Position numbers and translations under genes: made by a program
In this document: positions 1 to 64,000 of the stretch, piece after piece
Numbering within the stretch: the stretch's first letter is position 1
Layout: each line of letters opens with the position of its first letter
NCBI GenBank assembly: GCA_964019135.1
Contig: OZ025258.1
Coordinates: forward strand, 15,345,771 to 15,409,770
From: Arenicola marina
Taxonomy: Eukaryota; Annelida; Polychaeta; Arenicolidae
Direction of reading: 5' to 3'
Length of the DNA stretch: 64,000 bases
The notes under the pieces: generated by a model
What the model was told of the DNA's origin: nothing
Databases searched by the model: none
What the model saw: only the letters and a program-made list of their open reading frames with translations

Positions 1-2724
1 TCTGCGTATGATTTTCTTGGGTTTTCGAAACACTTGATTAAGGATATGTATAAATAAATTAATTCACAAGCTTGTGTACGTTTCTCACCTCTTAAAACGG
101 TAAGTCCGTCGCAATTTGTATGTGCCTTTACCCCTGATGAAATCGATACTTAAGGTTACTTGACAACACACCATGTAGTATCTCTTGTGCCTTATTTACT
201 ACATGACAAGAATGTTTTGTCGGTGTTACATTTCGGTGAATAATTTTCTACGCTTATGGGCTGCCTTTACTTCTCTTTTTTTTGCTTCATAACTGTTTGT
301 AACGTATAGTGTCAGTGTCCAGCTACCTGCTCTGTTGTCGAAAAATCAATCGGTAACCTATATCTCAATGTGCGGAGATTAAGTAGGCCTAATAATATTT
401 TTTAATATGTACACTTTTATTTATACATGTAACCCTTTGTTTACTTTCGTAAATGTATGTGTGTCAATATGTGGGATGGGGCATGGGTTTTGTGTATGAT
501 TTCTAAATTCGAAAGCTGAGTTTGGACATGGCTGCGTTTTGTAATAGCTGTATGTATGTCGGGGCGCCAACCGACAAGTTTATGTATCAACGTACCAAAA
601 TAAGAAAATAAAAGAAAAGAAGAATATTTTGTACTCAAAACCATATTTGTGTTTGTATTCAGTGATGCACAATTTGTCTTTTATAACTATTAGACCTACG
701 CTGTGAGGTGAAATTGTGAGAGACGATCGTGGTCGGAAAATTAACTGCACGGGAAGGAAGAACAGAAACTCTACTCCGCCAGAAATTAAAGTCACTTCCC
801 TCTATGCGTATTAACGTAACGATTAACCAGTGTGTCTTATACAAAATAAAATTACCTGATCTTTTAGTGATTATACTGGTACTAGATGGCGGGGGGGGCG
901 GGGGGGTATCCACTCTGAATCGCGAATCCTTTTTGAAAATACGCCTAAAGGCGATCTCGCGAATATCGAGGAATTCACAGACTGCTATAATAACGAATCG
1001 CGGTAAATATAGGGAAAGGGTCTTCACGTTGAACCAGTAATTTATAGTCTATAGTTGACTGTAAGTACTGCGTCATTACGGTCAGGCGCAGTCTTCGTGA
1101 TCCGGTAAACGTTACTAAAACTTTCGTGTTCTTTATCGTGATATCAAAAAGTAATTAATTTCGGAAAAAGTGAGGCGAGTATCGAGTTAGCCCAAGGGAA
1201 CGAGCTCTTTGTAGAGAGCAGGGAGGGGGCAGCTTTAGGCTCTGCACACAAATCCCCAAGGACCGCGGCTCGCCTCGAACTTATCGACAAGTCCACTTCC
1301 AGATAAGCAGACCGAGTGAGGAGTTGTGCAATCACTGCTGTGTGCAATCTCCATCATCTGTATCAACGCGACCCTATTCACCAGATGGCGACACCGTTTG
1401 TCCTTACTTGGGTGAGTTCGGCTACGCAAATCATAGTTCAGATATTCCGCTAAGAGGCGCCACTGCATGTGCAATGCATTCTTGGTATTATTTTGGTCTT
1501 CGCGAGATGTTAAGATCGCTTGACAACGTTAGAAAAAATCAAGAGAAGACGAAGTGGGTAGTCCGCTTCACTTATCAGAAAATAGGAGCACAGAAGGACA
1601 CTCTTTGAAATTCCTCAGTCTTTCTTTTAGTCTGTTTAGTGGCTGATGTTTGTGGTCAACGGAGCTTCATCATGTGCAAGATTACTTTGGATATGTTAGG
1701 ACGAATAGATTGCCACAGAAAGGAAAGTAGATGTCTATGATTGAATTTTCTGGGTCTCTGGGTCTTGCAGCCTCTAAATTTTCGAGCGCTCACTTCAATT
1801 TTAACGAAAATATCGGCCAAAAACAATGTGAACGGCATTAATGAATTTGACTATAGGTACTTCCAAAGGTCCAAAAAGGTGACAGTTAATGAAGTGATGG
1901 TGGGGCGAGGGGTGGAAACACGGCTACAGGTGCACATGTCCTGTCCCATCGCTTAACTAACCTCGAGGCCCAAGTACTGTAGCATTAAATGTCCCCAGTA
2001 TCAACCCACAACCGGACAAACAAAGCAGCATGTCACTTTGTTGTCAGTTTCAGAGATGAGTACTTCTCACTTGTACTTACCATCCGAATGATTATCAATT
2101 TCATACTCACGACTAAAGAAAAAGAACTCGAGCGTGGGCGGGGCTTAGTGTCGGAGTCTGGATCGGTCTATTGCGAATTCGTGTATGCGAGCAGAGTAGT
2201 CGGACTCCGCGGAGTGCAAAGCCGATCGCGGAGATGGTGGAACGAGAATTTCCAACATGGCGTCCTGGTCCCACAATACGTTAAATATGTATAACGTAGT
2301 ATTTCGACTTGTAAGCCACAAATCCGTAAAAAAATATTATAACAAAGAGAATAAGATTAATTTTATTTTGATTAGGGGTCTGCATGGTCTCTGATTTATT
2401 GTTATCTTCAGGTATTTGATATCATCAACGTTACCATCATAGCCAGCAACCAGTGCTGCAGAACAATAGGATGTGCCAATTTCTGAGTGCTTTGTGCAGA
2501 TACACAAGTACAAATATAGTAAACACATAACGTAGAAATATATATGATTTTATTGTTGCAATGATGCAGACAATGTACAAATGAAATATGATAATGCGAA
2601 AGCAACGTTGAAGATCAACTAATAGGGCTAATATACTGGATTGACACTGGGGGGCACACAATCATTGCAGGTTATAATGGCATTACTAAATCATCAAGCG
2701 AAGAAAAGAACTTCAAAGTGCTAA
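1..2724. other. No gene recognised
   Basis: AT-rich sequence with small open frames but no family match or convincing splice pairs. A G-run lies at 890-905. It may contain part of the 3' UTR or downstream region of the ADAD1-like gene, but no clear polyadenylation signal ties it to the gene. Confidence 0.5.
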
Positions 2725-2880
2725 TACTATTATGCTGACGTCATCGCGATTTTTTTTGTAATCATTAGGATGGTGACGTCATCGTAATGCTATCATGATA
2801 CTGACGTCATTGCAAAATTAATACGTCATGACGATGGTGACGTAATCCTAAAACAAATACGTCATCGATGCTGATGTGTT
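2725..2880. promoter_or_regulatory. Cluster of CRE-like TGACGTCA sites
   Basis: TGACGTCATCG, TGACGTCATCG, TGACGTCATTG, TACGTCATGACG and TGACGTAATCC within ~150 bp, separated by ~30 bp. They may be CREB/ATF sites or the remnant of a short tandem repeat; function not shown. Confidence 0.35.
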
Positions 2881-3324
2881 GTTAGACCACTATCACTGTA
2901 GATCATCTACGGAATTTGTAGAAGCGAAGTCGAATGAAATCGTGCTTCGTCCTCAGCGAAGACAGGGCATTATGCATGTCTTTCAAACGCAAATCATTCA
3001 ACGTGAGTATCTACAAACTGGAATTGCTTTCCCGCAATAAGTGACGCTTCAATAACTGCTATTGCTCCAAGGCACTGTTTGTATTTAAAAAAGCCAAATG
3101 TCTTTATACGTGCCCGCTGTTCCGTCCCGCCTGGGAACAAGGAACTAAAACTATAACTGCGAAACTTAATTGTTGCGCCTGTAACACGATACACCCTTCT
3201 TCGAACAAAAACAAACTCACAGAAACGGGATTATGACGTCACAGCGTTATGCAATACAGACAAGCGAAACAACATTGCAAATTTATCTTGGCGCCACTCA
3301 AAATGCCTCCAAAACGTATCCAAG

Positions 3325-3466
3325 TCTCCTTACAAAATGTACTCATTTCTCCTTAAGAATTATCATTTCTCAGTACAAAATGTACTCATTTCCCCTCACA
3401 AAAGGTACCTATTTTTCAGTACAACATGTACCCATTTCTCAGTACAACATGTACCAATTTCTCAGT
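3325..3466. repeat. Short tandem array, ~21-bp unit
   Basis: About six degenerate units of TCTCAGTACAACATGTACC type, each with a small palindrome (GTACANNATGTAC). Just downstream of the ADAD1-like stop, so possibly in its 3' UTR. Confidence 0.7.
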
Positions 3467-3563
3467 CCCACTGCTAAGCACAATACCGCGCACAACAGGG
3501 TTCAGGATCTCACAGCGCTCCGCAATACAGACAAGTGAGACGCCCTAGTTACGAGAAGGCAGG

Positions 3564-3810
3564 TCAACGTTCAAAGGCCTCCTGCTCTGGCGGCTTCTGA
3601 AACCAACGGCCGAACCCGTTGACGTTGAGCTGCTCGTAGAGGGCCTGCTTGGCCTGTTGGTAGGCCGTGGCGGCCTGCTTGACGTCGCGGTAGGTGCTGG
3701 CCTTCTGCAGACACGGATGGCGCGTGGCACCAGCCAGGAGACGCGCGCGGTACAGGAAACCAGCCTTGGCCAGCCGACTGGCGCCTGAGGCTCCAGTCCG
3801 AAACGGCGAC
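3564..3810 (-). CDS. ADAD1: ADAD1-like terminal coding exon 13
   Basis: Residues 642-723 and stop TGA. Reads [20 protein letters not shown], then an alpha-helical Lys/Gln-rich stretch ([12 protein letters not shown]) and [15 protein letters not shown], matching the ADAR/ADAD C-terminus. The acceptor after a CTCTCTAAATCTCAG pyrimidine tract gives the required phase 2; a nearer AG at 3787 would give the wrong phase. The polypyrimidine tract itself is a short tandem repeat. No polyadenylation signal is obvious within ~500 bases downstream. Confidence 0.88.
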
Positions 3811-6800
3811 CTGAGATTTAGAGAGAGATTTAGAGAGATGCAGAGAGAGATTTAGAGAGAGATTCAGATGGAGTTTAAAGGGAGATTTAGAGGGAGATTA
3901 AGGCCACTGTTTAACAGTTGTTGGCGCTCATGAAGGCTATAAACTGGACCCAAAATTGTTGACCGGAGTGGAGTACGATATTTATAAGCATATATGTGTG
4001 AACATGAGACAATATATCACACATAATACAGTTCAGGATTTGAAAGCTATATATGCATTCCTATTTCTCTAATAACCATAACAAATATATATACTAAAAA
4101 TATAGATCTATATACAACTAACCAAAATAAAACTTGTCGCGTTTTCTTTCAGGGAGGACATTCCTAATGAATTCTCTCCCCGTACCTCCACCTCCCCACG
4201 CCTCCCCCCCCACCCTCCGGCACTGACCTATCTGTGCTCTTGCCGACGCGTTCGTTGAGTATCTTGAGGCAGGGTTCGGACGTGCTCCAGTCTCCCCCCC
4301 CCCCGTACCTCCACCCCTCCCCCCTCCCGTACCTCCACACCCCTCCCCCCTGCCCTGTACCTTCACCCTCCCGTACCTCCACACCCCTCCCCCCTCCCGC
4401 ACTGACCTCTCTGTGCTCTTGCCGACGCGTCCGTTGAGTATCTTGAGACAGAGGTCAGACGCGCTCCAGTCTCCCCCCCCGTACCTCCACCCCTCCCCCC
4501 TCCCGTACCTCCACACCCCTCCCCCCTCTCGCACTGACCTCTCCGTGTACTTGCCGACACGTCCGTTGAGTATCTTGAGACAGAGGTCAGACGCGCTCCA
4601 GTCTCCCCCCCCGTACCTCCACCCCTCCCCCCTCCCGTACCTCCACACCCCTCCCCCCTCTCGCACTGACCTCTCCGTGCTCTTGCCGACACGTCCGTTG
4701 AGTATCTTGAGGCAGGGGTCGGACGCGCTCCAGTCTCCCCCCTCCCGTACCTCCACCCCTCCCCTCTCCCGAACCTCCACCCCTCCCCCCTCCCGTACCT
4801 CCAAACCCCTCCCCCCCCCTCCCGCACTGACCTCTCCGTGCTCTTGCCGACGCGTCCGTTGAGTATCTCGAGGCAGGGGTCGGACGCGCTCCAGTCTCCC
4901 TTCCCGTACCTCCCCCTCCCCCCTCCCGTACCCCCCCCCCCCCCCCACCCACGCCCTCCCCCCTCTTGCACTGACCTCTCAGTGCTCTTGCCGACGCGTC
5001 CGTTGAGTATCTCCAGGTCGGTGTCGGACGCGCTCCAGTTCAGGCTATCGGCCGTGATGCGGAGTCCGCGCGGTACCGGCTCGGCCACCGTGGGGCGCCC
5101 CATGTAGGGGTGGCGCAGCTTGTACCCCGGCGGCAGGGTGTCGTTCAGGGCGTCATCCACGCGGCAGCACAGTGCGCGGGTCAGGTGCCCGTGGTCGAAA
5201 CACGTGCCTGGGGGAAAGCAATTATAGAGATTTGCGTCAGTTATATAAGATTTATTATGTGAGATTTAGATCAATTATACAAGACTTGTATCAATTATAT
5301 AAGATTTATTACAATACAAATTATATACGATTTATTACAATACAAATTATATACCATTTATTACAATACAAATTATATACGATTTATTACAATACAAATT
5401 ATATACCAGTTATTACAATATAAATTAGAAATTACTAATTATTATATCGATTATAAAAGATTTATTGTTATATAAATTATCTAGCATTTATCATAAGACG
5501 TGGATAAATGATATAAGATGCATATAATTGATGCAAGATGCATATAAATAAAATAAATGCATATAAATAGCAGCAACGTGTTTTTAATGTTATACACGGT
5601 AAACTTCATGAATAAATCATGCAATAAAAAATATACATATATTACATATTATTGTTGTATATAGTTCTAATACATTTGTATGCATATAGAATGCCGAATT
5701 CCAGCGCAAATTGACTGCATGACGTCACTGACTGACTGCATGACGTCACTGACCGACTGCATAACGTCACTGACCGGCTGCATGACGTCAGACCGACAGC
5801 ATGACGTCACTGACCGACTGCATGACGTCACTGACCGACTGCATGACGTCAATGACCGACTGCACCACGTTACTGACCGACTGCATGACGTCACTGACCG
5901 ACTGCACCACGTCACTGACCGACTGCATGACGTCACTGAACGACAGCATGACGTCACTGACCGACTGCATGACGTCACTGACCGACTGCACCACGTCACT
6001 GGCCGACTGCATGACGTCACTGACCGACTGCATGACGTCACTGACCGACTGCATGACGTCACTGACCGATTGCATGACGTCTCTGACGACTGCATGACGT
6101 CACTGACCGACTGCACGACGTCACTGACTGACTGCATGACGTCACTGACCGTCTGCACGACGTCACTGACCGACAGCATGACGTCACTAACCAACGGTGA
6201 TGCTGCTGAAGTAGATGGGCTCGATGAAGTGCGACAGGAGCGCCCCCTGGAGACCGATCACGTTCCACTTGAGCAGCTTGTCGCTACAGGACATGATGCA
6301 CAGTGGCTCGCCCTGGCGGAGGCTGTCCATGGTCTGCTCCAGGTTCAGGTCTTTGGTGGGCACCGTCTTGAGGCCTGAGGCAGAGGCGGCGGATAGATAC
6401 AGCACAGTGCATGCCATCTGTCAAAATCTTACAAAAAATGTCAACAAAAAAGTAGTTAAAATGTAGTGAAAAAGTAACAAGGTAGGGATATAAAGAGATG
6501 TAGCATAGTGCATGTCATCTGGTAAAATCTTACAAATTAAAAAAAAAAGTAGTAAAAATGTCGTGAAAAAGTAACAAGGTAGGGATCCATCACATGCCTC
6601 ATGTAGGTTGTATATTCGGGACGCTTTATTAATAACCACTTTTGGTCATACGGCGTTAATGGGATAGAGGAAGGGATGAGTGGAGCTATGTCCCCGGGGG
6701 TAACCCCCTACTCCTTGCAAAGAAGACATGGCCACAGCGGGGCTCGAACCACCGATCTACGTGCCCTTAGGCTCTCAGGTGGCCAGAGCACTCAAGACGA

Positions 6801-9800
6801 GCGCTCTAACCCACTGAGCTACCGGGCCGGCCCCCAGGCCTAATGCTGTGGGTGTATCTCTCACCCAATAGGGGGTCTCAGACACGACTTCGCAATTATA
6901 CGCCATCTTGGAAAAAACGTGACTGGCGCAATGAGTCCCGGGAAATATTTTGGCGTTATCTTGACTTTTTTCTATGAAGATAAATACCATATTTCCAGGT
7001 AATTTGCAAGGCATGTATAACATTAATCAGCATGTCTTCTTACATCCAGATTACGTAACTTTTCCCTTACATAAAATGAAAATATTGCATGCTTAAGTGT
7101 CTACAAAATACGTTGTCATGCGAGGAGTCCATCTTGACATCTCGCAAAGACCAAAATAATACCCAGAATGCATTACACATGCAGTGGCGCCTCACAGTGA
7201 AATAATCTGAACTATGAAATGCGATATCGTCTGTTGATTAACCCAGCGCGGTGTGCCGGGGATGTCTTCACCGACCTATGTCCTCCTTCTTGACGCTGAG
7301 CAGCCCGTGGTTGTCCAGGTCAAAGTTCGGGTAGTGGAGGCCCTCGTTGAGGAGCTCCACCTCAGAGTCACTGATGGGATCGCTCGACCTGAGGACACAC
7401 AACATGGCGGCACACACCGTGTTAATTAAAGCTGCCCTCACAGCAATTATCTACTTGCATTATTATTCATTAAAATCTTTTCGAGAAATGTCTTGGATAT
7501 ATTATCTGACTGTGTGACTGTTAGAACTCTGTACGAAATAGATTGAAATTCCATCTGTGCCCTATTTCACGTAAGGGGGAGCGTCAAGGTAGAGAGGAGC
7601 TATGCCCCGGGAAGTAACCCCCTACTCGATGCAAAGGAAGCCATGTCCCCAACGGCTTTATCCTGCACAACCATGGACATTTGCAGAGGTGGGGCTCGAA
7701 TACATTCGATGTGATGACGTCATGGTATACGCACTTTCGAACAGAGGGAATTTGACCAAGCAAATGTAGATACATTTTTCTTCACTCTTTAGAAAGCGTT
7801 ACTTTCGTCTTCATCAAAGGATATTTCTTACTTCGGAGAGTGTTCGTACGCATCGCCGCAGGGCGGTGACGACATATATAGGTGGATGGACATTCCTTCT
7901 TTTAGTCGCAACAGGTTCGTATTGGGGCGTTTCTCGAAGACGGAATGCGTCATTTGACCTTCATGTACTAGTTGTATCTGCTGCACAAGGTATCTGAAAT
8001 CAAACCCATAGTTAATCATCCTCATTTCAGGACCTAGGCGACCGTTTCTGCAAGACGCTGTGCGATGCATGTACTTATTTGTTTTGGTTATAATTACACT
8101 CCGAGGTCGATTGCTTACCACGTGGAATATAAACTGTAAAGTTTAAAACGGAAACTACCAGGGTTATACAGTTTACGCCCCTTCAGATCTTGTCGTGTAA
8201 TGCACTACAGCGTACCCAAGGTACAAACAATATGCACAAATGCGATGTTTTGGGCGATAATTTGTGTAAACAAAAAACTAACCAAAACCGTAGACATAAT
8301 ATTAGGGTGTCATTTCACCAGATCTCGTAACTTTTTCTCGTAAAATTAAAAAATGTGAATTGCCGGCCCGAAGAGATATGAAGAATGTTAAATTTATCAA
8401 AAATATATGGCAAACATACTTTTGAAGTATATTGGTAGAAAATATATTGTACGAAGATGGCTGCATCCCCCAAATCGCAGTATAATGCTTATTTCAACTT
8501 ACGGTCTGTCGTTAAATTAGTATGTAAACGACAGGGCTACGAGCTCGTAACTCTTAGTGAAACGATCCCCAGGAGATGTTCGGCAGTATTTTCTTACTTT
8601 AGGAAGGCGCGTCTGACCAGCACGTGGGCGTGGCAGTCATTTAGGGTGCGACCCGTACAGTCAAAGGCTGCCGCGGCGATAGTGCAGTCGCCTGTTGCCA
8701 AGGCAACCACATCACCTGTATGTACCGGTCCTGTATCGGCGTTCAAAATCATACTTTGACAACTGTTACCACAACATAATTTAAAGGAAGGGAATTGATT
8801 GAATTTTTGATTTAAAGTAATAAAAAGGTCAGAACCGATTAAGCGTTTTCGAATCTTTGAGACTGTTTCAAAAAGCCGTGCTAGAAACCAGAACATTTTT
8901 TGACATAAAGTAATAAAAAGGTCAGAGCCTATTAGTTTTTTTTTAAATCTTTGGGACTGTTTAAAAAACACTAAGCCGTTCCAGAAACCAGTCTCATGTA
9001 CGCCTACGAGGCCAGCATTGTACAATATACGGAATTCGGCAACGAAATGAAGAGAAGCGATCACGCCCAATTGAGATTTTTCGTTGTAACGCCCCTTGGC
9101 CTGACGCTGACCTCTGCGGATAACGATGGCTGCCAGGGCGCGCTGGTCGTCAAGGAATTCTGGGTAATCCGTGGCGCCGATCAGGGCCCGGAACATCTCG
9201 AAAACGAGGCCCGTTATTTGGTCGTAATGACTCGGACCCTCGGACGTCGTATGCTTCGGCTGAAGCGACAGGCAATACGTGCCTTTATTACAAATGTTAC
9301 AAATCATTAAAGTTGCTATTTCAATAAACTGTAAAAACAAGCGGAGCGGCGGGACCGCATGAGCTCTGGTGGGGGTTTCGAAGCAAGCGAATTCAAACGT
9401 CATCAGTCGCTATGAAGCCCTGGTGCCGTAATCATAATCCCCTCGTAAGTTACGCACGAAAGTTGCGTTTTCGTCTTAGCCTCACCAGCTCGTGGTGGGG
9501 GTGTTCATGATTCAGAAATCTACTTCAATATAATTTTACCACTTCCTTAATCCCGAAAATCCATTTCTTGGGTCACTACTTGTATTTTGAACACCAAAAT
9601 CCCTCTACAAATCTTCCACTTATCGCTAAATCTAGTGACGATTTTGAATACGCCCCCTGATCACTATGATCGTAGGATTATGCGTTCAAATCTCATGTTT
9701 TTCTCAACAACAACCCAATTTCTCTGAAAAATGTGGTCCTCTCCACAATCGTCACGTCTGAAGAAACACTTTAGGGGCATCTCGCTGGGTTTTTTTTGTA

Positions 9801-12800
9801 ATAAAATGAAATATTGGTGTGGTAGGCACATGATTTGTGCACATGAAGCTAAAAACGAGGCCAAGAAACCTCCAGGGCAAGCGGAACAAGGAGTTAGATG
9901 AAACATGCCCCAAATACGGAGGTACCTGGGCGCGAACCCACGACCGTTTGATCTGCAGCTCAGTCTGCTTATAAAATTATCTAACGAAGCTCCTTATGTT
10001 TTCAATGAAGCTTAACAATAGTCATAGTTTTTTTCTAGATGCTTACGTCTCTGTAGGTGTTAATGAAACGCAAAGCTTCCTCCGCGCAACGCTTCTTGGC
10101 TTCTTTCTTCGTCAGCGCCGTTGCCGTGGCAACGAGGTCGTCCGCGATCCACACTGTGGACCGGAAGCTCCTGTCGAGAAAGAACAAAGGAAACAAAGGT
10201 CACAACAGGATTACCACAAGTATCACAATGAGCGGATAAAACTCCCACAAGATTACAACAGATATCGCTGAGATAGGTTTGATTTGATTTGATTGGGGCT
10301 TAACGGCACTTTCAGCCTGGAAGGCTATATCGTGCCATACTGGTCAATATTAGTCAATATTAAAACCCTGAAAATCAATACATGTGATATGAATAAAACC
10401 ATGAATGCAGTCTTTGTGGAATCGATTAATAGTTTAATAAAACCCTGAAGATATCAAGTAAAATGATTGAGTAGATTGTCATAAAACCATGAAAGTGAAG
10501 AATGGCTGAGATAGGAGAGTGAAGGAATGAAGCAGGGAAGGAAGGAAGGTAAAGAATGAAGAGACGAAATAAGGGAAAGGAATAGAAGCGAAGACTGCTG
10601 AGTAGGAGGGGGCGGAAGAAATGGTAGGTAGGCATGGAGGAATTCAACGATTGAACGGAATGATGGGAAGTAATAACGGAAATATCTGAATGGAAGAAAT
10701 AATAAGAGGAAGAAGGAATAATGAGCGAAGCAATGAATATAACAAACATGGCGGAAAGAGAATGAATCAAGGGAAAGAAATAAGGGCAAGTAACGGAGAG
10801 GAGTAAGGAAAGGAAAAAAATGAATGGAAGGCAGTGATTCTGATAGGTAGACCAGTGGGTGGGTCCTAGTGTCTCAGAGCTCCTTAAAATTATGGGACAT
10901 CGAACAATAGTGGAACATTAATTGACATGAAATGTTGCGTAGTTCGCTCACTATATATTTCCAATGTGTCACCATGTCCCCTCACAGGTCGGTGAAATGC
11001 GTCATTTAAAAACTTTCGTGGGACAAATGACGCAGGACGCATAGCTATCAAAATCGCTGGGAAGGTATAGACGGATTATGTGGAATGAAGAGATTCGATT
11101 GAGTAACGATAATAAAGAAAGAGAGTATATAGCACGGAAGACTATATAGCACGGAATGAATATAGGAAATACAGTAAAGAACTGACCGGCCAGCGATTAC
11201 TGTACCCACCCATCGGCCTCGGGTTTTTCCGAGATCTCGTAGTCGACCTTGGCGCTTCTCCTGGCTGTGTACTCCTGGAGCATCATCACCGGATGCTTCT
11301 CGGCCTGGTCCTCGGCGAGTGCAACCGCTCCCCGCACGGGGGCGCCGCCGCTGCCGCCGGGGATGGACGCGGCCGGTAGGGGCGCCGCACTGCAGCTGCC
11401 GTAGGGGTCCCCAACGTCCACTGGAAGGTACGGGGGAAAGGAAGACGGGGGTTTGAAGACAGAGGGATCGCGTGAATGATGTGTCGTGTTCACACTAGGG
11501 GCTGGGCGGGTGGCTCCGTGGGTAGTTGGGTGAGGGTGGCGCAGCCAGATCTTAGAATATTATACCAGCCTGAGCAGGCTCAAATTTTACAGAAAGAAAC
11601 GCACAAAGAAACGAAGGGGTGAGGCACTTACACCGCGCAGCTATATCTTAGCATATTAAACCAGCCATAGGAGGATTGGACATTACAGAAAGAAAGGCAC
11701 ATTAACCATTGCGGGGAAGATATTTATTGGAATGAATGGAGCAAAGTCAACGTCCACACACGTCTTACATGCGTAGGAATAAGGTAAATTCCTCGAATAA
11801 TTGAAAAATGAAGGAAGGTTGAACAGGTCATAGTTCTCAAGGTGTTTTATAGTTCTCAGTGGCTCGCAATGGATATACCATATCCAATTATCTGTCTTTT
11901 TATCTGTCTATACAATCTGGTGTTTGTAACCCGTCTATACAATCTAGTGTTTGTAACCTGTCTATACAATCTGGTGTTTGTAACCTGTCTATATGTGGTG
12001 CATATTATACGTCGATTTACCTGGTGGCTGTTGTCTGATTATATCTGTAAACGTGAATTATCTGGTGTCTATTATTTGCCTATTATCTGTAAACCGTTAT
12101 TATCTGGTCTCTGTTATCTGTCTATTATCTGGTGTGTATTATCGGTGTATAAAATGTTCATACCTGTCTCGGAATCCTCCGTCAGGCCCAAGAGGATGTC
12201 AAAGGCAATCTTCGCCGCCTGAGTCTTGGCTTCTTTCTTAGTATTCCCACAACCCTACAAACAAACACCAATCACATCCTTACTATAGTGTGTGGGGAAG
12301 GGGGCTCTGTCAGCCTGTGACCCCTACAAACAAACACCAATCACATCCTTACTATAGTGTGTTGGAAAGGGGGCTCTGTCAGCCTGTGACCTCTACAAAC
12401 AAACACCAATCACATCCTTACTATAGTGTGTGGGGAAGGGAGGGGGGAGGGGGTCCGTCAGCCTGTGACACCTGCCAATCAATCAATGAGTAGCAGAAGA
12501 TCTTGATAAAGAGGTACATGTATGTCAAAAGTAAAATCACACTACACCGCAATAATTGCATTGTTAAATCTAAAAAATGAGCACTAAAATGAGTCGCGCA
12601 TAGACATCGCAAATCAACATCATAGAATCTGGGAAAGTAGGTCTTACCTGCTGGTCTTCCTTTAATCAACACTACGGTTTATTACTGATTGATGCATACT
12701 CACTGACCTGTGGGTAGAGCGTGTTGTCATCACTACTGACCTGTGGGTAGAGCGTGTTGTCATCACTACTGACCTGTGGGTAGAGCGTGTTGTCATCACT

Positions 12801-15800
12801 ACTGACCTGTGGGTAGAGCGTGTTGTCATCACTACTGACCTGTGGTTAGAGCGTGTTGTCATCACTACTGACCTGTGGGTAGAGCGTGTTCTCTCATCTA
12901 ACTGACCTGTGGGTAGAGCGTGTTCTCTCATCTCACTGACCTGTGGGTAGAGCGTGTTCTCTCATCTCACTGACCTGTGGGTAGAGCGTGTTCTCTCATC
13001 TCACTGACCTGTGGGTAGAGCGTGTTCTCTCACCTCACTGACCTGTGGGTAGAGTGTGTTGTCATCTCAATGACCTGTGGGTAGAGCGTGTTCTCTCATC
13101 TCACTGACCTGTGGGTAGAGCGTGTTCTCTCATCTCACTGACCTGTGGGTAGAGCGTGTTCTCTCATCTCACTGACCTGTGGGTAGAGCGTGTTCTCTCA
13201 TCTCACTGACCTGTGGGTAGAGCGTGTTGTCTCACTGACCTGTGGGCAGAGCGTGTTCTCTCATCTCAATGACCTGTGGGTAGAGCGTGTTCTCTCATCT
13301 CACTGACCTGTGGGTAGAGCGTGTTCTCTCACCTCAATGACCTGTGGGTAGAGCGTGTTCTCTCATCTCAATGACCTGTGGGTAGAGCGTGTTCTCTCAT
13401 CTAACTGACCTGTGGGTAGAGCGTGTTCTCTCATCTCACTGACCTGTGGGTGGAGCGTGTTCTCTCATCTCACTGACCTGTGGGTAGAGCGTGTTCTCTC
13501 ATCTTACTGACCTGTGGGTAGAGCGTGTTTTCTCATCTCACTGACCTGTGGGTAGAGCGTGTTCTCTCATCTCACTGACCTGTGGGTAGAGCGTGTTCTC
13601 TCACCTCACTGACCTGTGGGTAGAGCGTGTTCTCTCACCTCAATGACCTGTGGGTAGAGCGTGTTCTCTCACCTCAATGACCTGTGGGTAGAGCGTGTTC
13701 TCTCACCTCACTGACCTGTGGGTAGAGCGTGTTCTCTCATCTCACTGACCTGTGGGTAGAGCGTGTTCTCTCACCTCACTGACCTGTGGGTAGAGCGTGT
13801 TCTCTCATCTCACTGACCTGTGGGTAGAGCGTGTTCTCTCACCTCACTGACCTGTGGGTAGAGCGTGTTCTCTCATCTCAATGACTTGTGGGTAGAGCGT
13901 GTTCTCTCACCTCACAGACCTGTGGGTAGAGCGTGTTCTCTCATCTCAATGACCTGTGGGTAGAGCGTGTTCTCTCACCTCAATGACCTGTGGGTAGAGC
14001 GTGTTCTCTCATCTCACTGACCTGTGGGTAGAGCGTGTTCTCTCACCTCACTGACCTGTGGGTAGAGCGTGTTCTCTCACCTCACTGACCTGTGGGTAGA
14101 GCGTGTTCTCTCACCTTACTGACCTGTGGGTAGAGCGTGTTCTCTCATCTCACTGACCTGTGGGTAGAGCGTGTTCTCTCACCTTACTGACCTGTGGGTA
14201 GAGCATGTTCTCTCATCTCACTGACCTGTGGGTAGAGCGTGTTGTCATCTCACTGACCTGTGGGTAGAGCGTGTTCTCTCACCTTACTGACCTGTGGGTA
14301 GAGCATGTTCTCTCATCTCACTGACCTGTGGGTAGAGCGTGTTGTCATCTCACTGACCTGTGGGTAGAGTTTTTTGTCTATCTGACACTGGAAGGCGAAG
14401 CAGGGCCTCAGGAAGGCCCTGGTGGCCGCCACCTCGCTGAAGGTGGCCGGCACCTTCATGATGGCGGCGTACTCCATCACGGCGCTGACCGGGTGCTTCT
14501 TGGTGCTGGTGTAATCCTGGATCAGCTCCTTTGGCACCTTGGCGGGCTGGCCACGGCCCGGCTGGATCGGGGCGTCCGGCTGCTTCTGGCCCGGCAGCCC
14601 TGTGGAGCGGACAGGGGGAGGGTCATAGCGGGTGGGGGGGGGGGGGCGAGAAGGTGATTGTATGTTTTGAACAATGCATGAGAGTTGGATAGACTAAAAT
14701 TCATGAGAAGAAGCCAAATTAAGAAAAAAAATGGGAATTGAATCATGAAGAAGAGAAAAATTAAGAAAAAAAATGTGAATGAATGTGTGAAGTTTCTAAA
14801 AAGTGATAAATGTATAAATGGCGTTAAGAAGTGCATAAATGGATGGTGCTAAGGCAGTTGTAATATGAAACTTGTTATTCTTGTTAACAAATGCATCTTT
14901 AGCGAAATGTGGATGATATTTATTGAGGCAAGAATAGAGAGGGTATACTACACCTCACCTAGACCAAGCTGGATTATAATTGACGCTCAAATTTATCAAT
15001 TATTGAAGAAACAAAATGAAAGAAAATAAAGAAATAATACAGGTGTCCCTTTTAGCATTGATATGTTGCAGATATATCACTGTACCGATTGTTAAACAGA
15101 CACACATACACACACTGACCTGGGATGTACTGCTGGGCAGTCTGTTGTCGAGCTTCATACTGCTTGATTGGCTCGGAGGCTCTGGCCAAAGCAGCGGGGT
15201 AGGGATTGGCTGGGATGGAGGCCCCACTGACCATGCCACCCCCAGGCCTTGACATCTGCAGCAAACCTTCTGCTTTACACGAGCTATAGCCACATACGCA
15301 GTTTTCACAGTTATCTATGTAATGGTCTGTCTGTCTACTAGCTCAGGATGGAGAAAGCAGAAGAACCCAGAGTACTGTAGATTTTGTTTGTCTTGTATGA
15401 ATGCTATGCATATACATATAAAGGGTAAAAAAAATGCCCATACACAGAAGACCACTAGCAAGAACTCTGTTGTTAATACAAGTGGATAGATATAATGTAT
15501 ACCGGTAGGCTTGGTTGGTTGCACATGTAGTTGGTTGTATATTTTCAGGATGCTTTAACCAATTCTGGTCATATCGCGTCAATGGGAGAAGGAATGGGAA
15601 GAGCGGAGCCATGTCCCTGGGGTTAACCCCCTACTCTTTGCAAAGAAGGACATGGGATCTTTCTCCTGCGATCACGCAGACATGGCCACAGCGGGGCTGG
15701 AACCATCGATCCACGTGCCGTTAGGCTCTCCGGTGGCCGGAGCGTTCAATGCGAGCGCTCTAACCCACTGAGCTATCGGGGCGGCCCCACAAGTGGATAT

Positions 15801-15970
15801 ATATATAAGTTGTAGGCTTGGTATCCCACCTGCTGCTGTCTTCCGGCATTAGGATAACCTCGTCCCAGGCCTTGGCTGGCCATCAGCTGCTGTTGCTGCT
15901 GAACTGGCATGAATTTTGGGACGGTCTTTGGGGCACGCAGCCCACTACGACCCACACCTTCATTGTCCAT
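3564..15970 (-). CDS. ADAD1: ADAD1-like (TENR-like) adenosine deaminase domain protein, 13 coding exons (gene overview)
   Basis: The predicted product is a double-stranded-RNA-binding protein of the ADAR/ADAD family. Joining the 13 exons listed below (141, 136, 242, 91, 220, 124, 148, 133, 162, 113, 183, 232 and 247 nt) gives 2172 nt, or 723 residues, with every intron phase matched. In order: a Gln-rich N-terminus (1-92), dsRBD1 (~128-198), a Gly/Pro/Ala linker, dsRBD2 (~246-316) and an ADAR-type deaminase domain (~320-723). Zinc ligands H401, C457 (PCGD) and C533 (SCSDK) are present, but the catalytic Glu of the HAE motif is His403, so editing activity is unlikely. The KVPKEL/HPVSA stretch before dsRBD1, [10 protein letters not shown] and the SPF..G..ASRL block resemble vertebrate ADAD1, as I remember it, more than ADARs; vertebrate ADAD1 has only one dsRBD. 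ADAD1 acts in male germ cells in mammals; a similar role here is inference. An acceptor directly before the ATG implies upstream non-coding exons, which I could not locate. Confidence 0.9.
3813..3900. repeat. AGAGATTT repeat forming the exon 13 pyrimidine tract
   Basis: (GAGAGATTTA)n on plus, that is (TAAATCTCTC)n on minus, immediately before the acceptor at 3811. The repeat supplies the polypyrimidine tract of that intron. Confidence 0.75.
4210..4976 (-). repeat. Exon-intron junction minisatellite at ADAD1-like exon 12
   Basis: Six units of ~130-180 bp including the authentic one. Each holds the last ~62 bases of exon 12 (WSASD..LEILN.RVGKS-type coding sequence), the donor (A)G|GTCAGTGC and a G-rich intronic stretch. 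Donor complements (ACTGAC) are at 4222, 4401, 4533, 4665, 4826 and 4970. The copies keep the exonic frame but carry substitutions such as TDLE to PCLE/PCLK. Copies lack a pyrimidine tract upstream and so are unlikely to be separate exons. Confidence 0.9.
4976..5207 (-). CDS. ADAD1: ADAD1-like coding exon 12
   Basis: Residues 565-642, [50 protein letters not shown]. Matches the ADAR/ADAD C-terminal core (HGDHLSRA-, LNKP- and NW..GD..EV.N..TGK-like blocks). The acceptor is CTTTCCCCCAG and the donor is GAGAG|GTCAGTGC (phase 2). The last ~62 exonic bases plus the donor are duplicated five more times in the following intron (4.2-4.97 kb). Confidence 0.92.
5298..5420. repeat. AT-rich tandem array, ~26-bp unit
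   Basis: About five units of TTTATTACAATACAAATTATATA. In the ADAD1-like intron, ~90 bp upstream of the exon 12 acceptor in transcript order, so close to the expected branch-point region. Confidence 0.8.
5705..6190 (-). repeat. 21-bp CRE-containing minisatellite starting at the exon 11 donor
   Basis: About 22 units of CATGACGTCACTGACCGACTG (plus). Each contains a TGACGTCA palindrome (the CREB/ATF consensus) and, on the sense minus strand, CGGTCAGTGACG, a donor-like GTCAGT. The array is continuous with the real donor GTTG|GTTAGTGACGTC at 6191. Unit length is a multiple of 3, so all six frames stay open. Confidence 0.92.
6192..6374 (-). CDS. ADAD1: ADAD1-like coding exon 11 (SCSDK motif)
   Basis: Residues 504-565. 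Contains [18 protein letters not shown] and [13 protein letters not shown], strongly conserved in ADAR/ADAD proteins. Zinc ligand Cys533 is kept, and Lys536 matches the inositol-phosphate-contacting Lys of ADAR2 (family knowledge). The acceptor is TGCCTCAG and the donor is GTTG|GTTAGTGACG (phase 1). The donor runs straight into the 21-bp array at 5.7-6.2 kb. Confidence 0.92.
6601..6835 (-). mobile_element. SINE family A copy
   Basis: tRNA-derived SINE whose sense strand is minus. The head has an A-box-like TAGCTCAGTGGGTTAGAGC and a B-box-like GGTTCGAGCCCC; the body carries the conserved AGTAGGGGGTTACCCCCGGG; the tail is TCCTGAATATACAACC-like. It lies in the intron between ADAD1-like exons 10 and 11. 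Confidence 0.8.
7276..7388 (-). CDS. ADAD1: ADAD1-like coding exon 10 (variable insert of deaminase domain)
   Basis: Residues 466-504, [16 protein letters not shown]... ending VKKEDIG. This is the poorly conserved segment between the second and third zinc motifs. Borders are GTCCTCAG|GTCGAG and ATAG|GTCGGT (phase 1). Its identity rests on position and phase rather than sequence similarity. Confidence 0.75.
7435..7540. repeat. Dispersed repeat copy (family with 41.55 and 60.46 kb)
   Basis: Shares TGACTGTGTGAATGTTAAC/TACGAAATA-like sequence and spacing with 41545-41660 and 60462-60560. The three copies are diverged, so this is an old interspersed repeat of unknown class. Confidence 0.45.
7578..7705 (-). 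mobile_element. SINE family A, diverged partial copy
   Basis: Retains the ATGCCCCGGGAAGTAACCCCC body and a decayed B box (GGGGCTCGAATACA). The tRNA head is missing. Intron between exons 9 and 10. Confidence 0.55.
7832..7993 (-). CDS. ADAD1: ADAD1-like coding exon 9 (PCGD motif)
   Basis: Residues 412-466, YLVQQIQLV..., [27 protein letters not shown]. This aligns with the ADAR segment ending in the PCGD zinc-ligand motif; Cys457 is retained. The acceptor is GATTTCAG|A and the donor is CGAA|GTAAGA (phase 2). Confidence 0.9.
8598..8730 (-). CDS. ADAD1: ADAD1-like coding exon 8 (HAE-equivalent motif, altered)
   Basis: Residues 368-412, [10 protein letters not shown]... then [16 protein letters not shown]. 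In active ADARs this motif is DCHAE, with His as zinc ligand and Glu as proton shuttle. Here the Glu codon is CAC (His403), while the ligand His401 is kept. The donor is CTAAA|GTAAGA. The acceptor is uncertain: ATACAG at 8731 or CATACAG at 8716 both give phase 1 and the same frame; the first gives a more family-like spacing. Confidence 0.83.
9112..9259 (-). CDS. ADAD1: ADAD1-like coding exon 7 (start of deaminase domain)
   Basis: Residues 319-368. [16 protein letters not shown] and [10 protein letters not shown] match the start of the ADAR-type deaminase fold. The acceptor is CTGTCGCTTCAG|CC and the donor is GAG|GTCAGC (phase 1). The open frame runs on past the donor, but that part has no family similarity and is read as intron. 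Confidence 0.85.
9800..9970 (-). mobile_element. SINE family B, diverged copy
   Basis: The minus strand carries a B-box-like GGGTTCGCGCCCAGG followed by GGGGCATGTTTCATC and CTTGGCC. In the intron between ADAD1-like exons 6 and 7. Confidence 0.6.
10047..10170 (-). CDS. ADAD1: ADAD1-like coding exon 6 (end of dsRBD2)
   Basis: Residues 277-318, [12 protein letters not shown] then [18 protein letters not shown], the beta strands and KKEAK helix 2 of dsRBD2. The acceptor is TTTCTCGACAG and the donor is GAC|GTAAGC in phase 0. A second dsRBD is an ADAR2-like feature not present in mammalian ADAD1. Confidence 0.87.
10480..10830. repeat. Purine-rich simple sequence, ADAD1-like intron 5
   Basis: GGAAGGAAGGTAAAGAATGA-type sequence over ~350 bases. 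No gene or clear unit length. Confidence 0.6.
11201..11420 (-). CDS. ADAD1: ADAD1-like coding exon 5 (linker and start of dsRBD2)
   Basis: Residues 204-277. A Gly/Ala/Pro linker leads into [13 protein letters not shown], helix 1 of a second dsRBD, then KVDYEIS. The acceptor is CCTTCCAG|TG. Two phase-2 donors are possible: CA|GTAATC at 11200 (used here, giving ..DGWVQ) or GG|GTGGGT at about 11208. Either joins exon 6 in frame. Confidence 0.82.
11886..12000. repeat. Short tandem array in ADAD1-like intron 4
   Basis: Three to four units of CTGTCTATACAATCTGGTGTTTGTAAC type. Followed to 12150 by degenerate TATTATCTG repeats reaching the exon 4 donor. Confidence 0.65.
12164..12254 (-). CDS. ADAD1: ADAD1-like coding exon 4 (end of dsRBD1)
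   Basis: Residues 174-204, [21 protein letters not shown], the KKEAK..AA helix-2 signature that contacts RNA in dsRBDs. It completes dsRBD1 begun in exon 3. The acceptor is TTTGTTTGTAG|GG and the donor is GACAG|GTATGA (phase 1). The acceptor lies in a ~70-bp unit repeated three times upstream. Confidence 0.88.
12255..12465 (-). repeat. Tandem repeat carrying the exon 4 acceptor
   Basis: Three units of ~70 bp. On the sense strand each ends in TTTGTTTGTAG|GG, the pyrimidine tract and AG of exon 4, at 12255, 12324 and 12395. Only the most downstream copy is followed by the coding sequence. Confidence 0.85.
12695..14370 (-). repeat. 34-bp minisatellite repeating the exon 3 5' splice site
   Basis: About 49 units. 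Sense-strand units contain CGCTCTACCCACAG|GTCAGTGAG plus ATGAGAGAA; the left half derives from the end of exon 3 and the right half from intron 3. Units at the low-coordinate end are a 31-bp variant with GTTGTCATCACTA. The array begins at the authentic donor (14357) and fills most of the intron. Confidence 0.95.
14358..14599 (-). CDS. ADAD1: ADAD1-like coding exon 3 (start of dsRBD1)
   Basis: Residues 93-173. Contains [10 protein letters not shown] followed by [10 protein letters not shown], the alpha-1 helix of a dsRBD, and [14 protein letters not shown], its first beta strands. The acceptor has a C-rich tract (CGCTCCACAG). The donor is CTACCCACAG|GTCAGTGAG in phase 0. The last ~13 exonic bases and the donor are the founder unit of the 12.7-14.4 kb array that immediately follows in the intron. 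Confidence 0.88.
15120..15255 (-). CDS. ADAD1: ADAD1-like coding exon 2
   Basis: Residues 48-93, low-complexity Gly/Ala/Gln sequence beginning MSRPGGGMV. The acceptor is TTTGCTGCAG and the donor is CCCAG|GTCAGTG, leaving phase 1. This donor is followed by a short GT-rich stretch but no array, unlike the donors of exons 3, 11 and 12. Confidence 0.75.
15523..15788 (-). mobile_element. SINE family A, near full length
   Basis: Complete tail-body-head order on the plus strand (GGTTGGTTG... to ...ACTGAGCTATCGGGGCGG), so the promoter points along minus. Inserted in the first coding intron of the ADAD1-like gene. Confidence 0.85.
15830..15970 (-). CDS. ADAD1: ADAD1-like coding exon 1 (N-terminus)
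   Basis: Residues 1-47, starting [10 protein letters not shown] and containing a short glutamine run (VQQQQQ). The ATG directly follows a TTATTTTAG acceptor, so the 5' UTR is split. The exon ends CAG|GTGGGA in phase 0 and joins in frame to exon 2. No domain is recognised; the segment looks disordered. The start is preferred because it is the first Met of the open frame after the acceptor. Confidence 0.75.
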
Positions 15971-15978
15971 CTAAAATA

Positions 15979-17776
15979 AGCAACAATCCATAAGTGACAT
16001 ATATTTGGACTGAGCAGGAAGATAATTAACATCGAATTATTGTCAATTGACAATCTTTATGCAGAGTTGAAAGTAACAAGCACAGAAGATACGAGAGGCT
16101 GATGAGTTTGTGTTGGGCATGGTGTGGGGGGTTTGGTGGTATGTTTGAGGAAGTAGAGGCATGCATGCCCAGGTGAAGACGGTATGAGGTGGCTGGTTGT
16201 TATCATTCATCCGCTGAAAAATGGTGGCTTGGGCAAGCAACGGGAGAGGGCATCACTGGGTCGGCGGCGTCAGCCACATCAGTTCAGCGACATTAGCGCC
16301 AGTGGCTGGAATATAGGGTTGGGCATGCCAGTATCCAATGAGCTGGCTGCCTGCCTGGAGTTGTGAGACAGGGTCCCATTTCCCAGCCACATATGAGGCC
16401 TACACAACCTTCCCCTCCACACTTCCACAGTCAAATTATCCAGCAGTCAATGTGGACCTACACCTAGCCCGGAACCCTCGGCTGTGTGTGGGCTGAGACA
16501 CAGCCTAGTCACATTCTATAGTTAAATTTAGGTATGAAACAACCCTATTCCAGGGTTGTTAGATTTGACCAAGTGTAATTATCATTCTCCTATTGCTGTG
16601 GGAGAAGTGTTATAACAGAAACAAACCCTTAATCCGTTTTCTTGACAAGTAATGATTAAGATCACATAAGTAAACTTTCTTGAAATGCAAAAATATTCCA
16701 GTCTGCCACCAGAAATTTATATGAAGACATGTGCTTTCACTGGCCCAATCACTGGGTCCCTGAACAGGAAATAATAAATAAACCAATTAGCATGGCTTAT
16801 GTTATCATGTGACGATTTTGCACATGTGCATTGATCAACTTCCATTAATAAAAAATGGATAAATGTTGTTGTCCATCTTTGTGCCAGCAGGCAATTATGG
16901 CTCCTTTTGAAGACTTTAACAACTTTGGAAGAGTTCATACATCAGTAATTATTTATAGGAAATTACTTTTAACTTGCTGAAACTAATTATGAAAGTTATT
17001 TTTGAACAATTCAATATGTCATGTGAAGTTACTTTTTCACTATATGATTCTTCAACAGGTAGGACGTAATAGAAAAAAGAAAAAACAAACAAACTCACAG
17101 CCGATAAATCCATGAAAAGAAACCTAAATTAACTTGAAATGATATTGAAATGATCTTTCCTTATGTCATACATTCCGCTCAGTGGGGACTGGTGATGAGC
17201 GGCAATACTCTCATGGTCGAAACTAAAGTTTAGAGCTAGTTCAGAGTGACATACATTGTATGCAGCAGTCAATCCAGATGCAGCCCTTATAGAGGTTTCA
17301 CATCCTCATAACGCAGACATGTATATTTGTCATTTGTCTTGACAGGTTATGCCATCTGGTGAGTGATGATGAAACATGCATTCATGGCTAGCCCTGTACC
17401 CATCTGGCAGGGTATACTGCCAGACTGATGGGCAGATTTCTTTGGGCCAGGCCACCTGGTATACTCAAGCTCTTCCTGACCTGCCAGTCTGGCTACAATC
17501 GAATGTCAATTAAATGTTGATACCAGTCATGTCCGGTGGCAATACCAATGGAACTAGCCTAGACAGTCACTTCCTAATCAGCCGCCATCTGCTCCTGTAT
17601 GTCCTGTGCTGTTTTAAACGGAGAACATCATGATACCAAATGAATGCACGCACCTGACCCGGGTAAAAAAAGTGTCAGGCGTTACACTGATGTGCATATT
17701 CGGTCCACCTCCAGTGCATACCCAAGTTACCAGAGAAATGCGCCCACACAGCACTCTATAGTCTGGTTTCTGAATA
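15979..17776. other. Upstream region of the ADAD1-like gene
   Basis: An acceptor ends at 15971, so a 5' UTR intron starts here going upstream. I could not identify the non-coding first exon or promoter. GCCAGATGG/CCATCTGG-type words recur, and no repeat array is present. Confidence 0.4.
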
Positions 17777-18554
17777 GCCCTGAGGGACCCAGGAGTCACA
17801 AGCTCCTCCCTAGGGTCCTGAAGCAGTGCATTGATGCTGCCACCAAACTCAAACAGATTATTAGAAATAAATAAATTTTAATTACTTTCTGGGAGTATCA
17901 TGCGTATATCTTAATATTTCCTTATTTTATGCAACTTAATCTATTACTTAACCTTTTAATTGACGTCTTTACTCATATTATAAAGGTATCCGAGGCGATT
18001 TAGTCCACTGCTTCAACTTTCATGCTGTGCGCAATGATAAACAAATATGGCGGTTAGCTCATGTGCAAATGTACTTGAAGTGGCGCCATCTGGCAGTGAA
18101 TGTTAGCATTATATTGTGCATATACACCTCGGTACTCATTCCTTTCTTATGTTGTGAAACAATCAGTATTTTTTGTGTTATTTTCAAGCGTGTTTATATT
18201 TGCTCACTATGCCGTATCAAATGAGCATTCAACGGGAATGAGCACTGAGGGGCATATGCGTAATATATAGCGCTAATACTCACTGCCAGATGGCGCCACT
18301 TCAAGTACATTTGCATATAAGCTAACCGCCATATTTGTTTATCATTGCTAGCCATGCATCCACAAACTAAAAGGTTAAGTAATAGATTAAGTTGCATAGA
18401 ATAAGGAAATATTAGGATATATTCTACGCATGATACTCCCAGAAAGTAATTAAAATTAATTTATTTCTAATAATCTGTTTGATTTGGGCGGCAGCGTCAA
18501 TGCGTTGCTTCGGGACCCTAGGGAGGAGCTTGTGACTCCTGGGTCCCTCGGGGC
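17777..18554. repeat. Long inverted repeat (foldback), arms ~320-365 bp
   Basis: The left arm 17777-18141 and right arm 18236-18554 are reverse complements over nearly their whole length. Examples are CCTGAGGGACCCAGGAGTC against its complement at the far end, and GCCATCTGGCAG near the centre. About 94 bp separate the arms. The left arm has ~70 bp (about 17960-18028) absent from the right. It may be a foldback transposon or an inverted duplication. It lies 1.8-2.6 kb upstream of the ADAD1-like ATG, possibly in a 5' UTR intron. Confidence 0.85.
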
Positions 18555-19958
18555 TGGGGCTGAAGTACTGCAACAAGCACATGGGCGATAATAGGGAACG
18601 ATGAATGGATATCACACATATGATGAAACACATGTCTGGCAAGATCAAGAAACAACGTTTACATGACATAATTAAAACTTATACACAAATGCACCTTTAT
18701 ATCAGACCACAAACTGCTTAAATTAAGTAATATTGAAGAAAGTAGATCTTCGCCCTAGGTTTTATTTTTCAGAAGGAAAAGTCGAGCGTATGAAACCTCG
18801 AATCGCAGACATGTGGAATACACGCGCGTCGGGGCCAGGCATGTGTTCGTTTGATGCGCCACTTGCAGATAACTCATAATGCAAGAAATGTATCCCATTT
18901 CGTGCTTGTGGTTTCATTGAGCTCCCCCCATAATGTAGCCCCGAGGGACCCCGATTGATACCCACCTAGAACTGAGAAACAAATAAAATAATGGAGCTTC
19001 TTATATCCAAGGTTTAGGGGGTGCATGGGGGGGGGGGGGGGATACCATACTAGAAGATAAATGATACAGTTTGTTTACCCTAGATATTTTAAAAGTTATA
19101 TTGTTTACACCATTTGAAGAGCATTAGCATAATATACCATCATTAAATCCATGAAAGGAAGATCAGTGGTTACTTTCGACGGCGGCTCGATATGCCAAGA
19201 GGCTTTATCAAGCTTCAGCTTCCCCTAAATGCACAGCAATACAAGGCGACCAATGCGAGACAGGTGAGGATTCTGCGGGATTGTCAGGACGAGAGAGTCA
19301 AGAACGCGAGGGTGGAAATCCAGAAATCCAGATAGAAATAAGTGGTCCCGGGGATGGGGGTTACTTAATGCATTGCTGGGTATGGGGGGGGGGCGATAAA
19401 GCCCCCCCACCCTTTTCATCGTCAACAGCCGCTCATGCAGTCGGGGCGTTTTACCGGCAAATTCCGCTCATTCGGGGTTTTACCGTCCAAATCCGTTTAG
19501 TCGGGGCGTTTTACCGCCAAAATCCGCTCGGAAGGGCAATCCGCTCTATGAACGCACATTTTCTTAGCCCCCCCCCCCTCCCGCCGCTCCATAAGGGTCT
19601 TTTTCATCACAAATCTCCACCCCACCACCATATTAGTATAATAGTGCCCCCCACCTTCCGGGGAAGTGGTTATAGCCGTCAAGGCGGTTGATGTGGCAGA
19701 CTACGGCACAAAGACATCTTTGGAACCGTGACAAAGGGATCACCTCAGTTGGCATACCATTTGGAAGATGCTGCGGAAAGCGCCGAACATTTAATGAAGA
19801 AGCTAGCTAGGGGACCACCTGACGACGGGGCCGGTGCAGCTCCCGGCGAGGCATTTTAGACCTTGGGACAACGAAGACCTGGAACTTCGCATAGGTTGAG
19901 CTTTAGTATTGGTTCTGTGAATGAGCATCATTGGTCACTTAGGCGACTTAACAAGGTA
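18555..19958. other. No gene recognised; G/C homopolymers
   Basis: Holds a G-run at ~19028-19040. At 19440-19530 there are three degenerate copies of TCGGGGCGTTTTACCGCCAA (~35-bp period). No coding signal. Confidence 0.45.
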
Positions 19959-19963
19959 CCCCA

Positions 19964-20215
19964 CAGGGGCGGATCCAGGAATTTGTAAAGGGGCGGGCGG
20001 GGGTCCAAACTTGCGAGCGGGGGCGGGGGGGGGGGGGGGGGGCTCTGAAAAAAATTGTCACCCGGGAGATCCACCAATTTTTTGTCAACCAGGGAGGCGG
20101 GGTCCACTAAAAAATCTTGCTTAAAAACGACATTCAACCTCTGAATGGGGGAGGGGGGGGGGTGTGTCCTGACCCCCTGGACACCCCCCCTTCCCCCTCA
20201 TTGGATCCGCCCTTG
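19964..20215. mobile_element. MITE-like element with TIRs and 5-bp target duplication
   Basis: Ends CAGGGGCGGATCCAG and, reversed, CAAGGGCGGATCCAA form terminal inverted repeats. The flanks are both CCCCA (19959-19963 and 20216-20220), a perfect 5-bp duplication. The interior is G/C-tract-rich and non-coding. GGGGCGGATCCAG ends are common in marine-invertebrate MITEs (general knowledge). Confidence 0.65.
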
Positions 20216-20754
20216 CCCCATAAGGGGGGTTTAAAGCGGGTGTCCAACCTAATTTAATCGCGATCTGCACCGAAAGTTTACATCTTAAAATTAAATTGGC
20301 GAGTGTTAACGCTTCGTTTCGACCGACTGGTAAGGAGAACAAAATTAAGGCAACCCGCCCCCAGCAATGTCAAGCAGAGCGCATTTTGCCGGGAGCTGTG
20401 ACCATATTGTGACTATTCACATGGCGCCGCCTTACGTTATAACTCGTGGAGAGAGAGATCAGGGCCGCGATTTACAGATGAACACCGGCAGTTCCAGCGC
20501 AAGATCTTAGCCTTTCATGGAAAAGTACCGTCCAAACAAATTGATATACGTCTTGCAACGATTGACTTCACAACAATGCCACGATTGGAGTTAGAATCGC
20601 AGCTATTTATATTAGCGATTATCACGCGCTCTTGTTTTGCTCACACAATAGGCGCAATATCCGGTTAGAATAAATTAGAGTATCGCCATCTGATTGGTCA
20701 ATCACAGACACGCCTCCAAAAAGGGCTGCCGCCTGGGTAGGCGGCGAAATCGGA

Positions 20755-20938
20755 ATGGAATGGAATGTTGGTGTTTTAGGCCACTTTTGTGCACATACAG
20801 GCTAAATTGGGCCAAGGAACCTCCCGAGACGATGAAGGAATGAAACATGCCCCAGATTAGGTGCCCGAGCCCGGATTCGAACCCAGGACCTATTGATCTG
20901 CGGTCTAGTGCGCTAACCACTACACCAGGGAGGCCCCG
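20755..20938 (-). mobile_element. SINE family B, near full length
   Basis: A second tRNA-derived family. Minus-strand head TGGTGTAGTGGTTAGCGC (A box) and GGGTTCGAATCCGGGC (B box), then a body with GGGGCATGTTTCATTCC and GAGGTTCCTTGGCCC, ending in GGCCTAAAACACCAAC. Distinct from family A. Confidence 0.8.
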
Positions 20939-20939
20939 G

Positions 20940-22930
20940 CGGCGAAATCGTGCCTGGCGGTCACTTCTAAATTTTATTGTGAGCTACAGATAGAACAAAA
21001 AATTCTGTAATTTGGAGGATAGACAATTGGGTATTATATAAATCGGTAAAGCAGCGTTAGAGGCCAGGCTGGCGGTTCCCTTTAGTTAAACGGGGGACCG
21101 TCCGGATAATCAACACTTCTACGGGTCATGATAAAATATCACTAGGTGAGTATATATATCCTGCACGTATTAGTCTTTACGCCGGTGTGAAATACGGAGG
21201 TGTCTTCCAGGAGCAGTTGTCCCCCTTATAAAACAGATATGATAGATACATGCAGGACATCGCATCGGGCGACCCCACATACCACAGCGGAACCTACGTA
21301 CAAGGCCGAAAGAGAGCCTCGTTTTCACCTTACAGGGCTATTCGTTGGGGCGCATGCGTTGTCAGATCTACTTAGGTATAATATGAAGTTTTAACTTCAT
21401 GGCGTGGTATATACCGATTGCAGAGTAAATGTACAGACTGGCTGTACCATTAAAGTACGTTGATCATTACGCTCTCCGCGAAAGAAACTGTTAATGCGAA
21501 TTGTATTTTCTTTTTGATTCTGTATTATTGTTCACGTCGATCTCAATAATAATACTAATAATAAAAAATAAAAAATATCAAGCTCTTGTGTTGTGAAGAT
21601 TAGATGCATTGGCCCCCAACCCCCAGGTTATGAACAAATAACGCGACAAAAATAGACCTGGTTATATGTTTACTTTTATTATTCTTGAAATGAGAGTAAT
21701 ATAAATATGTCTCAATGAAGAGTGGTTTTCCCTGCGATAAATGAAAACAGCAGTGTCAATAAACTCTCACAGATCGTGGCATCCGTACGCGCTTTCCATA
21801 TGTACATCAGTCCGACATATACACTAAAACAAAATATCATAACGTCACCCTCATCCTCTCGTCCCGTAAGGCTCCCAGTGTGCATTTGTCGGGGCGTGAA
21901 CAAATACTCAATTAATCTCCATTCCATATCACCTTCCACGGGTTGTCTTTTCACTAAATAATCAAGGAATGCATATTCCTTCCTTGGTTATGTGGCACCC
22001 GGGCGACATAACTTCATGAATGCCAACACTCATGTTGTTGACTGCGCGTGTATATAGATATATATATCGCAAAAACGCCGTGACTTGCATGTTTATAAAA
22101 AATACGCCAATGCTATAGTGCTAGTCGTGATCATTATCAGTTCAAGTTACATACATTGTTGCTGTACAACCTACACCATCATCAACAGCTGTTTGACCGA
22201 GGCAGTCGATTTATTAGCGCGGAGCATGCTTCAAGACACATCCTCAATTCGTCAGCTGTCAGCATCATCAGTAATATTTTCTGGTATAGGAGACGTGTTG
22301 TGCACGTGGATACCATGCGGCGTCTCTGCCTAGATGTGTGCCCTTTGTGGACATAGTCAATTCAACGACCCATGTTGGCCATTGGAATTAAATACTGGAA
22401 AGCAACATTTTCGCGTCAAATTACCAAAGAGTAGAGAGTATATCAGGCGACTACAAGTTGTTTCTTAAGTTACTCGAAACGCCACATTACGAGTACAGAG
22501 CAAAATTAAAAATCACATCGGGGTGTTGTCAATGTTATCAGACCATGGCTCTAAGCAGTGACCTTTGTATATATACCCTCGCACACTTCCTGTTCCTGTA
22601 TGTCGATCTACTGAACTAACACAAGTCACCAGATTAAACCCAGTGCACCAGCCAGCCCATACATTTAAGCCGGCAACGGAAAATACAAATATAACTTTAT
22701 GGTCTATTTACAAATCTCTCTTGTATATATTACATAACGGCAACGTGTGTTTAAGACTGACAAGGTGGAGTAAACGTGACATACAGTGAACGTTAGTATT
22801 CTCAACTCGCGAACTTGTCATGCGGCAGTTGAAATCCCCTCCGAGTATGATAGCGATAATAGTTCACGTCTTTGAGCTAGCGCGCTACCTTTCTTCACCC
22901 CATGCGCCTCGCACACCAAGAAAGGGTATC
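20940..22930. other. No gene recognised
   Basis: AT-rich single-copy-looking sequence with only short chance ORFs. No array, RNA gene or family match seen. Confidence 0.45.
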
Positions 22931-22935
22931 ACGGA

Positions 22936-23150
22936 TGGTTGGTTGTACATTCAGGACGCTTTAAACCACTTTGGTTCCTATCGCGTCAATGGGAGAAGAA
23001 AGGGAGAGTGGAGCCATGTCCCCGGGGGTAACTCCCTACTAGACATGGCCACAGCGGGGCGCGAACCACCGATCCACGTGCCGTTAGGCTCTCAGGTGAC
23101 CAGAGCACTCAAGGCGAGCGATCTAACCCAATGAGCCATCGGGTTGGCTC
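22936..23150 (-). mobile_element. SINE family A copy
   Basis: Same body and tRNA-like head as the other copies, with a ~35-bp deletion in the body (CCCTACTAGACATGGCC). Confidence 0.8.
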
Positions 23151-23504
23151 TAGAGGGTACCACGGGGAATACACGTTAAAGAAGAATTCTCTGAAGGCCT
23201 ATACATCTAACTCTTTCAATTGATTCTCTTCCATGCCGAACTGCTACAGATAAGCCTCACCCAAACAAGCAAACACAGCACAATACAGGTACAGTACCAA
23301 GCAAATACTTCGTCCACTGACGCGTTATCACCAAGAAAATAGTGCGAGACCTGCGTGGTAAACCCAGATAATAAATAGCTTTGAACAAGTAACAGCGTTT
23401 GGGTAATGTACACGACACTGGAGAGTTGGCGGCGCCCTCTACCGGCAAACCCCAGTAACTTTGCATAGTATATATACACATAAGAGACATGTCAGTCATG
23501 GTGA

Positions 23505-24745
23505 TGGATACATTCACGTGGACAATGACGCCATTGTGACGTAGTTTGGCCCGTACATTGAGGTGTACAATGACGCCATAGTGACGTAGTTTGGCCCGTA
23601 CATTGACGTGTAAAATGACGCCATTGTGACGTAGTTTGGCCCGTACATTTACTTGTACAATGACGCCATTGTGACGTAGTTTGGCCTGTACATTCACGTG
23701 TACAATGATACCATTGTGACGTAGAGTTTGGTTCGTACATTGACGTGTACAATGACGTCATAGTGACGTAGTTTGGCCTGTACGTTGACGTGTACAATGA
23801 CGCCATTGTGACGTAGTTTGGCTTGTACATTGACGTGTACAATGACGCCATTGTAACGTAGTTTGGCCCGTACATTGACGTGTACAATGACGCCATTGTG
23901 ACGTAGTTTGGCCTGTACATTTACGTGTACAATGATACCATTGTGACGTAGAGTTTGGCCCGTACATTGACGTGTACAATTACGTCATAGTGACGTAGTT
24001 TGGCCTGTACGTTGACGTGTACAATGACGTCATTGTGACGTAGTTTGGCTTGTACATTGACGTGTACAATGACGCCATTGTAACGTAGTTTGTCCCGTAC
24101 ATTGACGTGTACAATGACGCCATTGTGACGTAGTTTGGCCTGTACATTTACGTGTACAATGATGCCATTGTGACGTAGTGTTTGGCCGGAACATTGGCGT
24201 GTACAATGACGCCAGTGACGTAGTTTGGCCTGTGCATTGACGTGTACTATGACGCCATTGTGACGTAGTTTGGCCCGTACATTGACGTGTACAATGACGC
24301 CATAGTGACGTAGTTTGGCCTGTACATTGACGTGTACAATGACGCAAATGTGACGTAGAGTTTGGCCTGAACATGGACGTGTACAATGACGCCATTGTGA
24401 CGTAGTTTGGCCAGAACATTGACGAGAATAATGACGCCATAATGACGTAGTTTGGCCAGAACATTGACGTGTACAATGACGCCATTGTGACGTAGTTTGG
24501 CCTGTACATTGACGTGTACAATGACGCCATTGTGACGTAGTTTGGCCTGAACATTGGCGTGTACAATGACGCCATAGTGACGTAGTTTGGCCTGTACATT
24601 GACGTGTACAATGACGCCATAGTGACGTAGTTTGGCCAGTACATTGACGTGTACAATGACGCCAATGTGACGTAGAGTTTGGCCTGAACATTGACGTGTA
24701 CAATGACGCCATTGTGACGTAGTTTGGCCTGAACATTGACGTGTA
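23505..24745. repeat. 45-bp minisatellite rich in TGACG motifs
   Basis: About 27 units of TGACGTGTACAATGACGCCA plus TTGTGACGTAGTTTGGCCTG, each with three TGACG half-sites. A duplicated sub-block is visible (23700-23930 and 23930-24160 share the same variant order). Unit length divisible by 3 gives long chance ORFs on minus. Confidence 0.93.
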
Positions 24746-24774
24746 CAATGCCGTCGACATACTGAGACGTAAAT

Positions 24775-24945
24775 AATGAAGTATTATGACGTACTCCATA
24801 ACGTACGCGACGACGTACACCATGACGTACACGATGACGTTTACGATGCACGTTAACATACACCAAGACGTATACGATGAAATACACGATGACGCGCATC
24901 ATAGCGTAGACAATGACGTAAATCATAACGTACGCGATGACGTAG
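24775..24945. repeat. Degenerate ATGACGTAC repeats
   Basis: About a dozen copies of a ~15-bp CGATGACGTACAC-like unit, contiguous with the 45-bp array and sharing its TGACGT core, so perhaps its ancestral or decayed edge. Confidence 0.65.
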
Positions 24946-25613
24946 GCAGAAAGGCGTACAGGACCCAGCCCTCTGCGAGTCGCTGTGCACGCGGAGACAG
25001 GCACGGAGCGAGGCGTGCTGCATGGACGGAGACACCCGACCACCTGCAACCCCCAGGTGGGCGGCAGGCACACAGGCAGCGGGCGGAAACTACTCGTCTA
25101 CAGACTGTGACGTCACAGGATCCCCATATGACGTCACGGAATCTTGTCACTGTTGTCACGTCTACATATGCAACAATGACGTCACGTGTAAACTCCCCGT
25201 GCCCTCACCAGTAAGAGTTTTCCACACTCTATTTAGTTCTCCTCTTTCGCGTCGGTATTAAACATTTGGCTAATGACCTTTGAGGACAAGCATTTAATAG
25301 TAATATCAGTCAACCATCTACAGCAGTTTTCACTCATTTTTAAAGCCACGCCGGGGGCTGTATGATTTTTTTTTCCCTCATAGTTTTGTGTTTCTTTACT
25401 AAACTGACACATAACCCGACATCAATGGTAGCCTATCCAGTTGATATCGCACTTTAAAAGATGAGGGTTCCCGTGGGGCATCCCACCCCCCAACGGAACT
25501 TATTACCCTGAGGGTGCCATCAAGCCAGCGGGCAGCCAGCCGCCCGTGTCCAACCCGTGACCCGGCATACCCCCCCCCCTCCCCCCACCCCCCAACCCCC
25601 AGGCAGCCAGTCG

Positions 25614-25998
25614 CTAGAGGAACCCCCCGTCGCCCCGACGCGGGAGCCCCAAGTTCGGCAAGACCTCCCCGATGAAGGACGCGACCTTCTGGGCGGCGGC
25701 CCCGGCACCGGCCCCGGCGGCGGGGGGCGGAGGGGCCACCGCCGGCCGCCCGGTCACGATGCGCCCGATGAGCCCGGCCGGGTTGAGCTCGTGGCGGACG
25801 ACCTCATTGTTAACCCGGACCTGGGCGTCGGGCTGGCCGTAGTCCGGCGGGAAGGCGTCCGGGTCGTACCCCAGGGTTTCCAGCATGGGCGCCAGTTGCC
25901 GGACGTCGAGGCGGACGTCCTCCGGGAAGGCGGCCACCCAGCTGGTGAGGGCCGCCGTGTTGATTGGCTTCTCCACCTGGTCCGTCGACAGCTCCTTG
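25614..25998 (-). CDS. TPST: TPST terminal coding exon 2
   Basis: Residues 313-440 and stop TAG. Begins KELSTDQVEKPIN, then WVAAFPEDV, LAPMLETLGYDPDAFPPDYG, conserved TPST C-terminal blocks. After PDAQV the sequence departs from vertebrate TPSTs into a GRPAVAPPPPAAGAGAG tail. The acceptor follows a (CT)n tract (TCTCTGTTACAG). A ~125-bp segment just past the stop is repeated about 205 bp upstream of the exon in the intron. Confidence 0.92.
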
Positions 25999-28900
25999 CT
26001 GTAACAGAGAGAGAGAGAGAGAGAGAGAGGGTGAGAGAGGGTAGGGTGAGTGCATGGTGTGTGCATGGTGTAACAGAGAGAGAGAGAGAGGGGTGGGGGG
26101 GGGGGGGGTCGGGTGAGTGCAGGCATGGCACGATTACTGCACGAAACACACAGGGTGAAAAAATGCGTGGTGCAGAACTGCTGAGTAACTGCTGAGTAAA
26201 ACATGAGGGTTCCCGTGGGGCATCCCACCCCCCAACGGACTTAATACCCTGAGGGTGCCATCAAGCCAGCGGGCAGCCAGCCGCCCGTGTCCAACCCGTG
26301 ACCCCGCGCCCCCCCAACCCCCAGGCAGCAGAACTGCTGAGTGCAAGGCAGTACAGTACAAGTGTGTGGTTGTCAATTCTGACTCGACCCCGTATATATA
26401 TAAGGAAAATTCTTTCTCTTGTCACGCTGTGCTAATTTCTTCTTCATTTACATCTCCATCAGCGTAGTAAAGTATCATTAACTCATAATCCCATAATGTA
26501 GATTAACTTAACTAGATGGGGGTACTAATGTTACTAATGTTGTGAAATTGTCGCATGTCCTTGACTCTGCTAGACTTCAATGCTCCCAACAGCAGTCTCG
26601 ACTAAAATGGGGAGCAGTTATTTTTCCACTGCCTTCGGGTGAGATAGGGTAAACCTATCTTGGCCTGTAGCTACCTTAGTATTGAAAGTCTAGACAGCTA
26701 CGGTTTGTTGGAGAGCCTTCCACTATGAGAGGCGAAGAAGTATAATTATTTTCTCGGATTTACTGTTTTACAAATTGTTGAAATTCGCTGTCACTACAGG
26801 AATAAGGGCAGATTATCCATACTTGGTGGCACACCAACTGTTAGCGGCATCATATGTGCCAAATGGCATGGAAATGAAAAATAATACTTCAAACGCCAAC
26901 AAATGATTAAATATTAAGATGGAACCCTATGCCATGGCCATGCTAAAGCCTCCATATGTCAGTGTATGTGTGCGTGGGTCTCCGTAGGTCGCAAACCGTA
27001 CATTTCCGTCATCATCCCGAATAGTACTGAGTCACCTGGTCTGATTGGTTGGTTATTCAGGACGCTTTAACCACTTTTGGTCACATCGCGTCAATGGGAG
27101 AAGGAAGGGAGAGTGGAGCCATGTCCCCGGGGGTAACCCCCTTCTCTTTGCGAAGGACATGGGATCTTTATACTGCGACCACACTGACATGGCCACAGCG
27201 GGGCGCGAACCACCGACCCACGTGCCGTTAGGCTCTCAGGTGACCAGAGCACTCAATGCGAGCGCTCTAGCCCACTGAGCTGTCGTGCCGGCCCCTCTCC
27301 TGGTCGGATGTTTTTACGCGTAATTTCTCGAACCATACCTCATCATGGTGGACTATTTCATCTCGGACGAAACGATCCCACCTACGCAGTTCGAATAGAC
27401 CCATCCCGAAACCACTCCTTCGCAACTCTTTGGCGCACTGCGTCTGGCGGATGCCGAAGACGTTACAACTGCCATTATTGGGAAGATCATCGCTGTCTTA
27501 TCAACCATAACATGACAAAGAGTACAGGGCCATTACACCAGCACTGTACCACGTGACTTCAGCAGTCGATGAACCCCCTTCGGGCGCTTAAGGTGCTGTT
27601 TTTACAATGGAAACATAAAACCATCCAGCATCAACTGAAAGACAAGACGCTCCGTCGCCATTAATGGAGTTATCGTTTCTCCTTTACCCCAACCCCCACC
27701 TCACCCCGGAGCCCTAGCTGCTAGCACTCTCACATCACCTCACCCCGGAGCACTAGCCGTCACCACCCTCACCTCACCCCGGAGCCCTAGCTGCCACCAC
27801 CCTCACCTCACCTCACCCCGGGGGCCCTAGCTGCCACCACCCTCACATCACCTCACCCCGGAGCCCTAGCTGCCACCACCTTCACATCACCTCACCCCGG
27901 AGCACTAGCTGCCACCACCCTCACATCACCTCACCCTAGCTGCCACCACCCTCCCCTCACCCCCGGAGCCCTAGCTGCCACCACCCTCACATCACCTCAC
28001 CCCGGAGCCCTAGCTGCCACCACCCTCACATCACCTCACCCTAGCTGCCACCACCCTCCCCTCACCCCCGGAGCCGTAGCTGCCACCACCCTCACATCAC
28101 CTCATCCCGGACCCATCCCGAAACCACTCCTTCGCAACTCTTTGGCGCACTGCGTCTGGCGGATGCCGAAGACGTTACAACTGCCATTATTGGGAAGATC
28201 ATCGCTGTCTTATCAACCATAACATGACAAAGAGTACAGGGCCATTACACCAGCACTGTACCACGTGACTTCAGCAGTCGATGAACCCCCTTCGGGCGCT
28301 TAAGGTGCTGTTTTTACAATGGAAACATAAAACCATCCAGCATCAACTGAAAGACAAGACGCTCCGTCGCCATTAATGGAGTTATCGTTTCTCCTTTACC
28401 CCAACCCCCACCTCACCCCGGAGCCCTAGCTGCTAGCACTCTCACATCACCTCACCCCGGAGCACTAGCCGTCACCACCCTCACCTCACCCCGGAGCCCT
28501 AGCTGCCACCACCCTCACCTCACCTCACCCCGGGGGCCCTAGCTGCCACCACCCTCACATCACCTCACCCCGGAGCCCTAGCTGCCACCACCCTCACATC
28601 ACCTCACCCCGGAGCACTAGCTGCCACCACCCTCACATCACCTCACCCTAGCTGCCACCACCCTCCCCTCACCCCCGGAGCCCTAGCTGCCACCACCCTC
28701 ACATCACCTCACCCCGGAGCCCTAGCTGCCACCACCCTCACATCACCTCACCCTAGCTGCCACCACCCTCCCCTCACCCCCGGAGCCGTAGCTGCCACCA
28801 CCCTCACATCACCTCACCCCGGAGCCCTAGCTGCCACCACCCTCACATCACCTCACCCCGGAGCCCTAGCTGCCACCACCCTCACATCACCTCACCCTAG

Positions 28901-31900
28901 CTGCCACCACCCTCCCCTCACCCCCGGAGCCCTAGCTGCCACCACCCTCACATCACCTCACCCCGGAGCCCTAGCTGCCACCACCCTCACATCACCTTAC
29001 CCTAGCTGCCACCACCCTACCCTGAACCCGGAGCCCTAGGTGCCACCACCCTCACATCACCTCACCCCGGAGCCCTAGCTGCCACCACCCTCACATCACT
29101 TCACCCCCGGAGCCCTAGCTGCCACCACCCTCACATCACCTCACCTTAGCTGCCACCCCCCTCCCCTCACCCCGGAACACTAGCTGCCACCACCCTCACC
29201 TCACCCCGGAGCCCTAGCTGCCACCACCCTCCCATCACCCCCGGAGCCCTAGCTGCCACCACCCTCACATCACTCCCGGAGCCCTAGCTGCCACCACCCT
29301 CCCACCACCCCCGGAGCCCTAGCTGCCACCACCCTCCAATCACCCCGGAGCCCTAGCTGCCACCACCCTCCCATCACCCCCGGAGCCCTAGCTGCCACCC
29401 CCCTCCCATCACCCCCGAAGCCCTAGCTGCCACCCCCCATCCATCACCCCCGGAGCCCTAGCTGCCACCACCCTCCCATCACCCCCGGAGCCATAGCTGC
29501 CACCACCCTCCCATCACTCCCGGAGCCCGAGCTGCCACCACCCTCCCATCACCCCCGGAGCCATAGCTGCCACCACCCTCCCATCACCCCCGGAGCCCTA
29601 GCTGCCACCCCCCATCCATCACCCCCGGAGCCCTAGCTGCCACCACCCTGCCATCACCCCCGGAGCCCTAGCTGCCACCACCCTCCCATCACCCCCGGAG
29701 CCCTAGCTGCCACCCCCCTCCCCTCACCCCGGAACACTAGCTGCCACCACCCTCCCATCACCCCTGGAGCCCTAGCTGCCACCACCCTCCCATCACCCCT
29801 GGAGCCCTAGCTGCCACCACCCTCCCATCACCCCCGGAGCCCTAGCTGCCATCACCCTCCCATCACCCCCGGAGCCCTAGCTGCCCCCACCCTCCCATCA
29901 CCCCCGGAGCCCTAGCTGCCACCACCCTCCCACCACCCCCGGAGCCCTAGCTGCCCCCACCCTCCCATCACCCCCGGAGCCCTAGCTGCCCCCACCCTCC
30001 CATCACCCCCGGAGCCCTAGCTGCCACCACCCTCCCATCACCCCCGGAGCCCTAGCTGCCACCCCCCTCCCATCAACCCCGGAGCCCTAGCTGCCACCAC
30101 CCTCCCATCACCCCCGGAGCCCTAGCTGCCACCACCCTCCCATCACCCCCGGAGCCCTAACTGCCACCACCCTCCCATCACCCCCGGAGCCCTAGCTGCC
30201 CCCACCCTCCCATCACCCCCGGAGCCCTAGCTGCCCCCACCCTCCCATCACCCCCGGATCCCTAGCTGCCACCACCCTCCCATCACCCCCGGAGCCCTAG
30301 CTGCCACCACCCTCACATCACCCCCGGAGCCCTAGCTGCCACCACCCTCCCACCACCCCCGGAGCCCTAGCTGCCACCACCCTCCCATCACCCCCGGAAC
30401 CCTAGCTGCCACCACCCTCCCATCACCCCCGGAGCCCTAGCTGCCCCCCTCCTCCCATCACCCCCGGAGCCCTAGCTGCCACCACCCTCCCATCACCCCC
30501 GGAGCCCTAGCTGCCACCACCCTCCCACCACCCCCGGAGCCCTTGCTGCCACCACCCTCCCCCACCCCACCCCGGAGCCCTAGCTGCCACCACCCTCCCA
30601 TCACCCCCGGAGCCCTAGCTGCCACCACCCTCCCACCACCCCCGGAGCCCTAGCTGCCACCACCCTCCCATCACCCCCGGAGCCCTAGCTGCCACCACCC
30701 TCCTACCACCCCCGGAGCCCTAGCTGCCACCACCCTCCCATCACCCCCGGAGCCCTAGCTGCCACCACCCTCCCACCACCCCCGGAGCCCTAGCTGCCAC
30801 CACCCTCCCATCACCCCCGGAGCCCTAGCTGCCACCACCCTCCCACCACCCCCGGAGCCCTAGCTGCCACCACCCTCCCATCACCCCCGGAGCCCTAGCT
30901 GCCCCCACCCTCCCATCACCCCCGGAGCCCTAGCTGCCACCACCCTCCCCCACCCCACCCCGGAGCCCTAGCTGCCACCACCCTCCCCTCACCCCACCCC
31001 GGAGCCCTAGCTGCCCCCACCCTCCCACCCCACCCCGGAGCCCTAGCTGCCACCACCCTGCCATCACCCCCGGAGCTCTAGCTGCCACCCCCCTCCCATC
31101 ACCCCCGGAGCCCTAGCTGCCACCACCCTCCCCTCACCCCCGGAGCCCTAGCTGCCACCCCCCTCCCATCACCCCCGGAGCCCTAACTGCCACCACCCTC
31201 CCATCACCCCCGGAGCCCTAGCTGCCCCCACCCTCCCATCACCCCCGGAGCCCTAGCTGCCCCCACCCTCCCATCACCCCCGGATCCCTAGCTGCCACCA
31301 CCCTCCCATCACCCCCGGAGCCCTAGCTGCCACCACCCTCACATCACCCCCGGAGCCCTAGCTGCCACCACCCTCCCACCACCCCCGGAGCCCTAGCTGC
31401 CACCACCCTCCCATCACCCCCGGAACCCTAGCTGCCACCACCCTCCCATCACCCCCGGAGCCCTAGCTGCCCCCCTCCTCCCATCACCCCCGGAGCCCTA
31501 GCTGCCACCACCCTCCCATCACCCCCGGAGCCCTAGCTGCCACCACCCTCCCACCACCCCCGGAGCCCTTGCTGCCACCACCCTCCCCCACCCCACCCCG
31601 GAGCCCTAGCTGCCACCACCCTCCCATCACCCCCGGAGCCCTAGCTGCCACCACCCTCCCACCACCCCCGGAGCCCTAGCTGCCACCACCCTCCCATCAC
31701 CCCCGGAGCCCTAGCTGCCACCACCCTCCTACCACCCCCGGAGCCCTAGCTGCCACCACCCTCCCATCACCCCCGGAGCCCTAGCTGCCACCACCCTCCC
31801 ACCACCCCCGGAGCCCTAGCTGCCACCACCCTCCCATCAACCCCGGAGCCCTAGCTGCCACCACCCTCCCACCACCCCCCGGAGCCCTAGCTGCCACCAC

Positions 31901-34900
31901 CCTCCCATCACCCCCCGGAGCCCTAGCTGCCACCACCCTCCCACCACCCCCGGAGCCCTAGCTGCCACCACCCTCCCATCACCCCCGGAGCCCTAGCTGC
32001 CCCCACCCTCCCATCACCCCCGGAGCCCTAGCTGCCACCACCCTCCCCCACCCCACCCCGGAGCCCTAGCTGCCACCACCCTCCCCTCACCCCACCCCGG
32101 AGCCCTAGCTGCCCCCACCCTCCCACCCCACCCCGGAGCCCTAGCTGCCACCACCCTGCCATCACCCCCGGAGCTCTAGCTGCCACCCCCCTCCCATCAC
32201 CCCCGGAGCCCTAGCTGCCACCACCCTCCCCTCACCCCCGGAGCCCTAGCTGCCACCCCCCTCCCATCACCCCCGGAGCCCTAACTGCCACCACCCTCCC
32301 ATCACCCCCGGAGCCCTAGCTGCCCCCACCCTCCCATCACCCCCGGAGCCCTAGCTGCCCCCACCCTCCCATCACCCCCGGATCCCTAGCTGCCACCACC
32401 CTCCCATCACCCCCGGAGCCCTAGCTGCCACCACCCTCACATCACCCCCGGAGCCCTAGCTGCCACCACCCTCCCACCACCCCCGGAGCCCTAGCTGCCA
32501 CCACCCTCCCACCACCCCCGGAGCCCTTGCTGCCACCACCCTCCCCCACCCCACCCCGGAGCCCTAGCTGCCACCACCCTCCCATCACCCCCGGAGCCCT
32601 AGCTGCCACCACCCTCCCACCACCCCCGGAGCCCTAGCTGCCACCACCCTCCCATCACCCCCGGAGCCCTAGCTGCCACCACCCTCCTACCACCCCCGGA
32701 GCCCTAGCTGCCACCACCCTCCCATCACCCCCGGAGCCCTAGCTGCCACCACCCTCCCACCACCCCCGGAGCCCTAGCTGCCACCACCCTCCCATCACCC
32801 CCGGAGCCCTAGCTGCCACCACCCTCCCACCACCCCCGGAGCCCTAGCTGCCACCACCCTCCCATCACCCCCGGAGCCCTAGCTGCCCCCACCCTCCCAT
32901 CACCCCCGGAGCCCTAGCTGCCACCACCCTCCCCCACCCCACCCCGGAGCCCTAGCTGCCACCACCCTCCCCTCACCCCACCCCGGAGCCCTAGCTGCCC
33001 CCACCCTCCCACCCCACCCCGGAGCCCTAGCTGCCACCACCCTGCCATCACCCCCGGAGCTCTAGCTGCCACCCCCCCTCCCATCACCCCCGGAGCCCTA
33101 GCTGCCACCACCCTCCCCTCACCCCCGGAGCCCTAGCTGCCACCCCCCTCCCATCACCCCCGGAGCCCTAACTGCCACCACCCTCCCATCACCCCCGGAG
33201 CCCTAGCTGCCCCCACCCTCCCATCACCCCCGGAGCCCTAGCTGCCCCCACCCTCCCATCACCCCCGGATCCCTAGCTGCCACCACCCTCCCATCACCCC
33301 CGGAGCCCTAGCTGCCACCACCCTCACATCACCCCCGGAGCCCTAGCTGCCACCACCCTCCCACCACCCCCGGAGCCCTAGCTGCCACCACCCTCCCATC
33401 ACCCCCGGAACCCTAGCTGCCACCACCCTCCCATCACCCCCGGAGCCCTAGCTGCCCCCCTCCTCCCATCACCCCCGGAGCCCTAGCTGCCACCACCCTC
33501 CCATCACCCCCGGAGCCCTAGCTGCCACCACCCTCCCACCACCCCCGGAGCCCTTGCTGCCACCACCCTCCCCCACCCCACCCCGGAGCCCTAGCTGCCA
33601 CCACCCTCCCATCACCCCCGGAGCCCTAGCTGCCACCACCCTCCCACCACCCCCGGAGCCCTAGCTGCCACCACCCTCCCATCACCCCCGGAGCCCTAGC
33701 TGCCACCACCCTCCTACCACCCCCGGAGCCCTAGCTGCCACCACCCTCCCATCACCCCCGGAGCCCTAGCTGCCACCACCCTCCCACCACCCCCGGAGCC
33801 CTAGCTGCCACCACCCTCCCATCAACCCCGGAGCCCTAGCTGCCACCACCCTCCCACCACCCCCGGAGCCCTAGCTGCCACCACCCTCCCATCACCCCCG
33901 GAGCCCTAGCTGCCACCACCCTCCCACCACCCCCGGAGCCCTAGCTGCCACCACCCTCCCATCACCCCCGGAGCCCTAGCTGCCCCCACCCTCCCATCAC
34001 CCCCGGAGCCCTAGCTGCCACCACCCTCCCCCACCCCACCCCGGAGCCCTAGCTGCCACCACCCTCCCCTCACCCCACCCCGGAGCCCTAGCTGCCCCCA
34101 CCCTCCCACCCCACCCCGGAGCCCTAGCTGCCACCACCCTGCCATCACCCCCGGAGCTCTAGCTGCCACCCCCCTCCCATCACCCCCGGAGCCCTAGCTG
34201 CCACCACCCTCCCCTCACCCCCGGAGCCCTAGCTGCCACCCCCCTCCCATCACCCCCGGAGCCCTAACTGCCACCACCCTCCCATCACCCCCGGAGCCCT
34301 AGCTGCCCCCACCCTCCCATCACCCCCCGGAGCCATAGCTGCCCCCACCCTCCATCACCCCCGGATCCCTAGCTGCCACCACCCTCCCATCACCCCCGGA
34401 GCCCTAGCTGCCACCACCCTGACTCCTTGTCACCTTGGTATGTAACGAGAAATTTAACTAAAAGATCCTGGCCATCCTCAACATGGCCGTATATCTTCTC
34501 CAATAGATCAAAAACCTGGCCAGCAGTACAAGTGGCCGTTAGGGCGATATGGCTCACATGGTCTAACGCAGGTCTGAGTAGGCTCTGTAACATTGAACGC
34601 TTGGTACCAATATCAGAAATCTGCGAATCAAAATGTTGGAGGGGCAGTAACCTCCAAGTCGGGAAATCGACCTCCCCGTTGCCCAAGGCCTTATTCCTTG
34701 ATAAGAGACGTAGCTTCCTCACTTGGGTTCTGGGAAGAGAACTGTCAACAGATGAATGAGTTTATACAGATGTGGGCGACACGAAGGACCGAGAAGACAA
34801 GGGGGGGGTGTATGACCGAGAAGATATTACCGGGCCAATGCCGCATAATGTACCGGGCCAATGCCGCATACTGTACCGGGCCAATGCCGCATACTGTACT

Positions 34901-37900
34901 GGGCCAATGCCGCATACTGTACCGGGCCAATGCCGCATACTGTACCGGGCCAATGCCGCATAATGTACCGAGCCAATGCCGCATACTGTACCGGGCCAAT
35001 GCCGCATACTGTACTGGGCCAATGCCGCATGCTGTACCGGGCCAATGCCGCATACTGTACCGGGCCAATGCCGCATACTGTACCGGGCCAATGCCGCATA
35101 CGGTACGGGGCCAATGCCGCATAATGTACCGGGCAAATGCCGCATACTGTACCGGGCCAATGCCGCATACCGTACGGGCCAATGCCGCATAGTGTACCGG
35201 GCCAATGCCGCATACTGTACCGGGCCAATGCCGCATACTGTCCCGGGCCAATGCCGCATACTGTACCAGGCCAATGCCGCATACTGTACCGGGCCAATTC
35301 TGCATACTGTACCGGGCCAATGCCGCATACTGTACCGGGCCAATGCCGCAAAATGTACCGGGCCAATGCCGCATACTGTACCGGGCCAATTCCGCATACT
35401 GTACCGGGCCAATGCCGCATACTGTACCGGGCCAATGCCGCATACTGTACCGGGCCAATGCCGCATAATGTACCGGGCCAATGCCGCATACTGTACCGGG
35501 CCAATGCCGCATACTGTACCGGACCAATGCCGCATACTGTACCGGGCCAATGCCGCATAATGTACCGGGCCAATGCCGCATACTGTACAGGGCCAAGGCC
35601 GCATACTGTACCGGGCCAATGCCGCATACTGTACCGGGCCAATGCCGCATACTGTACCGGGCCAGTGCCGCATAATGTACCGGGCCAATGCCGCATACTG
35701 TACCGGGCCAATGCCGCATACTGTACTGGGCCAATGCCGCATGCTGTACCGGGCCAATGCCGCATACTGTACCGGGCCAATGCCGCATACTGTACCGGGC
35801 CAATGCCGCATACGGTACGGGGCCAATGCCGCATAATGTACCGGGCAAATGCCGCATACTGTACCGGACCAATGCCGCATACCGTACGGGCCAATGCCGC
35901 ATAGTGTACCGGGCCAATGCCGCATACTGTACCGGGCCAATGCCGCATACTGTCCCGGGCCAATGCCGCATACTGTACCGGGCCAATGCCGCATACTGTA
36001 CCGGGCCAATTCTGCATACTGTACCGGGCCAATGCCGCATACTGTACCGGGCCAATGCCGCAAAATGTACCGGGCCAATGCCGCATACTGTACCGGGCCA
36101 ATGCCGCATACTGTACCGGGCCAATGCCGCATAATGTACCGGGCCAATGCCGCATACTGTACCGGGCCAATGCCGCATACTGTACCGGACCAATGCCGCN
36201 NNNNNNNNNNNNNNNNNNNNNNNNNNNNNNNNNNNNNNNNNNNNNNNNNNNNNNNNNNNNNNNNNNNNNNNNNNNNNNNNNNNNNNNNNNNNNNNNNNNN
36301 NNNNNNNNNNNNNNNNNNNNNNNNNNNNNNNNNNNNNNNNNNNNNNNNNNNNNNNNNNNNNNNNNNNNNNNNNNNNNNNNNNNNNNNNNNNNNNNNNNNC
36401 TGACTTTCATAAAACTTTTGCTTTTGGAAGCTAACGTAACTGTTAGTTTATAAAATCCCATCCAAGTTCTCAAAAAGAACAAGACAGTGTGGTTTTACAA
36501 ATTTCGAAATATCTTAAACATTTCAAGCCAACGTATCTTACCCAAAGCTAATCACGTGCGGTCAAATAACGGATCGCTGATATCACAACAGCTTGGAAAT
36601 ACACGTACATGTACTAGCTCGGTTCTCTTTCCTCCAAAGAGTAGTTGGTTAAGCAGGCTGAGTGAGGTGCGAGTCAACAAGTCGTGGGTGCGAACCTTGG
36701 AACCTGCATTTGGGGCAAGTCTCACCCAGTCATTGTCCCGGGAAGTTACTTGCACAAAGTGGCCTAAAACACCAACTCGTCTGGCGCAGTCAATACTTGT
36801 GGCATAGCTGAATCCCCCTCCCCCCCCCCCCCCCCAAAGGGCCACCTCGATAGCAAAGTTGGTTAGAGCGCTCGCACTGAGTGCTCTGGTCACCTGAGAG
36901 CCTAACGGCACGTGGATCGGTGGTTCGAGCCCCGCTGTGGTCATGTCTGTGTGGTCGCAGGATAAAGATCCCATGTCCTTCGTCGCAAAGAGTAGGGGGT
37001 TACCCCCGGGGGACATGGCTCCACTCTTCCTTCCTTCTCCCATTGACGCGATATGACCAGGATTGGTTAGAGCTTCCTGAATATAGATGTACCACCACCA
37101 GCCAATCCCCCCTCCCAAGCCCCGACCAAACTCAATCATGACTTTTTTTTATCCGTGGCGTAGGCCTAGTTGAAATTTGGTCACAATGCAACCAATAATT
37201 GTTTGCACTATAGTGTTAACGCTTTCACTTTGAATGCGTCCGACGACTGATGACCGGTGTCGATAATAAGGTTAATATGGATATCGAAATCCCACTCGGA
37301 CACGGACTCTTGACGCCCGAATCCGGGTATTCAGCCGGTAGTCAGCCGTCAGGGATCCAACCGTGCAGGATCAATACAGAGCCTGCGGAGAGGGGGGGGG
37401 GGGGAGGAGGGGGGAGGAAGTGGTGGGGAGGAGGAGGAGGAGGAGGGGGGAGCGTTTCTGTGGAACCCACTCTTATAGGGTGTCGAAGCGAAGCAAGCAT
37501 TAATCAAATCAATCACCCGCTATAGTGTCGGCTTCGCTCACAACGCGGCGCCACTTTGATCTGCATGGGGTATGTGGTCAATTTTGTCGCCGTTGGATTT
37601 CGTTGCGTGTTACGGGTGTTTGGGGCGATGGGGGTGATGAGGGAGGTGTGTGGGCGGGTGGCAGGGGGTGGGGTGTTTGGGGGGCGATGATTCTTCTAAC
37701 CGGAAGGGGGCTCAGCCGGGGGTAACTCTCACAGCGCCTCGCATTGGCGTTAATGTAATAAATCACTCTCAATCCTCCCGACAGCGCGGGACAGACAGTC
37801 GTCGTCAGGCGGCGCCACTCTTCGATCATCTGGCTACACTCGATTTTGCCGCCGTTGGCATTCCGACATATCACGAACGCTGCTGCCCGTTATTGCTGTC

Positions 37901-40455
37901 ATTGCCTGACATAGCCTACACGGTAGCGCTGCTCAATTCAACCCCATAGAGGGCGACCGACCCCCCCCCCACCCCCACCCCCCCCCAACCAGGTCAAACA
38001 GGAACGTATATTAAATAAACTCCATGATGTTAGGACGCTGGTAAACTGACAGTGACAGGCTGCCCTGATAAGGTCATGACGTCACGAGGAGAATGCGATA
38101 TTCAGCGATCAGGAAAGGACTTCTAGAGTCAGTCACTGGGCGAATGAATCTCATATCGAGGAATCGTATCATATGAGAAATCTAATACTACGCCCCAGGG
38201 TGTTAAGGTCATGTCCCAGGTCGGTTATTGGCTCTCGTACATTAATTTCAGGGTAAGCATTCCATCAAAATAGGGCATATACATTGGAAAAAATGCACGT
38301 AAAAGGAGTGTACATTGCAATGCATTTTGCAGCTATATCCATTCGCGGTACACTGCGCTGAGTGGCAGCACCCATGGAAAGTGATATATTCGCCTCCATA
38401 AGGGAGGAAATCATTCATATTTCTGGGGAAAACAAATTGTAAAACTATTCCTATTCGATGACGTCACACCAAAATTCATTCATCATTCTTGTTGGGAGCC
38501 TGAATCCACATCTCATATCATCAATTACAAAAATATGCACGTGCTTGTGGCATACCAGTCGGTTGCTTAGGAACGCCCATTGTGAGATGCATGGTATACG
38601 TCATCCCCCCAGGGATATGCATTATGGCAAGCCGAAGTGGGATTTATTTTGAATATTGATCTAGATGTATCCCATCGGCATAGCTGAAAATATGTACGCT
38701 CGCATGTTACGTAGCATTGATCCATATTTCTACGGAAAACAAATTGTAAAACTATTCCTACTTGATGACGTCACCCCAAAATTCATTCATCATTAATTTA
38801 ATTACACGTCAAAAGATAAATTTGGATGGATTGGCGTTTACGGCCACCTTCGTGACCACGTAGACAAAAACCGGACTGGGATAATCATAATGATGTGAAG
38901 ACACTTTAAAACAATCCCAGAATCGAGACCCAACTGGATGATCAAAACCGATCTGAAACTTAAACAAACTACGCTGCCAACTGAACTAGATGTTTCAATC
39001 CATATAAAAAATTAAAATTAAAATGTGACAGCATTATTAACCGCAATGACATTCGTATCTAGTCCAAGGAAATGTCATTAACGTTATCCTTTGAAGTATT
39101 CGGCTCTTGAGATTAAAGACTAAAACATACCCGAGAACAAAAATCAATATAACGTTAAATTACTTAACATTTTATTATCTGGTAAATATGATGTCATTAT
39201 CCTGTTAATTTGATTAGATTATATTTTTAATTTGGTGTAAATTGTATTATCGTATTTTACGATACCGTATACTGTACTTAACTTATCATCTGTTTCAATC
39301 GATTCTCTTATTCAAACGTTGGTGAGATGGGGGGTGGTGACTGTGGTGATGGGGGTGGGGTGTGGGTGGCGCTGGGGGTCAATGACTGTGGTGGTGGTGA
39401 TGGTGGTGGGTTATGGGTGGCGCTGGGGGTCAGTAATGGTGGTGGTGGTGAGGGTGGGGGGGGGGGGGTCAGTGACGGCGCAGGTGACCTGCAGGTGGCG
39501 CTATTGGCACTACTTACTTTGAGAGCGATATCCCCCCCGTCCGGTTGATCGCCGTCTCGTGGTGAATAACAATATCATCCCAGGCGACGTCCAGGAAGCG
39601 CAAGATGGCTTCCATCTGAGGTCTTGGGTGGAGCACGAGTTGCTCATAATACACGGGCAGGCAGCGCTCCCGGCCCACGCGGCGGCACTCATCATGCATG
39701 TTAGTAATAGCGCGGTTCCAATCCTTCAGACACCCCTTATGGGTCTTCACATCGAACCCCTTGATGGTCACGTGACGGGTGATGATGGAGTGGCACGTGG
39801 CCCGGCCATCGCGCACCATGAAGATGAATTTCGACATGGGGAAGAGGCTGTTTATCTTGGCCATGGAGCGCAGCGTGAAGGGGTCTTTGTTGCAGAGGCG
39901 CGGCGCCATCTCGCCGTGGCGGGCGATGATGGTGAGGATGTAGGCGGCCAGGGCGTCGTCCAGGATATCCTGGGTGATGTGGGCCTCCTCCAGGCGCTGC
40001 ATCTCCTTCTCGGACTTGGCCATGCCCACGTGCATGGAGAGGATCCGCGGCACGACCCGCGTCTCCTCCCCGCACCGGACGTCCGGGTGGGCGTCCAGCA
40101 TGGCCCGCATCAGGGTCGTGCCGCTCCGGGGGATGCCGCCCACCCAGATGAGCGGGGTGTCCCGCCGATACGTCACCATCTCCTCGCCCTCGTAGTTGTA
40201 GTTGGCGTGCACGTTACGCATGAGCAGCGGCGGCGCCCCCGGTTGCCCGGGACCTGTGTCACTCCCCCCGGCGGCGGCGGCGCCTCCCGCGGCCTCTCGC
40301 CGCCCCAGGCGGTACCCCGGCATGGCGGCCTCCTCGGCGTCCAGTTGACCTGGCGTCCGCAGCTGGCTCACCACGTAGGTGGCCGCCACGCAGCCCAGCA
40401 GCAGCGCCACGTAGCGGACGCGACTGGCGCCCCGACACAACCGCATCTTCACCAT
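25614..40455 (-). CDS. TPST: Protein-tyrosine sulfotransferase, two coding exons (gene overview)
   Basis: The product transfers sulfate from PAPS to tyrosines of secreted and membrane proteins in the trans-Golgi lumen. Exons 40455-39518 (938 nt) and 25998-25614 (385 nt) join in phase 2 to give 440 residues (vertebrate TPSTs are ~370). Visible parts: type II signal anchor at ~15-32; a Gly/Ala/Pro-rich stem to ~80; 5'-phosphosulfate loop GGIPRSGTTL (R110); GEETRVVPR with the presumed base E131; LCNKDPF with K190; 3'-phosphate loop FMVRDGRATCHSI; VYYEQLVLHPR; and, across the intron, LSNKELSTDQ with S317. The spacing of R110, E131, K190 and S317 equals that of the human TPST2 active-site residues as I recall them, which supports the exon junction. 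The C-terminal ~55 residues are a Pro/Ala/Gly-rich tail unlike vertebrate TPSTs. The single intron between these exons is about 13.5 kb. Confidence 0.93.
26006..26092. repeat. (GA)n microsatellites upstream of TPST exon 2
   Basis: (GA)n at 26006-26030 and again at ~26077-26092; on the sense strand these are (CT)n tracts forming the pyrimidine tract of the exon 2 acceptor. Confidence 0.85.
26330..27039. other. TPST intron, no feature
   Basis: Single-copy-looking intronic sequence between the exon 2-bracketing repeat and a SINE. Nothing recognised. Confidence 0.5.
27040..27296 (-). mobile_element. SINE family A, near full length
   Basis: Complete tail, body, B box and A box. Lies in the TPST intron about 1 kb upstream of exon 2, in the same transcriptional sense as TPST. 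Confidence 0.85.
27399..28460. repeat. 712-bp direct tandem duplication
   Basis: The unique sequence ACCCATCCCGAAACCACTCC onward (27399) recurs nearly identically at 28111, together with the first part of the minisatellite. Near-identity suggests a very recent duplication or an assembly duplication. Confidence 0.88.
27690..34425. repeat. Giant 35-bp minisatellite with ~1-kb higher-order repeats, TPST intron
   Basis: Around 190 units of CCCTAGCTGCCACCACCCTC plus CCATCACCCCCGGAG. A rare variant (CCCGGATCCC) recurs at ~30256, 31282, 32380, 33267 and 34363, spacing 0.89-1.10 kb, and neighbouring variants keep the same order, showing higher-order repetition. One strand is strongly C-rich. Early units (27.7-29.1 kb) are a shorter CACATCACCTCA variant. 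Confidence 0.95.
34432..34740 (-). pseudogene. PNMA/gag-like retroelement fragment in TPST intron
   Basis: The minus strand encodes about 100 residues, VRKLRLLSRNKAL then GEVDFPTWR, followed by AGQVFDLLEKIYGHVEDGQDLL. This pattern (KLRxFSG...GEV.F..W...L.. IYG.V..GE.LL) is typical of PNMA-type and Ty3/gypsy gag N-terminal domains. The frame runs into the 27.7-34.4 kb minisatellite right after GDKES, so the domain is cut off. The other boundary is ~90 bp from the next minisatellite. No protease or reverse transcriptase is nearby. Sense relative to TPST. Confidence 0.5.
34828..36199. repeat. 23-bp minisatellite ending in an assembly gap, TPST intron
   Basis: About 60 units of CCGGGCCAATGCCGCATACTGTA on plus. 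Variant order repeats with an offset of 712 bp (compare 35031 and 35743). It runs into the N gap at 36200, so its true length is unknown. Some units contain CCAAT. Confidence 0.95.
36200..36399. other. Assembly gap (200 N)
   Basis: Exactly 200 undetermined bases at the edge of the 23-bp array, probably a nominal gap size. Confidence 0.99.
36640..36785 (+). mobile_element. SINE family B copy, plus orientation
   Basis: The head is decayed (AGTTGGTTAAGCAGGCTGAG), the body has CCGGGAAGTTACTTGCAC, and the tail GTGGCCTAAAACACCAACTC matches the 20.8 kb copy. It lies in the TPST intron just after the assembly gap and next to a family-A copy. Confidence 0.6.
36838..37112 (+). mobile_element. SINE family A, near full length, plus orientation
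   Basis: The head (CTCGATAGCAAAGTTGGTTAGAGC) comes first on the plus strand and the tail ends ATATAGATGTACCACC. The A box is slightly mutated. It lies in the TPST intron, antisense to the gene. Confidence 0.85.
37113..38419. other. TPST intron with a degenerate duplicated segment
   Basis: Contains a G-rich run (37389-37452) and two related segments (37545-37600 and 37808-37862), each with GGCGGCGCCACT...TTTTG(T/C)CGCCGTTGG. Otherwise unrecognised. Confidence 0.45.
38420..38797. repeat. Dispersed direct repeat with a TGACGTCA site
   Basis: About 70 bp (GGAAAACAAATTGTAAAACT..., then GATGACGTCAC and AAAATTCATTCATCATT) occurs at 38420-38487 and 38727-38795. Upstream of the TPST exon 1 donor, within its intron. 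Confidence 0.8.
39320..39478. repeat. GTG-rich tandem repeat near the TPST exon 1 donor
   Basis: Three units of ~55 bp with GGTGGTGGTGATGG and GCGCTGGGGGTCA. About 40 bp beyond the donor at 39517. On the sense strand units hold TCACTGACC/TTACTGACC, not a donor motif. Confidence 0.75.
39518..40455 (-). CDS. TPST: TPST coding exon 1 (signal anchor and most of catalytic domain)
   Basis: Residues 1-313. I chose ATG at 40455 (MVKMRLCRG) because a CTGCGACAG acceptor directly precedes it and vertebrate TPSTs also begin MV. An in-frame ATG at 40476 would then lie in the upstream intron. The exon carries both PAPS-binding loops and ends CTCAAA|GTAAGT. The NRT sequon near the end could be N-glycosylated. 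GC content is much higher than in the flanks, as expected for coding DNA here. Confidence 0.94.
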
Positions 40456-40521
40456 CTGTCGCAGGAGAATGTGCATAAATATTAAATAACTTTAATCAAG
40501 TTAATGACTAAAATTCAGTTT

Positions 40522-40800
40522 AAAAATTATTTTTACGACATGGCAGACATTATTTATTAATTAAATGTGTGAAAATAAAATAACGAAGTAAACGTTAAAC
40601 AAGTGTTTTACGACATGGCAAACCTTATTAATTAGTTAAATGTGTGAAAATAAAATAACGAAGTAAACGTTAAACAATTGTTTTTACGACATGGCAAACA
40701 TTATTAATTAATAAAATTTGTGGAAATAAAATAACGAAGTAAACGTAGAACTATTTTTTACGACATGGCAGACATTATTAATTAATTATAATTGTGAAAA
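40522..40800. repeat. ~85-bp tandem repeat upstream of TPST exon 1
   Basis: About three and a half units of TTTTACGACATGGCAGACAT plus TATTAATTAATTAAATGTGTG and AAATAACGAAGTAAACG. AT-rich. It probably lies in the 5' UTR intron implied by the acceptor before the ATG. Confidence 0.85.
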
Positions 40801-40920
40801 CAAAGTATTTTTGTTTTAACAATTTCCCAAAGTCTGTGAGACAATATGTGCAGAATATAAAAATCACGAGAGGAATAAACAGGCGAAAGGTCTAAAGCAG
40901 ATCTCACAGCCACAGGTCGT

Positions 40921-41166
40921 ATGGCTCAAACGTGGGAAGCTGAGTCCGCAGCTTCAAAGGTTATGCGCCGGCAAGACACGGGGAAGGGTCAACAGAAAAA
41001 GAAAGCCGGTCCCCAGGGATCTCTGCCGGCCCCGGCAGATCTGCAGAAAGCCGAGGCCTGTTTTATCCAGCGCAATTTGAGAAGATTTTCACGACAGGCG
41101 GCGCTAGCCCAGACACGTGGCTCTGAGGACGAAGGGCTGGTGAACCGACGCCGGCGAGAGTCGTGA
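40921..41166 (+). CDS. Small ORF with an IQ-like motif, doubtful
   Basis: 81 codons starting about 465 bp from the TPST ATG and in the opposite direction. The product is basic, with KKK and RRRR clusters, and contains CFIQRNLRRFSRQA, which fits the IQxxxRxxxxR calmodulin-binding pattern. The frame is open for 14 codons before the ATG, and a CACAG acceptor-like site lies just upstream, so it could be an exon rather than a whole gene. No second exon was found; a chance ORF is quite possible. Confidence 0.28.
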   Translation: MAQTWEAESAASKVMRRQDTGKGQQKKKAGPQGSLPAPADLQKAEACFIQRNLRRFSRQAALAQTRGSEDEGLVNRRRRES

Positions 41167-42689
41167 CGAGAGTCGTCACGAGAGCTATGTGATAGGATTA
41201 AAGGCGGGGATTGGAAAGTGGGATCCAGGCCTGCGGTAGTCCCATGGTACATTGTTGGCTTCACACAATCATGTGCGGAGCAACAACTGTCTCACATGGC
41301 ACTTTTAGGCCTTTTAGTACCTAGATCAAAATGGACAGTTGAATTCCAGCACTTCAGCATCATCCACTTATCATTCTAACATAACGGGGATTAACATTAT
41401 TGTCCATTATTAACTGCATGTCTCTAGGAATTGAACTTGCAAATTACCCTAACTTTAAAGGTAAAGACGAAAGTTTGATCACTTAGTTAATAAGTGGGTC
41501 TTGTGCCGGTCAATAATTCTTGAGAAAGCTGCTTAAACAACAATTTTTCACCTACATAATGAGTTTCTAAAACTCCTGGAGATATTTCTCGGACACATTA
41601 GCTGATTGTGTGAATGTAAACTATTTACGAAATACATGTGTTATCATATTGAAAAAAGACAACAACAAAACCCGACAGCGATGCCCGAACGTTGATGATG
41701 TAGTACACGAGTGCAGTCACGATTCGCTGTCAACAAGGCATACAAACTGACTTGATCGTCGCCTATAGTAGTGTACGTTGGTCAACAGTATGCAACATTA
41801 ATAGCTACACGGCTAGAACAGGGCACATATCGCAAAGGCCGCATGAGAAAAACACAGTGCCGTAGACATCCGCATTGAAATATTTGCATGGAAGTAATAT
41901 TGAATTATTTACGACACAACTGGCCGCATAAATAGGCAGGCAAGGCACTGTTTGCCATGGCATGGCAGGCATCCGGAAGTAAAAACAACCTACCTTCTGT
42001 AGAGGTCACTTATTTAAGTTTTAATATAACATTATTATCCTCAGAAGAGTCTGAAATACGCCAATGCAGGCGACAGAAATGCTCTCCACGTCGGCAGATG
42101 ACAGGCGATTAAATGCCAACGCCTCTTTGAAACCGCGGATCCAAGTCATGGACTGAACGCCGAAATATTATGGCCAAATGCAGTTGCTGTCCTGTCCTGT
42201 CCTATCGTTGGCAATAACAGGCGACAACGCGATGCGGCATCGCCACCAAATATCAACCGTGCATCATTATTATCATCATTATATATAGACATATATACGG
42301 GAGTATAATTACAGGGGTACTACCAGCAGCTGCCTGTGTGGGACGAGCTATCAACTAGCTCGACAAACGACGACCTCGCGACCTTGCATCAGACCTGGTC
42401 TCCGCCACAGCGCCACCCACCCCCCCGACCCCATCCCCTCCTCTTCCACCCCCGGCCCTCATCCACCCATGGGATAAATATGTATATACGTACGACAGTC
42501 AGACAGACAGACAGACGCGACACGTGACAAGTGTTTACATGTTGTGCCTCACCACGTGGGTGCACAGGTGGCGCCGCTCCTCGGAGATGGAGAACTACTA
42601 AGTCTGCATTATGTCTATTTGATTGTAGTTCCAGGGACAATTCCCTGGTGGGGGGAGGCACTTTTATACACATCTGGTGGAGGGTAATA
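41167..42689. other. Upstream of TPST, no gene recognised
   Basis: Includes the dispersed repeat at 41545-41660. Short 5' UTR exons of TPST may lie here but none can be assigned. Confidence 0.4.
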
Positions 42690-43296
42690 CCTGAGTGAGC
42701 GGACATTTCTTGACCAATAAAGACCTGATGGAGCGGACAATTCTTGATCAATAAAGGCATGAAAGAGCGGACATTTCTTGATCAATAAAGACCTGATGGA
42801 GCGGACAATTCTTGATCAATCAAGGCCTGAGAAAGCAGACATTTCTTGATTAATAAAGGCATGAAAGAGCGGACATTTCTTGATAAATAAAGGTCTGAGA
42901 GGGCGGACATTTCTTGATCAATAAAGGCATGAAAGAGCGGACATTTCTTGATCAATAAAGGCCTGAGAGAGCGGACATTTCTTGATCAATAAAGGCACGA
43001 AAGAGCGGACATTTCTTGATCAATAAAAGCCTGAGAGAGCGGACATTTCTTGATCAATAAAGGCCGGAGAGAGCGGACATTTCTTGATTAATAAAGGCAT
43101 GAAGGAGCGGACATTTCCTGATCAATAAAGGCCTGAGAGAGCGGACATTTCTTGATCAATAAAGGCCTGAGAGAGCGGACATTTCTTGATTAATAAAGGC
43201 ATGAAAGAGCGGACATTTCTTGATCAATAAAGGCATGAAAGAGCGGACATTTCTTGATCAATAAAGGCCTGAGAGAGCGGACATTTCTTGATTAAC
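42690..43296. repeat. 34-bp minisatellite with an AATAAA in each unit
   Basis: About 17 units of GAGCGGACATTTCTTGATCA followed by ATAAAGGCCTGAGA. Nearly every unit carries CAATAAAG, the polyadenylation hexamer on plus. Confidence 0.9.
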
Positions 43297-43660
43297 GATA
43301 AATATATCCTTATATAGAAAGTCGCATATTTTCATTAAAAAAACATCCATCAGAACTATATATTCATAAAATTACCCAACAGAACTGATATTACACACCA
43401 GTAAACGAGCACCAGGGGAGTACTTGTGAGTTCTGGTGTCATCCTGGGGGCTCACAAGTGTCAGTAGAGCATGTTTGCCCGGAATTATTTTTTTAACCAA
43501 GTGGGTCTGCATGAAAATCCGACGTAGACCGCACTTTCGACTTTCGATCAGTACCAGTATTGATCGGTATTCACACGTTTTTTTTACTACTAGTCCTCAA
43601 TATTTGCCAGTATCTTAACTATTATAAATACTTGATACCAGTTACATGTATATATACTGA

Positions 43661-44932
43661 TGGTGTCAAGGCAAGTGGCGGTGACCGCCTGTAATTATTC
43701 ATCACATTTTGACCGCCTGGTGCCGCCAAATGTCGTGGTTTTAATTAACTACGACACGTCGTATTTTAGAATAATGGCTGATTCAAATCGTAATGTAGCT
43801 CACCTACAATATTTTGAGTGTCGATTTGTGACGTCACTGCCTCAATACACAATAATTGTCCATCACTGCAGCCGACGGTCCATACAGAAATCTCATTCGA
43901 CATGTAGATCATGTAAACGACACGATATTTTGTCACAATTATTGGTCTGTTACCAAATAACCATTCCCAGAAGGAGACTTCGCAGCCGTAAGGTGTGAAA
44001 TAGCCAGGAGTTTGTGAACGTGTAAGCACAGATGCTTACAGGACCCTCTAGCACACTAATGTCTGTCATTTGCATTCACGGTATATATGGCATATATGTT
44101 TTAAAAAATCGGCAGGCCTTTTCAACGTGTGGACACTGCATAACGTGCAACCATGGTAGCTAAACCACTGGTCAGCCACCGTGCAAGCACTGTAGCGACG
44201 CCACTGGTATGCCACAGAAACTGAAAGGCAACATATATATATATAGGGGTCTGGAAGGGGTAAATGGTGACACATGCTTATTTAAAAATTGACACTTGAC
44301 ATTGTCCCCCAACTTCCGACACTGAGGATCTAAAAAACCGACATCGACACAGATTTTTGACAAACGACTCTGAACTTAGCCAAAAAGCGACGCGGAACGT
44401 CGTGAAATATCGACATTCGACACTGAGAAGTTAAGAAAATCGACACCGGACACTGGACCCCCCCCCGCCCCCACCCCTTCCAGACCCCTAAAATCTAGTT
44501 ACAAATCTCGCGGCATGGTGACGAGATCACGCGAGACTTCGAACTCGCTGCCAGAGCCATGGCCCAATGCAGGTATACATACCGAGGGATTCATATAGCT
44601 GACCAACAACATATGGTCCGGTCGACCCCCACTCTTATAGAGACGCCCACTGACTGCGTTGCCAGTAACAACCCGTCAACAGAATGAATGAACCAGTCAT
44701 AATCACCGCCATTGGACAGCGGGCGCGTGGTGGTGAGGGGAGGAAGGGAAGGCGCCCCTCCCCCCTCCCCCCCGCCCGCTCCCACCCCTGCCCGTCCACC
44801 CCCGGAAGAAAAAAAGATCCCGCGCGGCGAGTGCACGTGGTGTCAAGGCAAGTGGCGGTGACCACCTGTAATTATTCATCACATTTTGACCGCCTGGTGC
44901 CGCCACATGTCGTGGTTTAATTAACTAAGACA
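43661..44932. repeat. ~90-bp direct repeat, copies 1.18 kb apart
   Basis: TGGTGTCAAGGCAAGTGGCG through GTCGTGGTTTAATTAACTA occurs at 43661-43752 and 44838-44931 with few differences. No terminal repeats seen; possibly a small mobile element or a segmental duplication. Confidence 0.8.
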
Positions 44933-44934
44933 CC

Positions 44935-46005
44935 ACACCAGCCGGGACTGTCGGAAACCGAGTCAGGGCCAGACATTTTCTTATACATGTACCCGCACCT
45001 TTAATCGGTTTCTCCGTACGCCGTCCGCTGCTAGCCCGCTTTGTCGTCAGTCAAGCCATCCAATTATTTTGCCAAGTAGCTGGAGGCAAAACAAGTCCCA
45101 CAACAACGATAATAAGTCCTTGCCCGATTGACTTGATCACAACCCAGAAAAGTAAAACAGTTTATTATCAGCGCCAATTTTTTGTCACATAAATGCTATT
45201 TCTAGCCTTTAAAACCCTCTGCGTATAAGCGTATTTTCCACCGACGCTCCACTTGCGTAGGGAGGGCGGGATGCGGGAAGGGCGAGTAGGGAAGGGGGCA
45301 GTGGTAGGGGAGGTGTGACCTCGAGTCATGAACAGTTTGGGGAATCGGGTAGGGGGTGGGGGCGGGGGCGGAAGGGCGGGCAGGCGGGGGTGTGATGTAC
45401 GCCCCGACGACCTTTGCCTTAGGCCAGGCGGCAAATTTCGCCGTTCATTGTTCGGTGATTGGCTGGCCAATCTAGCGAATTGCAGGTCGTTACGTCCGTT
45501 TCCGCAGCGGGGGCAATCCGCTGACAGCCAAATTACAGCTGCTGCCACTCGGCGGCGGCTAAGTTTGGATGCGGGCGTGATGTGTGGGCGGGGGTGGGAG
45601 GGGGAGGCAAGGAAGGGGGGGGGGCAAGGAAGAGGGGGGAAAGGGGGGGGGGGGGGGCGGTTGGACCCACAGGTCTCGGTCATGCCGGGGAATGAATGGT
45701 TGTTAGTGTGTGTAAGGGGATGATATATATACATGTACATGATATATATGTATATATATATAGGTATTTGTATGGTGCCAATAGAGCAATTTTAGCCATG
45801 GAACACATGGGTTTTAAGTGTAGGAGTACTCTCTCGAATCCATCGGCGTCAACCGTCGGCATCAACGAGTGCCTGAAGGACTCACCATGCGGAAGTGCCC
45901 CCCCCCCCCCCGCGCTCCCCAGCCCTTCAATTCGTCACTGTATCACCCACCCACACACATAAAAAAACATAAAAAGATATATTTCGAAATGGGACAAACG
46001 GACCA
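44935..46005. other. No gene recognised; G-rich blocks
   Basis: G-rich stretches (45345-45385, 45590-45660), AT microsatellite (45722-45765) and a C-run (45899-45912). The open frames are compositionally biased. Confidence 0.45.
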
Positions 46006-46009
46006 ATGA

Positions 46010-48785
46010 TGGATGGTTCGCCCACACTCGGTCCATTCGCCCACATTCGGCCTATTCCCCCACACGTAAACTCAGTCTATTCGCCCACACTCGGCCAAAA
46101 AGCCCAAACGTAAACGCTGACCATTCGCCCACACCGAAACTCGGCATATTCGCCCACACTGGGCCTAATCGCCGACACGTAAACTCGGCTCATTCGCCCA
46201 CACTCGGCCTAATCGCCCACACGTAAACTCGATCCATTCGCCCACACGTAAACTCGGTCCATTTGCCTCACATAAACTGGACCCAATCGCCCACACTCAG
46301 CCCATTCGCCTACACTCGGCCCATTCGCCCACACGTGAATCCGACCCATTCGCCCACACTTGTATCATTTGCCCACACGTAAACTAGGCCCATTCGCCCA
46401 CACGTAAACTCGGCCCTTTCGCCCACACGTCAAATCGGCCCTTTTGCCCACACGTCAAATCGGCCCATTCGCCCACACGTAAACTCGGTGCATTCGCCCA
46501 CACGTAAACTCGGTGCATTCGCCCACACGTAAACTCGGTGCATTCGCCCACACGTAAACTGGGCCCATTCGCCGACACGTAAACTCGGTGTATTCGAACA
46601 CACGTAAACTCGGCCCATTCGCTGACACGTAAACTCGGCCCATGCGCCCACACTCGGCCCATTCGCCCACACGCAAACTCGACTCATTCGCCCACACTCG
46701 GCCCATTTGCCCACACATAAACTTGGCCCATTAGCCCACACCTAAACTCGGCTCATTCGCCCTCACGTAAACTCGGCCCAATCGCCCACGCGTAAAGTCG
46801 ACTCATTCGCCCACACTTAAACTGGACCCATTCGCCCACACGTAAAGTCGACCCATTCGCCCACACGTAAAGTCGACCCATTTGCCCACACTTAAACTGG
46901 ACCCATTCGCCCACACGTAAAGTCGACCTATTTGCCCACACGTAAAGTCGACCCATTTGCCCACACTTAAACTGGGCCCATTCGCCCACACGCAAAGTCG
47001 ACCCATTTGCCCACACTTAAACTGGGCCCATTCGCACACATGCAAAATCGACCCATTTGCCCACACTCGGCCCATTAGATCGCACGTAAAGTCGACCCAT
47101 TCACCCACACTTAAACTGGACCTATTCACCCACACTCGGCCCATTCGCCCACACGTAAAGTCGACCAATTCGCCCACATGTACAATCGACCCATTCGCCC
47201 ACACTCGGCCCATTAGATCGCACGTAAAGTCCACCCATTCACCCACACTTAAACTGGGCCTATTCACCCACACTCGGCCCATTCGCCCACACGTAAAGTC
47301 GACCAATTCGCCCACATGTAAAATCGACCCATTCGCCCACACTTGGCCCATTAGATCGCACGTAAAGTCGACCCATTCGTCCACACTTAAACTGGGCCTA
47401 TTCGCCCACACTCGGCCCATTCGCCCACACGTAAAATCGACCAATTCGCCCACACTTAAACTGGGCCTATTCACCCACCCGTAAAGTCGACCAATTCGCC
47501 CACATTTGGCACATTTGATCGCACGTGAAGTCGACCCATTCGCCCACACGTAAACTGGACCTATTCGCCCACACGTAAAGTAGACCAATTTGCCCACACT
47601 TAAACTGGGCCCATTCGCCCACACGTAAAGTCGACCCATTTGCCCACACTTAAACTGGGCTCATTCGCACACATGTAAAATCGACCCATTTGCCCACACT
47701 CGGCCCATTAGATCGCACGTAAAGTCGACCCATTCACCCACACTTAAACTGGACCTAATCACCCACACTCGGCCCATTCGCCCACACGTAAAGTCGACCA
47801 ATTCGCCCACATGTAAAATCGACCCATTCGCCCACACTCGGCCCATTAGATCGCACGTAAAGTCCACCCATTCACCCACACTCGGCCCATTCGCCCACAC
47901 GTAAAGTCGACCAATTCGCCCACATGTAAAATCGACCCATTCGCCCACACTCGGCCCATTAGATCGCACGTAAAGTCGACCCATTTGTCCACACTTAAAC
48001 TGGGCCTATTCGCCCACACTCGGCCCATTCGCCCACACGTAAAGTCGACCAATTCGCCCATACTTAAACTGGGCCTATTCACCCACACGTAAAGTCGACC
48101 AATTCGCCAACACTTGGCACATTCGATCGCACGTAAAGTCGACCCATTTGCCCACACTTAAACTGGGCCCATTCGCACACATGTAAAATCGACCCATTTG
48201 CCCACACTCGGCCCATTAGATCGCACGTAAAGTCGACCCATTCACCCACACTTAAACTGGACCTATTCACCCACACTTGGCCCATTCGCCCACACGTAAA
48301 GTCGACCAATTCGCCCACATGTAAAATCGACCCATTCGCCCACACTCGGCCCATTAGATCGCACGTAAAGTCCACCCATTCACCCACACTTAAACTGGGC
48401 CTATTCACCCACACTCGGCCCATTCGCCCACACGTAAAGTCGACCAATTCGCCCACATGTAAAATCGACCCATTCGCCCACACTCGGCCCATTAGATCGC
48501 ACGTAAAGTCAACCCATTTGTCCACACTTAAACTGGGCCTATTCGCCCACACTCGGCCCATTCGCCCACACGTAAAGTCGACCAATTCGCCCATACTTAA
48601 ACTGGGCCTATTCACCCACACGTAAAGTCGACCAATTCGCCAACACTTGGCACATTCGATCGCACGTAAAGTCGACCCATTCGCCCACACGTAAACTGGA
48701 CCTATTCGCCCACACGTAAACTGGACCCATGCGCCCACACGTAAACTAGACCAATTTGCCCACATTTGGCCCATTCGATCGCACG
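46010..48785. repeat. Large multi-level minisatellite (CCCATTCGCCCACACGTAAA)
   Basis: Basic unit ~24-28 bp (CATTCGCCCACACGTAAAGT with variants ending CTCGGCC, CTGGGCC, TCGACC). In the right half, units form ~138-bp blocks marked by ATTAGATCGCACGTAAAGT (about 47071, 47212, 47349, 47707, 47847, 48217, 48354 and 48490), and blocks form 0.5-0.64 kb super-repeats. Chance ORFs up to 278 codons arise on minus. Confidence 0.93.
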
Positions 48786-49611
48786 TAAACTGACTGGCCT
48801 GTCAGATAAGAGCACATTCGACCACGGGGTGAGCCCTCCAAACCGACGAAGAACGACAGAATAAATGCCCTCCGATGGCATAAGTCATCGCGATATCGCT
48901 ACGAAATGGCTCGCTAGATGGAAGCACAACTCATGAGTTTACTGCGACATGGTACCTTAGAGGGCGGCACTAGTTTGTATGCCAGAAATCCATGCCCCCG
49001 ACCCTTCATCGACAAGTAACGAGAGCCGTGTTGAGACATAGCATAAACCATCGCTGAATACATACAATGTCACAATTCCAAAAGCGGGGATGACAATGCT
49101 GGCTTCAGCAGTGGCAGTTATTTCTGCCCCGGTCGCCACAAATACGCCACAAAAAAATCAAATAAGTCCGGAAGTAAGCCCATTTCGTGAGCACCGGAAG
49201 TGAACCAGTGGCGGCCCACGTGACCTGTCGATGGGACAGCCCAGCGGGGGTACCACTCAGCCAGGGCGACCGCTCCATTACCGGTGGGACGAACGAAATT
49301 CATGGAACTCAAATACTTGAAACATATTGCTTTTTGTTCGATTCCGGGCGGAAACAGTAAAATTAATGACGGGACAAGGAAATGGGGGAAAACTCCGATA
49401 TTGTATCCTGGGATATTGTAATTCCCGCTAAGTGCCGAAGCGATTATCGGGTTGGTGACATGGCGACCCTACCGAATGCGAGGTTGCGGTGTCCGGGGAT
49501 GTGGAGGGCTAACGGCGAGTCCTGCCTGGACCATCGAGCGCGATGTCTCGGAGAGCGACTTCCGGTGCCCACTGGCGCACATGCAGAGAATCGCTGCGAG
49601 GACAGCGGCGC

Positions 49612-49985
49612 CGCCACCCTCCCCCCTCCCCTCTGGCTATAGACAGTCCCCCCACCACCACCCTCCCCTCTGGCTATAGACAGTCCCCCCACCACCACCC
49701 TCCCCTCTGGCTATAGACAGTCCCCCCACCCCCACCCTCCCCTCTGGCTATAGACAGCCCCCCTACCCCCACCCTCCCCTCTCGCTATAGACAGTCCCCC
49801 CACCACCACCCTCCCCTCTCGCTATAGACAGTCCCCCCACCACCACCCCCCCCCCTCTGGCTAGAGACAGTCCCACCACCACCACCGATCCACCAACCAC
49901 CCTCCCCTCCGGCTATATACATTCCCCCCCAACACCGCCCATCCACCCACCACCCTCCCCTCTGGCTATGGACAGTCCCCCCACC
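49612..49985. repeat. 39-bp C-rich minisatellite
   Basis: About nine units of CCACCACCCTCCCCTCTGGC plus TATAGACAGTCCCCC. Confidence 0.88.
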
Positions 49986-50504
49986 ACCCACCCATATCCC
50001 ACACCCTAGTCACGGCCCGACCCACCAGCCCAAACACCCCAGTCAACCCAAGTAAAGAAAGCCACCAGCCCCACACCCCAGTCACAGCCCCGACCCGCCA
50101 GCCCCGGCCCGCCAGCCTCGGCCCCACACCGAGCTCACCCACTCAACGGGTTGTCATGGCGGAGGCAGAGGGCGGGGGGGGGGGGGGACTGAAAATTTAG
50201 AGGTTTTGTGTCAGCGCCGCAGGTCCTAGGGGTAATATGGGAATCGGGGGCGCCGCTCAAAGAATACAAGAGGATGTATAATGACTCGATCCATATACCA
50301 AGGAGCATCATGTATACAGGGTGCACCGCCCATAATAACGCAGTTATGTCTGGCATACTATTCCAGGGCGCCATCATCTCATGACAGAAACATTTTTGCA
50401 TGTATAATTTGTGTCGTCGGCGGGAAAACCTGTTCTGTTTGTATTTGTTTTTATTGCCAAATAATTCAGAAAGCAAGCTGTCCAGCACACCCTCATGAAA
50501 AAGT

Positions 50505-50632
50505 AGGACAAAAGTAGGAAAGGAAATACAGAAAAAGTAGGACAAAAGTAGGAAAGGAAATACAGAAAAAGTAGGACAAAAGTAGGAAAGGAAATACAGA
50601 AAAAGTAGGACAAAAGTAGGAAAAGAGAAGCA
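50505..50632. repeat. 34-bp AAAGTAGGACAAAAGTAGGA repeat
   Basis: Four nearly identical units. The same AAAGTAGGA core recurs in degenerate form at 50905-51005. Confidence 0.85.
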
Positions 50633-51519
50633 AAAATTATGACTCAAATAGCATATGTAGCAACATTATTCTGGACAAACAAATGACAAAAAGTTATATT
50701 ACTGAGAAAATGCTTTTTTAGAATATTTCTCGTGCTCTCAGCTGTACCTGTATTTTCATTATTAGAACTTGACAGACACTAGTGTTGATTTCAAGATATA
50801 TCGGGACGCAAAAACAAAGTACCTCTGACTTTTGCAATAATAAAAGCGATATGCACACTTTTACAGCAATTCACGACATTTTGAAATTGCGCCTGGTGAA
50901 GCAAATACCAAAAAGTAGGAAAAAGTAGGAAAATGTAGGTATTTTGAAGAAAATGTAGGAAAAATAGGATGGAGACAAAAAAGCAGGAAAAAGTAGGAAA
51001 AATATAATCACTGGACAGCCTGAGAAAATCAACAGGTCCGTGTTAGCCTGCCATAAAATCGTGTTTTTGCAGTATATGTGAAGCGTGAGTACTACGGGAG
51101 CTATACTGAAACAACGGCACAGGCCATCATGGAGAAATGATACAAATCTGATGTCATATGTATCATGTCATTATATCACAGATATATATATATATACCAT
51201 TGATTTCACGTAGGTTCTCGGGTGCTTTAATTATTCACAGAGCGAAAATGAAAGTTGGTGTTCTTGGCCGTTTTTGTGCACGTGAATTTTTTTTTATTTT
51301 TTTTTATTTAAACATCATTTCTTTTCTGAGGTTCCCCTGAAATGGATGCCATCGAGCAGGGTCACCTCTAACAAAAACATATATACACACAGACCTGGTG
51401 TTACATACAACAAAACGGAAGCAAATAAGTACGAAATTAAAGATTAAGATTAATTAAAATTAATACGTATGAGATTCATGACTAGTAAGCAGTGCTTCAC
51501 ATGTCAGAGGGAAAATTTA

Positions 51520-51800
51520 AAACCTATTGGATGCCACAATATAATCTTGTACAAAACCAAATAATAATTCGTTGTCAGAGAATGACAGATCAGGGGACCC
51601 ATAAAGTAGGGAGTGTTCCAAAACAGATGTAATGTCAGTTTGTATGGATAACCGCGATACATTCAGAAGCAGGGTAATTCTGTCGATGCTGTAGCTTGGA
51701 CAGTGAAATAAAAAGTGTCTTATATTTTCATTCTTAAATAAACAGCGGGGGCATGACGAGTCTTGGATAAACTTACACTGTTTGCGATGGGAATTTAAAG
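51520..51800 (-). pseudogene. LINE C-terminal fragment (zinc-knuckle region)
   Basis: The minus strand reads HVHMGLSALNSHRKQCKFIQDSSCPRC... then ENIRHFLFHCPSY, the CPRC...H...C signature found after the reverse transcriptase in many LINEs. It is fused in frame with an upstream family-B SINE (51800-51965), so the two may have moved or been copied together. No RT core. Confidence 0.55.
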
Positions 51801-51968
51801 CGCTCAGCCCCATGTGCACGTGAATGATACTATGGGCCACGATATATCCAGGATCAATGAACTGGGGTTGGATTAAACTTGGCCCAGATGCAAGTGTCAG
51901 GATGCGAACCCATAACCTGTTGATCTGCAGCTCAGTCTGCTTACCAACTGAAATATGGAGGTCCCCCC
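51800..51968 (-). mobile_element. SINE family B copy adjoining a LINE fragment
   Basis: The minus strand shows a decayed head, a B-box-like GGGTTCGCATCC and a body with GGGCCAAGTTTAATCC. It passes directly into the LINE fragment at 51520-51800. Confidence 0.5.
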
Positions 51969-52069
51969 CCACCCCAAATGGGCGAAAACGATCACTATAT
52001 TCACAGCCCGTACCTGCGAGACTGTTGCATCTCGTGTGAGAACAAGACGTTCTGGTGTACTACATCACG

Positions 52070-52238
52070 GGCGTGTCCAGGACGGGGGGGGGGCACAAGG
52101 GGCACGTGCCCCCCTTTCAGACCCTAAAGTATGTATGTGCCTCCCCCCCATTTCAAATTCTGTGCCCCCCTCCCCCCCCGATTGTCAATTGTTTTATTGT
52201 CCCCCCCCCCTCTTTCAAGGATTCTTGCACCCGCCCTT
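52070..52238. mobile_element. Possible MITE related to the 20 kb element
   Basis: The left end CGGGCGTGTCCAGGA and the reversed right end AGGGCGGGTGCAAGA are imperfect inverted repeats around C-tract-rich DNA. No clear target duplication was found. Confidence 0.35.
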
Positions 52239-52389
52239 CATCAGTACGTCATCAGAAGTCGACATTTGCTGCCTTTTTCTTCAACATTTCATTTGATAGA
52301 ACTGATAGAACTCATACATTTCTTAGCACCGAAAAAATATTTTGAAAGGTGTAATAATATAGGTTGGGTATCTGGTCTTTGAGCTGAGC

Positions 52390-53687
52390 ATCCTTAAACG
52401 CAAGGAGACATCTCTGACCCAGCAAATGGCATGTGTCCAGTGCTTTTCGCACTAAAGCCGGCCAACTGCTGCTGTGACCGCGAAAACAAAGTGATCGAAT
52501 TTTAACCATGTTTTATTTCACGACCCGTCCCGAGGTTGCCCGGGTGGATGGTCAAACTCCCCCAAGTCGAAGATTAAGTTCCTCTGTTCCTCCGCCATGT
52601 CCGATTACAGTAATGGTCTAGGGTCTAGACCATAACTTCTCCAAAGATTGCCGTCGTAAAAAAAAGGTAAGTACAGCGCCACCTGGCGAATGACTCCATG
52701 GCCACACTTCACGGGCCCACAAACATTATCAAGGCAACCATCTACCAACAGGACGCTATTCGTTGATATGTTTGCTGAAGACATTCCGCCATCTTGAATT
52801 TGTTGTTGCCTTGTCATCATGTTTTCCACTTAATGATGGGGTGACGATCCCCTGAGCTGTAATACGTGAGCTATGCTGAAACCATGGTTGACCCTAACAT
52901 GGGAGAACGACCCACGACGGCAGGTGTAACATGAAATGTCACCCCCCCCCCCCATAGGATCGCGTCGAGTGTCACCATTGGTAAAGAGGCGTGTCGGGAA
53001 GGGGGGGGGGGGTGGGGGCGGGGGCAGACTGTCACAAGAAGAATATAACCATGACCACTAGTTGAGAAATAAATGTGTAATTCAAAAACTGACCATCAGT
53101 CAAGATAAGATCGATAGCCTTAATATTGAGAATGGTGTCTGGAGGCGCGTCATAAAACGACGATCGTCAATAAACGAATCCTGTGCGGTGGGATAGACAG
53201 CATTGTATCTGACCCATTTGCTGTGTAAACACATCGGATGGCGTCGGCGGTGCAAAATCTCCTGACAGTTGATAATTCGAATAAAGTTTTAATGCAGAAT
53301 CATCAGTATAATGTGTTTTTTCTCTCAGTCCACAGGCTGTCCAGGTTTTAGCACGGTAATTAATCGCAAAATTACACATGCCAGCGCAGGCTGCGGCCAT
53401 TTCAATCGTGATCTGGTGAAAGCTAATACTATGTGGCTCGGGTGGGTGGCTTAATTAAGTGGCACATCTTCATCCGATTAAGGTCATTCCTCGGCCACGT
53501 TAACGGTGTATCCGATTCCAATGGGTTTGGTCATTTCTTGTTTATGCATAGCTGAGACATTACTCGGGTTTACCATTTACATACTAATCGCCTTGCCGGA
53601 GCACATAGGGGGTCACAGCTGTATCCAGCAGAAGGGGCGATTAAAGCTATTATCACTGCTCTGCTCTGATACGCCGGTCCAGGTTAG
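52390..53687. other. No gene recognised
   Basis: Short ORFs only. Two G/C homopolymer runs at about 52940 and 53000. No array or clear element. Confidence 0.4.
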
Positions 53688-53940
53688 TTGTGTATTCAGG
53701 ACACTTTTAACCACTTTTGGTCATATCGCGTCAATGGGAGAAGAAATGGAGAGTGGAGCCATGTCCCCGGGGGTGACCCCCGACTCTTTGCAATGAAGAA
53801 CATGGGATCATTATCCTGCGACCACACAGACATGGCGACAGCGGGGCTCGAACCACCGACCCACGTGCCGTTAGGCTCCCAGGTGACCAGATCACTCAAA
53901 GCCAGCGCTCTAACCCACTGAGAAACCGGGCCGGCCCGGA
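53688..53940 (-). mobile_element. SINE family A, near full length
   Basis: Full tail-body-head arrangement. The A box is altered (ACTGAGAAACCGGGCCGG). Confidence 0.83.
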
Positions 53941-53944
53941 CAGT

Positions 53945-55660
53945 CCAGGAGACCTGTGCGTGGTTCGAGTAACCCACTACTATATACAGACATCCACACA
54001 GACATTTGCACGAGGAGGATTCGAACTACGCACGCTAAACACCGAACCGAACACACTACCTATTTTAAGGCCACGGGGTGGCCCTCTCTGTTTGCAGTAA
54101 AGCGACATATGTTAGCTGTCCCTTTGGAGGGGTTGGCCCGGGGGGTGGGTGGGGGGGGGGGAGGACAGGGAGAGGGGTATACATACGGAGAGAAGCAGCC
54201 GAGTGGTTGGGGGGGCACTAGCTGGAACACGCAAACAAATTGGCGGACGAATCAGCATGCGTCCCGCACCGCCGCCACGTGGCTGACACGCAGCAGCAAA
54301 TTGGTCAATTAGACAGTGATCTGTCCCTCTACATCTGAGTGGACACCACCCACAGCGACAGATCGGACACCCCGGCCCGACGGGGCTCAACCCAAGGAAA
54401 GGTTGGGTTTGTCGGAATGAACACCGGATGGGAATTACATTATGGTTGCTTTAAAATGTAACTCCGAACCGGCAGATAAACCGGGAGGTTTATTCAAACG
54501 CTGCGACTACCAACGTACTAAATTAACTACAGACAACACAATAATATGACGAAACACAATACAATACAATATGACGATACACATAACACAATACAAATAA
54601 GGCAATAAAAGTGATATTAAAGGGAGTTAATGAGCACTCGTGTCAAGGAGCTGACACGTATGTGACAGTTAGACAAGTCGAGAACCAAGAAAAGGGTTGG
54701 GTGGGTGGGAGAAGCGACACCGCGATGCTGCGAACCTGCGTCTGAGTGACTGGCACCCGGATTGGGCGGCTGCAGAGCGGGGAACCGTTCTAAGCATTTT
54801 TTACCATCGTAAAAATCCCTACAACTAGCCTAAACAGCGTAAACATGCAGATGGCGAATTTTGCAACATCATGAACGTGAGATTATGCTCTTGGACCGCG
54901 TCGTTACGTACGTAACTCCCTTTGTGTGGTTGTAGGATGTTACGTAACGCAGGGAAGGGGCAATAATTTGGGGTAAATGTTTCATGAAACGGGGGGGGGG
55001 GCTGATTTAAAAAAGTTTAAAACCCCATTTTTACGACTCAGTTCTTGCCAACATATGCCAAGATCCCGCAAAACTGGCGTCGATGGGGTGGAGTTTGGGC
55101 GAGTGTGTGTGTGTGTGTGGGGGGGGGGGGGCAAGTACCCCCCTGGATCCGCGCGCCTGGTAAGAAGCCACAAAATGTCTACCGCGGTTTCTGCGAAAAT
55201 AATTAAGCCGGATTGGTTTCCGCAAGCGAAAGGAAAACTTATTGCAATGAACTTTTGTCTTTTGTCGTACAGGCAATCGAGCAGCAGGTGACTGACATAG
55301 CCTTCTGCGACGGACGCATCACCCACTATAACATCACTCGCTAGACTTCCTAGCAGTCAAGGCATACAAGTCACGTCCGCAGGCGACATCAGCTATATGT
55401 ATATATACATTTTTTTCTTCTTTCCTGGAACAACTTTTATAGCTCTTCTTTCCTTGTCAAGGCTGGAATTGAATCGCCAGCCACTGGTCTCCTGGACGGA
55501 CCGGTATTCAGATTTCCATTAGGGCGGTCTTTGTATTCGACTCTGGCATGACAGGAAGCCGTGCAAATAAGGCTTTCATCTACCTTTATGCGGGCAGCAA
55601 AGACATCCACCGGAATAAAATCACCATGTTGCCTGTCCGCCTTCTTCTTAGACGATGGCG
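53945..55660. other. No gene recognised
   Basis: Includes ACAATACAATATGACGA-type short repeats (54535-54600) and a GGATCCAGG-ended G-rich block (54988-55160), which may be a decayed MITE related to that at 20 kb. Confidence 0.4.
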
Positions 55661-55663
55661 GGG

Positions 55664-55922
55664 CCGCCTCGATAGCTCAGTTGGTTAGAGCGCTCGCCTT
55701 GAGTGCTCAGACCACCTGAGAGCCTAACGGCACGTGGATCGACGGTTCGAGCCCCGCTGTGGCCATGCCATGTGTGGGGTCGCAGGATAAAGATCCCATG
55801 TCTTTCTTCGCAAAGAGTAGGGGGTTACCCCAGGGGACATGCCTCCACTCTCCCTTCCTTCTCCCATTGACACGATATAACCAAAAGTGGTTAAAGCGTC
55901 CTGAATATACAAACAACCAACC
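55664..55922 (+). mobile_element. SINE family A, near full length, plus orientation
   Basis: Starts GGGGCCGCCTCGATAGCTCAG with an intact A box, then GGTTCGAGCCCC (B box), and ends in AATATACAAACAACCAACC, the likely source-like 3' tail. Confidence 0.85.
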
Positions 55923-56289
55923 AATCTTAGACGATGACGCTTGCAAGGCGAGAACAAACGACGTCAGGGACTTCGTTGAGTTACGGGGGTGAGACATGCA
56001 AAAATCAAGATGGCCGATTGCGAACAAATGAGAGTATTTTCTCATAGTTTCATTGTCTTGTCAGGGTATCTATGTTATAGTTTATATACAATAGCAGTTT
56101 ATATATAGTGACGTATATGTAGCATAATGCAATATTTGTATTAGAATACTAGAGAGTTGCATAAATGCATAGGCCTATATAATAAAATCAACTTTTTGTG
56201 CAGCTCCGTTATGTTCAATATGGGTAGCATTATCATGGCAATATTAAAGTCATACCCTAAATATAGCTATGCCTAATAAAAACTACTGC

Positions 56290-57285
56290 TAGTAATATAA
56301 GTGTTTAAGAATACATTGCTTAATGGTCTACCTAGGGAAAGAGCATTTACTTTATTTGATCGAATTATTGTACCAATTCTCACGTATGAAGCCAAAATAA
56401 GGAGTTATCAAGAGTATAAGAAAATCGAGAAAGTCCAGGTTAGGTTTTGTACGAGATTATTGGGACTACGGAAGTCAACATCGGACGTCGCTGCATTAGG
56501 TGAATGTGGCAGGTTAAAAAACAATTACAATGTTAAGTGTATTAAGTATTGGTTAAAGATATTACGGATGCCAAATAATAGGCATGCCAAAAGCTGTTAT
56601 AACATGCTTAAAGAATTTGACAATCAAAGTAGATCATCCTGGGCTAGCTCAGTGAAGTCTGTTGTCTAAACATGATTTTAATAAAGTATGAATAAACCAA
56701 TCAGTTTATGACGAAAGTTTATTTATTGCTGAGCTAAACCAGAGATTAGAAACCTGTTTTATTAAAGAGTGACATATGAAGATTAGGGACCAAAGTCGCC
56801 TTAGTGTATTTTGTACATTTAAGGACCAACTCTCTTTTGAAGTATATTTACTCAGAGTAAATGTTGCCAAACTTAGAAACTCTCTTTCGCGTTTTAGATG
56901 CTCAGCTCATAGCCTCTCTATTGAATTAGGTCGCTGTGATGGAACGTTACTTGAAAACAGAATTTGTAAATACTGTGCTGTAAGACATGTCGTTGTTATA
57001 GAAGATGAATACCACGTGTTATTGTGTTGCCCGAAGTTTATGGATATCAGACGTTTATATATTGATAACGCTTATTGGAATCCCCCAACATACGAGAACT
57101 TCATTATTGTGATGTCCAGTGGAGATATGTTTACCCTAAGAAAATTAGCGATGTTTGTGCACACTTTAGAAAAACGTGTCCGTGCGCAGCCGTAAATTTA
57201 AGAACCCGGAAAATGTATTATTTTGTGACAAATGTATTTATGTCCATTGTTATGTCGCATGGGCCTGAAGGCCTTTCTGGCAAAT
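56290..57285 (+). pseudogene. Degenerate non-LTR retrotransposon (LINE) 3' end
   Basis: Two open pieces (56301-56669 and 56776-57195) give RIIVPILTYEAKI..., IEKVQVRFCTRLLGLRKST, then FRCSAHSLSIELGR and a terminal C..C..H..C zinc-knuckle-like motif (ICKYC...EDEYHVLLCCPKF). These are typical of the region after the reverse transcriptase in CR1/Jockey-like LINEs. A stop and a frame change lie between the pieces. An AATAAA at about 57283 may be the element's 3' end. The reverse transcriptase core is absent: 5'-truncated and dead. Confidence 0.7.
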
Positions 57286-57376
57286 AAACTACCTACCGAC
57301 CTACCATTGCTCAAGAAATCAGTAATAATCTATCAAGCCAGGTTACCAGTGTCACATCTTGGAATTAACACAAGTG

Positions 57377-57485
57377 AAATGAAACGAATTTGGTGTTTTA
57401 GGCGTTTCACACAATGGTTAAGCTGGGCCAAGGAACCTCCCGAGACAAGGAAGGATGAATGGATGACACACGATGAGAGATGAGA
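57377..57485 (-). mobile_element. SINE family B tail, split by nested insertion
   Basis: GGTGTTTTAGGCG... and GGGCCAAGGAACCTCCCGAG match the 20.8 kb family-B copy. Its head continues at 57717-57780 (GATTAGGTTGCCCGGGTCCG, then GCTAACCACTACACCAG), interrupted by a family-A SINE. Confidence 0.75.
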
Positions 57486-57716
57486 GATGGTTATATATTC
57501 AGGACGCTTTAACCACATCTGGTCATATCGCGTCAATGGGAGAATTAAGGAAAGTGCGGAGCCATGTCCCTGGGGGTAACCCCCTACTGTATGCGAAGAA
57601 GGAAATGGAATCTTTATCCTGCGACCACACAGGCATGGCCCCAGCGGGGTTCGAACTGCCGATCCACGTGCCGTTAGGCTCTCAGGTGGCCAGAGCGCTC
57701 AAGGCGAGCGCTGTAA
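57486..57716 (-). mobile_element. SINE family A inserted in a family B SINE
   Basis: The body and tail are intact and the head is truncated at CGCTGTAACC. Family-B sequence flanks it on both sides: its tail at 57377-57480 and its head at 57717-57780. Confidence 0.8.
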
Positions 57717-57782
57717 CCTCAGATTAGGTTGCCCGGGTCCGGATTCGCGGCCTGCGCTAACCACTACACCAGAAAGCAACCC
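57717..57782 (-). mobile_element. SINE family B head, continuation after nested insertion
   Basis: Carries the B-box and A-box complements (GGTCCGGATTCG, GCTAACCACTACACC) of family B. The mate of 57377-57485. Confidence 0.72.
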
Positions 57783-57811
57783 CCGCCGGCCCCTTCCAAT
57801 CCAAGATGAGA

Positions 57812-58068
57812 TATGGTTGTTTATTCAGGATGCTCTAGCCACATTTGGATATATCGCTTCAATGGTAGAAGTAAGGATTGGAGAGTGGAGCCATGTCCCC
57901 GGGGGTAACCCCCTACTCTTTGCGAAGAAGGACATGGGATCTTTACCACACAGACATGGCCACAGCGGGGCGCGCACCACCGATCCACGTGCCGTCAGGC
58001 TTTCAGGTGGCCAGAGCACTCAAGGCGAGCGCTCTAACCCACTGAGCTATCGGGCCGGGCCCCCAAGA
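57812..58068 (-). mobile_element. SINE family A, near full length
   Basis: Second family-A copy within 330 bp. It ends only ~25 bp before the donor of the unidentified exon at 58093, so the SINE head sits just inside that intron. Confidence 0.83.
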
Positions 58069-58092
58069 CGAGAGAGCGCCGAGGTAACTTAC

Positions 58093-58231
58093 CGTTGGCA
58101 CCACCAGAGGCAGTGACGACCAGCTGGTGAGGCTCGTACGGGGAACCGTAAACCGCAAACCGGGACGGTGGCTCGTCCGAAGGTTGGGATGCAGAGACCG
58201 CTATTCCCCATACCGGCAGCACGGCGTCATC
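58093..58231 (-). CDS. Internal exon of an unidentified gene
   Basis: Bounded by a strong acceptor (TTATCTTGCAG|GATG) and a consensus donor (AACG|GTAAGT); 139 nt, phase 0 in and phase 1 out. Encodes DDAVLPVWGIAVSASQP... then FAVYGSPYEPHQLVV. I do not recognise the family. It is phase-compatible with the candidate exon at 63609-63758, which would lie upstream in the same minus-strand gene. Confidence 0.6.
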
Positions 58232-58547
58232 CTGCAAGATAAGGACAGACAAGGGCATCAGAGTCAGGTCTGACTATTCCGCGGACAGTCGGTTCGCCCG
58301 AGTGTGATATGCGACTGGGGACGGAGTCAATCAGCCACATGTTTACGTTTCAGTGAATTACAATACAGCCAGCGTGAAGAAAAGGGAATTGCAAATTGGC
58401 GTAAAGTAGGGAACACGCAGTCAGGAGACGCAAGCATGCAGGCAGGGAGGTAACTAGAGCAGGTATTAACTGCTGAAATGCAACCAGCAAAACATAGGGA
58501 ATGTAGGCAGCATCAAATGGGGAGTCTGAAAAATGCAACCTGCATAA

Positions 58548-58745
58548 AATGTGGAAATACATCCAGCAGAACATGGGGAAATACATCCAGCAGAACATGG
58601 GAAATACATCCAGCAGAACATGGGAAATACACCCAGCAGAACATGGAGAAATACATCCAGCAGAACATGGGAAATACATCCAGCAGAACATGGGAAATAC
58701 ATCCAGCAGAACATGGAGAAATACATTCAGCAGAACATGGGAGAA
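58548..58745. repeat. ~22-bp repeat CATCCAGCAGAACATGGGAA
   Basis: About nine units. Lies in the putative intron upstream of the unidentified exon at 58093-58231. On minus, units contain TGTTCTGCTGGATG and TTTCC/TTCTCC. Confidence 0.85.
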
Positions 58746-59449
58746 ATGTAGCCAGCATGAACCAGTGAAATACGCTAAGCATAAGCTATAACAGAAGGCC
58801 CATGAAGAGATAAACAGGCAGCGTAAAGTAACACATCTAGTCAGTGACAATGTTCAACCTCGTGACAGAGGAGACCAACGGCGAAAGGTCATGAGGAATT
58901 TACTTGCACTATTTCTTGGCTTTCGATTTAATTACGCAAAAGTGACATTTCGAATAGCGAAAAAAACTCGCTTCGTGGTTTCTCGGCGAAGAAAGAAAAA
59001 AACCCACTAAATATATAAACTTTATAGACCTCAAAATGTCAAAGAAAGGCCAGACGTATGAAAAATAGAAGAAAAAAGAAAGAAAGCAGCGCTAAGAACG
59101 CCAAATCTAACAATTATTTGTACGCATTCTGAATATAGTCGCCATGACAACTTGGCCGACGTTTCTTCACGGCGGTTTAGTACACTGCTCTCTCGGGTAG
59201 GCCAGGCCGACCGGGCCTGGCGATGAAACGACTTCCCCACTCCCCAGCGACTCGCCGTCTGAGACCGAGATAGGGATGGTAGGGAGGAGAGGGAGAGGGG
59301 AGGGGGGGGGGGGCGGCAATATCCAACTACAAGCCGGGGTGAAGAAGCCAGGCACGTCCAACTATTGATGTCCGGCAATGGATTCGACAGGACCAGCAGC
59401 AAAATGAGACGCCTCGTCTGCCTAGAAACAATGGATGAGGGCCCATAAA

Positions 59450-59795
59450 GAAGGGAGAGGGAGGGAGGGAGGGGGAGGAAGAGGGAGAGAGAGAGGCGGG
59501 GGGAGGGGGGGGTGGTGGAGAGGGGGACGGGAGAGAGATGGAGGGGTGGTTCCAGAGAGGGAGAGAGGCAGCAGGTTGATCCAGAGAGAGAGAGAGAGAG
59601 GGAGAGGGAGAGAGGGAGAGAGGGAGAAGGCGAGGGAGAAGGAGAAGGAGAAAGAGAGAGGGAGGGAGGGGGAGAGGGTTGCGACAGAGAGAGAGGGAGG
59701 GAGGGATGGCAGGAGGAGTGAGAGAGACAGAGAAGAAGGAGTGAGGAAGTGGGGGGGGGGGGGAGGGGCGACAGAGAGGGGCAGTGACATGGGGT
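59450..59795. repeat. Long polypurine (GGGA/GA) tract
   Basis: About 345 bases almost entirely A and G on plus (GAGGGAGGGAGGGGGAGG, GAGAGAGAGAGGGAGA). Could form triplex (H-DNA) or G-quadruplex structures. Smaller similar tracts lie at 59276-59312 and 63800-64000. Confidence 0.85.
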
Positions 59796-59819
59796 GGGTG
59801 TAAGGTAGGGGGGTGGGGG

Positions 59820-61090
59820 GCTTCACGATGAGAGGAATGGCGGCGGGAGATATTGGCGAGCGATTGCACGGAAGCAAGCCGAGCCTCCACGGAGGCCGCC
59901 CTGATTAAAGCCCTCTGGCTCAGTAATACACCAGGCTGGTGGCGCCGTCCACCATCCACCACCATCCACCACCATGCACCAGATGTTGGCGTCCCGGGCT
60001 TTATCCCCGCGCCAAGAGGCAGGGCAAGCAGAATCGGATCGAGTTGGCATCACTGACCCCGCCACGCCACGCCACGCAAATCCCACCGGTTCACCACCAG
60101 CGCCCTCTAGGCCTCTAAACCGAACACGATCAAAGACATACGCTCGGATCGCTAAAAAAAACTTTTCCCTTTGCCCCTCGCCCTCGCACCCCCCCCCCCA
60201 CCCCCGGCCTGCTCCCTTAACAACACTTCTAGGACGAAGGAAGGTGTGGAATATAGGACTCTTTGCAATCTGGAGCAACGAGTCCGTGAACAATTCAGGG
60301 TTCGGTTCGTAAGACGTTTTGTTGGCGAATCTATACAAAACAATTGACTCGTATACAAATAGGGGGGACAAGGGACCACGTGTCAAGGCGCCACAATGGG
60401 AGATTTCACATCCCGGTCTTAACCCTCCATAATACCAATCAACTCTCCGATACATGAATTAAAGCGGCTCATACACCATTTGCAAACTTACATTATGGTT
60501 TTCAAAATTGTAGGGAAACACATTGTTTGACTGTGTGAATATTAACTGTGAATAGATAATGTTGAAAAAAAACTGTTGTCGCGGAGCACGAGGTCAGAGT
60601 GAGAAGTAGGTCACGGGCGGGTGGGTCGCTAGGCTGGCTCCCCGCCGGGTGAGCGCAAGCTTACGGAGAGTTACGGGAGCATAGATGTTTCGCATAATCG
60701 TCTCCGCTGACCCGTTACCGCCAGTTCTCAACAAATTCTCGCATGAAAAAAGGTAAGAACCGGAAGCGATGTCCCAATTTTGATGACGTAGTACACAAGA
60801 AAGCCACACTTTCCCATACATGATACAAAGAGTTTGGCAACAAGAAAAGTGGATTAACAACATCTCCTGTTATATATTGTATAGTTAGTTATGTGTTCTT
60901 ATATCCACAAGAACCTAATCATTTCCATTTAAAGCATTCAAACCCTCCATACAGCGGCCTCTCCCATCCTATACGGAACGGGCAACAACTTTCACAGAAG
61001 TTTAAATCAATCTTCGTACATTCCAGGAGTTTTCATCACCCGGTTGGTTCTATGGCGGGCCATCCTAACATTTATTCCCTAATTCTTGAT
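59820..61090. other. No gene recognised
   Basis: CACCATCCACCACCATGCACC short repeat at 59950, then mixed sequence with a copy of the dispersed repeat at 60462-60560. No convincing exon. Confidence 0.4.
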
Positions 61091-61094
61091 ATAA

Positions 61095-61495
61095 AGAATC
61101 AAGCAATCATTTCTTTATATAAAGAAATCATTTCTTGATATAAAGAAATCATTTCTTGATATAAAGAAATCATTTCTTGATATAAAGAAATCATTTCTTG
61201 ATATAAAGAAATCATTTCTTGACATCAAGAAATCAATTCATGATATCAAGAAATCAATTCATGATATCAAGAAATCAATTCATGATATCAAGAAATCAAT
61301 GCATGATATCAATAAATCAATTCATGATATCAAGGAATCAATTCATGATATCAAGAAATCAATTCATGATATCAAGAAATCAATTCATGATATCAAAAAA
61401 TCAATTCATGATATCAAGAAATCAATTCATGACATCAAGAATTAGTTGATCATTTCTTGATATCAAGAAATCGATTCTTGATATCAAGAAATGGT
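61095..61495. repeat. 21-bp palindromic repeat (TTCTTGATATCAAGAA)
   Basis: About 18 units. The left third is AAGAAATCATTTCTTGATAT and the right part is CAAGAAATCAATTCATGATAT; units are near-palindromic around GATATC. The variant switches at ~61220. Confidence 0.92.
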
Positions 61496-61499
61496 AAAC

Positions 61500-62266
61500 A
61501 AGTGAATAATATCAACACGTAGGGAATAACTGTTAGGCTGGCCCGCCATACGGTTCGGTCCAAGTGTGAAGTACAAAAAAAAAACACCCAGTGGTTTGAC
61601 ACCTCGACCCGTTGACCAATGACCGGGGCCGTATCGCTCCCACGGCGATCCCAATGGATGCACAGCTGGTGTCCGCAAGTAAATCGAATGCAGCCGCGTG
61701 TTGAGCCGAGCATCATTCCCTGACACGCTGAGTGCCGATCTCCCCGGAGTGACCTTTTGGCAGGGTCTCGATGGGCCAGTCATTATACGCTTAGCATAGG
61801 GTCGCTTTCAGCCACCGCGGGTAATTTCCGACTTAATTCGCGCTCATATGAATCCAGACTGCTCTTATGATGTCGACGGATGAAAGGATCGCAGGCTGAC
61901 AAGCGGAGGTGGAGGTGGAGGTGGTCAAGGACTAACAGCGCCCGCCCGCTCCCCCACCCCCACCCCCTGTCTCTCTCTCCCTGACCCGAACCAAGCCACC
62001 CACCTGTCCCCGCCTCCGTGGGACCCGCTAATGGCAAGCCAAGGTCACATATTCTTTTACGACGTCGAGACCACGGGGAAGACTTAAATTATACATGACT
62101 GTCAAAATGCGCCATCCACGTCGCCCCAGAAAGGAAATACGTACGTCTGAGGCGCCATCAAAGTTGATCGTCTATGCGGGCCACTTGATTAATCATTAAA
62201 GAGACCTGCGGTCACCCAGGACTCGCACTACGGGGTCACTCGGGGTATTCATATGGCGACTAGGGT
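61500..62266. other. No gene recognised
   Basis: Contains a GGAGGT repeat (61905-61925). Open frames are not supported by splice sites or family similarity. Confidence 0.4.
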
Positions 62267-62578
62267 CATGGTTGGTTGTATATTCAGGACGCTTTGACCA
62301 ATTCCGGTCATATTGCGTCAGTGGATTGGTCGGTTGGTTGGTTGTATATTTAAGACGCTTTAACCAATCCTGATGATATCGTGTCAATGGGAGAAGGAAG
62401 TAAAGAGCGGAGCCATGCCCCCGGGGTAGCTCCCTACTCTTTGAAGAGTGGATCTTTATTCTGCGACCACACAGACATGGCCACAGCGGGGCGCGAACCA
62501 CCGATCTACGTGCCTTTCGGCTCTCGGGCGACCAGAGCGCTCAATGCGAGCGCGAGCTATCGGGGCGGCCACCCTATG
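62267..62578 (-). mobile_element. SINE family A with duplicated tail
   Basis: A ~55-bp tail fragment (62267-62322) is followed by a nearly complete copy (62338-62578). This implies two insertions into the same site or a tail duplication. Confidence 0.8.
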
Positions 62579-62579
62579 G

Positions 62580-63395
62580 GTCATTGTAAAATACTAATAC
62601 ATTATATAAATGCTAACATTGCTCAACGGAATACGTTTAGTTTGGTTCACTTATTAGGGCGCTCTAACCTCAAGTTTGTTCATATCGCGACAATGAGACG
62701 GCTCAAGGTAGAGAGAAGCCAGCAAGAAAGGCATCGGAACTTGAATAAATTATTATTTTAGGCCTCCTTTCTCAACACATATCCTACACACTTTGATCTA
62801 AACTGTCAAGCGAACAAAATTCAGAAGATGATACATAAAAAAACTAAAAAAACTAAACTTATTAAATATACTACTCACATTTTGCTAAGGATCACTATAA
62901 TACAAATACGTTTGCCTTTACCATGCATGGTGGCACACGAGTAACAGATTGGACACAGATTGGGGAAGGTTTATCTGTATTATAGTAGAATTACACAGTC
63001 ACCTGTTATACACTCAGACATCTCTGCATAGAGGTGATCCTTAGCAAATTGTGAGTAGTATATCATTGCGGGAGGCAATGAGTAGCAAACCAGCAAACCA
63101 AAAAAGTTCTTCTTAGGCTCGATTTCTCGACACGCCGCCTCACAGCAAACACCATGCATGACAGAAGACCAACGACCACGCAAACACGAAGCATAAACAA
63201 CCATCGATCTTAGGTGTAAAGGAATCCCAAGTCACGGAGGGCGGCGAGACTCCCACGATTCCCCGCGAGACTCCACAGAGAGCAGATCAATACTTAAAGC
63301 CAGCCATAATTGGAAAGGAGATTCCAAAAGGAGAAACGTGAACTTGCTTGGTGTTTCGTGCTTTAAATTCAATGCCATCAAGTAAGTGACCGGCA
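62580..63395. other. No gene recognised
   Basis: Begins with CACCCTATGGGT, shared with 63539-63550. It holds an inverted pair at 62878-62945 and 62970-63065 (ACTCACATTTTGCTAAGGATCA and its complement, TATAATAC), so a small hairpin is possible. Confidence 0.4.
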
Positions 63396-63397
63396 GT

Positions 63398-63545
63398 GGC
63401 TACGGGATCTTTATCCTATGACCACACAGACATGGTGGCCACAGCGGGGCTGGACACACCGATCCACGCGCCGTTAGGGTCTCAGGTGGCCAGAACGCTC
63501 AATGCAAGCGCTCTAACCCACTGGGCTATCGGGGCGGCCACCCTA
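63398..63545 (-). mobile_element. SINE family A, tRNA-like half only
   Basis: Only the head and B-box half remain (GATCTTTATCC to CTATCGGGGCGGCC). The last ~30 bp match the end of the copy at 62578, including the flanking CACCCTATGGGT, so this may be a segmental duplicate rather than a separate insertion. Confidence 0.72.
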
Positions 63546-63608
63546 TGGGTTGCCAGTTGGGTCAGCTCTGCATGTTAATGTATTCTTCAGGGACCGATAT
63601 TATCTTAC

Positions 63609-63758
63609 CTGACTGACGGTGGTGTAAGATTCGCTGTAGGAATTCGTGCGACCGGCGTCCGGCGATCGCGAGTGAAGTGCCCGGGATGGGAGACTTTCCG
63701 TCCAGTCGGTTACGACTATAATGCGGACCACCCAAGGATGAGACTGACACGCGGCAGG
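63609..63758 (-). CDS. Possible internal exon of the same unidentified gene
   Basis: The donor is CAG|GTAAGATAA and the likely acceptor is CACCACAG|CCTGCC; 150 nt with one frame fully open at phase 0 on both sides, reading ...WVVRIIVVTDWTESLPS... ending NSYSESYTTVSQ. Other frames are also open, so the frame is chosen only because it joins in phase to the 58.1 kb exon. An alternative acceptor lies at 63744. Function unknown. Confidence 0.42.
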
Positions 63759-64000
63759 CTGTGGTGTGTGTGGTAGCCAGGGCCGCGGGGAGAGGACGTC
63801 GTGGTGAGCGGACAGAGCGGGGGTGGGGGGAGAGGGGGGGGGGAGGGATGGGGGTGAAGGGGCACGGGGGGGGGGGGAGGGAATGGAGAGGAGGAACGGT
63901 AGCCTAGGGTTGTGACGGAAGAGGGAAAGGTAGTGGGTGGGGGGGGGGGGGAGAGGGAGAGGGAAAGTGGGGGAGAACTGGACGGTGGAGGAGGAATGGA

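Follow-up and report, generated by a model that had tools for sequence, protein, structure and literature searches.

Minisatellite-like duplications of intron-exon boundaries, termed mirages, are known from amphioxus, where the available portions of PMC3087553 describe them in globin genes and Adh3 and cite papers on two more loci, a retinol dehydrogenase and presenilin. In the available parts of PMC3902484, PGBD5 and troponin C are added as mirage genes. Repeat units measure 10-72 bp in Adh3, 150-160 bp in the globins, and 60 and 108 bp in PGBD5 (PMC3087553, PMC3902484, excerpts). The same excerpts report allele length differences and somatic instability of Adh3 (PMC3087553), with splicing apparently normal for Adh3, the globins, and TnC genes of like anatomy (PMC3087553, PMC3902484); the authors call the mechanism unclear and mirages a possibly general feature of cephalochordates (PMC3087553). 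In human genes within segmental duplications, variable internal tandem repeats have been described, some of them at exon-intron boundaries (PMC2812944, in part). A related process is the gain of introns when AG/GT sequence is duplicated in tandem, proposed by Rogers in 1989 (as cited in the available part of PMC3087553) and described for potato RdRp (PMC4974935, in part).

The window analyzed here is a stretch of 64,000 nucleotides from the polychaete Arenicola marina, to whose first letter all positions refer. It contains an ADAR-like gene in which four splice junctions lie inside tandem arrays. This kind of array is already published as mirages; what is new is an unusually rich four-junction example. 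The first-pass annotation had likened the arrays to the mirage minisatellites of amphioxus Adh, rightly as to kind, the anatomy being that published in the portions available. As in Adh3, BflGb6, BflGb9, troponin C and PGBD5, the repeat unit holds a boundary, donor or acceptor, often with AG/GT. Unlike those cases, as far as the excerpts describe them, four arrays (three donors and one acceptor) occur in one gene, one array has 49 intronic copies, and the arrays are known from genomic sequence alone. The human repeats of PMC2812944, in the part available, likewise have minisatellite-length units (about 30 bp on average) and in some cases lie at exon-intron boundaries, but belong to recent primate paralogs and can alter splicing or coding, whereas exon-proximal use is the probable situation here. 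Tandem duplication that brings additional splice signals is also common to the Rogers and potato RdRp cases as excerpted; the difference is that the ADAR-like junctions pre-exist and gain copies, with no new intron shown. Among the matches listed from the open-licence literature, in the portions available, there was neither a genome-wide mirage survey nor a report on the arrays of this gene. The expectation that four arrays in one gene would be notable holds up: all four were confirmed, and for a single gene the case is rich. Side by side and differing in unit length and exon content, they make a compact test bed for two questions: what makes the spliceosome settle on a single donor when dozens are identical, and whether minisatellites accumulate at splice junctions beyond what intron geometry predicts.

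The ADAR-like gene and its junction arrays

The gene was modeled as follows.

3564..15970, minus strand: ADAR-like gene, complete model, 13 coding exons, 715 aa, GT-AG introns, one frame
15970-15830, minus strand: exon 1
15255-15120, minus strand: exon 2
14599-14358, minus strand: exon 3
12254-12164, minus strand: exon 4
11420-11210, minus strand: exon 5
10170-10047, minus strand: exon 6
9259-9112, minus strand: exon 7
8715-8598, minus strand: exon 8
7993-7832, minus strand: exon 9
7388-7276, minus strand: exon 10
6374-6192, minus strand: exon 11
5207-4976, minus strand: exon 12
3810-3564, minus strand: exon 13

The predicted 715-aa protein matches the double-stranded-RNA-binding Pfam family dsrm in two stretches and the adenosine-deaminase/editase family A_deamin over profile positions 1-329 of 329 (E 3.1e-89). 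Its best-scoring PDB chain is 9b83_A, ADAR1 (E 3.2e-80). Because all phases fit and the deaminase domain is complete, the predicted exon borders are well supported, and those assumed in the first-pass annotation are likewise supported by the 13-exon, frame-consistent GT-AG reading. Among 8000 candidates scored, no homolog of the protein was found at E 0.001 or better. The deaminase motif in exon 8 (8598-8715) has a His at the position held by Glu in the NDCHAEIISRR of solved ADAR1. This Glu is the catalytic glutamate; with His in its place, the gene may encode an ADAR/ADAD-like RNA-binding protein that lacks activity.

Arrays were detected with Tandem Repeats Finder (TRF) in one haplotype and then read unit by unit. 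Three of the 12 donors (exons 3, 11 and 12) and one of the 12 acceptors (exon 4) lie within a tandem array that holds their own splice site, at junctions 14358/14357 (exon 3 donor), 6192/6191 (exon 11 donor), 4976/4975 (exon 12 donor) and 12254/12255 (exon 4 acceptor).

12699..14369, minus strand: exon 3 donor array (TRF), 34-bp unit, 49 intronic copies
12253..12440, minus strand: exon 4 acceptor array (TRF), 69-bp unit, 3 copies, the last authentic
5713..6192, minus strand: exon 11 donor array (TRF), 21-bp unit, about 23 copies
4228..5039, minus strand: exon 12 donor array, authentic plus 5 intronic copies, units 132-179 bp (4295-5039 by TRF, the last copy added by reading)
3813..3901, minus strand: 12-bp pyrimidine-rich repeat (TCTCTCTAAATC), ending 3 nt away from where exon 13 begins

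The last of these repeats abuts the exon 13 acceptor junction without spanning it. On the frame-consistent model, the unit of each of the other four includes a genuine exon-intron boundary, and AG/GT signals occur in many but not all units at exons 3, 11 and 12, as expected of a mirage.

The first-pass annotation had placed its observation at 4210-6190, which takes in two of the four arrays; the other two lie at 12.25-14.37 kb. It correctly described different unit lengths after exons 3, 11 and 12 (34, 21 and 132-179 bp) and a fourth array repeating the exon 4 acceptor. Its statement that arrays start at the authentic donor is true of exon 11, where the array start is the junction itself, and fails for exons 3 and 12, where the array starts inside the exon. 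A donor is present in most units rather than in every one as had been claimed: of the 49 intronic exon 3 copies, 39 have an intact CAG/GTCAGT (the slash marking the junction), and the GT is missing from at least one unit at exon 11. The appearance of beginning at the authentic donor is moreover partly built in, because the exon end is set by whichever donor is used, and later copies must look intronic.

A pyrimidine stands at donor position +3 in six of the 12 introns, after exons 2, 3, 7, 10, 11 and 12; the hexamers include GTCAGT (three times), GTTAGT, GTCAGC and GTCGGT. All three arrayed donors belong to this group. A pyrimidine at this position is rare in vertebrates.

Composition of the four arrays

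Positions, units, exon content and shared words of the arrays can be read directly from the DNA. At exon 3, whose last base is 14358, the unit consists of the exon end CTCTACCCACAG followed by GTCAGTGAG, and a few units measure 29-33 bp instead of 34 bp. The array starts within the exon: 12 nt of exon are identical to the unit and about 33 nt are homologous. The opening 32 nt of intron 3 can be aligned with the final 33 nt of exon 3. For the part of the unit upstream of the 12-nt tail, shuffled sequences matched the exon as well in 0 of 1000 trials (first unit) and in 6 of 1000 (modal unit). The 49 intronic copies comprise 17 distinct sequences. Identity to the modal unit is 0.91 in the first unit and 0.88-0.91 in the last five; in the middle it is mostly 0.94-1.0, with values of 0.82, 0.85 and, twice, 0.91 also occurring.

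An intron 3 whose 5' end is built from exon sequence invites comparison with the Rogers model, in which tandem duplication of an AG/GT-containing exon sequence causes intron gain or a shift of the donor. The 32-nt alignment agrees with that model, and the available part of the globin paper (PMC3087553) proposes mirages as a source of intron gain. Intron 3, however, contains further sequence as well and ends in an ordinary acceptor, and the homology between intron and exon is accounted for by the array itself; we regard intron gain or donor shift as quite unlikely here.

Most exon 11 copies begin G/GTCAGTGACG, the authentic sequence being GTTAGTGACG; the authentic donor is thus GTTAGT, against GTCAGT in most array copies. 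The exon 11 unit was also considered as a copy of exon sequence and rejected, since 98 of 1000 shuffles gave a similarity as good.

The exon 12 unit comprises the final 64 nt of exon 12, the donor GTCAGTGC, and a G-rich intron piece; the array is G-rich on the sense strand. All five intronic copies retain AG/GTCAGTGC. Their exonic parts contain no indels and, from nearest to farthest, 5, 7, 12, 9 and 10 mismatches to the exon, with DLE of exon 12 changed to CLE or CLK. As a look at a possible coding role of the copies, differences were counted: 27 nonsynonymous and 16 synonymous over five related and non-independent copies, compared with 139:41 among the possible single changes. In the exon 4 unit, the 3' splice-site region is accompanied by 2 nt of exon.

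A common founder for the arrays was rejected: by inspection, the units share the donor word GTCAGTG alone, and exon 2 has GTCAGTG with no detected array. It is very improbable that the arrays were enlarged by an assembly or collapse artefact. The window does have a run of N (36200-36399), and near-identical blocks are visible by eye in another array region (27.7-28.7 kb), but the exon 3 units vary, the exon 12 copies differ from the exon at 5-12 sites, and an artefact would not yield several different units all spanning junctions. Exact copy numbers may be wrong.

Proposed origin of the arrays and probable use of the authentic splice sites

The arrays are probably mirage-type minisatellites, each founded when a short segment containing a splice junction was duplicated in tandem where it stood. 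The four events would have been separate, and later growth would have come from replication slippage or unequal exchange. Such growth would be tolerated since splicing would take place at the exon-proximal site, and surplus copies would leave with the intron, which would make them neutral. Where the unit includes an exon end, unequal exchange within the array would restore an intact exon end and donor.

A candidate trace of a founder event is found at exon 3, whose pre-array junction was reconstructed by fusing exon sequence directly to the flank beyond the array.

14386..14390, minus strand: exon 3 CAGTG; the donor (GT-CAGTG) carries a second one 35 bp away

The word CAGTG occurs at -33 and +3 of this reconstructed junction, 35 bp apart, the unit being 34 bp. 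A search for shared 5-mers at distances of 28-38 bp found this pair and one other, GTCAG at -29 and +1, 29 bp apart, which fits less well. The CAGTG pair is possibly the breakpoint microhomology of the founder, and a single slip or end-joining between the CAGTG words of exon and donor could have made the founder duplication. Nothing convincing was seen at the exon 11 founder breakpoint when microhomology was sought, and inspection of the exon 12 and exon 4 breakpoints showed no more than two or three shared bases.

Use of the downstream exon 3 donor copies would truncate the protein in seven of seven cases tried (48 intronic CAG/GT copies were counted), as would use of exon 11 copies in eight of eight tried (17 counted by pattern) and of both upstream exon 4 acceptor copies. 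At exons 3, 4 and 11, where the other copies tried truncate the protein, a full-length product would depend on splicing at the site next to the exon. Donor strength cannot explain this choice at exon 3, because 39 of the 49 copies match the authentic donor exactly; the likely cue is proximity to the exon. At exon 12, the first downstream donor (+144; 4832-4975) is in frame and would add 48 residues, so that its use could give a possible isoform. Of the remaining four exon 12 copies, three meet no stop before the joined coding sequence ends, and one does.

The arrays might instead be kept or enlarged by selection, with redundant sites buffering against mutation or contraction or aiding weak donors, for which repeated U1 sites or G-rich intronic enhancers would be the means. 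The G-rich sense strand of the exon 12 array would suit this proposal, as would the large size of the junction arrays documented below and the +3 pyrimidine of all three arrayed donors. Three of three arrayed donors would, however, fall among those six by chance with a probability of about 0.09 (20/220, by hand), and the exon 3 and exon 11 copies tried would yield truncated products if used. We consider selection of this sort rather improbable.

Are splice junctions preferred sites?

The first-pass annotation had proposed that exon-intron junctions, or structures formed there, nucleate minisatellites, which amounts to a raised rate of tandem duplication at splice sites. A control for chance, such as any genome-wide claim requires, was obtained from a geometric null model. 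TRF rows in the ADAR-like gene were merged by hand into 14 arrays, four of which span a junction, and for each a founder segment of unit length was placed at random in its own intron. The null treats arrays as independent and ignores selection, and the P values are accordingly rough. With array-free intron length as the target, 2.62 junction-spanning arrays are expected among 14, and P = 0.25 for at least four; with whole intron length as the target, 1.39 are expected, and P = 0.034. Enrichment of arrays at junctions is not established.

Size sets the junction arrays apart. They are the four top-scoring of the 14 (exact P = 0.001) and hold ranks 1, 2, 3 and 5 by length (P = 0.002), both comparisons having been chosen post hoc. 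With score cut-offs of 200 and 300, P under the null is 0.096 and 0.005 for array-free length and 0.004 and 0.00002 for whole length, again a reflection of the large arrays being the junction ones. Top scores of the junction arrays are not predicted by the ordinary-duplication explanation.

Predicted folding gave no common signal. At the inferred pre-array junctions, folding z was -1.14 for donor 3, +1.35 for donor 11, -1.91 for donor 12 and +0.31 for acceptor 4, compared with -2.07 to +1.17 at the nine other donors and -1.28 to +1.53 at the 11 other acceptors. RNA structure was rejected as nucleator on this comparison of four arrayed with 20 other junctions. Donor 12 has the lowest raw folding energy of the 24 junctions and a strong G skew. 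Junction-centered 24-mers with copies in the gene region numbered two of 24, compared with 803 of 1997 sampled intronic 24-mers (including those within the arrays themselves) and 11 of 371 sampled exonic ones; being strict, the measure does not pick up the arrays at exons 11 and 4, which have at most 2 nt of exon per unit.

A second gene in the window served as control.

25614..40455, minus strand: tyrosylprotein sulfotransferase (TPST), control gene, 440 aa, one coding intron 39517-25999

Its 13.5-kb coding intron is array-rich, yet no array found by TRF spans either junction, and the large ones are located away from both. A 51-bp repeat runs from 56 nt off the donor and a CT-type repeat from 8 nt off the acceptor. 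A neighboring gene sharing junction arrays, as the first-pass annotation had suggested looking for, is therefore not provided by TPST at its two coding-intron junctions. For further control genes, ten ORFs picked by eye from 335 were compared with Pfam: one was the C-terminal piece of TPST, one gave a PNMA match above cut-off, and two gave weak matches below it. Other genes in the window may have been overlooked.

The proposal of nucleation thus draws on the whole-length P value and on the four highest scores, but is opposed by the array-free expectation, the folding comparison, the TPST junctions and, within its stated scope, the 24-mer count. With null P values of 0.034-0.25, the earlier claim is not supported, and nucleation at junctions seems to us unlikely. 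Also unlikely, though slightly less so, is that junctions in this lineage favor long-lived minisatellites through survival or longer growth and not through more frequent starts. Units with an exon end and donor would be recombination-neutral and supply a redundant splice site, so that arrays would persist and lengthen; the suggestion fits because the four junction arrays are the four top-scoring ones.

Other features of the window

Within the TPST intron, two arrays occupy 27697-36199, one with a 35-bp unit in about 170 copies and one with a 23-bp unit in about 60. A PNMA-like (Pfam) fragment at 34396-34761 lies between them, and the N run at 36200-36399 adjoins this region. A dispersed element with coding fragments recurs several times (6700-6835, 15600-15790, 27080-27290 and more); parts of it look tRNA-like by eye, and ARAGORN finds no tRNA. 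Outside both modeled genes, 46017-48764 is a 2.7-kb array of short units (19, 25 and 69 bp; ACTCGGCCCATTCGCCCAC...).

The palindrome TGACGTCA, which we take to be CRE-like, occurs 12 times in the window outside four masked arrays, compared with about 0.9 expected from base composition. It is found window-wide, for example at 2736-3241, 25108-25184 and 38077-38773, and a further 16 occurrences lie in the 21-bp array.
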